Assembly: GCA_934045905.1 (NCBI GenBank)
Contig: OW203771.1
Coordinates: 3,472,001 to 3,536,000 of the forward strand
Direction of reading: 5' to 3'
Source of the DNA: Leuctra nigra
Lineage: Eukaryota > Arthropoda > Insecta > Plecoptera > Leuctridae
Length of the DNA: 64,000 nt
Shown: one piece after another, positions 1-64,000 of the stretch
How positions within the stretch are numbered: the first letter of the stretch is position 1
Layout: each line of letters starts with the position of its first letter
Made by a program: the position numbers and the translations under genes
Notes under the pieces: model-generated
What the model was told of the DNA's origin: nothing
What the model saw: only the letters and a program-made list of their open reading frames with translations
Database searches by the model: none

Positions 1-98
1 ACTCACTTGAACACAATGTTTCCATGCATTTCTTCCATAGTCACTGGCATCTTTGAATGTGAAACCATTTTCTCTGTCTGATGAATCAAACACTATAG

Positions 99-452
99 GT
101 TGCTGAGGAAGAAGATCAAGTAAATGCCAGTGAGGATAGTGATGAAGATCGCGTGATTGACATTCAAACCCACACATTTGCCTTTGACGATGTATGTAGT
201 TTTGTGACGGAGTGGCTTGCATGTGTTTTACAAAAACTATCTAGCACAAGTGAACTGAAAGCTAGTTTCCTCCACCCCCATGTACCAGCACCTTCTTACT
301 TCTACCCCACTAAACCAGACCAGCTACAAGTGCATCTCGATGAAGTTTTATCATTGGCTGACCCAACTACTGCTACCGGCCGAGCATACGTATTGTCAGC
401 TGCAGACACAAGCAATGCAACTACAGGGCTTAGAAATCATTTGCTGCAGTAA
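99..452 (+). CDS. Terminal coding exon of an unrecognised gene
   Basis: A reading frame opens just after a possible splice acceptor (...ACTATAG, AG at 97-98) and runs 117 codons to TAA at 450-452. The start of the exon is acidic (VAEEEDQVNASEDSDEDRV). A mixed segment with HVPAPSYFYPTKP follows, then an Ala/Thr-rich end finishing NHLLQ. An in-frame TAG sits directly upstream, so the frame needs the splice. Upstream exons would lie before the window. I do not recognise the protein; it could be a host gene or a transposon-encoded protein. The case for coding is the open frame, the acceptor and the non-random composition only. Confidence 0.35.
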   Translation, partial: VAEEEDQVNASEDSDEDRVIDIQTHTFAFDDVCSFVTEWLACVLQKLSSTSELKASFLHPHVPAPSYFYPTKPDQLQVHLDEVLSLADPTTATGRAYVLSAADTSNATTGLRNHLLQ

Positions 453-1542
453 GGTAAAGAACTAGAAGTCACCTAGAACCATTTTAATTCATTTTACAGG
501 AAGAAAGTATCCTATAAGTTTGTCATATTGCAGGTGAACGATGCTTCAAAACTGATGATTCTCACTAAAAATACATATAAAAAAAAAAGTTCTGGAGGGC
601 CAGTCCTGAAATTTGGCACACATAGTCATGCATATGTTTTGTAATTTAAAAAAAAAAATCAACCCCCCAAAAAAATAAGTTTTTCCCCTAGGGTCGTTTT
701 TGAAAATGTAGATGGGAAAAATCATAATTAAATACCTGTCAACAAAGTGTCAAGTTAAAATACATATTCATGTAGATCATGTTTTTACCTTTCAAATGCA
801 TTTTTTTGGAGCTCTGTAGCTCTCATACAACCCTCACAATTAATTAAAATGATAGCGACCAGCCGCGCGGGGGTGAAAAAGCCCCAAATTTCAACCCTCT
901 ATAACTTTTGAACCCTTTGAGTAAAAAAAACAAAAAAAAAATGGATTTCTTACATCACTAATCTAAACAAGTGTACCAAGTTTCATCAAAATCTGGGTCG
1001 GTCGAGGTCAAAATGTATTTTATTTGAGTGAAATTCCCTGGAATGACCCTTGTACAATTTCTGACTCCCCACTCTTTTTACCAGTGATAAGCCTGTAAAT
1101 TTACTTTTTTGTACGAATTACAGTTCAACACAAAAAAAATCTTTATTTTTACTAATTTACACTCCCCCAAATAATAAACGGTACTCGAAAGAAAATGAAT
1201 TGGCAGATTAAGGTTTGATGGCATCATCCCATGAAGTCAGTGCTAACGCATTATCTCACTCTTTTAGGTGAGCTCTGATTTCATTGATAATAACAAGGAT
1301 TGATTGTCAAGGAACCGGCCCAGCAGCCAATACGTTTTGTACCAAGTACCGTTTATTATTTGGGGGAGTGAACCTATTCTTTTACTTGTTTTGTTTGCCA
1401 TAATATGTATCATAGGAAAAGCCATAGGAATACCTCAAATTTATCTCCAAAACTAGACACCAGAATTATTTTCTTTTCGATGGATTGAGGTACCTCCACA
1501 AAGCGTGATGAATATTTGAGCCATGCATGTTTGTGTCATCAG
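453..1542. other. Non-coding, AT-rich interval with a MITE
   Basis: No credible coding frame. It holds A-rich runs near 640-680 and 920-950, and phrases such as CAAGTTTCATCAAAATCTGGGT that resemble the conserved core of transposons elsewhere in the window. A palindromic MITE at 1160-1370 is listed separately. The 3' part should be an intron of the SAR1 gene. Confidence 0.5.
1160..1370. mobile_element. MITE, copy 1 (TIR CACTCCCCCAAATAATAAACGG)
   Basis: Terminal inverted repeats of about 25 bp: CACTCCCCCAAATAATAAAC at the left and GTTTATTATTTGGGGGAGTG at the right. Internal sequence (TTTGATGGCATCATCCCATG, ATTGATAATAACAAG, GATTGATTGTCAAGGAACC) recurs in inverse orientation in the element at 6481-6720, so the two are one family with diverged tips. 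No coding capacity. Confidence 0.75.
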
Positions 1543-1778
1543 CGCGTCGCGTGTGGAAGGACTACTTCCCGGCGGTGGACTCGATCGTGTTCCTGATCGA
1601 CGCGTTCGACCGCTCCCGCTTCCCCGAGAGCAAGGTGGAGCTGGACTCTCTGCTGACGGACGAGCAGCTGAGCAACTGTCCGGTGCTCGTGCTCGGCAAC
1701 AAGATCGACCGGCCCGGCGCCGCCAGCGAGGACGAGCTCAGGAACTACTTCGCGCTCTACGGACAGACCACCGGCAAG
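1543..1778 (+). CDS. Sar1: SAR1 small GTPase, internal coding exon
   Basis: This exon encodes the middle of SAR1, the COPII-coat GTPase that starts vesicle budding at the endoplasmic reticulum. It reads [20 protein letters not shown], then the G4 nucleotide-binding motif NKID, and ends LYGQTTGK. The acceptor AG is at 1541-1542 and the donor GT at 1779-1780. The first codon is split (phase 1) and the exon ends on a codon boundary, matching the exon at 4582. Exons with the N-terminal helix and P-loop lie before the window. The GC-rich, codon-biased exon stands out from AT-rich flanks, as expected for a highly expressed housekeeping gene. Confidence 0.93.
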
Positions 1779-1912
1779 GTACCGTCTCCGCGCTGTGTGC
1801 ATGAGCTATGTTGGCATTTGGACCGGTCGAATGACATTCAGTCAATTTACACTTAATTTGGGTTGCACCAAGCCAAGACTTTCAGGGCAGGCCTGCCCAA
1901 CCCTGCCAATTA

Positions 1913-4232
1913 ATATTCTACGCGTATAATATTAATTTTCTACATACACGTAGAGTAACACGTAGAATATGTAGAATATGTAGAATATTATTGTAGAATA
2001 TTTTTTTTAAGTGCCAGTGGATTGACAGTGGTAAAATTTGGAAAAGTTAGCATAAACCAAAATATATTATTTTACTTTATTAGTTGCCCTATTTTCAACT
2101 TATCTTTAGAGCGGTCGAGTTCAAATCTTTTCTATTTATTCTACTCATATTCTATCTTGTATGAGACGGCCACAACCTTAATTTTGGCAAATTAGAGAGC
2201 AATCCTACCTCGTAATTTTAATAAGCCCATTCATAGCACACTTCCCCTATATCTACCACGAAGATTTGAATATATTGCAGGAAAAGCCATTAGCAAGATT
2301 GTAAAAAATTGAAATTAAAAAAACATTTCAAAATAATTTCTAATTGAAGAAAACCATGTAGAATCGAATGTAATTTCTACTTGTGTGCATACTGCATATT
2401 CTTCATGTTTGGATAATTGAATCTAGATTACAGCATCCAGCATTACAGCTAGCAACTACCAAAGTCCGAATGAGATGATTGAGTATCACTTTGAGTTTTT
2501 ATGTTAAGGTAGTACCTTCATTATACATATACAAAAAAATAAAAATCTTGAAATTACAAGTTCAGAAAACGTTTTCCTACATTTCAACTATATTTAAGTA
2601 AATGAATCATAAAATGTCATTTAACTTGCAACCCCTGTCGTATAGCGAGGTTTCAATTTATTGCCTTCCGAGAATGAACAAAACTGTAACACAGGAGGTA
2701 TAGGGAAATCATTTAGTTTTTGGTTGATAACTTTTATAATAGCACACGTTGGTATTGTTTTCAATTTTTTTCCTTATGGAATGTCCAACTATCTATCTAG
2801 AAATCAGTTTTTTGAAAAAACGTTGAACCTCAGTAAAATTACTAGGAAAACGCTCTGTGTAACGCGTTGATGAGCGAGCACGGACACGCGCAACACCTCG
2901 AACCGAAATTATGTCTATCGAAAATATCATTAAAAGCCAATAATTCTTGAAATTCGTCAGACTTGTAGGTATAAAAATCTCCAAATATTCCTGAAGTATT
3001 AGTCCCAATAGCTATGCAAAGTTTTAAGTTGATCGATTGAACCTTTTCGATTAAAACGTTCCTTGTTAATATTCAAAAATCATAGGATCTATTTAAAAAA
3101 AATATACCTGGGACCACTCATATGATAAAAGTGTGTGTACTTACACAATATTAGACGATCTGTTGAACGGTCACATCAGTTTCATACGTTTGAAAGTTGC
3201 TCTAACTACCTTGGAACTATAAAGAGTCGAAGTAGCCGTGATCAACATTTTTGAGTTATTTGACAGCCAACACGCAAAATGTCCGTAAAATGTCAAAAAC
3301 GTTTGGATTTAAACACAGATAAGTCTGAAAATTGTCAAAAATACAGATAATGTTGGTACCAATGACCACGCGAAGTTTTAAGTTGATCGCTCAATTGGTT
3401 CTAGTTTAAATGTCAAAAATCATATGAAAGATTTGTTTAAATTTTAACCAATGGGAGGATTTGGCTGAAACTTTGTATGATTGGGTACAATGTTGGTTGC
3501 AATGACTTTGCTAAATTTCAAATTGATCGAAGCAACCAATCGAAAGATAATTTTTGTAAAACTTGAACCAATCACAGGAGCCCGTCCAAAAACGATCCCA
3601 GGGACCGCATAGATTACGTTAGCATATGTGCAAAGTTTCAGATCGATTGAATGTGCTGTTTAACCTGGGCTGTGCGGACAAAAAAAAACAAAAAAACACA
3701 CAGAGAAAGTGCCATAAGAGTACCGTGGTGACGCTCGCTACGCTCGCTCAAAAAACACGAAAATAGCATGAAAATCATCATGATTTTAATGGCCCCCATA
3801 AGACTACATGTTAAAAATAGGAATTTATAACTACAATATCTCAAAATCTAGACACGAGAAGTTGTTCATATTTCACAATATCGTGTAAATAGTGATTATC
3901 GATACCTCTGCCAAAAATAGGCTTATTTGGAAGATATGAGATATCAGTGCTACCTGTGCTACCTTAATATTAAATTTAGAAGAAAGAAATTGTAGTTGGT
4001 CCTCTCGTATCAACAATTTGGTAGAGTTGTTCATGTACTAGGTACTCATAGTAAAGTAAAATGCTGTTATATTGAAAACAAATCAATAGAATGATCATTA
4101 TAATCCAAATCAATGTTTTTCTTAAAAATAATATTCTACGTGTAGAATATTTCATCTACATCAATATTCTACATTACATATTCTACGGTAGAATATACGC
4201 GTAGAATACCCATTTTCTACGCGGAATATTCT
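1913..4232. mobile_element. TIR-like element with GTAGAATA-rich ends
   Basis: The left end has TATTCTACGCGTATA (1914-1928) and the right end its exact reverse complement TATACGCGTAGAATA (4194-4208). Both ends carry clusters of the short motif GTAGAATA/TATTCTAC (about 1913-2008 and 4131-4232). No transposase is seen. The interior holds a Helitron-like insertion, so this element looks the older. Exact termini and target duplication could not be fixed. Confidence 0.45.
2842..3750 (-). mobile_element. Helitron/Helentron-like non-autonomous element (copy 1)
   Basis: One end is CTAGGAAAACGCTCTGTGTA, then ACGCGTTGATGAGCGAGCAC. The other end is GACGCTCGCTACGCTCGCTC followed by A. Read with CTAG as the 3' end, the element finishes with a small AACGC...GCGTT stem, then TTTTCCTAG and a host T. 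Its 5' tip TTGAGCGAGC has an inverted partner GCTCGCTCATCAA just inside the 3' hairpin. The interior carries repeats of a GCAAAGTTTTAAGTTGATCG-type phrase and an A-rich AAAAAACAAAAA tract. No Rep/Helicase gene. Confidence 0.6.
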
Positions 4233-4581
4233 ACTGACCTAACCCTGAATAAAGGTAATAATTTAATAAGTAGTTCATTTATTAATGCAGTATAATGCAA
4301 ATATTTCCATTATTTTGTGTTTCAAGTAAAATGATAAGATTACAGAGCTCACGTAGATGAAAAGGTAACCAGTTTCGCCTCGAGTCAAACTCGCCTCGGG
4401 TTGAAACCCTGGGATGGACTAGGGTTTTAGTTTCTGCGGGCTGGACCCGGGGCGATCAGGTGTAAACACGTTTTATTTCTTGACTCGGGTCGGACTGAGG
4501 TTTCAACCCGGGGCAATAGTGTAGTGTGAAAGCAGCTTTTGTGTGTCGAGAGTGTGTGTTAATGCGTTGCGTTGTTCCCAG

Positions 4582-4698
4582 GGCAAGGTGTCCCGGTCCG
4601 AGCTGCCCGGCCGCCCGCTGGAACTCTTCATGTGCTCGGTGCTGAAGCGACAGGGCTACGGCGAGGGCTTCCGATGGCTGGCGCAGTACATCGACTGA
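4582..4698 (+). CDS. Sar1: SAR1 small GTPase, last coding exon
   Basis: Encodes the 38 C-terminal residues, starting [20 protein letters not shown] and ending with the family's invariant finish [10 protein letters not shown], followed by TGA at 4696-4698. The acceptor AG is at 4580-4581 (TTGTTCCCAG). The join to the exon ending at 1778 is in phase 0 and gives [12 protein letters not shown] with no gap. C-terminal length matches metazoan SAR1. Confidence 0.94.
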
Positions 4699-4781
4699 TA
4701 GCCCTCTCGCTCCGCCCGGCTCCGTCGTCGCAACTCAACAAGGAAGCTCACTCTCCCCACTGCTATACACTGTGTAGTCTC

Positions 4782-4787
4782 AATAAA
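4782..4787 (+). terminator. Polyadenylation signal of SAR1
   Basis: AATAAA lies 84 bp after the SAR1 stop codon and is the first such hexamer downstream. A GC-richer stretch follows. Confidence 0.6.
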
Positions 4788-4799
4788 CTGTCCCACGTG

Positions 4800-7150
4800 A
4801 ACTGAAACCGCTTCCGGGCGACGGAGTCGAGTTACGTCGAGAGTTGTGTGGTTTTATACGTCGCGGCGGCGGTGATTTGGAACGGTTTGCTCAAAGACGG
4901 GGAACCGGCAACTCGAGGGGATGGTTCTCCCTCTGAACCGCGTATTTCGGGATTGTGGCCACATCATCGAATATAAACAATATAATGGTGAAGCGGCAAG
5001 TTGTAGACACTCTTCAAAAGGCGAAGACTACTTCATTGAAAACATTTTATCAGGTGATTTGAATTTCAGTGAAATGTGCATCTTTTATGCAACCTGTCTA
5101 GATTAATTGTTTTAAATAGTAGGCAATCTTTTCAAATAGTTTCTACAACTTTGTCGCCACAATCTCGAAAATGGTGATCGTAGTAACTTAGAAAAGTCGA
5201 TAGCAGAAACAGCACTTGCGTGAATATTCATCATAACTAAATACCATCCCCATTTGCCTACAGTTGCCGGTTTTCTAATGCTAAAATCGCAAAAAAAAAG
5301 GTTGGAAATGATCACATCTCGATTATCAGACTTCGTAGTTAGGTTCCAAATCATTGTCAATGCATTCTTTTCATCATCTGTTATGATGCGAGCGGTGACC
5401 TTAGAAGCGACATCGAGCGCGAGGCGTGGACCCAACTAATAACGGTCCGCACCAGCTACCTACCACGCCAGCTGGACTGATCTAAACACCGTTAGGAATG
5501 ATCCAGATCGAAAGACCATGATTTTTTGTTACATTTCCAACTGATTTGCTCGTTGACATATTTATTTCGAATTTGGTGCCGTGTTTTTAGTAAATAATTA
5601 GTATAAACAAAATGTTGTAGTAACTTCCTTTGTAGTTGCCAATACGGGTTCTAAATGCCTAAAATATTGTATCAAATTGATATGTTCATAGGCATGACAA
5701 AAATTATTTCTTGTTCAAATTCTTTTGTGTGCAGTCTTGTTATATTTGGAAATGGAACAGATAATTATATACTTTAGATGTATGTTATTTCCAATGGTCT
5801 GTATAACGATATTTATTTGGAATTCCATTAATGAGATGGCTTGAACAATATTTTTAATTAGGTCGAAATGAACGAATTGATTGGCCAGGACAAATGGCCG
5901 CGTTCCATCGCGATGCAGATTCACCGTCACCAATTCCCCGGTCGAATTGCGTCCCGATGGCTCTGGCAGATTTGTCCGATTAATTTAACTAGGTGAAAAC
6001 AATTGAATTGCAGTCGTGCCAGTAACCCGTTGTCTAAGAGATCATTTACTTTTCGCTTTCAACGTAGCTTTGTCCCATTTTTTAAATATCCCTGTTCGGA
6101 ATTTTACTTGTAAAATGTCATATCGGTTACGGCTTACGCTGTATAGGAATAATTTCAGGAGGGACTAAAATTCAACAAGATTAAAATAAACTGTTTTCTT
6201 TATAAAATATGTACAGATTTTGTTACCCGTTGATTTTCCATCACCAAATAAACACCTGTCCCGACATTGCAGTTTCGAGACGACATTTTATGATGAACTT
6301 GACTACAAAATAGAATACTACGTTGTTGAGCCAGGCTTCAATGGATGACCTTGGCCTAGATTGTACCCAGCTCGAAGGAATGCACCTTGATGATTATGAA
6401 AATAAGTAACCGACAGACACCAGACAATATCCAATTTGTGATCGAAAGAAAATATCAAGTCAAATTACAGAGATTTAGGTACACTCAATTCAAACCAATA
6501 AAATTTGGTACTCAAAAAGAAAAGGATTGGCTGCTGGTAAGGTTCCTTGACAATCAATTCTTGTTATTATCAATGAAATATGAGCTCACCTACTAGAGGT
6601 AGATGATGCGTTAGGTTAGCCGTTAACACAGCCCTCATGGGATGATGCCATCAAACATTAATCAGCCAATCCTTTTCTTTTCAAGTACCAATTTTTATTG
6701 GTTTGAGTGTAGGTACATACAATTTCAAGTAAATAAGAAATTCTACACTTTGTGTTCATAAATAGCATTTGGGGAAAATGTTTGTAGAAAATCAGATTTC
6801 TATATTTTCATTGAAGCTTTCAGAAATCAGATTTAATCAGATTTCTATGTTGGATTGAAATTTCACATGCTATCACTTTTTGTTTGGTCCAAATATAAAG
6901 ATCCAAAGTCTCCTTTTTAATTATGGCACTAGTCGGTACTTTTGAATTGTAAACATCAATTGAGTTGAGGAATGTGATATTTACATACTTTCTTTTAAAG
7001 TTTAAATCCTACTCTTCGTTCTAGAACTATCACGTGTTTGAATACTGTCTTTTCTTTCTTCTTGATGCGGTTGGTTCATTTTTACTCGATGTCCGTTTAC
7101 AGCTTACTCCTGACTTTAAATAACTGAAACCGATAATCAATAAACAATAT
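4800..7150. other. Intergenic region between SAR1 and HIBCH
   Basis: The two genes converge here. Short open frames (for example on the minus strand at 5112-5435) match no family I know and have no flanking splice logic. The only structured feature I can support is the MITE at 6481-6720. The rest is unassigned AT-rich sequence. Confidence 0.5.
6481..6720. mobile_element. MITE, copy 2 (inverse orientation to 1160-1370)
   Basis: Terminal inverted repeats ACACTCAATTCAAACCAATA and TATTGGTTTGAGTGT extend through an AATTTGGTACT-type segment. The interior shares TTGACAATCAATTC, CTTGTTATTATCAATGAAAT, CCCATGGG-like GGGATGATGCCATCAAAC and GGCTGATT stretches with the element at 1160-1370, reversed. Non-coding. 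Confidence 0.7.
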
Positions 7151-7162
7151 AAAAATCAATGC

Positions 7163-7168
7163 TTTATT
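7163..7168 (-). terminator. Candidate polyadenylation signal of HIBCH
   Basis: TTTATT on the plus strand is AATAAA on the minus strand, about 185 bp beyond the HIBCH stop codon. Confidence 0.45.
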
Positions 7169-7350
7169 TAGTTTCCTAATTGCTATAAAAAGTTAGTTAA
7201 TATTAGTTAACAAAGTAACATTCATACATGATTAACTGCTGGGTATTGTAGCAAATATTTTGAAGCATCTTCAAATTAATTCAAATTAATCGAGATAAGT
7301 CGATGAGTCATTGAATTAATTAGAAAACTTCCTGCATGAAAGAGATGTTT

Positions 7351-9562
7351 CTAGACCTGTAGTTCTTCTTCTTCCGGGAGCTCTCTGAAGAAGCTGTCGA
7401 CGTATTCGTCGCTGACTTCTTCCAAGGTCGCGGGCTTCCACTTGGGTTTCAAGTCTTTGTCCACCAGAAGAGCGCGCACTCCTGGAATAATAAGAGCAAT
7501 GAGCTGCAAGCTCGACAGGAAGAGCAAACGGAGGACAAGGAAACAGTTGTCTGGTCTCGCTAAGAAGTATCACTTAATATAATATAAAACAAACAAATTC
7601 TGTTTTTTTGTGGCTTGTCGAACCTGAAATCTTTTAAAAATGAATGAATGAATTTTTGTCTGTTTCTCACTAGTAGTTGCAGACAAGATTACCAGTAAAT
7701 GACATAGGCCCTATTCTAACTTATAGAATCACAATTCTGCTAGAATTTAAATATCTATAGCTGTACCTAAGTATATCAAATCAAATTCCATCATAAAGAA
7801 TTTAAAAGTTCTAGAATATGCAAATGGTTGCATTTTACCAACACCCACAGCGATTATTAAATTTTCTTTCATTAGTTACGTTAGTTAGGTACTAACTTTA
7901 CAGAAGAGATTAGGTAAGAAAAGAGAAATGTTATTTCAAAATTCTGACTTTCAATGGCAAATCTTGCATGTAAATGTTAGATTTCAAAGAAAAGATTCCT
8001 CAGCAATCAGCATGGATGAAATGAAACCAAGAATAATAATTGTTCAATACGATCATAAACCAGTTTACTATTTTTAAATAGTTGATCCTATTATTTCTAA
8101 GAGAAATATTTTAGTAAACTAAACTTAACTCCGCAGTGAAATATCTCGAAGACAATTTATTTTGAGTTTTGTCTTCCCACAAATAGAACTTTTCAAAATC
8201 AATGAATAACAACGATTTTTATCATTTATATCACATTAACAATTTGAGGTCACATCAGAGGTCGTAACCTCATCCCGAACTCCAGCTTATATGCTTGAAT
8301 TGTGCATTATTCAATGATTATTTGCAGAATATCAAACGCAGAAATTGGGCCATAAGAATTGTAACCTATTTGATGTATAGGAAATTATTTATAGTTTAAA
8401 ATGCATTATTTCCTCATCCTACTTGCTCTGTCTATTTAAGTCACTAAAAAGGGATTGTAAATTACCTTCATAGAAGTCGCAAGCTTGCAGTGTGTGTCGC
8501 GCTAGCCGGTATTCCATCTGCAAACATTCTTGCAGATCCTTGGTCACCCCCAACTCCAGTTCCTTCATGGAAACCTTCATCGACGTCGGCGACATCTTCT
8601 TCAACGTCTCCAGAGTCTTCCCCGCCCATTCCGTTCCGTCTTTCTCTAATCTCTGGAAGATTCCCTCGACGGTGGGCGCCGAGAAACACTGCTCGATCTG
8701 CTTCATGTACGGACACAGACTGAATTCAACGTCCGGGGCTTTGCAGAACTTGTTTAGAGTTGTTTCCGGTGGGTCATTGCACTCAATCAGCATCTTCTCC
8801 AGTTCAGCCATGTCCGAACTATTGCAGTAATGCGTCGCGATGCCCGCCTTCAAGACGTCAGCGCCTTTCAATCGATATCCCGTCAAAGCCAAGTAGAGTC
8901 CTAGTTTACCTCCCAATCTCGGTAAGAAGTAGCTCCCTCCCACGTCGGGAAACAGTCCGATCGCCGTCTCGGGCATCGCAAATAAAGTTTTCTCAGTGGC
9001 AATTCGATACTGGCCGTGCACCGAAACACCTACTCCGCCTCCCATCGTTATTCCATCCATCAGTGCGATGTAAGGAATGTGGTACGTTCCGATAAGACTA
9101 TTTAACGAATATTCTTCCCTGAAAAAGACTTTTCCAAATGGATCGCCACCTGCTGTGACTGCTCTTACATCACCGCCGGCACAAAACGCTTTCTCTCCCG
9201 CTCCTTTGATGATTACGAGCGACTTCTCCTTCTCCCATTGCTGAAGAATCGTTCTGAGTTTAGTCACCATCGACATATTGAGTGCGTTCAAAGCTTTCGG
9301 CCGATTCATTGTGACAATACCCTTGTTGTTGATTGACTCGGAGAGAATGTCATCTTCGGAATTTGATGCCATGGTGCGGTTTAGAGCAAACACCATGCGT
9401 TTTGAAACACTTGCCGACTGCCGGAGAAGTGAGGTTAGATGCATTTGGCACGGGAACAACTGTGGGATAAAAATACATCATTAGAACTGTAAAAAATACA
9501 CGCAGGAATATTTCAGGGGTTTCATATGACGAAAATAAAGATTTTAGATGTTGTCTTACCAT
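7351..9562 (-). CDS. HIBCH: 3-hydroxyisobutyryl-CoA hydrolase, mitochondrial (HIBCH)
   Basis: The enzyme hydrolyses 3-hydroxyisobutyryl-CoA to 3-hydroxyisobutyrate in mitochondrial valine breakdown. Coding exons on the minus strand are 9562-9560, 9459-8466 and 7481-7351: 1128 nt, 375 residues, close to the usual ~385. The N-terminus ([20 protein letters not shown]...) is basic and Ser-rich without acidic residues, as in a mitochondrial presequence. The crotonase fold follows: [20 protein letters not shown] (oxyanion hole), [16 protein letters not shown], and [20 protein letters not shown] with the catalytic acidic residues. Then come MSPTSMK and the C-terminal [20 protein letters not shown]. 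Donors and acceptors: ATG|GTAAGA; CCCACAG|TTG; GAAG|GTAATT; ATTCCAG|GAG. Phases are consistent. The first exon contributes only the ATG. Not a general enoyl-CoA hydratase, because the extended C-terminal VDKD...PKWKP block is HIBCH-specific. Confidence 0.93.
7482..8465 (-). other. HIBCH intron 2
   Basis: AT-rich intron of 984 bp with GT at the 8465 side and AG at the 7482 side. No repeats or other structure recognised. Confidence 0.85.
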
Positions 9563-9972
9563 TTTGACGGGGAATCTAAAGGATCTAATAAAAAATTTAT
9601 AGGAATGTCACTCAGAGAAAAAACGCGTGACTTCTGCTAATCAATTACTGTCAAAAATAATAATAATTAAATTGTCTTCTTACCAATAAAATACTATCGT
9701 TTAAGTTATAATATTTCAACATACAATTTTAAACACGTATTTAATTTATCAAAATTATAACACTTAAAAACGGAATTATTAACTGAAATTGATACTGACC
9801 CTGACTCACATAGTAGTTAGTGGCACGAAAACCTGCGTTATTCAAATTCAAATATGCAAATGGGTGGAATACATTGATATTCAACAGTTGCAAAAATAAT
9901 AACTAGTGTCACTTCGAATTTTGTATGTGCGAATATAATGCATGGGAAACGTTTACAAATTGAGTATGTTCA

Positions 9973-10457
9973 GCCTGATGCACAATTGAATTAAGGTTTA
10001 TGGTTTAGTGTTTAGTGTTTAGTGTTTAGTGTTTAAGAGAAATGAAAGGTGCTGTTATAACGTTACCATGCACAACTGTCATAAGCGTTTTAAGGTTTAG
10101 TGTTTAAGGTTTAAGCTGAAAAAAGAAATCAACAAAATCCATTTCTTATTGCAAAACACTATTTCACCTTATGACGAACCAATCAGAAGAGAGCAGAGTA
10201 AATGTCAATGTCAAATTCGTACGGGAAAATGAAAAGTCGTCTGAATTAATGTCATTGGAAGCATTTTAATTTGATATGTGTGCCTAGTCTTGCTCATATA
10301 TTTGTTTCCATATCATTTTTCGATTAATTATTTAATTTTATCACGTGGTGAAATAACCTCGTGAAATAAGCAATTGTGCACTGGACTCTGTTATAACATC
10401 TTAAACACTAATCACTAAACATTAAACCATAAACCTTAATTCAATTGTGCATCAGGC
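9973..10457. mobile_element. MITE with TIR GCCTGATGCACAATTGAATT
   Basis: The left tip GCCTGATGCACAATTGAATT, continuing AAGGTTTATGG, is matched inverted at the right tip (ends 10457), giving an inverted repeat of about 30 bp. Just inside the left end is a heptamer array (TTTAGTG) of about five copies at roughly 10004-10037, and AAACACTAATCACTAAACATT sits at the right. The tip resembles that of the MITE at 42567-42756 (CCGATGCACAATTGA). Non-coding. Confidence 0.75.
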
Positions 10458-10802
10458 CATCCGCAAGCAACATTATGCTTTGAGGTTTGATGATGAAATA
10501 AGCGAAAGAAAAAAATATAAATCCAAATTTGTACTTTTATACTTATGGCGCTTGAACATTCAACAAATTATGTAATTTATCTACCAAATGAATGTATACA
10601 AAATTAATAAAGGTTGTAACCAATATTTAGTTCAATACCAGTGCAAAAATTAAATATGACCAGATTATTTTGAAGATAATATTTTAAAATGCGGCAATTT
10701 CTAAAGTGACCTATGTTTAGGTTTACCAAAACGAGATTGTCAGCTGATCTTGGCAAATTTAACATTCATTTTGAATGATAAAGACAAGAAGAAAAACATT
10801 TT

Positions 10803-11951
10803 TGAGCGAGCGAAGCGAGCGACTCCATTTGGCTCTTTTAGCACGGACCTCTGTTTTTTTTTTTGTTTTTTTTTTGTTTTTGTTTTTGTATGCTAAAGGA
10901 AGCAATAGAAGTCGCACCGTTTCACCGATCGACCTGAAATTTTGCACACATGTAAAGACAACCTTCTCTGTTTGCAGACCCAATTTTTTTTTGAAATCCA
11001 TCCATTGGTTCATTGTTAAAATAAGTATCTCCTGATAGCCTAAAAAATGAAAATGGTCTTCGAGAAATGTGATCAAACTCATATTTAGCATGGTCAGTAA
11101 GACCAACAATGTCACTTATTTTACCAATTTTCAGCCGAATCTGTCAAGAAAGTATGCACTTATTGACATTTTTAATAGCTGTCAGAAATGAAACATTGAA
11201 AATGAATGTCTTTCCAATGCAACTGAATCTGATTTGCTTTAGGTACAAGAGTGTTTTGATGGTATGTACACTTTTTTAGTGAAAAGCAGATATTTTTATG
11301 TGTATTGAGTTGATCAAATTTGAATAATTCAATTTGGATCATAGTTTCCAACAAATCATTTCGAGTTTTTAAGGACCTTGATTGTCTTTTCGTCAATTCG
11401 TAGTTCTGATGGCCGTGCCTCCCGTGTTTCTACTTGGCTGATTTTGCATCCAGGAGGGATTAGAAACATAAGCTCACATTTCAATAATATCATTGGGTGG
11501 CGTTTGTTCTCTTCTAGCGTTCACACGTCATTCCAAATCTCTCCTACATTGTGCTTATTTTCGTTGATAATTTTGGCAATTTGGTGTACTTTGTGAAGGT
11601 ATTAGTAAAATTGAATCGCTTTTAAAGCATAGATATTAGGTATCTACAGTTTTTGTCCAGGGGATTGATTATTTCAAATTATTTTCTTCTTGGAAACGTT
11701 GGATTTATTCCGTTTCTGAGCTTCTGTCTAGCCTGACATTTCCTTGAAGGTTAGGTATATCTCGGGTAATATTACACATTAATGGTGGTCATACAATGAC
11801 ACATTGTTTTATATTGATTCAGTGGATCGTAGTTTGCTTTCAGTTTGACTTAAAATAATGTTTTCTGTGTGTTAACGAACGCATATTCGGTTAATGTTTG
11901 CGCACGTGTCGTGCTCGCTCATTCAACGCGTTACACAGAGCGTTTTCCTAG
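10803..11951 (+). mobile_element. Helitron/Helentron-like element (copy 2)
   Basis: Inverse of copy 1. It starts TGAGCGAGCGAAGCGAGCGA after a host T and ends GTTACACAGAGCGTTTTCCT then AG, followed by T. The internal phrase TTTCACCGATCGACCTGAAATT is near the 5' end, followed by an A/T tract of T8GT8G type. The segment at 11690-11760 (GGAAACGTTGGATTTATTCC) recurs inverted at about 34780-34850, in copy 6. Confidence 0.6.
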
Positions 11952-12329
11952 TTAATTCAATAACAATACCATAATGTGCTTGGAAATTGTAAGAGAACAT
12001 AGTATTCTATATCAATGATGAAGAATACAGTATACAGTATACAGTATATATTTATTTTATTACTTTTACTTTGTAAATTTTCATTTAACAACGTGTGGAA
12101 AATATGCTTTGAAAATGTTTCAATTAATAATTTAAAATGCTCTAATAAATTGTATTATTATTTGAAACATGTCCATCAGCTCTATAATGAGACCATTGTT
12201 CATTGAGTTACTTCGGTTACGAAATCCATTGGTCACTACTTCTATCTGTCAGTCTGTCAGTCAGCCAAATTAAAATTACTTTTCAACAGCTAACATCACC
12301 AAAAGCAATATTTCAACCCCGTGTTCAAC

Positions 12330-12462
12330 ATGGCTCCGAAGAAGAAGTCGTATGCTTTGGAGAAACCCGGCTGGCATAACGGCAAGAGTGATCTGGAGAG
12401 AATGGGCCTCTTCGTGGAGATGGAATATCTGATCGGAGACAAATACATCAGCCCTTCTGAAG
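12330..12462 (+). CDS. CFAP96: CFAP96-like exon 1
   Basis: ATG at 12330 has the context TTCAACATGG. It encodes 44 residues and ends in phase 1 before GTTCGTGG. The stretch MGLFVEMEYLIGDKYISP is the most conserved N-terminal block of the family. Confidence 0.85.
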
Positions 12463-15400
12463 GTTCGTGGAGTCTTCAGAACATTCTAGGCACCCAGTGT
12501 TCAGTCATAACTTTATACCCTTAAGTTCTAAAAGCAGAGTGAAGAGTAAAGAGCAGCTATCTCATTGGCTGACAGCTGGGATGTGACCTTACTTGCAGCT
12601 CTCTGCTATTCAGTCATGATCGACAAAGCAGAGAGTAACTTGACAATGTGTCCCATATTTTTATAAATATTTTTGGCTTGTTTATCCATTGCGTTGTGTT
12701 TGGTATGATGCTATAATTATTATAATGCTATAATAATAAATGTTTAATTAATTTAAATGTAATTGGGAATATTTTGTTACCTATTGATTTAGTATTACAT
12801 GTTAAAATTTTGGAAGATCCGGGAAAATGTTGTAAATTTTTATGCAAATTGAAGCAACTTTGCACGTTTTGAATATGATTTAAAATCAATTTCGAGCCGT
12901 AGCCAGCCTTTTTGTTGTCAGCAACAAAAAGCGTTTTTATTGCTTTATTCTTCCGATTTGTGAAGTAATTTTATACTTTCGTGGGAAAATTGACAATAAT
13001 AAAGCATGATTATACAAAAAGTAGCTCAACACATCAGAGCAAAGTCTAACATTCCTTGTACAAGAGCAAACAACATTTACTGAAGTAATTTGTTTATGAG
13101 GCTTCATTAAGTCCAGTTTCTGTGGAAGACAAGGGGGGATGACCCCCCGAGCAATCCCCTGTGTCTTGAAGGAAAGATATTTTATCACTGTTTCTATTAC
13201 ACATTTCCAAAGTCTGTACCAATAGAGCAGAAACTTGCAAACGCATATCAAATCACATGCAATACTAATTCTCGCTCATCAACGCATTACACAGGGCGTT
13301 TTTCTAGTACCTCGAAGACGCTCTTGGCCATCACTCATCAGAAAGCTGTGCATTTAGAGACATGTTATTCAAAGAGATTGGGTTTTGATCTGTGCTCCAG
13401 CTATGAAGGACCCGGGGATGACAGGGAGACAGATGTACCCGGGAGTTCCCCCGAGCAAGCCCGACGGATACTTCACCAAGTTCATCCGCGTGTTTGAGAA
13501 GGAAGCCTACACGACATGTTATTCAAAGAGATTGTGTTTTGATCTGTGCTCCAGCTATGAAGGACCCGAGGATGGAAGGGAGACAGATGTACCCGGGAGT
13601 TCCCCCGAGCAAGCCCGACGGATACTTCACCAAGTTCATCCGCGTGTTTGAGAAGGAAGCCTACACGACATGTTATTCAAAGAGATTGTGTTTTCATCTG
13701 TGCTCCAGCTATGAAGGACCCGAGGGTGGAAGGGAGACAGATGTACCCGGGAGTTCCCCCGAGCAAGCCCGACGGATACTTCACCAAGTTCATCCGCGTG
13801 TTTGAGAAGGAAGCCTACACGACATGTTATTCAAAGAGATTGTGTTTTGATCTGTGCTCCAGCTATGAAGGACCCGAGGATGGAAGGGAGACAGATGTAC
13901 CCGGGAGTTCCCCCGAGCAAGCCCGACGGATACTTCACCAAGTTCATCCGCGTGTTTGAGAAGGAGGCCTACACGACATGTTATTCAAAGAGATTGTGTT
14001 TTGATCTGTGCTCCAGCTATGAAGGACCCGAGGATGCAAGGGAGACAGATGTACCCGGGAGTTCCCCCGAGCAAGCCCGACGGATACTTCACCAAGTTCA
14101 TCCGCGTGTTTGAGAAGGAAGCCTACACGACATGTTATTCAAAGAGATTGGGTTTTGATCTGTGCTCCAGCTATGAAGGACCCGAGGATGGAAGGGAGAC
14201 AGATGTACCCGGGAGTTCCCCCGAGCAAGCCCGACGGATACTTCACCAAGTTCATCCGCGTGTTTGAGAAGGAAGCCTACACGACATGTTATTCAAAGAG
14301 ATTGTGTTTTGATCTGTGCTCCAGCTATGAAGGACCCGAGGATGCAAGGGAGACAGATGTACCCGGGAGTTCCCCCGAGCAAGCCCGACGGATACTTCAC
14401 CAAGTTCATCCGCGTGTTTGAGAAGGAGGCCTACACGACATGTTATTCAAAGAGATTGGGTTTTGATCTGTGCTCCAGCTATGAAGGACCCGAGGATGCA
14501 AGGGAGACAGATGTGCCCGGGAGTTCCCCCGAGCAAGCCCGACGGATACTTCACCAAGTTCATCCGCGTGTTTGAGAAGGAAGCCTACACGACATGTTAT
14601 ATCAAAGAGATTGTGTTTGTGCTCCAGCTATGAAGGACCAGAGGATGATAGGGAGACAGATGCACCCGGGAGTTCCCCCGAGCAAGCCCGACGGATACTT
14701 CACCAAGTTCATCCGCGTGTTTGAGAAGGAAGCCTACACGACATGTTATATCAAAGAGATTGTGTTTGTGCTCCAGCTATGAAGGACCAGAGGATGAAAG
14801 GGAGGCAGATGTACCCGGGAGTTCCCCCGAGCAAGCCCGACGGATACTTCACCAAGTTCATCCGCGTGTTTGAGAAGGAAGCCTACACGGATATGTTGAA
14901 GAAGGAGAGACAAGACGCGTGAGTTTACATGCGTTGGGATCACATTCATGGCAGTTTATTCCAGTCAACTTGTTAATACCAACAGTAGTCGAATTGGGGG
15001 TATGCGGGGGGATGGCATCCCCCCATGGGTAATAAATTGATGGTTCCATCCCCCCATGGCTAATTTGTCCACCGACCCCCCCACGAGAGAAAAAAACAGC
15101 ACTAAGTAATGTTATTTACTTCACAATATGTCGATTTCAGAGAATTTGTCTATTTAGCACCTTATTGGAGTGAAAACTATGAACAATTTTAAAAACAAAA
15201 TACACGTCAGAACGTCTCAAAATTGGTTTCAAAGTGTCAAAAACCTAAAAACGCACTGCAATGAAACGTGGGGGCAACCCCCACATTTACCCTTAACGCT
15301 TAGCAAGTTTTGTTCCTTCATTTGCCCCCCATGGCAGAAATCCGGCCAGTACACCATCCCCCATGGACTGACATCCAATTCGACCACTGAATAGCAACAC

Positions 15401-18400
15401 AAATAATTAAAAGGATCAATATTAGAGGTATTTATTTTTGTCAATTCTCGGAATAATCTGTCATAAGTCATAACTGACGTTACTGACATTTGACGGACAT
15501 TTTATGCGTGTTAGAAAATATTTGCCAAATTTTTTGAAGGAAATATCAGATATTTTGATCACTGTTTCTATTACACATTTCCAAAGTCTGTACCAATAGA
15601 GCAGAAACTTGCAAACGCATATCAAATCGCATGCATACGAAGGCTCGCTTATCAAAGAGAGTTTTTCTAGTACATCCTTGAAGATTCTCTTTGACTTCAG
15701 AATGGCGGCAATGAAGCTGAACAAAAAGACGCCGTTCGTGCCGACTGGACCGACGACCCTACAAACACTGGGCGGCCCGGGCTTCTGCCCATCTAGCGCC
15801 CAAGTGGGACGTCCCGGGCGGGAACTACTAGGGCATGCCCTGGGCCTGCCCAACGGAGCCCAACCGATCCGTTTTATCTGGCTGTAAAATTTCTAGGAAT
15901 GTCCCGTCTTGGTCCCGCCCGGGAATGGCTAGGGACGGCCCGCGCGGGCGCTACGACTGTTTGAATTTGAGCTGCTCTAATGACTTATTTTTTTCATATT
16001 TATAACTTCATTTCTATAATAATTACATCTACATTTCACATGGATATATTGATTTAAGAATAAATATGTTTACAATTCCAAAGCAAAGTATTCATACCAT
16101 TTTAAACGTTATTAGTAAAGTTTCTTTTATGAACTCGGCAGTCGGCCATCTTCGTGAATCAACTTGTTTCCATTCTCCCTTCTTCATTTCAAACGCGGCG
16201 TTTGACGTTTGTTGATATTTTACAGAGTGTCATGAGTGTGTAGTTTACGTCCTTTTGAGTGATTTTGAATGTGATTTCAATTATTATCTGTGTCCGTGAA
16301 TGCAGTGTTCACTGCTGAATAGTTTGTCTCAGTTCAAACCATTTAATGTGACACAAATCGTGAAATAATTACAGTTTTGTTGTGCCTCTTTTGCTTGGAT
16401 TTTCATCACAGAGCCATACAACCCATTAAAGGTGAGTCTTCATCACAACTACCTACATAAGTATCCAGGCATTAATCGTTGTTACTTTAGTTTTGTATGC
16501 TGGGGATACTAATAAACCAATAGGTAGTGTGACCAATGTTCAGTAAACATTAACCTCACATGTAAATTTTTGAAATGTAGCAATTTATGCAAAGTAAAAT
16601 TTCCAACTAGGTAGTTTAGGTATTTATAAAATAAATAAAGTAGGTAAACAGTTTGCTTGGCGTGGTAGTCTATACATATCAGTGGTAGTAGTCAGTAGGA
16701 AACCCTACCTGTAGGTACCTAGTACGTACCTCCGCCTATTTTGGGAATATTTTCACCTCTACATTAACCAATAACCATCCCACATACCTACCAAGGTACC
16801 TACTGCAGTTTTAATAATGTTACTTGTTAAAGGTGAATCTACTCTGGAAGAAAATAGGCTATTAAGATATTGAACTCCAGAAACAAAGCGCGTATTCGTC
16901 CTGCGAGCGAACCAAGCTGTATCGTCAAACCGAGCCGAAACATTAAGAACCGAACCGAGCAGAGTGGTAAATATTTTCATTATTTTTAATTATTTAACTT
17001 TATCAAGGATTTTAGATATACATCAATTATTTTTGTTTATGTAGGTACCTTACAAGGCCAATAACAAACATTTTTGCTGTGATCCGAAAGTAAAAATTAT
17101 GTTGCATGGAAATTACATTCTTGTCGGAGGTAGTAGATACATACATTGAATGGTGGTCCCGCTTCATTCAAATACGTAGTAAAATTTTTGAGATTGAATG
17201 TTGTCATCCAAAAAAATAAACCGCACCTTTTGAATTTCCTCTAACGCGCCGGTGGTAAGAGAGCAGCCATTCCATGCGAATGCAGACATATTATGCCACA
17301 TAATACATGATGACTGCTGAATTATTAAATGTAAATAAATCAGCATGTTTTTATATTAAATTCATGGTATTTTCTTGCTGATTCCAAATATGTAATCAGT
17401 TTTTTTTTAAGTTTGAATAGTTATTTTGTTATCAGTAAAATTGTGGGACCGCATTTAAATTTAAATTTCGTGTCGAACCATGTAAATTACATAAAAAATT
17501 TAGAAGGCTGCACAATGATCCTAGAACTATTTTTATTTTGATGAATAAGATGCCCGTACACCCGTAACACGGAATGGCTGAGAGGAAATTAATTTGAGTT
17601 GCTAACTTTCACCTTACTTTTTGTAGGTTCTACAGATTCACCGTGAACTTGCCCTGCTCTTATTCTAGAGTCGATTTAATTGCCTACCTACTTCAATTAA
17701 AAAGTAAATTTACTTCTTGGCAAATTAGCGAGAATTCTGAAGATGCACAGGACTTGGGACTTCATCGAGTTAATGGATTAAATGTTACCTACCCTACAGA
17801 TGTAATGATTCAGAACTCTCTGATGGTAAGCCACATTTTAGTATTTTATATGTGTAGTATTTCCTCTAACCTTACCTATAAATCACATTTATGCAATATA
17901 GAATGTTTCAAATTTTTATTGGGGTTTTAAATAAATAGTGTACCTAATGGTAATAATTGTACCTCAAGTGATTATTGTGGCAGGTCACACAACACAAAAG
18001 TGATTTTTGTATTATTCATTGCCAAGAAGTTTATCCTATCAATTTACAAATTCTTCATTGAATCTATCTTTCTTTTTTTTAGGGATCACTCTGTGCCAAA
18101 AATTCAATTTTTAAAATTTTTGTAAAGACTGTTATTTGCAGCTATCTGCTATTGCAGTTATTTACATAAATAGTTCTTGTGTAGTAGGTAGAAACTATTT
18201 GCTAGGCAGCCTCATGCTCAAAAGAAGTTGCATCCACGTAGATTGCGGATGTCAGTCCTCGACACCACAAGACCGTGTGCTAATAATTTATGGATGGAAT
18301 CCAGTATCTGGCCATTAAATCGGAAAATTCTTTTGAGCATAGCATAATAATAGTGTTAAATATTGACAAAATTAACAAGATCTTACTGATAACAAGATCT

Positions 18401-21400
18401 TGTAAATGTTGGACTTTCATTGGTCTGACCGAATAAAAATTTACACAAAAAATAAAAAACACTTCTAACAATACGCTGCATGATCTTGCTAAACTTTTCA
18501 AGATCTTGTATAAATCTTGTTTAGGTTAGAATCTGTACCTACAATAATAAATAATTGCAAATATCTTGCGAACATTATTAGTACAAGGTACATTACCTAA
18601 ATACTTTGCAATTTTATTTTTTCAGATGAAAGAAATACGTATTCAATAGCATTCATTTTCTTGAAAAACTGAAGATGAAAAATTGTGCCAACATATCCGT
18701 GAGTGAAGTAAAATCCGAATTGTGTCTTGTCGATAAAGAGACAGCGTGCCAGACTCACTGCCAGGTAGTACCTACCTCAGAATGTTTTGATACTATGTGA
18801 CGTGTGAAGGTTGAAGGACATTTAAAAATTTTAAGTGATGTGGTAGTATAATCTTTTACAATAATATACGTTTATATTATATGAAACTGTTTTTTTTTTA
18901 ATTTTCGTGTGTTTTCCTGCTCTTTATTATTCCTAAAATTCAATTGCAGTGAATCTCCTATGTGTAGCATTTTATTTTTTGTAATTTATCAAAACAATAT
19001 AGTACCTAAGTAAGTAGGGAAGAGTACATGAAAATTTTTTTATTGAAACGATTCAATCGTCCTGTAAGAGATTATCAAAAAATAATTGCTAATTTCAAAA
19101 TCCAACAACTGATTCATAAACAAAAATTATGGATCTTTTTATCCTTCTTCATTTTTTTATGAATAAGGTAGGTAATACTTAAGTCTCTAGAAATTTTGTT
19201 CCAGTAAGTTTTTAAATATCAACGCAAATAATTACTGACATTTGTCACCCGCGAAATGTTAAAAATTAATTCATGCAAATGAAATTCAATTATAATGGGA
19301 CTTTTGGCGGGAAAAACGACGTATTACAAGAATCCACTTACACTAATGTGTTACCATTGTGGATCATCTGTCAATTTTCTGTAAATTTTCCTGTTAAAAG
19401 TAATCAAACTTTGTAAATTCATTCCTTGAAAACTATTCATCCCACAGCAAAAATAAAATCACATCTGTGTTCAGCAACATAATCAACTTTCATAAAATAA
19501 GGGTCTATTATTCTGAAATCTGAATTTCACGAGACTTCCCCATTATGTGACAGTCAAGTTGAGGATTTCAAATGATCCCAAAATATTTCCTCCAAATAAA
19601 AATGCGTTAAAAATAAAAACAGTAGGAGGTACCTTAGGTAATGTGTCAGGTCAGTGGAACAGCTTTCAAACAATAGGGAAACATGGCGAGATAAAATAAC
19701 TTCCAATAACCACTGATTAACTTTATAATATAGGTACCGGCTATTTTTTTTTATTAATATTTGACCATTTAAGGTGATACTAGCGCTCGGCCGTTTTAGA
19801 AAATTTAGAGAGAAATATTGTTTCATAAGCGAGTGAACTTTTACAGGATGTTCACATGACCACTCTGATTGCATATTAGTAGCACTTTTTCATTTTTGCA
19901 TATTGCATCGTTAATTAGGCGCCGGTTATTCAACAAAACCGCGCAAAACTATGAAATTTGCGATACGATTGGAGACCAAACCCGAAAACCAATTGATCTC
20001 AAATTTTAATCATGATTAGATGAAAGACAAACTTAGGGTTATCACTTGGCACATTTTTGAAATTTAATTTTATACGGCGGCCAGGGAGACAAGAAAACAG
20101 CTAATTTTTCACCAAAAAGCCACTAATTATTACTAATTAACGAAACAAAAAATTAAAAATGTACCAAGGGATAACCCTAAGTTTGTCTTTTATCTAATCA
20201 CGATTAAAATTTCAAATAATTTGGTCTACCCGTTTCGTCTCCAATCGTATCGCAAAAAGTGTCTACAAAAAGCAGCAAAATCGCTAGCGCTTGCAGCACC
20301 TTAAATGCATTTCTAATGTGTTTGAGTAGGAACCTACTGTTCTTCTAGTTGACATAACAAATTACAACTGTTGTGAAATATTCCGTGAACTGTGAACTAA
20401 TACATTGACCCTGGAAGAAAATACCTGGATTATTTTTTTCGTATGGCAACGCCCACTCTCCGAAATTGTGAAAAAATCCCGTTTCTCGTGTCACTCACGT
20501 TTGCAATTAATTATGTCTTAATGAAACGTATTTTTTCCAGGTACATTCGCATTCAAAATTAGTGCCTATATGCACGTGTCTGGATCAGAGGCACGTTTTG
20601 TAGGTACTGCATTTTGAATGAGAGTGTACCTAGCAAGCTAGCACGTGACCGTTATGGAATGTGCGTAGGGGGAGGGGGCTACAAAGCGAGCAGCTGCTCC
20701 CGCGCGGGCCGCCCGGGCGGGGGCCAGGGCCGGCCTATGCCTCCCGCGCGGGCCGCCCGGGAGGGTCCAGGGACGGCCCATACCTCCCGCGCGGGCGTCA
20801 TGGGACGGCCCAGGCCGCCGCCCGGGCTTATTCCCAGTGGCAGGCCCCGGGAGTCTCACTCCATGCTAATCACCCATAAGACGGGAGGTCCCTGGGCAGG
20901 CCCGTACGCCCATCTGGGACGGCCTAGGACGCGTCCAGGGACCTCCCAGTGTTTGTAGGGGAAGAAACACTCTTGTCCCGGAGACAACTTCGGCACATTC
21001 GGACCAATGCTGGAAGGTATCACAATATCATGCTTTTCTTACTAAAATGTCATTACCTTATGTTACAGATTGATAGTACTCTTCCCATTGTTAACAGATT
21101 ATCTTATTTTGTCTGGGGCTTAACGTCGCACTGTTCTGCAGCGAGGCTAATGGCGACGGAAGAATGATTATGATGATGATTGGGAGACAACAATTTCTTA
21201 GATTATTCACATTTTCTTACTAATCTGGCCGGTGGCCCTATATTTTGGAACGGCTTTGTTATTTTTATTTATATTTACTTTTTAAATTCCCAATAGTATT
21301 AGGAGCAATTTAAGGCATTAATGCGATTATATCAATATTGCCATACCTACCTACATCGAAATATAATATTTCCATGTATCAATATATCGATATTTCTATA

Positions 21401-24400
21401 TTTCAATATTTCAATATATCGATATTTCAATATTTCAATATATCGATATTTCTATATTTCAATATTTCAATATATCGATATATCGATCCAAGCTCGATCC
21501 ATACCTACTTTGATCATCTTCAGCAGCCAATGATGAATAATCAAAGTATCATCGAAATATAGTTTTTATGTCTGTGCCCAGAGGTAAAAGGCCCGAAGTT
21601 AATTGTTTCTATGTCGCGTTGCACACTTTTAGAATGATGTAATCAAGCTCTTTACAAACAAATACAGTTGTATTTAAGTATTCTCTTACACAATGACTCA
21701 TGTCACCATTACAAATACGATTGGCTGCAGACAGAATTACTGGTTTTTTGTACTAAACTCATGAATAATTGAAATAGATTTCGTGCCCTAACTCTGAGCT
21801 ACAGATTTGATTTTAATAGTTTCTTTTAGTAAAATGAGGGGTAGCAAAATCTGCCATCTCTAAAAAATTATTTTTGAGTTAGAAAGACGTCACAGTTTTT
21901 AATTCTTCATCTTCAAAATACGATGTGAGATGCAAGAAACAATACTTCGTTTTAAAACTTGGATTAAAAAACAGATTTCGCCAGTGCTGCATCTGACCTT
22001 CTCAAACACTCTCTTCTGTTTCTGATAACCGTGTCTGTGCCAGCCATGAGCCCGGCGCTGGTAAAGAAGCCGCCCCACGCGAAGGAGAAGCCCAACTTCT
22101 ACACCAACCCGGGCTTGATGCTGCATCTGACCTTCTCAAACACTCTCTTCTGTTTCTGATAACCGTGTCTGTGCCAGCCATGAGCCCGGCGCTGGTGAAG
22201 AAGCTGCCCCACGCGAAGGAGAAGCCCAACTTCTACACCAACCCGGGCTTGATGCTGCATCTGACCTTCTCAAACACTCTCTTCTGTTTCTGATAACCGT
22301 GTCTGTGCCAGCCATGAGCCCGGCGCTGGTGAAGAAGCTGCCCCACGCGAAGGAGAAACCCAACTTCTACACCAACCCGGGCTTGATGCTGCATCTGACC
22401 TTCTCAAACACTCTCTTCTGTTTCTGATAACCGTGTCTGTGCCAGCCATGAGCCCCGCCCTGGTGAAGAAGCCGCCCCACGCGAAGGAGAAACCCAACTT
22501 CTACACCAACCCGGGCTTGATGCTGCATCTGACCTTCTCAAACACTCTCTTCTGTTTCTGATAACCGTGTCTGTGCCAGCCATGAGCCCGGCGCTGGTGA
22601 AGAAGCTGCCCCACGCGAAGGAGAAACCCAACTTCTACACCAACCCGGGCTTGATGCTGCATCTGACCTTCTCAAACACTCTCTTCTGTTTCTGATAACC
22701 GTGTCTGTGCCAGCCATGAGCCCGGCGCTGGTGAAGAAGCTGCCCCACGCGAAGGAGAAGCCCAACTTCTACACCAACCCGGGCTTGATGCTGCATCTGA
22801 CCTTCTCAAACACTCTCTTCTGTTTCTGATAACCGTGTCTGTGCCAGCCATGAGCCCGGCGCTGGTGAAGAAGCTGCCCCACGCGAAGGAGAAACCCAAC
22901 TTCTACACCAACCCGGGCTTGATGCTGCATCTGACCTTCTCAAACACTCTCTTCTGTTTCTGATAACCGTGTCTGTACCAGCCATGAGCCCGGCGCTGGT
23001 GAAGAAGCTGCCCCACGCGAAGGAGAAGCCCAACTTCTACACCAACCCGGGCTTGATGCTGCATCTGACCTTCTCAAACACTCTCTTCTGTTTCTGATAA
23101 CCGTGTCTGTGCCAGCCATGAGCCCGGCGCTGGTGAAGAAGCTGCCCCACGCGAAGGAGAAGCCCAACTTCTACACCAACCCGGGCTTGATGCTGCATCT
23201 GACCTTCTCAAACACTCTCTTCTGTTTCTGATAACCGTGTCTGTGCCAGCCATGAGCCCGGCGCTGGTGAAGAAGCTGCCCCACGCGAAGGAGAAGCCCA
23301 ACTTCTACACCAACCCGGGCTTGATGCTGCATCTGACCTTCTCAAACACTCTCTTCTGTTTCTGATAACCGTGTCTGTGCCAGCCATGAGCCCGGCGCTG
23401 GTGAAGAAGCTGCCCCACGCGAAGGAGAAGCCCAACTTCTACACCAACCCGGGCTTGATGCTGCATCTGACCTTCTCAAACACTCTCTTCTGTTTCTGAT
23501 AACCGTGTCTGTGCCAGCCATGAGCCCGGCGCTGGTGAAGAAGCTGCCCCACGCGAAGGAGAAGCCCAACTTCTACACCAACCCGGGCTTGATGCTGCAT
23601 CTGACCTTCTCAAACACTCTCTTCTGTTTCTGATAACCGTGTCTGTACCAGCCATGAGCCCGGCGCTGGTGAAGAAGCTGCCCCACGCGAAGGAGAAACC
23701 CAACTTCTACACCAACCCGGGCTTGATGCTGCATCTGACCTTCTCAAACACTCTCTTCTGTTTCTGATAACCGTGTCTGTGTCCAGCCATGAGCCCGGCG
23801 CTGGTAAAGAAGCCGCCCCACGCGAAGGAGAAACCCAACTTCTACACCAACCCGGGCTTGATGCTGCATCTGACCTTCTCAAACACTCTCTTCTGTTTCT
23901 GATAACCGTGTCTGTGCCAGCCATGAGCCCGGCGCTGGTGAAGAAGCTGCCCCACGCGAAGGAGAAACCCAACTTCTACACCAACCCGGGCTTGATGCTG
24001 CATCTGACCTTCTCAAACACTCTCTTCTGTTTCTGATAACCGTGTCTGTGCCAGCCATGAGCCCGGCGCTGGTGAAGAAGCTGCCCCACGCGAAGGAGAA
24101 GCCCAACTTCTACACCAACCCGGGCTTGATGCTGCATCTGACCTTCTCAAACACTCTCTTCTGTTTCTGATAACCGTGTCTGTGCCAGCCATGAGCCCGG
24201 CGCTGGTGAAGAAGCTGCCCCACGCGAAGGAGAAACCCAACTTCTACACCAACCCGGGCTTGATGCTGCATCTGACCTTCTCAAACACTCTCTTCTGTTT
24301 CTGATAACCGTGTCTGTGCCAGCCATGAGCCCGGCGCTGGTGAAGAAGCCGCCCCACGCGAAGGAGAAGCCCAACTTCTACACCAACCCGGGCTTGATGC

Positions 24401-27400
24401 TGCATCTGACCTTCTCAAACACTCTCTTCTGTTTCTGATAACCGTGTCTGTGCCAGCCATGAGCCCGGCGCTGGTAAAGAAGCCGCCCCACGCGAAGGAG
24501 AAGCCCAACTTCTACACCAACCCGGGCTTGATGCTGCATCTGACCTTCTCAAACACTCTCTTCTGTTTCTGATAACCGTGTCTGTGCCAGCCATGAGCCC
24601 GGCGCTGGTGAAGAAGCTGCCCCACGCGAAGGAGAAGCCCAACTTCTACACCAACCCGGGCTTGATGCTGCATCTGACCTTCTCAAACACTCTCTTCTGT
24701 TTCTGATAACCGTGTCTGTGCCAGCCATGAGCCCGGCGCTGGTGAAGAAGCTGCCCCACGCGAAGGAGAAGCCCAACTTCTACACCAACCCGGGCTTGAT
24801 GCTGCATCTGACCTTCTCAAACACTCTCTTCTGTTTCTGATAACCGTGTCTGTGCCAGCCATGAGCCCGGCGCTGGTGAAGAAGCTGCCCCACGCGAAGG
24901 AGAAGCCCAACTTCTACACCAACCCGGGCTTGATGCTGCATCTGACCTTCTCAAACACTCTCTTCTGTTTCTGATAACCGTGTCTGTGCCAGCCATGAGC
25001 CCGGCGCTGGTGAAGAAGCTGCCCCACGCGAAGGAGAAACCCAACTTCTACACCAACCCGGGCTTGATGCTGCATCTGACCTTCTCAAACACTCTCTTCT
25101 GTTTCTGATAACCGTGTCTGTGCCAGCCATGAGCCCGGCGCTGGTGAAGAAGCCGCCCCACGCGAAGGAGAAGCCCAACTTCTACACCAACCCGGGCTTG
25201 ATGCTGCATCTGACCTTCTCAAACACTCTCTTCTGTTTCTGATAACCGTGTCTGTGCCAGCCATGAGCCCGGCGCTGGTAAAGAAGCCGCCCCACGCGAA
25301 GGAGAAGCCCAACTTCTACACCAACCCGGGCTTGATGCTGCATCTGACCTTCTCAAACACTCTCTTCTGTTTCTGATAACCGTGTCTGTACCAGCCATGA
25401 GCCCGGCGCTGGTGAAGAAGCTGCCCCACGCGAAGGAGAAACCCAACTTCTACACCAACCCGGGCTTGATGCTGCATCTGACCTTCTCAAACACTCTCTT
25501 CTGTTTCTGATAACCGTGTCTGTGCCAGCCATGAGCCCGGCGCTGGTGAAGAAGCTGCCCCACGCGAAGGAGAAACCCAACTTCTACACCAACCCGGTCT
25601 TGATGCTGCATCTGACCTTCTCAAACACTCTCTTCTGTTTCTGATAACCGTGTCTGTGCCAGCCATGAGCCCGGCGCTGGTGAAGAAGCTGCCCCACGCG
25701 AAGGAGAAACCCAACTTCTACACCAACCCGGGCTTGATGCTGCATCTGACCTTCTCAAACACTCTCTTCTGTTTCTGATAACCGTGTCTGTGCCAGCCAT
25801 GAGCCCGGCGCTGGTGAAGAAGCTGCCCCACGCGAAGGAGAAGCCCAACTTCTACACCAACCCGGGCTTGATGCTGCATCTGACCTTCTCAAACACTCTC
25901 TTCTGTTTCTGATAACCGTGTCTGTGCCAGCCATGAGCCCGGCGCTGGTGAAGAAGCTGCCCCACGCGAAGGAGAAGCCCAACTTCTACACCAACCCGGG
26001 CTTGATGCTGCATCTGACCTTCTCAAACACTCTCTTCTGTTTCTGATAACCGTGTCTGTACCAGCCATGAGCCCGGCGCTGGTGAAGAAGCTGCCCCACG
26101 CGAAGGAGAAGCCCAACTTCTACACCAACCCGGGCTTGATGCTGCATCTGACCTTCTCAAACACTCTCTTCTGTTTCTGATAACCGTGTCTGTACCAGCC
26201 ATGAGCCCGGCGCTGGTGAAGAAGCTGCCCCACGCGAAGGAGAAACCCAACTTCTACACCAACCCGGGCTTGATGCTGCATCTGACCTTCTCAAACACTC
26301 TCTTCTGTTTCTGATAACCGTGTCTGTACCAGCCATGAGCCCCGCCCTGGTGAAGAAGCTGCCCCACGCGAAGGAGAAACCCAACTTCTACACCAACCCG
26401 GGCTTGATGCTGCATCTGACCTTCTCAAACACTCTCTTCTGTTTCTGATAACCGTGTCTGTGCCAGCCATGAGCCCGGCGCTGGTGAAGAAGCTGCCCCA
26501 CGCGAAGGAGAAGCCCAACTTCTACACCAACCCGGGCTTGATGCTGCATCTGACCTTCTCAAACACTCTCTTCTGTTTCTGATAACCGTGTCTGTACCAG
26601 CCATGAGCCCCGCCCTGGTGAAGAAGCTGCCCCACGCGAAGGAGAAACCCAACTTCTACACCAACCCGGGCTTGATGCTGCATCTGACCTTCTCAAACAC
26701 TCTCTTCTGTTTCTGATAACCGTGTCTGTGCCAGCCATGAGCCCGGCGCTGGTGAAGAAGCTGCCCCACGCGAAGGAGAAACCCAACTTCTACACCAACC
26801 CGGGCTTGATGCTGCATCTGACCTTCTCAAACACTCTCTTCTGTTTCTGATAACCGTGTCTGTACCAGCCATGAGCCCCGCCCTGGTGAAGAAGCTGCCC
26901 CACGCGAAGGAGAAACCCAACTTCTACACCAACCCGGGCTTGATGCTGCATCTGACCTTCTCAAACACTCTCTTCTGTTTCTGATAACCGTGTCTGTGCC
27001 AGCCATGAGCCCGGCGCTGGTGAAGAAGCTGCCCCACGCGAAGGAGAAACCCAACTTCTACACCAACCCGGGCTTGATGCTGCATCTGACCTTCTCAAAC
27101 ACTCTCTTCTGTTTCTGATAACCGTGTCTGTACCAGCCATGAGCCCGGCGCTGGTAAAGAAGCTGCCCCACGCGAAGGAGAAGCCCAACTTCTACACCAA
27201 CCCGGGCTTGATGCTGCATCTGACCTTCTCAAACACTCTCTTCTGTTTCTGATAACCGTGTCTGTGCCAGCCATGAGCCCGGCGCTGGTGAAGAAGCTGC
27301 CCCACGCGAAGGAGAAGCCCAACTTCTACACCAACCCGGGCTTGATGCTGCATCTGACCTTCTCAAACACTCTCTTCTGTTTCTGATAACCGTGTCTGTG

Positions 27401-30400
27401 CCAGCCATGAGCCCGGCGCTGGTGAAGAAGCTGCCCCACGCGAAGGAGAAACCCAACTTCTACACCAACCCGGGCTTGATGCTGCATCTGACCTTCTCAA
27501 ACACTCTCTTCTGTTTCTGATAACCGTGTCTGTACCAGCCATGAGCCCCGCCCTGGTGAAGAAGCTGCCCCACGCGAAGGAGAAACCCAACTTCTACACC
27601 AACCCGGGCTTGATGCTGCATCTGACCTTCTCAAACACTCTCTTCTGTTTCTGATAACCGTGTCTGTACCAGCCATGAGCCCCGCCCTGGTGAAGAAGCT
27701 GCCCCACGCGAAGGAGAAACCCAACTTCTACACCAACCCGGGCTTGATGCTGCATCTGACCTTCTCAAACACTCTCTTCTGTTTCTGATAACCGTGTCTG
27801 TGCCAGCCATGAGCCCGGCGCTGGTGAAGAAGCTGCCCCACGCGAAGGAGAAACCCAACTTCTACACCAACCCGGGCTTGATGCTGCATCTGACCTTCTC
27901 AAACACTCTCTTCTGTTTCTGATAACCGTGTCTGTACCAGCCATGAGCCCCGCCCTGGTGAAGAAGCTGCCCCACGCGAAGGAGAAACCCAACTTCTACA
28001 CCAACCCGGGCTTGATGCTGCATCTGACCTTCTCAAACACTCTCTTCTGTTTCTGATAACCGTGTCTGTGCCAGCCATGAGCCCGGCGCTGGTGAAGAAG
28101 CTGCCCCACGCGAAGGAGAAACCCAACTTCTACACCAACCCGGGCTTGATGCTGCATCTGACCTTCTCAAACACTCTCTTCTGTTTCTGATAACCGTGTC
28201 TGTACCAGCCATGAGCCCGGCGCTGGTGAAGAAGCTGCCCCACGCGAAGGAGAAACCCAACTTCTACACCAACCCGGGCTTGATGCTGCATCTGACCTTC
28301 TCAAACACTCTCTTCTGTTTCTGATAACCGTGTCTGTGCCAGCCATGAGCCCCGCCCTGGTGAAGAAGCTGCCCCACGCGAAGGAGAAGCCCAACTTCTA
28401 CACCAACCCGGGCTTGATGCTGCATCTGACCTTCTCAAACACTCTCTTCTGTTTCTGATAACCGTGTCTGTGCCAGCCATGAGCCCGGCGCTGGTGAAGA
28501 AGCTGCCCCACGCGAAGGAGAAACCCAACTTCTACACCAACCCGGGCTTGATGCTGCATCTGACCTTCTCAAACACTCTCTTCTGTTTCTGATAACCGTG
28601 TCTGTGCCAGCCATGAGCCCGGCGCTGGTGAAGAAGCTGCCCCACGCGAAGGAGAAGCCCAACTTCTACACCAACCCGGGCTTGATGCTGCATCTGACCT
28701 TCTCAAACACTCTCTTCTGTTTCTGATAACCGTGTCTGTACCAGCCATGAGCCCGGCGCTGGTGAAGAAGCTGCCCCACGCGAAGGAGAAACCCAACTTC
28801 TACACCAACCCGGGCTTGATGCTGCATCTGACCTTCTCAAACACTCTCTTCTGTTTCTGATAACCGTGTCTGTACCAGCCATGAGCCCCGCCCTGGTGAA
28901 GAAGCTGCCCCACGCGAAGGAGAAACCCAACTTCTACACCAACCCGGGCTTGATGCTGCATCTGACCTTCTCAAACACTCTCTTCTGTTTCTGATAACCG
29001 TGTCTGTGCCAGCCATGAGCCCGGCGCTGGTGAAGAAGCTGCCCCACGCGAAGGAGAAGCCCAACTTCTACACCAACCCGGGCTTGATGCTGCATCTGAC
29101 CTTCTCAAACACTCTCTTCTGTTTCTGATAACCGTGTCTGTACCAGCCATGAGCCCCGCCCTGGTGAAGAAGCTGCCCCACGCGAAGGAGAAACCCAACT
29201 TCTACACCAACCCGGGCTTGATGCTGCATCTGACCTTCTCAAACACTCTCTTCTGTTTCTGATAACCGTGTCTGTACCAGCCATGAGCCCCGCCCTGGTG
29301 AAGAAGCTGCCCCACGCGAAGGAGAAGCCCAACTTCTACACCAACCCGGGCTTGATGCTGCATCTGACCTTCTCAAACACTCTCTTCTGTTTCTGATAAC
29401 CGTGTCTGTGCCAGCCATGAGCCCGGCGCTGGTGAAGAAGCTGCCCCACGCGAAGGAGAAACCCAACTTCTACACCAACCCGGGCTTGATGCTGCATCTG
29501 ACCTTCTCAAACACTCTCTTCTGTTTCTGATAACCGTGTCTGTGCCAGCCATGAGCCCGGCGCTGGTAAAGAAGCCGCCCCACGCGAAGGAGAAGCCCAA
29601 CTTCTACACCAACCCGGGCTTGATGCTGCATCTGACCTTCTCAAACACTCTCTTCTGTTTCTGATAACCGTGTCTGTGTCCAGCCATGAGCCCCGCCCTG
29701 GTGAAGAAGCCGCCCCACGCGAAGGAGAAACCCAACTTCTACACCAACCCGGGCTTGATGCTGCATCTGACCTTCTCAAACACTCTCTTCTGTTTCTGAT
29801 AACCGTGTCTGTGCCAGCCATGAGCCCGGCGCTGGTAAAGAAGCCGCCCCACGCGAAGGAGAAGCCCAACTTCTACACCAACCCGGGCTTGATGCTGCAT
29901 CTGACCTTCTCAAACACTCTCTTCTGTTTCTGATAACCGTGTCTGTGCCAGCCATGAGCCCGGCGCTGGTGAAGAAGCTGCCCCACGCGAAGGAGAAGCC
30001 CAACTTCTACACCAACCCGGGCTTGATGCTGCATCTGACCTTCTCAAACACTCTCTTCTGTTTCTGATAACCGTGTCTGTGCCAGCCATGAGCCCGGCGC
30101 TGGTGAAGAAGCTGCCCCACGCGAAGGAGAAGCCCAACTTCTACACCAACCCGGGCTTGATGCTGCATCTGACCTTCTCAAACACTCTCTTCTGTTTCTG
30201 ATAACCGTGTCTGTGCCAGCCATGAGCCCGGCGCTGGTGAAGAAGCTGCCCCACGCGAAGGAGAAACCCAACTTCTACACCAACCCGGGCTTGATGCTGC
30301 ATCTGACCTTCTCAAACACTCTCTTCTGTTTCTGATAACCGTGTCTGTGCCAGCCATGAGCCCGGCGCTGGTGAAGAAGCTGCCCCACGCGAAGGAGAAG

Positions 30401-33400
30401 CCCAACTTCTACACCAACCCGGGCTTGATGCTGCATCTGACCTTCTCAAACACTCTCTTCTGTTTCTGATAACCGTGTCTGTGCCAGCCATGAGCCCGGC
30501 GCTGGTGAAGAAGCTGCCCCACGCGAAGGAGAAACCCAACTTCTACACCAACCCGGGCTTGATGCTGCATCTGACCTTCTCAAACACTCTCTTCTGTTTC
30601 TGATAACCGTGTCTGTACCAGCCATGAGCCCGGCGCTGGTGAAGAAGCTGCCCCACGCGAAGGAGAAACCCAACTTCTACACCAACCCGGGCTTGATGCT
30701 GCATCTGACCTTCTCAAACACTCTCTTCTGTTTCTGATAACCGTGTCTGTGCCAGCCATGAGCCCGGCGCTGGTGAAGAAGCTGCCCCACGCGAAGGAGA
30801 AGCCCAACTTCTACACCAACCCGGGCTTGATGCTGCATCTGACCTTCTCAAACACTCTCTTCTGTTTCTGATAACCGTGTCTGTACCAGCCATGAGCCCG
30901 GCGCTGGTAAAGAAGCCGCCCCACGCGAAGGAGAAGCCCAACTTCTACACCAACCCGGGCAAGAAGGGCGGGCCGGGTTACATCGACATCACGCTCAGCA
31001 AGTATCCAGAGCATCTTCCAGATCCGTATGGCGAGGCGGCCAACAGGGCGCGCAAGGCCTTCCTGGAGGACAAGAAGAAGTAGGTGCACGATCAGGGATA
31101 ACACAAGGCCGTCCTTCTGACAGGTTTCTTTGGTGCTAGTTGCTGCCGTTGGGCCAGAGAGAATGGGGAGTTTGGGGGCCAGTGTGATGACCTCCCTCCA
31201 CCTGTTATCAGTCTCTCGACGGCGCGGGTTGTGGAGGCTCGTGCTGTGAGTGTTACACCGTCCTTCGGATGGGACGTTAAGCCGTTGGCCACCTTGGTAT
31301 CTTTCGTCAGGAGTAGGCTACATGCCGGTATCGGGTTTCCTCTCCTCCCTTTTCCATATTACATTCTCACTAGTGGCATTTAATTCCGTTGACGGTATAG
31401 AATATTATTATTGTCATCATTACAAAAAAATACGAACTTACTCTAAGAAATAATCCCTTGTATCAAAAAGCGTATACCATGTCCCTCACACAATCCACAA
31501 CCTACTCCTTCCTATACCTTTCTTCCTATTCCAACAAATAAGTGATACGTGATTGAGCCACTTCTGGCAGGAAACTTTTTAGATGCACTTTTTTTATTAT
31601 GAAGTTCGTGTTTCCATAGGGCAGTGAAAAAAGGAGAAACAATTGTAATTTAGATTTAGTTACAAGTTTACTTTTTCAGCCATAAGAAACAACTAAAGCA
31701 AATTGAATATTATTTATTCATATAAATATCCCCGTGATATCCTCCATTATCCCCCTTATGGCTAGTACCAAAGAATCCACCAGAGGTCAGTCGTGTTCCT
31801 TATTTTCTCGAATTCTTCATCATGATCTCCTGTAAAATCATCATAATTAATTCGTTGCCATTAGCCTAGTTCAGAACATTGCAATCATAAAACTAGGGGC
31901 TGGATTCACAAAAGGTTTTAAGCCCTATACCGGCATAACTTTATGTCGGTATAGCATTATAACTACCAATATTTCTATTACCAAGTTATTCCCATGTTAA
32001 AACTTGGTATTTTACTAGACAAACGCTCTGTGTAACGCGTTGATGAGCGAGCAGGGATACGCGCAACACCTCGAACCAAAATTCTGTATATTAAAAATGT
32101 CATTAAAAGCCAATAATTATTCAATTTCGTCACAGATGTGTATGAAAATCTTCAAAAATAGGGAAGTCTCTTGAAATTTTATTCTAGAGTTAATTTTTAA
32201 ATATCAACACAAATAACAATGATCACACTTATCATGAGCAAAATTAAAACTTTTCATTCGTAAAAAATAAATTCAAATATCATAGGATATTTTGGCGGGA
32301 AAACGGCAGGCAACGAGAATCAGGATTGTGATGTCATTTCCAAGACTCCAACAATGTGTTACCATGGTGATTCCTTTGTCATGCTTTGTAATGCTTTGTG
32401 CTATGACAATATAGCGGATTGTGATGTCATTGTCAATTTTCCTGTTTTAAAATTGTAAGAAATACGATATATCAATCTTTGTAAATTAATTCCTTGAAAA
32501 CTATTCATCTCACAACAAAAATAATACCATATCTGTGTTCAGCAACATCTCAAGTTTCAACGAACAAATATTATTTTGAAATCTAATTTTAAGGAGACTT
32601 CCCTTGGTCCCAATAACCATGCAAAGTTTTGAGTTGATCGATTGAACCTCTATGATTGAACGGTTCCTTGTTAATTTTTAAAAATCACAGGATCTTGTTC
32701 AAAAAATATACCTGGGACCACTCATATGATATAAGTGTGTGTTCACAATATCAGATCGATCTGTTGATTATTAGTGTCATAATGATGCGTTTGAAAGTTT
32801 CTGTTCTAACTACCTTGGAACATTGGAACTAAGGCGTCAATGTTGCCGTGATCATAGCAACAAGCAAATGTCCGTAAAATGTCTATAACTTTTGGATTTA
32901 AACACAGATTTGTCTGAAAATTGTCAAAAACACAGATACTGTGGGTCCCAATGACCATGCAAAGTTTTAAGTTGATCGGTCAAACGGTTCAAGTTTAAAT
33001 TTAAAAAATCACAGTAAAGATGGTTTTAAATTTTAACCAATGGGAGGATTTGGCTGAAACTTTGTATGATTGGGTAAAATGTTAGTCGTAATGACTTGTC
33101 AAAATTTCAAATTGATGAAACGAACCAATCGAAAGATATTTTTTTTTTAAATTTGAACCAATCAATGGATTTAAAAAAAATTAGGGTCTGCAACGCCCAG
33201 AAATGGTCCGTACATGTGTGCAAAATGTCAACTCGATCGAAGAAAAACTGTGACTTGTATACCGGCAGTAACAGAATTACAAAAAAAAAACAAAAAAAAA
33301 CAGAGGTCCGTGCCAAAAGAGCCAAAAGGAGACGCTCGCTTCGCTCGCTCAATCATTTGAAATGGCGATCTGAATAATTATATTTATAAAGATATGCTGG

Positions 33401-36400
33401 TAAAACATGGTAATTACTAATATTGATATTAGTTTTTTCGGTCATAAAGTTATACTTCTTTGTGAATCCAGCCCTAGAAGAAGAAATAATATAGTTACTC
33501 ATGATAACCGGCATACAACGGCTGGTCATGTTACGGAGATTGTGGTATCACATACGCACTTGTTTCACCAGGAATTTAGGCAAACCGTTCTTGACAACAT
33601 CTTACCCTGGAGGCTACTTCAACAAGAACCCCTTCTTCACTGACAAACCCGGCCCAGTGTACAAGGTGCCGAAACGCGACGCTATGGGCCGAGGCAAGTG
33701 GATTCCTCCGGCGCCGACCAAGTGGGTGTGTACAGTCATGTTCTTATAGTAACTTCACCTTTATGGCTGAAGATTCAATTGACATTGGAGCGATTGGCAG
33801 ATGTTTATTAATGCTATGATGGAATTATAGGGTTTACGTTTCTACCAATTTGTCTTTAAGAAATAAAAGTTCCAGCAAACGCAATTCACTTTGCATTTTG
33901 ATGTTTATAGTAATATTTATTTATTTTATTTATTTATTATTTATTTTATTTATTTATAAAATGTATTTATTTATTATTTTATTTTCAGGGCAAATGCCCT
34001 CTCAAATAAAATAAAACTTTAATGAAGAGCGATACTTAATACACAAATCAAAAATAATCAATTTTTTGAAAATTTTATATATCGACCAACATCTGCTACC
34101 ATTTGTAAAAACCTCAAATATGATTGGTTATTGGATATTAGCAAAACCATTGTTAAATTCAACATTCAAATCTAATTGAATAATAAAAATTATAATTTAA
34201 AGATGATAATAAAATAACACAACATCTAATAATAAAAAAAAATACCAACAATATTGAAGATTTCACAAATGGTGGCAGAAGTTGGTCGATAAATAAAAAT
34301 TCCAAAAAATGGATTATTTTTAATCCGTGTATTGTATCACGAATAGCATTAAAAGGACTCGGTAAGGTAACGGGATCGTATTCATCACCAAAGATAATTA
34401 AAGCAAGCAAGGCATCACTTCGAGATCGTACTAGATATTGATTTATTCTTAGGACTTGTTTCCGCAGTGTAAAGGAAGTAGATTGTTGGTTGGTTGGTTG
34501 TGCATTTTAATAGACATTGCACGATATTAAGCAGACCATTATCAATACTAGGAAAACGCTCCGTGAAACGCGTTGATGAGCGAGCACCGGACACGTGCGC
34601 AAACATAGAACCGAAGATGCGTTAACACATAGAAAACATTAATACACGTTTTAACGTTATTAAACCTAGATTAAACGTTAAACAGTTCTACCTAGTTTAG
34701 AAACAGAATGAATCCAACGTTCCACAATTACAATAAGACAATGTAGTGTTTTAAACTGAATGAATCAAACCTTTAAAAAAAATTAGCATCCTTCAAGGAA
34801 ATGTCAGGCTAGACAGAAGCTCAGAAACGGAATGAATCCAACGTTTTCACAAGTAGGTACCTATTGGTAGAAGAAGACTATTAAGAAATGAAATGTCAAT
34901 GTTCTGACAAAAACTCTCGACTAGGAAAACGCTCAGTGTAACGCGTTGGTGAGCGAGCACGGGGACATGCAAATTCTCGAACCGGAAATGCGTACACAAG
35001 CACAGAAAACATATACATCCATATTGAATTGAAATATGATAACTCAATCAACACAACATATTATTATGCTTTTCATTGAAACTTGAAAATAATATCTAAG
35101 CATCTAAGAACCCTGGTTAAAATAAAACAAATCAGATTCAATCCAATTGGCACTGGAAAACATTCATTTTGATACTTCATTACTGACAGATATTAAAAAT
35201 GTTAATAAGTTCATACGTTCTTAACTGATTGGGATGAAATTTTGTAAAATAAGAGACAATGTTGGTCTTAATGATCATGCAAAATATGAGTTTGATCTGA
35301 ATTATCGAAGACCGTTTTCATTTTTCAGCCTATCAGGAGATATTTATTTAAATTTTAACCAATTAATGGATTTCAAAAAAATTATGGTCTGCAAACAGAG
35401 AAGGTTGGTTTTACATGTGTGCAAAATTTCAGCTAGATCAAAGTAAAACTCTGACCTGTATAGCCAAAATATGAATTTGATCAGATTTATCGAATACCAT
35501 TTTCATTTTTCAACCTATCAGGAGATGTTTATTTCAATTTTAACCAATGAATGGATTTAAAAAAAATTTGGGGCCTGCAAACAGAAAAGGTTGTCTCTAC
35601 ATGTGTGCAAAATTTCAGATCGATCGAAGAAAAACTCTGACCTGTACAGCCTCACCCAACAGAAAAAAAAAAACAAAAAAAACAGAGGTCCGTGCCAAAT
35701 GAGCCGAAAGGAGACGCTCGCTACGCTCGCTCAACTATATTGGAATTAGGGTGAACGTTTTAACTTTTAAAAAGAATCCCTTGACCGTAATTTTTAATTA
35801 TCGACCCACATCTGGCACCATTTGTGAAAACCTAAAATATTGGTTGTTATTTTTTATTAGCCAAATCTTTAATAGCTTCCTAATTTAAAACTGACTGAAA
35901 AACTGTATTACGTACAGAATTATGTGAATATCATCGACAGCATGAAGAGGTATCGCTGAGGTAACGGGATCGTATTTATCACTTGGAAGTCGAATCAGTG
36001 GTCGTTCTGAACTCCAGTTTGTGGCATTATTCATTAGTGTGGGTTTAAATGTGCGGCTTCTCTTGGATTTGTTCAAATTCTGTTCGGCTGGGTGATTAAG
36101 TTCGAGACTAGGAAAACTTTAACTCGAGATGATTATGATTCATGACGATAATAAATGAATATAGTTTCACCCAAAATATCATGAAAATAACAGAAATTGA
36201 AGTGTACAGGGGAAGAACGCTATGAGTCACATTCGGATGAAACTGACATAAACGAAGTTTTATGTTGAAACTTGTATCTATCTTCCATACAAATCGATAT
36301 TTCAATTGCGTTTTCAAAATTTTGTGCGGCAATATTTTCTAAATACCGAGGGTATATTCTGAAAGCTCATAAAAATCACTGCAATATTACACCTTAAGGA

Positions 36401-37472
36401 GGGACACCACCGAAAATCCCAACTTGTATGTTTGTAACACAAACGTCTTGATTTTTTATATTATTGTCAAACTTTACCTATAAAAAGATATAAAAAATAT
36501 GAAAAAAGTGATTTTTTTTTATTTTTTTCAAAAAAAATTACGGTATCTATGGAGACACTTTTTTCTTGAAAACAGTTTGATTTAGAATGTTATAAAAAAT
36601 TTCATTCTGTTTAATAAAGTGCATTTGACAAATTTATGTATCGGCGTTATTTTATGATAATAATTGTGGGATTGAAAAATTAATTAACTGAACAAATTTC
36701 TTTTTCAGCTAATTGTACATAATTTCCCATTTTTATAATTTTTGTGTGCATGATACTCTCAAGATATACTATTGGTAATACATAAATTTGTTCATTATTA
36801 TGTTTATAACATACACAAAAAATATTGTGCAAATCCACCAAGTACATTAGATTTTATTTTATTCTCCATTCCGAATAATCTTGAAAAAAAATATTGCTAG
36901 GAAACGGCATTCAAACATTGCCAGTATTTAACCGCAAAATGCGAATGAAAATGTTAAATGTTAAATATTTTTTTCCAGTTCACTTTTTCACAATTTTTTT
37001 TCACTAGCCTTTAATTAGCATAATAAATAATTTAATGACATTAAAAAAATATATATCGGAAAATTAAAATAATAGCACAATTTTCGGTGGTGTCCCTCCT
37101 TAACTCATTTTTTTTAAATGACTCATAGCGTTCTTTCTCTGTGCCCTTCAACTGTCTGATACATGACTTTCATGACAATATAATGTGTCTTATGTCATCT
37201 GATGATCATTTGCTTGGGATGATGCACAGGGTCGGGTCGAAGGCTGCTTCAGCAAGTTCCCCGCCTACGAGACTGGCACGGAGAAGAAGACGAAGAAGGA
37301 GGCGAAGACAGAGGCTGCGAGGACCAAGATCTTCTACCCGGGCATGAGGATCAAGCCGATGCCGACCACCTCCATCGTCAGCCACAACGTCGACTACAGA
37401 GTGAACGCCAAGAACTGGCGCGGCTATCAGCCCACAGTCTACCCAGCTAGGATGCTCAGGACGTATTCCTAA
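12330..37472 (+). CDS. CFAP96: CFAP96 (C4orf47)-like ciliary protein, six coding exons
   Basis: Coding exons by phase and acceptor logic: 12330-12462; 14777-14918; 15701-15756 plus 20963-21016 (one exon split by a transposon); 30890-31079; 33572-33725; 37230-37472. Joined without the insert they give 972 nt, 323 residues; the vertebrate protein is about 310. It starts MAPKKKSYALEKPGW and has the family's N-terminal LERMGLFVEMEY...GDKYISP. Then come GYFTKFIRVFEKEAY, DNFGTFGPMLE, the signature PNFYTNPGKKG, SYPGGYFNKNPFFTD and a basic C-terminus ending ARMLRTYS. CFAP96 is a cilia/flagella and centrosome-associated protein; the exact role in this animal is inference. Donors: GAAG|GTTCGT, ACGC|GTGAGT, GAAG|GTATCA, AGAA|GTAGGT, GTGG|GTGTGT. 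Exons 2 and 4 are tandemly amplified upstream of the functional copy. Whether mature mRNA is still made is the open question. Confidence 0.8.
13174..13307 (+). mobile_element. Helitron-like 3' terminal fragment (copy 3)
   Basis: Ends CATCAACGCATTACACAGGG, then CGTTTTTCTAG and a host T. Its internal part (TGTTTCTATTACACATTTCC, AAAGTCTGTACCAATAGAGC) is repeated almost exactly at 15547-15670. It lies upstream of the exon 2 array in intron 1. Confidence 0.55.
13360..14889 (+). repeat. Exon 2 tandem array: ten copies of a ~154-bp intron/exon unit
   Basis: Units start at 13360, 13514, 13668, 13822, 13976, 14130, 14284, 14438, 14592 and 14741. The first eight steps are exactly 154 bp. The ninth step is 149 bp, and the tenth unit has the same shortened acceptor region. 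Each unit is 41 nt of intron 1 (ACATGTTATTCAAAGAGATT to the acceptor CTCCAG) plus the first 113 nt of exon 2 (ATGAAGGACC... to GCCTACACG). Only the tenth copy runs on into GATATGTTGAAGAAGG and the real donor. Copies are near identical, differing at a few sites (GATGG/GGTGG/GATGC; GGGTTTTG/GTGTTTTG). The unit is not a multiple of 3, so the array cannot be read as a repeated protein. Confidence 0.95.
14777..14918 (+). CDS. CFAP96: CFAP96-like exon 2 (functional last copy)
   Basis: Acceptor AG at 14775-14776 (TGTGCTCCAG). The exon encodes AMKDQRMKGRQMYPGVPPSK, then PDGYFTKFIRVFEKEAYTDM and LKKERQDA, with donor GT at 14919-14920 (GTGAGT). Phases fit exon 1 and exon 3. The upstream nine copies have the acceptor but lack the donor. 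Confidence 0.85.
15547..15670 (+). mobile_element. Helitron-like 3' terminal fragment (copy 4)
   Basis: Shares the segment CACTGTTTCTATTACACATT through AACGCATATCAAATC with copy 3 and ends GAGTTTTTCTAG before T. It lies only 30 bp upstream of the exon 3 acceptor, so introns 1 and 2 carry the same element close to their 3' ends. Confidence 0.5.
15701..15756 (+). CDS. CFAP96: CFAP96-like exon 3, left part (interrupted)
   Basis: The acceptor TTGACTTCAG precedes AATGGCGGCAATGAAGC. The exon encodes MAAMKLNKKTPFVPTGPT and then meets the transposon tip. Joined to 20963-21016 with one GA removed, the frame is kept and reads PTGPT-KKHSCPGDNFGTF, which aligns to the family without a gap. Confidence 0.75.
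15757..20960. mobile_element. 5.2-kb TIR transposon inserted in CFAP96-like exon 3
   Basis: The ends are perfect inverted repeats CCCTACAAACACTGGG (15757-15772) and CCCAGTGTTTGTAGGG (20945-20960), flanked by the 2-bp direct repeat GA (15755-15756, 20961-20962). Both ends hold GC-rich subterminal repeats of the types GGGACGGCCC, GCGCGGGC and CCGCCCGGG (15765-15960 and 20690-20945), while the 4.7-kb middle is AT-rich. The related element at 52268-53385 shares the tip CCCnnCAAACACTGGG. No transposase was recognised; weak exon-like segments are listed separately. The superfamily is not clear: short TSD and subterminal repeats resemble CMC-type elements, but the tip does not match a class I know. 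Confidence 0.8.
17627..17825 (+). CDS. Possible coding exon inside the exon 3 transposon
   Basis: Open between a pyrimidine-rich acceptor (ACTTTTTGTAG) and a good donor (CTGATG|GTAAGC). It reads NLPCSYSRVDLIAYLLQLKS..., continuing to VMIQNSLM. A second candidate exon ends near 18764 with TGCCAG|GTAGTA and reads KNCANISVSEVKSELCLVDK. This suggests a multi-exon element gene, but no domain is recognised. Confidence 0.25.
20963..21016 (+). CDS. CFAP96: CFAP96-like exon 3, right part
   Basis: Reads KKHSCPGDNFGTFGPMLE and ends in phase 1 at GAAG|GTATCA. The frame upstream of the GA duplication contains TAG inside the transposon tip, so this part is coding only after removal or splicing of the element. 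Confidence 0.72.
21355..21490. repeat. Low-complexity ATATTTCAATATATCGAT repeat
   Basis: Irregular tandem repetition of ATATTTC, AATATATCGAT and TATATTTC blocks within intron 3. Confidence 0.85.
21985..30960 (+). repeat. Exon 4 tandem array: 67 copies of a 134-bp intron/exon unit
   Basis: The first unit begins TGCTGCATCTGACC at 21985 and the last at 30831. The distance of 8846 bp is 66 periods of 134 plus 2; two copies (near 23781 and 29678) carry one extra base (TGTGTCCAG). Each unit is 59 nt of intron 3 end (pyrimidine-rich, ending CTGTGCCAG or CTGTACCAG) plus 71 nt of exon 4 (CCATGAGCCC... to AACCCGGGC) plus a 4-nt joint TTGA. Variant sites include GTGCCAG/GTACCAG, GGCGCTG/CGCCCTG, GTGAAG/GTAAAG, CTGCC/CCGCC and AAGCCC/AAACCC. 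The array is 9 kb and otherwise almost uniform. Minus-strand open frames of 75 codons recur every unit as an artefact. Confidence 0.96.
30890..31079 (+). CDS. CFAP96: CFAP96-like exon 4 (functional last copy)
   Basis: Acceptor AG at 30888-30889 (CTGTACCAG). It reads AMSPALVKKPPHAKEKPNFY, then the family signature TNPGKKGGPGYIDITLSK, and on to ARKAFLEDKK. The donor is AGAA|GTAGGT at 31080, in phase 2. Read without splicing the frame meets TAG at 31081-31083, so the donor choice matters; splicing gives KKK-NLGKPFL with exon 5. Confidence 0.83.
31122..31410 (+). repeat. SINE-like repeat, copy A
   Basis: Shares GACCTCCCTCCACCTGTTAT, CAGTCTCTCGACGGC, GTCCTTCGGATG, CCTTGGTATCTTTCGTCAGG and AGTAGGCTA with 42430-42860. 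The two begin to diverge outside these blocks. Non-coding; about 280 bp. Confidence 0.6.
32015..33351 (-). mobile_element. Helitron/Helentron-like element (copy 5)
   Basis: Left end CTAGACAAACGCTCTGTGTA preceded by A; right end GACGCTCGCTTCGCTCGCTC then A. At 1.34 kb it is the longest copy here. The interior repeats CAAAGTTTTGAGTTGATCG and CAAAATGTCAACTCGATCG-type phrases about every 150-300 bp. Confidence 0.62.
33572..33725 (+). CDS. CFAP96: CFAP96-like exon 5
   Basis: The acceptor TTTCACCAG precedes GAATTTAGGC. It reads NLGKPFLTTSYPGGYFNKNP, then FFTDKPGPVYKVPKRDAMGR and GKWIPPAPTKW, ending on a codon boundary before GTGTGT. The YPGGYFNKNPFF core matches the family's YFDTNPYF element. Confidence 0.83.
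33905..34006. repeat. TTTA microsatellite
   Basis: Imperfect run of ATTT/TTTA units (TATTTATTTATTTTATTTAT type) in intron 5. Confidence 0.9.
34075..34400. repeat. Repeat R, first copy (contains an inverted repeat)
   Basis: ATCGACCAACATCTGCTACC (34081) reappears inverted near 34260-34295. The block also matches 35785-35985 in direct orientation (CATCTG.CACCATTTGT; GGTAACGGGATCGTAT). It is probably an old transposon end. Confidence 0.5.
34548..34920 (-). mobile_element. Helitron-like fragment (copy 6), cut off by copy 7
   Basis: Starts CTAGGAAAACGCTCCGTGAA, then ACGCGTTGATGAGCGAGCAC. It carries the GGAATGAATCCAACGTTTTC block shared with copy 2 and stops where the next copy's CTAG begins at 34921. 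Confidence 0.5.
34921..35733 (-). mobile_element. Helitron/Helentron-like element (copy 7)
   Basis: CTAGGAAAACGCTCAGTGTA at the left; GACGCTCGCTACGCTCGCTC then A at the right. The interior has two rounds of TTTTCATTTTTCAGCCTATC, then AACCAAT(G/T)AATGGATTT, then CAAAATTTCAG.T.GATC. Confidence 0.62.
35785..35985. repeat. Repeat R, second copy
   Basis: Direct copy of parts of 34075-34400 (ATCGACCCACATCTGGCACC; GAGGTAACGGGATCGTATTT). The two copies flank Helitron-like copies 6 and 7. Confidence 0.5.
36394..37103. mobile_element. TTAA-flanked TIR element (GGAGGGACACCACCGAAAA)
   Basis: TTAA at 36394-36397 and 37100-37103 encloses a 702-bp body with perfect 19-bp inverted ends GGAGGGACACCACCGAAAA / TTTTCGGTGGTGTCCCTCC. 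TTAA target duplication is typical of piggyBac and Kolobok superfamilies. No transposase. It lies in intron 5 of the CFAP96-like gene. Confidence 0.8.
37230..37472 (+). CDS. CFAP96: CFAP96-like exon 6 (C-terminus)
   Basis: The acceptor GATGCACAG precedes GGTCGGGTCGAAGGC. It reads GRVEGCFSKFPAYETGTEKK and TKIFYPGMRIKPMPTTSIVS, ending YPARMLRTYS with TAA at 37470-37472. It corresponds to the family's C-terminal G.F..FP.Y and FHPPG...RP..S blocks. Confidence 0.83.
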   Translation, partial: GRVEGCFSKFPAYETGTEKKTKKEAKTEAARTKIFYPGMRIKPMPTTSIVSHNVDYRVNAKNWRGYQPTVYPARMLRTYS

Positions 37473-37497
37473 GAGCCGACACTGCAGATCGAAACTA

Positions 37498-37503
37498 AAT
37501 AAA
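37498..37503 (+). terminator. Polyadenylation signal of the CFAP96-like gene
   Basis: AATAAA begins 26 bp after the stop codon (GAAACTAAATAAACATAC). Confidence 0.65.
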
Positions 37504-38079
37504 CATACTTTCAGATTTGAATGAAAGAAACAAGTACCTGCTGGTATTTTCGTTCAATTTAGGATGAATTGAATTTGTTTGAATGTTTAAAGCTGAATGG
37601 TAGACGGGAAGATCATACAAGGCCAATACACTCGGTACACATTTAAGCTGGGGCTGTCAATAAGCATAGGACTTATAGGGAGTAATCTATTAACCCCCCC
37701 CCGCCCCCCCACACACACACAAGAAAAAGTGGTCAACGTGAACTAATTCTTCAGATAAATCACTTCAAAGTTACAGTTTTTCTTTCAATTTCAACATTGC
37801 GATTTCAATTTTGGGGATGTCTTTAGTGGATTGTATAAGAATGTGCTTTTTGGGAATAAGGAATTTCCCTATGATGCATAGGAAATTACGCAAAATTCAA
37901 TGACCATGGAAGCATTCATGCTACTTATTTATTGTAAGTATTTTCCTATTATATAATCAATGTATCCATAGCACGGATCCATAGTGTAGGTATACAAATA
38001 AAAATATAATTTAATTAAATTTATCAATTAATATACAATAAAAAGAGCAAGGATACTCTGAAATTTCAAATTTTTCCCG

Positions 38080-38215
38080 TTTATAATTAAAAAAATATAT
38101 AATAATATAATTAAAAATATAATATAAATATAATTAAAAATATAATATAAATATAATTGAAAATATAATTAAAATATAATTAAAAATAAAATATAAATAT
38201 AATTAAAAATATAAA
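38080..38215. repeat. AATATAATTAAAAATATAAT low-complexity repeat
   Basis: Irregular tandem array of AATATAATTAAA and AATATAAAT blocks. Confidence 0.85.
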
Positions 38216-38317
38216 GCAACATAAATATTGCAATAATTATTAATTAGCGATATTAGGTAAGCGTCAAGGTGACCACTCACGTTACAAAATGGCAGGTGAC
38301 TACCGGCGGGTTAACAA

Positions 38318-38745
38318 AAAAAGTGATTATTTGTGTTTTTTGTGTTGAAAAGTGATTAATACGGATGAGTAGTGAGTTTGACCTTGAAGAGTTTTTTGAT
38401 CGATTTTTATCAATATCTTTTACCAATGTAATTAATTGTAATAAAACAAGGCTTTGTACGAGTATTCAGAACAGTTCAATGAAAATAATTTCATAGCTGG
38501 AGTTGTTTATTATTTTTATTTTGTCCTACAGATGTTTAGTGCCTAAAAATTAGTAAAAATATGGCACTTAACATCTGTAAGACAAAATAAAATAACCCAT
38601 TCCAAACTATCAAATTAATTTTATTAATCTGTTCTGAAAACTCGTACAAAGCCTTATTTTATTAACAATTGCATTAGTAAAAGATATTGATAAAAATCTG
38701 TTAAAATTCTCTTTAAGGCCACGCTCACTCCCCAGCCGTCTTAAC
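38318..38745. mobile_element. Foldback element, copy 1
   Basis: Two long arms in inverse orientation around a centre near 38550. The left arm has GAAGAGTTTTTTGATCGATT, TATCAATATCTTTTACCAAT, AACAAGGCTTTGTACGAGT and ACAGATGTTTAGTGCC. The right arm has their reverse complements. A second copy with a truncated left arm is at 47285-47600. It lies directly 3' of the last exon of the leftmost immunoglobulin-type gene. Confidence 0.7.
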
Positions 38746-39108
38746 TATTAGTACACTAATGGTTGTTGAGTAGATATGTGGTTGACATGGTGGACAATGA
38801 AGTCTATCGGCCGCTGTACCCCACGTCATCATACACGTTGTCGTCCGGTTGGCAGGAGGTGGTAGACGTGATGGACATGCCCAGAGTCTCCGTGAATGTT
38901 GGACGAGGAGCTGCAAGAACATGTCACATCAATATAGAAGCTCTCTACACATCAAGTATAACACGGAGCACACTATTAACTTGACACTCCGCTTTTCGAT
39001 CTTGACAGAATAGCAGTCAAGTAAGATCACGTGACAGCTGTCAGCCAATACGATAGAGCATTCGTTAAGCTACTGCGCAACTCATAAGATGGTGTGCTCG
39101 TGTTTTAA

Positions 39109-39589
39109 GGAGGGATAAGTAATATAATCACGGTCTTCTGGAAATTTCCACAAATTTGCAAAGAATTTCGAATTTCTAGAAGACCGTTTTACCATGGCAA
39201 CACAATTTTACATGTAAAACTGCTCTTTTCAGATGGAAAAACGTAAAAATAAAGCAGTATAACCATCATATCTCAGTAAAACATCCACGAAGGTACTCAT
39301 TTAAAAATGTTATAATAAAATATTGCATCTGATACATGCTATAGTAGTTTTCAAAAAATTCTATACGTGGGAAAGCAGCCAAATAAGCATTTAAAAATAT
39401 CAGCATGACTTTTTCCGTATGGTCGCAATGTTAAACTGAGAAAAAAGCTGTAACTTGAAGCAATATATCTCGAAAATTAGTTCACGTTGACCACTTTTTC
39501 TCGCCATATTATGATGCAGAACATAAAAATTTATTTATATGCGAAATTTGAACGATTTCTATACATAAGTGAAATTCGGAGATCCCTCC
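39109..39589. mobile_element. TTAA-flanked TIR element (GGAGGGAT)
   Basis: TTAA at 39105-39108 and 39590-39593; the tips GGAGGGATAAG and its counterpart GGAGATCCCTCC are inverted. The tip GGAGGGA is shared with 36398-37099, so they may be related. The interior CAAATTTGCAAAGAATTTCG and TATATCTCGAAAATTAGTTC are non-coding. It lies in the last intron of IgSF gene 1. Confidence 0.65.
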
Positions 39590-39902
39590 TTAAATCAGTC
39601 GGTGCATGAGATTTCATGAGTATTCGCCAGAATATTTTTATGGACAGAAAAAATATAAATCCCAGTCCACACTAGAAACTTGGTTGATCAACTTGGTTCT
39701 GCTTATGGCGGAGTTACTTTTTCGTCACCAAAGTGACTCGCGCACGAGCAGAACCAAGATGATTATCAAAAAGTTGCTAGTCTAAATCGGCCTTTAGATC
39801 GCACCATCATAAGTCAGTCCAAGCGATCTCCTTGTACATTTCTAGTAGGTGACCTTACATTTCAATGATAATAACAAGCTTTTGATTGCCACGGAGCATG
39901 AC

Positions 39903-40029
39903 CAGGGGTGACATAAAATAAGAACTACCTTGTCACGGTGACAAGCTTCTCATTTCAATGTTATTCGCGGCCTTTTAGGGTCTTGTCACCGTGATAAGTA
40001 AGTTATCATTTTATGTAATCCCACCCCTG
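39903..40029. mobile_element. Small palindromic MITE
   Basis: CAGGGGTGACATAAAATAAG at the left and TTTTATGTAATCCCACCCCTG at the right are inverted. An inner pair CTTGTCACGGTGACAAGCTT / GTCTTGTCACCGTGATAAG also folds. Confidence 0.6.
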
Positions 40030-42429
40030 CAGTCATTCAGATTTGTTCACCTGTAATTTCTTAACATTGAAACGGAGAGGATCTTTTGAATAAGAATCCC
40101 TTCCGAATTTTAACTAATTCTTTGGAAAGCTAGTTTACTTCTAACGTGAAATGTTTAATTGCGTGAGCTCTTATGTATACAAACCTCTGTGACAGCAACC
40201 TCCATATAGGCGTATGATGAAGTACAGGATCCCAGATAGAACAATCACAAACCACGCTATGTTAGAGCCAACCAGCCATGGGATGTAATCGACAGTTGAC
40301 AGTTCTGCAGATGAACTGTTGCGAGCATCTGTCAAACAAGAGGTTTAATTGAGGGGTCGCATGTCACGTTGCCCACATCGTTTGGCCGTCGTATCAAATA
40401 TGGCCGATATTATTTTAAATGGGCGCCAAGGATTAGCGGTGAGCAAATCAAGAATTATGATGTTATATTCGAGTTCCCCATGATTGACTTAGTAGGAAAG
40501 AATATGTTTTTGCATGCCATATTTACGTCGTATTTAGCACAATACATAAAATATTCGCAATTTTATAAAATGGCTGCCACGGGTGACATGGGCAATATCT
40601 GAGGTGCCTCCCGGTCTTTTAATGAATGGTTGGGTATCTAGCATGTGTGGTAAAAATTTGGTGCTTTTATACCAAAGTGCACAATCATTTCACATCCCGC
40701 CGGGTCTATAACTGAGACATTTGATAAAAAAACTCTCCTATTACAATGCAACGAAGTGGGACAACTAGGCATTTAATTCGGTTTAGAATCATTATGGAAG
40801 GAATAACAAAGGCTTCTTGCCAGGACTTGAAGTAAACACACCACAAAACGCATGAATTGCTATGCGCGCATAAACTAGCTAACTACCACACGTTGGTTTA
40901 TCGACGCGGCCCTCAATTAAAACCTGTTGCTTCCACACCTGCATGCACGAGAAATGATTCTCTATTTTGTAACTGCTGGAAGTGAGTGCACAGAAAATTC
41001 AGTATTTATCAACATTTCGTTAACACAAACAGCATCGAGCCCAGTACACAAGACGCATCCATTTCAAACATTGGATGTGGCATTGAATTTTAGAATATTA
41101 ACATCGCACGTATCCTTTGCGTCGATGGGAACTTGCCATTAGCAATTGGAATACATGTTCGAAATATCAGTAATAGGTACAGTTAGTTTTTAAGCATCCC
41201 GTATAGATAGCCACGTTTTTACACACTTTATTTGTTAAGCAAATTAAACTTTACCTCCTATCATTGATGCTATTGTTGTTCTTGTCGATTCTATCGTCGT
41301 TGTTGTTGCTATTGTTGTTGTTGTTGATTTTGTCGTCGGCCGGGCTGAGGAAGATGTAGTTCTTCTAAGGTATATCGTCGCCCAGCTTCGTAAAGGGGTT
41401 TTCAATCCAATATGCGAGGCTTCACAAGTCAACGTCTTCCCGTCATCCTCAGCTCTAACTTGCCGTCTCAATGTCTGCGACCTTCCAGTGGAATCCCAGC
41501 TCCAGATCCAGCGACCATCCTGGACCTCTCTTACGTCATCACCTCGTAGCAAATCATCTCCAAGATACCAAGTTATATTCGCTTGAGGCCGGGATTCCGA
41601 GACACTGCAAGTTGCTTCCAGTATTTCACCCACTCTATAGAAACTCCCTGATAAAGCCAATCTTGGTTGTGACGTTGGCGCTTCTGAAACAATCATGGAA
41701 GTGTTATGACTGAGGTATGTTTCAGTTTATTTTCAACTACATGTGTAGATGCATTTGTTCTGCAAACCAGGATGCTCTCTCTCATGTATGCTCTCATCAT
41801 TATATCCATTAGGGAAGATATTTTTAGAGATCATACTTTATGTCGTTTCTAAATGTAAGTCCCGCCTATTTTAATAACCTCCGTACTCTGAGCTACAGGT
41901 GCCTCCTTCACATACACATGCGTTTATTATGTTTTCATTGTACAAATGGAATTTAAGATAGATGTAAGTTGTATTAATTATTTCATGTGTATCATTTCCG
42001 TTTTCTTACTTATCGCTATTACAGTCGTCCCCTTGTAGTCCTTCCCATCTTTGCACCATGTCATCCCTCTGTGTCTCTCCGTTACTTGGACGGATATCCT
42101 GCAGTTACTTCGTGTGTCGTTTCACTTAATGACCGTCCCCACCGAGTTGAAGAAGTTGCAGGCATTAGATAACGGAGTCGAACAAGTTACGCTGACGTAT
42201 GTATGGGGCGAAGCCAACACAAATTCCTCGGGTTGGATGAGGAGGTCTGTAGTAGGAACTGACATCGAGAAAACAAATTAATAAACAATAAATGGCTCTG
42301 AAACTAATGTTAACAAATATTATTTCACAACTCCATGATTTTATGTTAAGGGTTGCTATAATGGCACTGGATAAATGAGTATGATTATGATTGGGAGATT
42401 ATAATGAAGAATAGGTAAGGATGGACGGT

Positions 42430-42860
42430 GGGAAAGAGGTGGTCGAGAGATACTGGGGTGTTTGGGGTTAGTGTGACGACCTCCCTCCACCTGTTATCAG
42501 TCTCTCGACGGCACGGGTAGTGGAGGCCCGTTCTGTTAATGTCAGTCCTTCGGATGACACTTTAAGGCCGATGCACAATTGACGCAGACGGACGACGAGG
42601 ACGGACAACGGAGACGAATACGATGTTGAGGTATGACATCTGCGTCGTCCGTCCGACCCAAATTGTGAACAGCAGAGTGAATATGTCATACCTAAACATC
42701 GTATCCGTCTCCTTCGTCCGTCCGCGTCGTCCGTCTGCGTCAATTGTGCATCGGGCTTAAGCCGTCGGCCCCTTGGTATCTTTCGTCAGGAGTAGGCTAA
42801 ATGCCGGTACAGCTCCTCCCTCCTTTACATTACATACTTACTCACTAGTGGAGCCTCGGC
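42430..42860 (+). repeat. SINE-like repeat, copy B (interrupted)
   Basis: Homologous to 31122-31410 but split at TTAAG by a 190-bp MITE (42567-42756). Both halves are recognisable: GACCTCCCTCCACCTGTTAT on the left, CCTTGGTATCTTTCGTCAGG on the right. Confidence 0.65.
42567..42756. mobile_element. MITE nested in SINE-like copy B
   Basis: Inverted ends CCGATGCACAATTGACGCAG (continuing ACGGACGACG) and the matching right end finishing CAATTGTGCATCGGGC. It is flanked by the direct repeat TTAAG (42562-42566, 42757-42761). The uninterrupted copy A supplies the empty site (ACGTTAAGCCGT). The tip is related to the MITE at 9973-10457. Confidence 0.85.
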
Positions 42861-43307
42861 TCTGTTGAAAATATAGAATTAATACAGAAGTAGGTGCAAC
42901 AGTCAGACTCGTACCTGTTGCATTCTGTCCAACGTATAGAGTCATGAAGCGATATGTCCACTCTTGCGCGACAGCACGGACTCTACAGACGACGGAATAG
43001 AGTTCGTCGTAAAGCCTTCCCTGCACTGACATTCCACATCTTCCTTGGGAGAGATCCGTGTTGAAGTTCCTCACACTTACGCGGTCCGTATTACCAATCA
43101 TCCACGTCATACTCAAGTTGCTGCGGTCAGTTATGATCTCCAATATGTTGTTGTAAAGATTCCACACCAAGAATTGACATTTTTCGATAGCTGCGTCCGT
43201 GTTGCAGTAAAAGTCGGCTACCGATGCGTTATTTTGTTTCACAAACTGATGTTTTGAACTTTCAATGATATTAACAGATTGGAGATCTGAAAAGAGTATT
43301 AGAATTA

Positions 43308-44098
43308 CTAGGAAAACGCTCAGTGTGACGCGTTGATGAGCGAGCACGGGTACGTGCAAATACTCGAACCGGAAATGCGTACACAACGCAAAGAAAACAT
43401 ATACATCCATATTTAATTGAAATATGATCACTCAATCAATAAAAAAGTATATTATGCTTTTCATCGATACTTGAAAATAGCATCTAAGCACCCTGGTAGA
43501 TATAGCAAATCAGATTCAATTCAAGTGGCACTGGAAAACATTACTTTCGATACTTCATTACTGACAGATATTAAAAATGTCAATAAGTTCATACGTTCTT
43601 AACTGATTGGGATGAAATTTTGTAAAATAAGAGACAATGTTGGTCTTAATGATCATGCAAAATATGAGTTTGATCTGAATTATCGAAGACCGTTTTCATG
43701 TTTCAGCCTATCAGGAGATATTTATTAACATTTTAACCAATTAATGGATTTCAAATATAATTAGGACCTGCAAACAGATAAGGTTGGGTTTACATGTGTG
43801 CAAAATTCCAGCTCGATCGAAGAAAAACTCTGACCTGTATAGCCAAAATATGAGTTTGATCAGAATTATCGAAGACCGTTTTAATTTTTCAGCCTATCAG
43901 GAGATATTTATTTAAATTTTAACCAATGAATGGATTTAAAAAAAATTAGGGTCTGCAAACAGAGAAGGTTGGTTTTACATGTGTGCAAAATTTCAGATCG
44001 ATCGCTGAAACAGTGCAACCTGTGTATCGGCTATTAACAGAAAAAAAAACAGGTCCGTGCCAAAAGAGCCAGAAGGAGATGTTCGCTTCGCTCGCTCA
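43308..44098 (-). mobile_element. Helitron/Helentron-like element (copy 8)
   Basis: CTAGGAAAACGCTCAGTGTG to GTTCGCTTCGCTCGCTC then A. Inserted 21 bp before the acceptor of IgSF gene 1 domain 1, so it nearly abuts that splice site. Confidence 0.62.
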
Positions 44099-44267
44099 AC
44101 CACCTCATCCTTTCCATGAAAGGTAGAGTTAGGTATACTAAGATAAGATACTTTATCCAACTACTATTAACTATAGTAATATACATTTGGCAGAGAGGAG
44201 GGGCGGGGGTGGAGGGCAGTTTATCTTGTTGTACTTTGCGTTTCGTACCTTGATTTCGGTGTAATAA

Positions 44268-44425
44268 GAAACCCCATAAAAACACTCCATGTAAAAATAT
44301 CAGCCAAGTCTTTTCAACTATAAAAAATAGAAGAAATCTAAAAATTCAGCACTGAAAAGTGTTGACTAGTGATATCAAAAAATGGGCCAAGTCAAAACTT
44401 AATTTTAAAAACCAAAATATACTTA
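44268..44425. mobile_element. Half copy of the 58.2-58.6 kb foldback element
   Basis: Shares AACCCCATAAAAACACTCC, CAGCCAAGTCTTTTCAACT and AAAATTCAGCACTGAAAAGT with 58208-58580, single arm only. Confidence 0.6.
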
Positions 44426-44483
44426 GCGCATCGTGCATTTACCTAGAGAGTTAGACGTATAGGCCAGATGTGACATGTACATA

Positions 44484-45380
44484 CTATAGGAAAACGCTCT
44501 GAGTAACGCGTTGATGAGCGAGCACGGATACGCGCAACACCTCGAACCGAAATTATGTTTATCGAAAATGTCCTTAAAAGCCAATAATTCTTGAATTTCG
44601 TCACAGACTTGTATGAAAATCTCCAACAATTCCTAAAATATTCGTCCCAATAACCACGCAAAGTTTTAAGTTGATCGATTGAACCTTTATGATTGAACGA
44701 TTCCTTGTTAATTTCCAAAAATCACAGGATATCGTTCAAAAAATATTGAAACGGTCATATCAGTTTCATAATACGTTTGAAAGTTTCTGCTCTAACAACC
44801 TTGAAGTGAAGATTCGAAGATTCCGTGAAATATGAAATTCGAGAAATATGATAGCCAACACGCAAAATATCCGTTATGTGTCGATAACTTTTGAATTTAA
44901 ACACAGTTTAGTCTGAAAATTGTCAAAAATACAGATAATGTTGGACCCGATGACCATACAAAATTTTAAGTTGATCGGTCAAACGGTTCTGGATTAAATT
45001 TCAAAAAGCACATGAAATATTTTTTAAAATTTTAACCAATGGGAGGATTTGGCTGAAAATTTGTTAAATAAGAGACAATGTTGGTCCTAATGACCATGCA
45101 AAATATAAGGTCGATCACATTTGTCGAAGTCCATTTTCATTTTTCAGCCTATCAGGAGATGTTTATTTAAATTTCAACCAATGAATGGATTTCAAAAAAA
45201 TTAGGGTCTGCAAACAGAGAAGGTTGGTTTTACATGTGTGCAAAATTTCAGATCGATCGGTGAAACGGTGCGACCTGTGTATCGGCTATTAGCAGCCAAA
45301 AACAAAAACAAAAACAAAAAAAAAAAAAACAGAGGTCCGTGCCAAAAGAGCCAAAAGGAGACGCTCGCTTCGCTCGCTCA
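44484..45380 (-). mobile_element. Helitron/Helentron-like element (copy 9)
   Basis: Starts CTATAGGAAAACGCTCTGAG (a variant CTAG tip) and ends GACGCTCGCTTCGCTCGCTC then A. The body is very close to copy 5. Confidence 0.6.
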
Positions 45381-46660
45381 AAAATCTACCATACATATTC
45401 CATTATTCGTTATTCGTTGAATATGACATGATATGATATGATATGGCACGATGTGTTTCGGAAATTCTTTGATTCTTTACATCTTTTATTAGGTATTTTA
45501 AATATTTAATTGGAAACTCTTCCTTAAAATATAGGTTTATGCTTTTTTTGATAAAACTATTTTTGATGAAATTATTAATTAACCAGAATACTATAGTTTC
45601 TGTTGAATACCTAGAGCTGTATCTACAAAAAGTATTACCTGCTAAAACTCCGCGGGACATAGTTTAAATCCCATACATTTACAAAAACATTTGACCAAAA
45701 TTTTACTTAATATCCTAAATTGTATAAGAAATCATAATGAAATCTTACCTTGGATACCACCAAGAGTGATGCAGAGGAATAAAACCAATGTCTGTGGAGT
45801 CATTTCCCTCCACTTCTCCAGCCAGGAGAGCGTCGGCGAAGAATTGCCACACACTTGTTGCTCATGCACTCCCTCTCGACTGTCTTGTATTTCACAACTT
45901 GCTGCAGTCGCTGTCCAAGAAGTCGAGAGGAAGTGAAGTAACTCGCCTCAGCCGCAGTGTCCTGTGACACATCGACAGGCTGAGTCTATCCTCAGACAGG
46001 CTGAGTCTATCCTCAGACAGGATGAGTATTCGCGACGTCGCAGGATTCCTGTCAGGGGACATAGTTCCTGAGGGATCTGGGGAGCGCATAGCCCCGGGAA
46101 AATGTTGGTACATTTTAACTCAATTCCAAGTCATTTCGTGCTTTTTTGAATATTCTTCAACTTATTTTAAAAAAATCAAGAACATGAGCATGGTCAGAAA
46201 TAAGCCAAAAAAATACGCGAGGCAGAGTATTGACTTTGCTCGAAAAGGAAAAACAAAACATATATTTATTGTTTTGCGTATGTTTATTTTCATTTTTACA
46301 AATCTCAGAGAATATAATTTCATGATTGAGCACGTCCGAAAGTTGTACAAAGGCAGGGACATTTGTTAAGAGAGCGAGGAAAATGTAGGGAGGAAAGAGA
46401 GGAAGATAATGAGGAGGATTATGAGGAGGAGGGGGAGAGGGAGGAGGAAGCAACTGCATTATAACACTAGACATAGAAAATGACAGTAATTTTATTTTAT
46501 TAATCTTTTTAACTTGTTTATGTGAACAAATGTTGTTGTTTTTTGTACAAAAAAACTGAATTTAATTTATTTAAATAATAATATAATCCAAACATGATAT
46601 TATATTTGTAGAGTAAATACTTAGAGGAAAGCAAAATATCGTCATTCATTAGGCAAATAA

Positions 46661-46930
46661 TTGGGCGAGCGAAACGTGCGTATTTTTTTCGCACTTTCGT
46701 CTCATACTTCCGCTTTTTTGTTTGTTTGTTTGTTTGTTTGTTTGTTTGTTTGTCTGTCTGTCGCTCACACAGTATACAGGTAACCAAGGTAACCATTTCA
46801 CCAATCGATCTGATATTTTGCACACATGTAAGGACAACGGTCAGCAGACCCAATTTGTGTGAAAGCCGTTCATTGGTTAAAATTAAAATAAAAATCTCCT
46901 AATTGGCTGAAAAAGTAAAAATGGTCAGAT
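46661..46930 (+). mobile_element. Helitron-like 5' fragment (copy 10)
   Basis: Starts GGGCGAGCGAAACGTGCG, then TTTG repeats, ACCATTTCACCAATCGATCT, CCGTTCATTGGTTAAAATT and TCCTAATTGGCTGAAAAAGT: the family order read from the 5' end. It lacks the CTAG end. Confidence 0.5.
46718..46750. repeat. TTTG microsatellite
   Basis: Perfect run of TTTG units inside Helitron-like copy 10. Confidence 0.9.
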
Positions 46931-47176
46931 TAAGTTCAACATTTTCATCGCCATTAAGACTACCATTTTCTCTTATTATATACATTTTCAGCACATTTAG
47001 TAGGTAAATCTTATTCACTCACTGACATTTTTTTGAAATATAAGAAATAATATAAAAATAAAAATATTATAAAAACCGATTATGTCTGGACAAAGAACGT
47101 CAAGTTGAAGATGAGTCACAGCTGATATCAGCCTTCTCTCCTCTCTGCGCCAACCGCATGCTTCCTGTCACGTGGC

Positions 47177-50100
47177 CTAACAATCTCCCTCCTTGTCAAT
47201 CTCATCACACTCGCTATCTACTAACTTAGCTTCCATCTTCATGCCGATATCTTCGTCGCTCTTGGCTGAAACATACAAGGTTCTGTCTGAGAAACGTACG
47301 AGTCTTCAGAACAGTTCAATGAAAATAATTTCAAAGTTTGGAATAAGTTACCTATTAGTTTTATATTGTCCAACAGATGTTTAGTGCCATAATTTTACTA
47401 ATTTGCGGGCACTTAACGTCTGTATGACAAAGTAAATCCAATAAACCATTACAAGCTATGGAATTAATTTCATTGAACTGTTTTGAATACTCGTACAAAG
47501 CCTTATTTTGTTAACAATAATATTGGTAAAAGATATTGATACAAATCAATTAAAAAACTCTTTAAGGTCAAACTCACTACCCAGCCGTCTTAATTCTTGA
47601 GCGTACACGTTTTGAGGTAACGTAATCCTTTGTATTATCTTTCATTTAACATGGTGATTTTGGTATTTAATCAAAAGATAACGACGTATTATGAGATTCT
47701 TTTGAATCCAGCCCCCAGGGCCTATACACGGAGCGTTAATCAAAATCTTCTCATATATTTTTATATGAGTAGTCGGTTATAATCACTTACCTCCGATGAA
47801 CCGCGCATATTTGCTTCTGAAGTAATAAACAACTCCAGCTGTTATCAATGCGATCAAAACAACGATAAGAGCCGTCTGTGTGACGATTATCTTCTTTAAG
47901 AACTGAATGGCCTCTTCGGCAGTCTTTCTGTCGGAATCACCTGTTATCAGCAAAACCAATCATTGTTAACTATTTTATCTGATTTTAATTGTTATTTGGA
48001 TATGATTTTCAATTGATTTGTATTCGATTTGCAAATAATTAATAGACAACATCATAAATTATCTAGTTAGCTCTGCTTTTCAAAAATTTTCATATGCAGT
48101 ACCGTGATCCAAGCACCGCGTAGAGAACATCTATCTTCACACCATTAAGCTTACGGTGTGAACACTTCAATGATCTACCATTGGCTCCCGTGAATACGGA
48201 CTACGGGTGGAATACGCAGAAAAAAATGCTATAAAATCGACCCTTGGTCAGTCTGCACCCTAGCCGATCGCAGCGCTAAGTTCGCTGGTGGCGATCCCGG
48301 AACTAATCTAGGCAATCATTTTATTTCTTGAGTGATAGTCAATGGCGCGAGCTGTCAAATGTAATCTTTTAGGTTATTTGCTGTTTGGTGAATAATAAGT
48401 AAGTGAAAATGCTTGTATTACATGTTATTATTACAATCAATAAACTAAACACATTTTTACACTGATATCAACCCTTTTAATTTCATCTGATCGTTATCCA
48501 AGTTGTTTAAGTTCTAATTTATACATTTGATTTTGAATTAACCCGCTAAAATTCAGGTTAGTTCGATTTTCTAACACCAACCATGGTGCTTAGAGAGCGC
48601 TGCGAACGGCTGGTAGCCGCAGCCAATCCACTCTATAGGCCTGGCCATATTTAGCATTGGAGCCTGTTTCACGTCTCAAGCCCATCTGATCTCACCTTAA
48701 ATTTAATAGTGTGAAGATAGCTGTTCTCTACGCGGTGATCCAAGTATCTATTATGGTTATGATCCATTGTTGAAAAACCATAATAGATACTTGGATCACG
48801 GTACTGCATATGAAATTTTTTGAAAAGCAGAGCTAACTAGATAATTTATGATGTTGTCTATTAAAGCAAAAGTAAATATTCAGAAAGTAAACGGAAGTTA
48901 TTGAAACAATTTGGTTCGAGTTCTAATCAATAATCTTACTCGCTGAAGAAACTATCCTCTCACCTGATGTCGAGATGATGGCAATCGATACAGTATTTTC
49001 AGCAGAAGCATTCTCTAGCTCAGAAGATGTAGTGAAGGAGTTTGTTCTATCAGCTGTTGACTCCAATGTTGAAGGTTCTGTTGCAGTTGCTACTGTAGTT
49101 GGTGTAGTCGTTGTAGTCGGTGTAGTCGTTGAAGTTGGCGTAGTCGTTGTAGTTGGGGTAGTCGTTGTAGTTGGTGTTGAAGTAGTTGTGGAAGCGGAAG
49201 TTGATTCAGTTTCTTCAACGGTTGTCGCGGCAAGGTGAACGACCACGGAACGTCTCTCCGGGTTTCTCAATCCAATATGCGAGGCTGCACAAGTCAGCGT
49301 CTTCCCGTCATCCTCAGCTCTAACTCGCCGTCTCAATGTCTGCGTCCTTCCAGTGGAATCCCAGCTCCAGATCCAGCGATCATCCTGGATCTCTCTGACG
49401 TCATCACCTCGTAGCAAATCATCTCCGAGATACCAAGTTACATTCGCTTGAGGCCGGGATTCCGAGACACTGCAAGTTGCTACCAGAATATCTGCAAGTC
49501 CGTTCATCTGCACCGACAGCTGCAGAGATACGGTAGCTGGAGGCTCTGAAATTGTCACAAAACATCACTGTCAATAACTGAAAATATACTGAGAATGGAT
49601 AATTAAATAATTTCAAATTTTTTAAATTATCTTGAACCATTCATTTACTTACTGATAGCTACTACGCTTGTGCCCAACCGATGGGGGTAGTCGCCGCACC
49701 ATACCATTACACTGCTGTTTTCTTCTGTAACCGTCCTGTGGTTACGGCAGTAATATCGATAAGTGTCCGCCCACGCCTCTACACTTCCCAATAAGTCTTC
49801 AGTTACATACGTGAAGTTGCAACCGCCACGGAATGTTGTGGAACATGTAACACTGGCTTTGGATCCGAGTGGAGCAAACATTACTTCCTCAGGTTGGATT
49901 TGAAGGTCATCAGCTTTGTCTTAAAAAAAGTACAGAGGGTTGGGATCACTTCTACAACTCACATTGGATGTTGTACGTTATTTGTCAACCATGTTACAAT
50001 TTGATCATGTGCATAGATACTATAGCATTGACCTTCGGTGTATTTTGGGATTAGATATTGTTACATGTTTAAATTTTGCGCGCCGTTTGCGCTGCTTCTG

Positions 50101-53100
50101 AATGCCAATGTTCTAAATAACCTTCACTTGGGGGTAGCGCTGGGTTCGAGACCTATTAGGTTACGCTGGGGTGGAGAGTTTACCTCCCTGCGTTAGAATA
50201 TTGTCTCTGTAGGTGCGTTTGATAAGTATTTTCAGCTTGCGCTCTGTGTCGCTCTGTGACCGTGAGTGAGCCAATTAAATCCATGTTTTATGAAGCATAA
50301 AAAGGCGGCCCCTACTTTTTTCTAGACGGCTTTACCGATTGTCTTCAAAATTTCACTGATTATAGATAAATAATAGATCTGTGCCTCTAGTGCACGCCAA
50401 AAGTGTAATTTTCTGTTAATTATTTTCATGGAAGAGGTACTAAAAGGACCCATATATTGCTCATATTGGCACCTCCTCAACAGTAAAAACATTTTTTTTT
50501 AATTTTTGGAGCACTAGAGGCTCAAATTTACTCTTTATATCTATGCTGTAAAATTTTGAAAACAATCGGTCAAGCCTTGAAGAAAAAAGTCTAAATGTGA
50601 CGTTCTTAATGCTACTTCTTATTTTTTGAGGATATCTTTGACCGTACCTGGAGCACCTTGAACATACAGAGATATGTATCTGTACATCCATTCCCTCTGA
50701 GCAGCACGAATTCGACACCCGACTAAGAATCTTTCAAAGTTTTTAGTCCAGACCTTCACGGATATGGCACATCGTCCTTGGGATACATCCGTATTGTAAC
50801 TTCTAACTGCCAACGAATAACCTTGGCCAGTGGAGTTCGTCCACTGCTGGTTAGAGTTGCTGACGTCGATCAGAGGATGTTCTCTCTTGTAATCATAGTC
50901 GAAGATCTTGAACTGGCATCGCTCAATAGCAGAATCTGCGTTGCAAAAGAAGTTAGCGACGCTTACGTTGGCTTGAAGATACTGCTGCTTTGGGCTATCG
51001 TTGAATTTCAGCGAATGAACTTCTGAAGAAAGAAAACAATATTTTAATAAAAGTTTAGTTGATTTTTCCGCTGTCATTATAGGGTGGACGTCACAGCTGT
51101 GGGTCACGTGATCGGAATCTGGCTGCAGGGCGTCTGATGCGGCTTCTGTAATAATATATTCCAATGTTTTGTACCCTTGTATTTGTTCGTACCCTTGTAG
51201 GATGTGTAAATTGTGAACTATTGCAAGACAGTATCATTAATTAGCCCCATTTACACGGTGCAATTTCTTGTACAGCTTCTGAACCACACTTCTGTGTCAC
51301 ACTTCTTGAATGGAAATTAGAACATGTTTTAAGTTCTTGTGACAGAAAGTTGCGTCGTGTAAATACAAAATTGTATGAAAAATGGGAATGTGACACAGAA
51401 GTTGATCAAGAAATTGCACCGTGTAAATGGGGCTTTAGAGATAGAGACAAATTAAAAGAAAAATGAACGAAATGCGAAGGCAATAAGTGTCTTGCCTAAA
51501 CACTAGGAAAAGTAGGTTAACACTGAAAAAACAACAATTGTAGCAAGTGTCATTGAAAATATCGAAAAAGTGTATTTTCAACTAATTTTCAATGACTTTA
51601 TTAGTTACCTATTATGTTTTTCTATCTCAATTAAATAATTGGAAGAACTAAACTTCAATAAAATACTTATCATGCATGGCCTTCAGCAACATTTCAAGGC
51701 GGCGTATTTGTTTACTAGGTACAGTACACCCAGCGAGCGTAGAGAAAGTTCACCAAACGCTGTGCAAAATTCAACAATGGGCTTAGCTTGTAATCCGGAG
51801 TGTTTTGACGCGTGCCCGGTTGTAAATATCTCTCAACCACTGCGGGTAATCGGGAAAGGGTTGTTTTGTTGTGGTGCCAAATATCTTTCAATGCAGTTGG
51901 CTTTTAAAATTCCAGGAAAGTTGTTTAAAATGGCAACAGTGTAGGTGGAAGGGGTGGCAGGTCATAAAAAGAGTTGTATCTTGTCAGAGCTGAACTGTCG
52001 AACAAGGGTCGAACAATACTGCTCATCTTATGAAAGGAGTTTCTCCACGCTCGCTGGCCGTACTATAGCATAGCAACGCATAGCAACCCAGGGTGATGCA
52101 ACTTGCAACCTCCCAATTGTCTTAGTTTAATTTGACATTGAAGATACATGGGGAAGCCGCCATGGTTCGACATAGTGTATATTAAGTTTTGTTTTCACGG
52201 TAAAATGTTTTAAAACTTGGCATCATGCGCAATTAGACCAAAACGGACATTATTTGTTATTTACCTACCCAGCAAACACTGGGACATGGCGGGGACGTCC
52301 CCGCCACGTCCCAAAGAGGTCCCAAAGAGGTCCCAGGGAGGTCCCCGTTACATATCAGGGACATGGCGGCCAGGTCCAATAACCCCCCCAAACTGCTCCC
52401 AGGGAGGTCCCCGCCATGTCCCAGAGAGGTCCCAGGGAGGTCCCCGCCATGTCCCATGGAGGTCCCAGAGAGGTCCCCGCCATGTCCCAAAGAAATCGTG
52501 TTACTGGTGCCCTCTGTTAGAGAACTAAGTAACTAAATAACAGCCTTTGGCAGTTACATGCCTTGGACAACAAAATAAAATTGTAATAAATAATTGATTT
52601 CTCAGTCAGTTTTGATCGGATTTCAATTCTGTGAACGAAAGTACAGAGACAATTACAATTATGATTAGTACACTAATACAAATTATTGTACCCCAACATT
52701 GTGATTAGAAGGCTGCAGGCTAACCACGGGACCACGGCGCGAAGTGAGAAAGAGGTCGCTTTAGACATGCTTTGAGTAGATTTTTGAAACATTGAAACGG
52801 AAAAAAGAAATCTGTTTAAATGTACCTATTGAGATTTCTGGCATAGTTTATGATACTAATCAACATCTTAATTACTGTTACCTTATTTAATAATTACCTA
52901 AAGTAAATTGATTTTGGATACAAAAAGCTATAGTACCTTGGTGTCGTTATCGAAAAGAGATGATAATTCTACAAAAACGGAAATATTTACATGTTCATTT
53001 TAAAGACATTTGATTCAATTACTTTATTCAAATCGGCTTGCTGCAAACGGAATCTAAAACTTGATAAGTCACAAGTTCAACACATTTTCTGAAGCATAAA

Positions 53101-53632
53101 AAGAGCTCCCAAAAGGGACCTCCCTGGGACATGGCGGGGACGTCCCAAAAGGGATATCCCAAATGGGACCTCCCAGGGACATGGCGGGGAGGTCCCAAAA
53201 GGGAGAACTTTCAAAAAAAAGATCTCCCAAATGGGACCTCCCTGGGACATGGCGGGGACGTCCCAAAAGGGATATCCCAAATGGGACCTCCCTGGGACAT
53301 AGCAGGGAGGTTCCAAAAGGGATATCCCTTTTGGGATTTTGGGGACATGGCAGGGACGTCCCTGCCATGTCCCGTGTTTGCTGGGTACTTTGATCAGGTG
53401 ATAATAAAGTGGAGTTGAAGATACTTAACTTATTTTATCCGTTAAAGTGATAGTGCGAATGCGATTAGAAGCAAGCTATGAATGATTATCCGGATAAAAC
53501 AACTTTTATAATTTCACAATAACAATAAAATATGTAAATTTGAAACATTTTGTTCCTTCCAAATGTGCATGTAACCTACAACTACGTACCTTGTTGGGCC
53601 ACTGCCAACAGCCAAGCGAGACAGATCAGCAT
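47177..53632 (-). CDS. IgSF membrane protein gene 2 (middle), intact
   Basis: Six exons, all junctions in phase 1: 53632-53590 (signal MLICLAWLLAVAQQ), 51022-50648 (domain 1, NFFCNADSAIERCQF...GRCAISV...VGCRIRA), 49913-49653 (domain 2, APLGSKASVTCSTTFRGGCN...YYCRN...VWCGD). Then 49545-48964 (domain 3, ATCSVSESRPQANVTWYLGD...LTCAASH, followed by a stalk of repeated TTTTTPT), 47940-47791 (membrane span in TALIVVLIALITAGVVYYF) and 47265-47177 (short charged tail ending DKEGDC). Total 1500 nt, 499 residues, no stop. A type I cell-surface protein with mucin-like stalk; ligand and role unknown. Paired Cys plus W in each block support Ig folds; domain 3 resembles C2-set domains. Confidence 0.82.
47285..47600. 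mobile_element. Foldback element, copy 2
   Basis: Inverted arms around about 47395 (ACAGATGTTTAGTGCC / GGCACTTAACGTCTGT) match 38318-38745; the left arm is truncated. It lies 20 bp upstream, in transcript sense, of the last exon of IgSF gene 2. Confidence 0.65.
48043..48860. mobile_element. TTAA-flanked foldback/TIR element
   Basis: TTAA at 48039-48042 and 48861-48864. Ends TAGACAACATCATAAATTAT, CTAGTTAGCTCTGCTTTTC and on to CATATGCAGTACCGTGATCC are repeated inverted at the right for about 75 bp. A second inverted pair (CGCGTAGAGAACATCTATCT / AGATAGCTGTTCTCTACGCG) and a hairpin around ATAATAGATACTTGGATCAC lie inside. It sits between the stalk exon and the membrane exon of IgSF gene 2. Confidence 0.75.
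50312..50606. mobile_element. Imperfect foldback element
   Basis: TTTTTCTAGACGGCTTTACC, GATTGTCTTCAAAATTT and CCTCTAGTGC at the left have inverted counterparts ACTAGAGGC, AAATTTTGAAAACAATCGGT and CAAGCCTTGAAGAAAAAAG at the right. Confidence 0.6.
51243..51434. mobile_element. MITE with TIR AGCCCCATTTACACGGTGCA
   Basis: Inverted ends AGCCCCATTTACACGGTGCA / TGCACCGTGTAAATGGGGCT, with a further CACACTTCTGTGTCACA / TGTGACACAGAAGT inner pair. Located in intron 1 of IgSF gene 2. Confidence 0.8.
52268..53385. mobile_element. 1.1-kb TIR element, second member of the CCCnnCAAACAC family
   Basis: Left tip CCCAGCAAACACTGGGACAT and right tip ending CCCGTGTTTGCTGGG, flanked by TA on both sides (52266-52267, 53386-53387). 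Both ends are made of repeated GGGAC(C/G)TCCC and ACATGGCGGGGA blocks (52280-52490, 53105-53370); the AT-rich middle is non-coding. It shares the tip and subterminal style with the element in exon 3 of the CFAP96-like gene. Confidence 0.8.
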
Positions 53633-54224
53633 CGTCCTTAGGCTCAGTAAACTCCCTTGAAGTTGGGAAACGACGTGATGTCACTATGCACCTCCCCACA
53701 CTGCTCGATCTAGTGCGATGAAAGAAGCTGCATCGCACAGCATCCTTATCTCAGCAGTGTGAGTCATCAGGATGAGTGCAACTTCCTCAAGCAATATCAG
53801 AGTTGTATAATCAAGGTCATTAGATTGGGTTTCCATTCGAAGTAATCGTTCAGTTCTGGCTTGAACAAATGTGTTACAAATACCTATTCTATCAATTATT
53901 TTTCGAACACATCACTTTCAGTCTAAGTAATAACTACGATCAGAAGGTAAAGTTACTGCAGTCAGTGACAAGATTTTGGAAACGTCATTGAATGGGGTTG
54001 TTCACGCAAAACTATTGTATATGGCGCTGCTGTTCTAATCGTCCGGGAGAGAGCCAATCAAAATGCATCTAGCGGAATGGAAGGTTTTTAAACTTTGGCG
54101 GGAGTTTGATTCAGAGATCTCGTATTCAGAAACCAACCAATCAGAGAGAGGCACCTCCAATGCCGCTAGCGCTGCGAGTGAGAGCATATGGCAGTGAACA
54201 ACCCCATTATAGGATGTGTCTGAA

Positions 54225-54300
54225 GGATATTACTGTGTAACGCGTTGATAAGCGAGCACGGATACGTGCAAAACCTCGAACCATAATTCCTTAAAAGCCG
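54225..54300 (-). mobile_element. Helitron-like 3' fragment (copy 11)
   Basis: ACTGTGTAACGCGTTGATAA, GCGAGCACGGATACGTGCAA and ACCTCGAACC match the CTAG-side terminus, but the outermost CTAG is lost. Confidence 0.45.
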
Positions 54301-55064
54301 GCAATAATATACCTAAAACAACTGAAATCAAGAAGCACGATCCACTAAATTATATAAAAAATAGCTGAATTTGCTTCTCATTGCAAGTTATTGCAACAGT
54401 TATTGCAAGTCATTGCAACATGATACACACTCATGTGTATTTATTTCAGTATTTAGGTACGTAGGTATTATGGAATTATTATAAATAAAAAATACAGAGA
54501 TTCAAACCACAAAATAGGCCATTATCTATAAGTGCTTATATGAGCAAACATAATTTAAGAAACATTATCCAAACAGTTACTTGCCGTTCCGTAAAAAAGA
54601 GCTTATTTCTTCTAGCACATTGCTTACCTAACACAAACCTAACACATTGTATCTGATACAAATAAAATAAATATTTCATAAACATAATTTCAATTATCAA
54701 CCAACCAATCTATTTCTACAATCAAGCAGACATTTCATCGGTCTACAAATAATTTGCCCAGCCTTTGAAAAGATTGGAAGTAAGACTGCATGTTAAAACT
54801 CTCATAAACAATAAATACCTATACCTATTAACTACATCTTCAAAAATAATAAAATAAACCCTAAGTATAACCTCGCATGTATTGCTTTAACTATTATCTA
54901 ACCGCAAAGAAATAATTGATACGTATTCAAACAATAAAAGATAGACAGCTGCTTGCTTCCGAGTTGTTTTGAATGGAGCGCATCGGGCGGCCGCAACGGA
55001 CTCCTCGAACCTACAATGCTAATTATATGGAAAAACGCGATTTTTTTTATTTGTGAACGGATCT

Positions 55065-55252
55065 TTCTCAAAAACTATACAGGTCTAAGTTAGTATGAGA
55101 TGAAGGTGTGTGCAAAATTTCAGATCGATACGTTGACCGGTGCGGCCTGGGTTGAACCAGCAAAAAAACAAACAAACAAACAAACAAACAAACACACACA
55201 CACACAGAGAAAGTGCCGCAAGAGTCAAGTGGAGACGCTCGCTCCGCTCGCT
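55065..55252 (-). mobile_element. Helitron-like 5' fragment (copy 12)
   Basis: GTGTGCAAAATTTCAGATCG, an AAAC/AC tract (55162-55205), then GTGCCGCAAGAGTCAAGTGG and GACGCTCGCTCCGCTCGCTT; only this end is present. Confidence 0.5.
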
Positions 55253-55898
55253 TAATTACCCAGGTCAAATAGACTTACGCACTTACACTACATTTACACC
55301 CTCATTCTTATTTCGCCAACACAATCGTTGAAGAATCAAACTAGTTTACAACAAACTGTGCAATACAAACAATACTCTTTACTATAAACAATGAATTATA
55401 CAATACAAACTGTATTGTATATTTTATTTCCCTTCCATGTGAGCACAAGGAAGAGGAGGAAGAGGAATGGTGTGGAGTTCTCTAGGGTGGAAGAAATGGA
55501 GAAAAATGTTTACATATATAAATTGACAATGCAATGTATTTATACGTAATTTTAATAAAATTGAGAAGCAAAACATAGGCAATTTAAGTAAAATGACAAA
55601 TTTCCAATTTTTAACAAATATTGTCTCAGCTATTACTAGTTTTTTTTCGATTCATACTTATATTTTGAATTATCTTGATCATCATTTAACACATGAAACT
55701 AATAATGGTTCACACAAGGACCACGAAGGTTTTGCAAGAAACTATTTAGAGAGGGGGAAGGTGACCTTCATGCGTACACCAGGGGTCGGTCAGCGGTCCA
55801 TTGCTATATAACATAGCTCAGGGCGCGGTTAACATTCGGACTACAGACACGTTTCCTTCTATTCTCTCTTGGATGCCTCGTGCTTCCTGCCACGTGGT

Positions 55899-58100
55899 CT
55901 AGCAATCTCCCTCCTTGTCTTTCTCATCATACTTGTTATCTGCTAACTTAGTTTTCATCACCATGCACTCTGCGTCGTCTTGGTTGCACTTGGCTGAAAC
56001 CCAAAGTTCTGACTGAGAAACAAAGTCACTGCCAAGAAAGCTCTTTTGAGTAATCAAGGGTTTGTTTACATTAGCAAGGTAGCAAGATGAGAGAATACTT
56101 CACACATTTAGGCTCAGTGCAATGCAAAAAAATAATATTCACTTTCAGGCCATTTTGAGTGGGAGCCATTTCCAAAAATACAATATGTAATGGAACTAAT
56201 TTAAATTTAAAAATGTCATTACATCGATTATTCATATTGTACCTACGTAACTGTGACTCCATTTTCCAATTTGATTTACCGTCATTCACACCTTAATTTT
56301 ATAATTGTAAAGTAATCTACAATTATTTCTTACAATTGACTCTCCGAGCTTAACATTTCTTATCTTTAAAGCGATGACCGCATTCTCAAAATGGTTGGTT
56401 AGACGGTTTTAATCACTTACCTCTGTCATTGTAGTGATGTTTATATCTGTTTCTAGCGCAGTACACCGCTCCAGATGTCATCATAACGGCTATGGCAACG
56501 ATCAACGCCGTCTGCATGTAGAATATCTTCTTCATGAGCTGTATCGAGCAGTCTTGGTCAGCCTTCACATCGAATGTACGTCCTGTTAAACATATCAATT
56601 TGACAATTAGCACGAGGTGATAGGATTTGGGAAGTGCGAGGTGTCAAGAGAAGTTTTCTATACAACTCTAATTGTGTACGAGCTTTATGAATGTGAAAAT
56701 TTCTCAAACTTCTGGTATTAGTTCTTGGATTCAAATGTAAGCACTTACTCTCGGGATAAATTTTCTCCACATCTGACATCGAGATTATTGTAATCGTTTC
56801 AGTTGTTTGGGCTGAAACATTTTCCCGCATAAATGATGTCGCAGATGAGATGTTTCCTTCAACTGTTGACTCAAATGTAAGCTCAGGTGATGACGTTGAT
56901 GTGATGGTCTCATCATCTGTTGACGGTTCTGTTGCAGTTGCTACTGTAGTTGATGTAGTCGTTGTAGTCGGTGTAGTCGTTGTAGTCGGTGTAGTTGTAG
57001 TTGAAGTAGTTGTGGAAGCGGAAGTCGATGTAGTTTCTTCAACGGTTGTTGCGGCAAGGTGAACACCACGGAACGTCTCTTCGGGTTTCTCCATCCAATA
57101 TGCGAGGCTTCACAAGTCAGCGTCTTCCCGTCATCCTCAGCTCTAACTCGCCGACTCAATGTCTGCGACCTTCCAGTGGAATCCCAGCTCCAGATCCAGC
57201 GATCATCCTGGACCTCTCTTACGTCACCATCTCGTAGCAAATCATCTCCAAGATACCAAGTTACATTCGCTGGAGGTCGCGATTCCGAGACGCTGCAAGT
57301 TGCTTCCATTTCTTCGCCAACTTCGTAATTCCTGTCCGGAAACTGAAGAGTCACGGAAGATGGAGGTTCTGCAGAAATTCACAAAACTTAACAGTCAATT
57401 ACCTGAGTGAAAAATAACAGAAGACTGGAAAAAGTGTCATTCAAATCGGATAGTCTTAAAAAAATATTTCGGAGACATTGAGTACTAATGTAAATTTATT
57501 ACCAGTAGGTTTGCCTCTGTTTGATGTTGACTGACTTGCTGACTGGACTCTCGAAATCTTTAGACTTCTTGTGGTGAAGGTGGCGGGAGGTTCAAGCAAA
57601 AATATCAAAAACATTATAAAAAATGTTTAGAAGAAATGAGAGTTGTATGTTGTCAATACAAGAAGAGGATATTATTTTAATGTTGTGCATATATTACTAA
57701 TGTCATGGGATTTTGATTCTCTTGCTTGAACCTCCGTTCCCCCTTACCCCCAGAAGCCTGAATATGCAGATAAACCAATCGGCGAAACATCTCTGTCAAA
57801 TCCCACGACACAGAGCTTAAACTTTACAATGTGCAGCATAATCTTGAGCAATTAATTACTTACTAATAGCCACTACGTTTGTTCCCACCCTGTAGACATC
57901 AGAGCCGCACCATATCACCACTCTACTGTTAACTTCTGTGACTTGTCTAGTGTTCCGGCAGTAATGTCGGATGTCTTTCCACTTCTCCACAGTCCCACTC
58001 CGGAAAGCGCAACCGCCGGAGTATGTTGTGGAACACGTGACACTTACTTCTGACCCAAGTGGAGCGAACATCGCTTCCTCAGGCTGGATTACCAGATCAT
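55899..58100 (-). pseudogene. IgSF membrane protein gene 3 (right), frameshifted and 5'-incomplete
   Basis: Exons: 58100-57864 (domain 2, APLGSEVSVTCSTTYSGGCA...EKWKDIRHYCRN...IWCGSD), 57368-56749 (domain 3 plus Thr-rich stalk), 56582-56421 (span TALIVAIAVMMTSGAVYCA), 55993-55899 (tail ending DKEGDC). In the stalk exon one base is missing near 57064: gene 2 has GAACGACCACGG where this copy has GAACACCACGG. The frame therefore leaves RRSVV and continues out of frame until a stop near 56941. Exon length is 620 instead of a phase-preserving 621. Domain 1 and signal exons were not found up to 64000. It is either a decaying copy or a sequencing slip; the tail matches gene 2, not gene 1. Confidence 0.72.
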
Positions 58101-58207
58101 CTGTATACTCTGAAATAGAGAGGATGTCCCGAGCATAAGCAGCACTTCAGCAACTTCGATGATGTACAATGCAATATTTTTCAATATAATCCTATCTTGT
58201 GTTAGTA

Positions 58208-58580
58208 GGTACGACCCCATAAAAAACACTCCGTGTAAAAATACCAGCCAAGTCTCTTCAACTAAAAAAATAGAAGAAATCGAAAAATTCAGCACTGAAA
58301 AGTAGTGATATCAAAAAATTGGCCAAGTCAAAACTTTTTAAAAAATACTTTGCGCATCGTGCATATAAATAGTATAGAAGTAGGCAGGAAATGGAATGTA
58401 CTCATCTATACATACATGTCCTAAAAAAACGATGCGCCAAGTATTTTTTAAAAAGTTTTGACTTGGCCAATTTTTTGATATCACTACTTTTCAGTGCTGC
58501 ATTTTTCGATTTCTTCTAGTTTTTTTTAGTTGAAGAGACTTGGCTGGTATTTTTACACGGAGTGTTTTTTTATGGGGAGA
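58208..58580. mobile_element. Foldback element with AACACTCCGTGTAAAAATAC arms
   Basis: CCCCATAAAAAACACTCCGT, CAGCCAAGTCTCTTCAACTA and AGTGATATCAAAAAATTGGC occur at the left and in reverse complement at the right, centre near 58395. A half copy is at 44268-44425. Confidence 0.78.
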
Positions 58581-58734
58581 TCACTCCTTTTTTCAGTTTA
58601 TTTTTACAGCCTGTAACATTATATTGTGGCATCAAAGACTATTATTCCTTTAAAAAATTACGCCTTTGTGATTTGGTTGCTAAGGAAAGTTGTGCTTGTT
58701 GCTATGTAAATGCTATAAATAATATGCTATGAAG

Positions 58735-60010
58735 TATAGCGAAAGTTTGGTTCCAATCGGTCCAGCCGTTCTCGAGTTATGGCATCACTTCCGGTTTTCA
58801 AAATGGCGGCTGGCGTCAGTGCCACCTAAATATATTGAATATATTGTTATAAAAGATGATTTTAGTCTGATTTTTCATTTTTATGACATCATTTCCGGTT
58901 TCGGTAATAGTACATTTCTATGCAGACTATTGATATTTTATATAGATGACCGTCCGAATCGTTTGGCGCTAGTTTCGTCCCGATCGGTCCATCCGTTTTT
59001 TACATATGACGTCACTTCCGGTTTCAAAATGGCGGCAAAAAAAATTGTAGAGCAAGGTATCATCAGACGCCAAAAGTGCACATGTGATAAAATTTTCAGG
59101 TCGATCGGTTTAGCCGTTTAGGCTGTGGCGGTGATAGCGACGCTTCGTGATATCATCATCATCAGATAGGTTTTAAAAGGGGTGTAATTTCACTGTTTTC
59201 ACGGCTTTCTAGCTCGCAAATGGTAACATAGGTATCTGATGTTACCTAATTTGGTATATGGGGTGGGGTGGGCATAGCTCGAAATTAAGATATTTTGCAA
59301 CAATGTGATATTTTCGGATTTTAAGATCCAGTAGGCCGAAAATGCTATGTTGTTGCTTACAGTAAAAGTGTTTGGTCTGCTCCTTAGTTTATTAGGCAGT
59401 AACAGTATTTTGAGTGAGTGTGAGTGTACAGTACGACTTGGCTGGGTGGAGCGACCGCTCCACTAGATATCTAGTGGAGCGGTCGCTCCACCCAGCCAAG
59501 TCGTACTATACACTCACACTCACTCAACATACCGTAAATGCCTAATAAACTGAGGAGCAGACCAAACACTTTTACTGTAAGCAACAACATGGCATTTTCG
59601 GCCTACTGGATCTCAAAATTGGGAAATCTCACATTGTTGCGAAATAACTTAATTTCGAGCTATGGCCCACCTGACAACATATACTAAATTTGGGAACAAT
59701 AGGTAATGCCATTTGTGGGCTAGAGGGCCGTGAAAACAGTGAAATTACAGCCCTTTTAAAACCTATCTTCATCTGATGATGATATCACGAAACACCGCTG
59801 TCACCGCCACAGCCTAAACGGCTTAACCGATCGACTTGAAATTTTTACCACATGTGCACTTTTGGCGTCCGAGGTGCCTTTTTATAAAACCAACCGGAAG
59901 GCGCCATTTTGAAACCGGAAGTGACGTCATATCTCGAAAACGACTACACCGATCGGAATAAAACTATCGCCAAATGATTATTACCTACAATTAGGGATGG
60001 CACTTTTAGA
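58735..60010. mobile_element. Large foldback element (about 1.3 kb) with near-perfect centre
   Basis: The centre of symmetry is between 59468 and 59469 (CACTAGATATCTAGTG). About 60 bp each side are almost perfect, including GAGTGTACAGTACGACTTGG and CTGGGTGGAGCGACCGCTCC. Homology continues outwards through GTTGTTGCTTACAGTAAAAG, TAGCCGTTTAGGCTGTGGCG and GACGTCACTTCCGGTTTCAA. The left arm holds tandem units each with ATCGGTCCA(G/T)CCGTT, then CACTTCCGGTTT(T)CAAAATGGCGGC. Non-coding. Confidence 0.8.
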
Positions 60011-60620
60011 CTGGACAAGAAACTAAAAAAACATAACTTTTTGGCCCGACGTGTTAAAAGCTGCCAACAAAGGGATTATTATAGATTTTTACACGCTGAA
60101 TCCGAAAAACATTGTTGGCAGTCTCCATTTTTACTATTTTACCCTTAAATCTCATTAAGGGTTGATTTCGGTAGCCCAAAAGAAATTTAATCACAGAATC
60201 CACAATATGTACTCTAGAAAGAAGTTAAAAAAATTGAAATATTCAGCAAAGGCTAATTAATGAAATGGCTACTTCAAAAATGCGACTACATTTATTACTG
60301 AGGTCGAAATCAGGGTGCAAGAATGAACAAGCGGCAGGAAAAATTATTGCATCCATTTGTGCAAGGCCGTATATCGAAAACTACTGAACGTAAAATAAAT
60401 AAGAAAAATGCATGTGTAACCTCAATGCTTGTTGAATGCAATGAAGTTTTCATACAGAGAATTGTGCGAATATTTTGATCACAATAAATTCGGAAAGACA
60501 AGTGAACGGATATCGCAGCAGCGCCTAGCGGTGCCGCCTGTGAGTAACGCGCTCCGCTGATTGGTCGGCTGTCTGAAGGTCACAATCACGTGCTAGAGAG
60601 TTCAGTGGCGGGTTGGCAAT

Positions 60621-61586
60621 TAACCACTAGAACGCTCCGCCTCCTGATACGTCACGAGTCACGTGACCCAAGTGGCGGGAACATGGTTGTGGGCCAGCTC
60701 GTCGCCGCGCGCCATTAGAACACATAGGGAAGTCAGTTCGGTTGATTCAAAAATCGTATTTCAGTGGCGAAAATGGTACCGAAATGTGTTGTGTCGGGGT
60801 GTAACATCAGCACAAAAGTTCCCTGAATAACATTTCTTAGATTTTCTAGTAACATTGCTGTGAGAAAAGAGAGAATTATAAGAATTCGATTGAACGAACG
60901 GCTGTTTGCTGTGTTGGCAAAGCGACCGTGTTTTATTTGCTTGTTTAATTCCCTATACATGTACATAATTCCCTAACTTGACTCATTTGATCATCCTGCT
61001 ATATAGGTGATTACCAAGTGCAATGCCTTCATACCTTCATACCTAGACGAAAATATTTACTTACTTCTAGTTTAGACCTACAAGAGTAAAAAATACCACC
61101 AACAAACTGTTTGTAGGTAAGTGGGTGGGTATAGGTAGGTATGTAGAAATAATCAACAAACCGTCAATAAATCCGTGAATAATAAACATCCGTAATAAAA
61201 ATAACGTTCACCAGTGAATTATTCCTATTTAGTATAGGTACCTATAGATTGCTTACATAAATGTAGAGAGTAAGAAATATTCAGCTTCCCGCGCTAGCAA
61301 AAGCCAGGAATCAACACATTTGTCTGAAGTCCATATCTCGGTATAATATCCACTCACCAACAAACTATAACATTCTTTGAGTAGCCAATGGCCTTCCTAC
61401 TTGCCTACATACTTCATAAAATAACTTTGATTAAAACAATATAACTTTTTTAACGATTTTATCCACGTAAGTTGCTGCAGGAATCTTACGGCATCCTTGT
61501 TGGCCGGCAGAACTTGGGCCACGACAAAGCTGCCCCCTAGCGGCTGAGACGCGAACAAAAGTTAACTCCGCCCCGTTCTAGTGGTC
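60621..61586. mobile_element. TIR element with CCACTAGAACG ends and a THAP-like remnant
   Basis: Inverted 11-bp tips CCACTAGAACG (60624-60634) and CGTTCTAGTGG (61574-61584). A possible direct repeat CAATT flanks them. Inside, ATG at 60773 opens 17 codons reading MVPKCVVSGCNISTKVP, then TGA. The M-V-x-x-C-x4-C pattern is the start of a THAP zinc finger, as in P-type and Kolobok transposases. The rest of a transposase is absent. Confidence 0.45.
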
Positions 61587-62537
61587 AATTCATTTACCAG
61601 GAAACCAAGTTAATTCTTGTTTATTGGAATATTTACTTAAGGATGAACCATCGCTTTGAATGACTATATTCATATCATGAGATAAATTAATTCAGAAAAC
61701 TCATGTTTAAGCTTTAAAACATAGTTTTATAATGTAATATGTTGAGAATAATACGATATGAGATGATGATAATTTTTTTAACAAAGTTTTCGTAAAATAA
61801 TTTTGTTAAGAATACAGCAGGGGTTTTGACTAGTTCAGTTGTCCCATGTTAAATGCCCATATATCAAGATTTTCAAACATTTAAATGCCATTATCTCAGA
61901 ATTTAAGACGGTGACAAGAGTATTTTAAGTTTTCAATGCATTCAGTATTAGTCGAAGAATATTTCATTAGTTTTCTGTTGAATTTGTTGGTGCGGATTAA
62001 AAATAATTTAGAATAATGTAGGAAATTAATTCGTTCCCCCATAAGAGCCATGTAAAAATCTCGAACTTTGAAAACGTTTTACACAAAAGTTAGGTCGGTA
62101 AGGTATACATTTTTTGATCTTATGTTGTAGATAATACTATTAGGAACAAAATAATATGGTTTTGCAAAAAATTGTTGGTAGATGACCTGGTGATGGTTCA
62201 TCCTTAAAGAATGTCGGTACCTAGGTATTCTTTGGAACAATTAGTTACATTCTAGATAAATTATTAATTAAAACATATACCCACAGGTAAATCTTAATTT
62301 ACAAAGGAACCATATTGATTCAATCATTACTTTTCTGCTACACACTACACACTATCATCTTCATCTTGATCTTGATCTAATACATTGGCACACGATCCGT
62401 GAAATGCAACTTTGATTTGCGGTTACTATACAATACAAATGATTGCAAAATATTACCTATAAATCTTATTCTATGTACAATAATTGAATAGGAACCATAT
62501 TGTTTCAATCAATACTTTCGGTTCTACACACTACATA

Positions 62538-63360
62538 CTAGGAAAACGCTCAGTGTAACGCGTTGGTGAGCGAGCACGTGGACGTGCAAATTCTCGAACA
62601 GGAAATGCGTACACAATCACAGAAAACATATACATCCATATTGAATTGAAATATGATCACACAATCAACACAACATATTATGCTTTTCATTGAAACTTGA
62701 AAATAACATCTAAGCATCCTGGTATAAATATAGCAAATCAGATGCAATTCAACTGGCACTGGAAAACATTCATTTTGATACTTCATTACTGACAGATATG
62801 AAAAATGTTAATAAGTTCCTACGTTCTTAACTGATTGGGATGAAATTTTGTAAAATAAGAGACAATGTTGGTCTTAATAATTATGCAAAATATGAGTTTG
62901 ATCTGAAATATCGAAGACCGTTTTCATTTTTCAGCCTATCAGGAGATATTTATTTAAATTTTAACCAATGAATGGATTTCAAAAAAATTATGGTCTTCAA
63001 ACAGAGAAGGTTGTCTCTACATGTGTGCAAAATTTCAGCTCGATCAAAGAAAAACTCTGACCTGTATAGCCAAAATATGAGTTTGATCAGAATTATCGAA
63101 GACCGTTTTCATTTTTCAGCCTATCGGGAGATATTTATTTAAATTTTAACCAATGAATGGATTTAAAAAAAATTTGAGCCTGCAAACAGAGAAGGTTGGT
63201 TTTACATGTGTGCAAAATTTCAGATCGATAGGTGAAACGGTGCGACCTGTGTATCGTCTATTAACAGACAAAAACAAAAACAAAAAAAAATACAAAAAAA
63301 ACAAAAAACAGAGGTCCGTGCCAAAAGAGCCAATAGGAGACGCTCGCTTCGCTCGCTCAA
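62538..63360 (-). mobile_element. Helitron/Helentron-like element (copy 13)
   Basis: CTAGGAAAACGCTCAGTGTA at the left after A; GACGCTCGCTTCGCTCGCTC then AA at the right. Very close to copies 7 and 8, including ACATATACATCCATATTGAA and TGGCACTGGAAAACATTCAT. Confidence 0.65.
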
Positions 63361-63525
63361 CTATCATCTTCATCTTGATCAAATACATTGGCGTAGCTCA
63401 CTTACTAGCCATACCATAGCGTTATTGCTCCCATTGTTGCTGGAAACGATCAATTATTTCTCTTCACTTCTCTTCGAAAATATACCAAGCACTTTAAGTG
63501 ATATTTTGCCTCAAGAGCAATAAGG

Positions 63526-63988
63526 TCAATTGTAGGTACCACTTAACCTTACTCCAATTGACCGGTGGTGTTTTGCGTCTTCCAAAATACTATTGCTCAT
63601 AGATTTTGTTTCAACATTTATTAGTTTTTCGTTTTTCAATTCGGTTCTACAAAACATGCAGTGCTTTGCTGAAAATCTGGACTCTCCACTACTTCTACCC
63701 CTCTTGCTCCCAGAAAACGAACTAGCTGAGGTGCTGTGGTATGAATCAGAGGAGGGCATAGTAGGTGGAACAGATAATGACCTGCTTATTTTCTTACTTG
63801 TTGAGACGAGGCGATGGATGTTTGTAAGAGTAGCATCCTCTGTGCCAATGGATTGTCTCTGACAGAACATTTTTAATTTTAACAAACTGGGGAGAATATT
63901 TGATATCATGAACTGCCTCTCTAAGTTGGAGACAATCTCTAACTATCTCTCTACCCTTTTCAGAAACATTTTGCATGTCTTCTTGCAT
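63526..63988 (-). pseudogene. Transposon-type protein fragment with a frameshift, running to the window edge
   Basis: One minus-strand frame reads ...NVLSETIHWHRGCYSYKHP and stops. An overlapping frame continues TNIHRLVSTSKKISRSLS, a Ser-rich stretch, then KHCMFCRTELKN and SILEDAKHHR. The H-x3-CY pattern followed later by C-x2-C is common in uncharacterised zinc-binding proteins associated with insect transposons (from memory). The jump near 63827-63835 implies a small indel. The 5' part would extend beyond 64000. Confidence 0.4.
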
Positions 63989-64000
63989 TGTTGCAGAATA

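Follow-up and report, generated by a model that had tools for sequence, protein, structure and literature searches.

The window analysed here is a 64,000-nucleotide stretch of the Leuctra nigra genome (contig OW203771.1), and it contains a gene in which two tandem arrays lie across splice acceptors. Judging from its predicted product, the host gene of both arrays is CFAP96, which encodes a cilia- and flagella-associated protein. Its parts, numbered from the first letter of the window, are as follows.

12330..12462, + strand, CFAP96 coding exon 1
13359..14888, + strand, array 1, 10 units, with the same layout as array 2; overlaps the start of exon 2
14777..14918, + strand, CFAP96 coding exon 2, 142 nt, starting inside the last unit of array 1
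15701..15803, + strand, CFAP96 coding exon 3
20959..21016, + strand, CFAP96 coding exon 4; the GT donor of intron 4 begins at 21017
21985..30960, + strand, array 2, 67 units of 134-135 bp, the last of 130 bp
30890..31079, + strand, CFAP96 coding exon 5, 190 nt, its first 71 nt in the last unit of array 2
31080..31085, + strand, exon 5 donor, GTAGGT
33572..33725, + strand, CFAP96 coding exon 6
37230..37472, + strand, CFAP96 coding exon 7, with the stop codon

The seven coding exons, with GT and AG at every junction, give one open frame of 340 amino acids. The product matches the Pfam entry CFAP96-like (PF15239) over profile positions 1-295 of 296, with an E-value of 1.6e-62 and a score of 212.7 bits (curated cut-off, 27 bits). 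It matches named insect homologues at 36-54%; the best named matches are from insects, with two bird proteins lower. The named HIBCH matches, among the best 120 of 7987 scored, are likewise from insects, bar four crustacean records. Both sets of matches speak against amphioxus as the host. Intron 3 is transposon-like and appears to have been inserted into an exon and then turned into an intron. With this intron and two arrays, CFAP96 carries three structural changes, as might be expected of a decaying or superseded copy that is no longer needed and hence tolerates arrays and a transposon. We consider this very improbable, given the open frame, the GT/AG junctions, the near end-to-end profile match and an alignment to homologues in which gaps are limited to the intron 3 insert and short loops. 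From its sequence, the gene looks intact despite the arrays.

An initial annotation had described array 2 as a 67-copy array of about 9 kb whose unit joins 59 nt of intron, including the acceptor, to 71 nt of exon through a TTGA filler, downstream of a donor at 21017. All of this was confirmed. Tandem Repeats Finder reports a period of 134, 67.0 copies and 98% matches over 21985-30960. When the array is cut at unit starts, 64 of 66 spacings are 134 nt and 2 are 135 nt; the units run head-to-tail, and the last one ends without TTGA. The annotation had placed the array in intron 3 and exon 4, which are in fact intron 4 and coding exon 5, seemingly because exon 3 was not counted. The exonic portion, given there as half of the exon, is slightly above one third of it (71 of 190 nt, 37%). 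Within the unit, a branch-point-like CTGAT and a weak pyrimidine tract precede the acceptor; in unit 2, which was scanned, CTGAT lies at -22 and the AG of the acceptor is the only AG in the 59 intronic nucleotides. All 67 acceptors end in CCAG and fall into three variants, with 46, 19 and 2 copies. The last unit has TACCAG, the variant common to 19 of the 67. As the acceptors are alike in sequence, the acceptor itself does not mark out the last one.

Only the last unit continues into the full exon 5. Splicing to its acceptor gives an exon of 190 nt, compared with 324 nt from the next acceptor upstream and 9036 nt from the first. Cutting the units and translating them upheld the earlier prediction that the complete exon is reached only in this way, and that any upstream acceptor leads through ...NFYTNPG (NPV in one unit) LMLHLTFSNTLFCF to a stop; the stop is premature from 66 of the 66. 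Since the last acceptor alone pairs with the exon 5 donor over a normal 190-nt exon, it is the one most likely used. The donor of intron 4 would then join this acceptor, and the other 66 units would leave with an intron of 9.9 kb. The label 'coding minisatellite', applied earlier to array 2, is misleading, because the prediction places 66 of its 67 units within the intron.

Several other ways of reading the array were considered and rejected. It is not a translated repeat, as a frame entered at any of the 66 upstream acceptors meets a stop in the following unit. Use of the units as serial micro-exons would depend on a donor-like site in the exonic part, CTG|GTGAAG in 59 units and CTG|GTAAAG in 8, which we take to be a weak fit to the donor consensus. 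Recursive splicing through zero-length exons does not suit the acceptors, which read CCAG|CC in array 2 and CTCCAG|CT in array 1, with no AG|GT. A structured RNA element was also rejected, as there was no Rfam match at the gathering score in the window; the fold of a single array 2 unit slightly beats shuffled sequences (z = -1.47, with 16 of 200 shuffles equally or more stable). On the minus strand, frames of at least 70 amino acids in the region of array 2 comprise repeats of 76-121 amino acids, a 78-residue frame at the left edge and a 168-residue frame spanning the right edge, and among these frames we saw no gene that would account for the array.

The initial annotation's finding on array 2 did not mention array 1, at coding exon 2. 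Of its 10 units, eight are 154 bp long and two, the final ones, form a separate 149-bp type. Each unit consists of 42 or 37 nt of intron end, with a CTCCAG acceptor, followed by the first 112 nt of exon 2; units are joined without filler, compared with TTGA in array 2. Tandem Repeats Finder sets the end of array 1 at 14897. For two arrays placed at random, a post hoc calculation puts the chance that both would hit acceptors of a single gene at about 1.4e-4 over the window, or 0.0018 when placement is restricted to the gene span. We tested 10 other CFAP96 exon boundaries within 2.5 kb, and nine were without a similar duplication; the one match, located at the donor of exon 2, is simply array 1. 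As two arrays on two CFAP96 acceptors are improbable under random placement, some bias or selection may exist. A bolder proposal would be a recurrent process in this insect genome that makes and expands arrays of acceptor plus exon start, as in lancelets, with CFAP96 as a hot spot and the 67 acceptors as a decoy bank setting full-length output; this we think quite improbable.

Genome assemblies are known to be weak at long tandem arrays, and the true locus could have one or a few units. The array in the amphioxus gene BflGb6 was apparently misassembled in the draft genome (PMC3087553). For CFAP96 we regard an artefact as extremely unlikely. The units of array 2 differ in a structured fashion, with 15 haplotypes formed from seven SNV sites and a single 1-nt insertion. 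The longest repeated run in unit order is 4, inside the shuffled range, so the array is not one long block pasted repeatedly. The second array, at another exon, also argues for a real process. In mirage-type arrays, discussed below, the interior units would be homogenised and the edges left out. Variants 79A/87C are common to units 1 and 67 of array 2, but some interior units carry them too, so these variants do not in themselves demonstrate that the edges were protected; in array 1, the last two units are the ones of the separate 149-bp type.

We propose that the arrays began as two separate tandem duplications, each running from a breakpoint in the intron, shortly before an acceptor, to a second breakpoint within the exon. 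End joining would have made each duplication, as the junctions have either a 4-nt filler (array 2) or none (array 1). Unequal exchange and conversion would then have brought array 2 to 67 units and array 1 to 10; exchange is expected to combine SNVs into haplotypes, as seen in array 2. The duplications would have been tolerated, and nearly neutral, because the original exon remains whole at the downstream edge.

The initial annotation could name no precedent for this layout, but precedents have been published, in amphioxus and in the human CBS gene. The term 'mirage' denotes minisatellite-like tandem repeats over intron-exon boundaries of amphioxus genes, reported for the globins BflGb6 and BflGb9, Adh3, TnC and PGBD5 (PMC3087553, PMC3902484), with PGBD5, Adh and TnC also given for lancelets in the second paper (PMC3902484). 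The BflGb6 mirage comprises the 3' intron end and the 5' part of exon 2 in units of 150-160 bp, and the unit size across the cases in PMC3087553 is 10-160 bp. Both CFAP96 arrays likewise consist of repeats across an exon-intron boundary, formed by an intron 3' end and an exon 5' part, with units of minisatellite size (134/135 bp and 154/149 bp) and the authentic exon kept at the array edge with its frame open (exon 5, 190 nt; exon 2, 142 nt). They differ in host, an insect rather than a cephalochordate, and in copy number, with 67 and 10 units in the one haplotype analysed compared with 6 and 3 in the two BflGb6 haplotypes (PMC3087553). CFAP96 has two acceptor arrays, whereas PGBD5 has imperfect repeats at its 5' and 3' splice sites (PMC3902484). 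For mirages, the authors' RT-PCR data suggest that regular splicing is not disturbed (PMC3087553, PMC3902484), whereas the splicing of the CFAP96 arrays is predicted from sequence. We found no insect mirage in the literature searched. Because lancelets have such arrays, array 2 is probably an oddity of an already described kind, here in a large version, and one that is removed by splicing.

Human genes provide further comparisons. The CBS 844ins68 polymorphism is a one-step version of the CFAP96 layout, with a single extra 68-bp copy rather than an array. The site adjoining the complete exon is strongly favoured, giving normal mRNA (PMC2630376, which words it as 'splice donor'; the paper it cites has the 3' splice site), with traces of another transcript in the nucleus (PMC1334203). 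A 31-bp VNTR of CBS is located at exon 13-intron 13 (table in PMC1395315). In human duplicated genes, repeats also vary at exon-intron boundaries, altering gene structure and sometimes creating introns; they average four 30-bp units, lie in segmental duplications and are often kept in transcripts, with 66% of repeat-driven intron changes also having support from a repeat-retaining transcript (PMC2812944). The VNTR in ABCA7 intron 18 resembles array 2 in lying between two exons, carrying a splice signal in each unit and reaching 10678 bp, or about 427 units, in its largest allele (PMC5954066). It differs in its 25-bp units, which start with a donor rather than containing an acceptor and for which that report, as consulted, describes no exon sequence, and in measurably altering splicing. 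Single-unit retention is 2 +/- 1%. As the array lengthens, exon 19 is skipped more often and expression falls, and in 90% of cases the alternative transcripts outnumbered the canonical one in brain area BA10 (PMC5954066). Both this case and the repeats retained in transcripts of duplicated genes tell against simple removal of array 2 through the last acceptor.

The ABCA7 case lends some support to the idea that array 2 is functional, with regulated upstream acceptors yielding truncated or NMD-targeted mRNAs, or the array serving as a splicing-factor sponge, in either case making CFAP96 output depend on copy number. The preserved CTGAT, CCAG and sole intronic AG of the unit agree with this, as do the synonymous changes at 4 of the 6 exonic SNV sites in array 2 (P = 0.038). 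Array 1 shows the reverse, with only 2 of 11 exonic changes synonymous, which means that the units are not generally maintained as coding sequence, and we reject coding constraint on the copies. In array 2, moreover, more sites vary in the exon part (6 in 71 nt) than in the intron part (1 SNV site in 59 nt, plus one insertion). We therefore hold a functional array to be unlikely. Our preferred reading, to which we give a probability of roughly 0.78, is that one CFAP96 gene carries two mirage-type minisatellites, which arose as end-joined duplications, grew by exchange and are spliced out via the last acceptor.

These observations suggest that boundary minisatellites, described for lancelets, occur in an insect too, in up to 67 copies. 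With its dozens of near-identical acceptors, the locus amounts to a natural experiment on acceptor choice by the spliceosome. The presence of two arrays in a single gene is relevant to the question of whether certain exon boundaries readily undergo tandem duplication, and to the suggestion, already published, that new introns are seeded by arrays of this type (PMC3087553).

Two tandem arrays lie inside a single gene, CFAP96, which encodes a cilia- and flagella-associated protein: a repeat of 10 units at 13359-14888 (array 1) and a repeat of 67 units at 21985-30960 (array 2). In both, the head-to-tail unit joins an intron end with its splice acceptor to the start of the following exon.

Coding exons of CFAP96
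12330-12462, coding exon 1
14777-14918, coding exon 2
15701-15803, coding exon 3
20959-21016, coding exon 4
30890-31079, coding exon 5
33572-33725, coding exon 6
37230-37472, coding exon 7

Spliced in silico, the seven exons give 1023 nt in a single open frame of 340 amino acids, with GT/AG at all six junctions, and the frame matches the Pfam CFAP96-like profile at 1.6e-62 over positions 1-295 of 296. Seventeen of the 512 candidates in a protein search match it, the named insect ones at 36-54% identity, as do four distinct CFAP96 chain sequences in the Protein Data Bank (best 1.6e-31). The neighbour of the gene, an intronless 3-hydroxyisobutyryl-CoA hydrolase-like open frame of 352 amino acids (8419-9477, minus strand; Pfam ECH_2, 5.2e-113), is possibly an intact retrocopy; among the best 120 of 7987 scored proteins, its closest named relatives are insects, at most 68% identical. 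The relatives of the two proteins identify the host as an insect.

Tandem Repeats Finder describes array 2 as 67.0 copies of a 134-bp period. Splitting it at the unit start yields 67 units spaced at 134 nt in 64 of 66 cases and at 135 nt in the other two, where units 14 and 58 carry an added T directly before CCAG. Within a unit, 59 nt from the end of the intron are followed by 71 exonic nt and a TTGA filler; the final unit continues into the exon without the filler. The initial annotation had assigned the array to intron 3 and exon 4, seemingly by leaving exon 3 uncounted; it belongs to intron 4 and coding exon 5. The intron part of unit 2, the unit scanned, contains CTGAT at -22 and CTGAC at -51, which we take to be branch-point-like, and its sole AG is the acceptor's own; the intron parts of the remaining units vary from it by one SNV and one insertion only. 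The pyrimidine share is weak in all 67 units, at 53-59% across 17 nt.

Array 1 is of the same kind. Eight of its units measure 154 bp and two 149 bp. Each contains the last 42 or 37 nt of the intron, CTCCAG included, and the opening 112 nt of exon 2; the complete 142-nt exon is reached from the last unit only. Its unit junctions carry no filler, whereas those of array 2 carry TTGA, a pattern that fits end joining. Among repeats of period at least 100 reported for the window by Tandem Repeats Finder, only these two have at least three copies, and both straddle acceptors of CFAP96. With one unit of each placed at random, the chance of this is about 1.4e-4 for the window as a whole or 0.0018 for the gene span, in a post hoc calculation that ignores GC content (51-56% in the units, 32% in the intron preceding array 2 and 40% in the window). 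A check of ten other boundaries for local duplication found none at nine, and the match at the tenth was array 1 itself. A separate repeat pair, 13166-13333 and 15534-15699 (81% identity), has one copy directly upstream of array 1 and the other stopping at the exon 3 acceptor, so that this acceptor borders directly on a dispersed repeat; about 39 nt of the pair are also present in inverted orientation near 2.9, 32.0, 34.5, 43.3 and 44.5 kb.

Array 2 varies at seven SNV sites and one insertion, forming 15 haplotypes with a mean pairwise difference of 2.1 per unit. Neighbouring units are not more similar than shuffled ones (P 0.20), and stretches of unit order recur over at most 4 units, inside the shuffled range; among the 20 lags examined, those of 10 units (P 0.0015) and 2 units (P 0.027) show excess similarity, without correction for multiple testing. 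The first and last units have 79A and 87C in common, but some interior units carry both, so these variants do not mark the edges as protected. Of the changes in array 2, 4 of 6 are synonymous (P 0.038), against 2 of 11 for array 1, which leaves no consistent coding constraint on the copies.

Intron 3 of the same gene appears to be a transposon inserted into an exon. At 15757-15772 and 20945-20960 stand terminal inverted repeats of 16 bp without a mismatch, CCCTACAAACACTGGG; they bound an element at 15757-20960 with GA at either flank, a 2-bp match that alone could arise by chance. The protein has 17 extra residues exactly at the ends of the element, present in none of 11 homologues aligned across the site. 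The coordinates fully explain the 51 extra coding nucleotides: 47 of the element before the donor at 15804, its last 2 past the acceptor, and the 2-nt duplicate. With element and duplicate removed, the frame reads ...PFVPTGPTKKHSCPGDNFGTF and aligns without gaps to homologue P0001, PFVPPGCNKSHACPGDFFGTF. Intron gain through insertion into a coding exon is likely. A second, TA-flanked element of 1.1 kb (52268-53385) has like ends, CCCAGCAAACACTGGG, with 2 mismatches, contains GC-rich tandem repeats of GGGACGTCCC type, and probably belongs to the same transposon family.

Other features of the window
1512-1856, partial small GTPase of the Arf/Sar type (Pfam Arf, 2.4e-23)
41244-43431, 48923-51233 and 56413-58310, minus strand, a tandem row of three similar genes (shared motifs, by eye)
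32604-33352, 34920-35738, 43307-44100, 44641-45381 and 62537-63364, dispersed repeats

The tandem genes have Thr-rich stalks built of short tandem repeats; of the segments tested against Pfam, 48923-49564 alone contains C2-set_2, an immunoglobulin-like domain, and 50619-51233 and 42838-43431 had no match. The dispersed repeats are the longest matches of intron 5 or 6 to the rest of the window (73-89% identity); in several copies some 187 nt are duplicated internally.

Whichever of array 2's 66 upstream acceptors is taken, translation runs to ...NFYTNPG LMLHLTFSNTLFCF and then a stop (NPV replaces NPG in one unit), bearing out the frame first proposed from the sequence; the nine upstream acceptors of array 1 likewise lead to a frameshift and stop. 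In array 2, splicing to the last acceptor would give an exon of 190 nt, to the one before it 324 nt and to the first of all 9036 nt. Under exon definition, an acceptor pairs with a donor across a normal exon length. The last acceptor alone would fit the exon 5 donor at such a length, and the remaining units are therefore predicted to be spliced out within a 9.9-kb intron; we infer that the last acceptor is the one chosen.

Minisatellites that span an intron-exon boundary are known as mirages in amphioxus. Precedents include amphioxus globin (PMC3087553); Adh, TnC and PGBD5, added by a study of lancelet PGBD5 (PMC3902484); and human CBS 844ins68 (PMC2630376), whose sites that paper terms 'splice donor' while the title of its cited work has 3' splice site, and for which traces of another transcript occur in the nucleus (PMC1334203). 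In our search of open-licence PMC papers, seen in part, neither a mirage from an insect nor an acceptor array of so many units came up.

The arrays could possibly be regulatory, acting as decoys or yielding truncated or NMD-targeted mRNA. For the ABCA7 array, which reaches 10678 bp and has a donor in every unit, single-unit retention is reported at 2 +/- 1%; skipping of exon 19 grows as the array lengthens (lymphoblastoid lines 12 +/- 6%, BA10 45 +/- 10%), the alternative transcripts together exceeding the canonical one in 90% of cases in BA10 (PMC5954066). This precedent is a caution, as it demonstrates that such arrays can matter, but no sign of a regulatory role is seen anywhere in the window. 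If the last acceptor is used as predicted, a duplication spanning an acceptor would be nearly neutral, and by virtue of that near-neutrality such arrays could grow.
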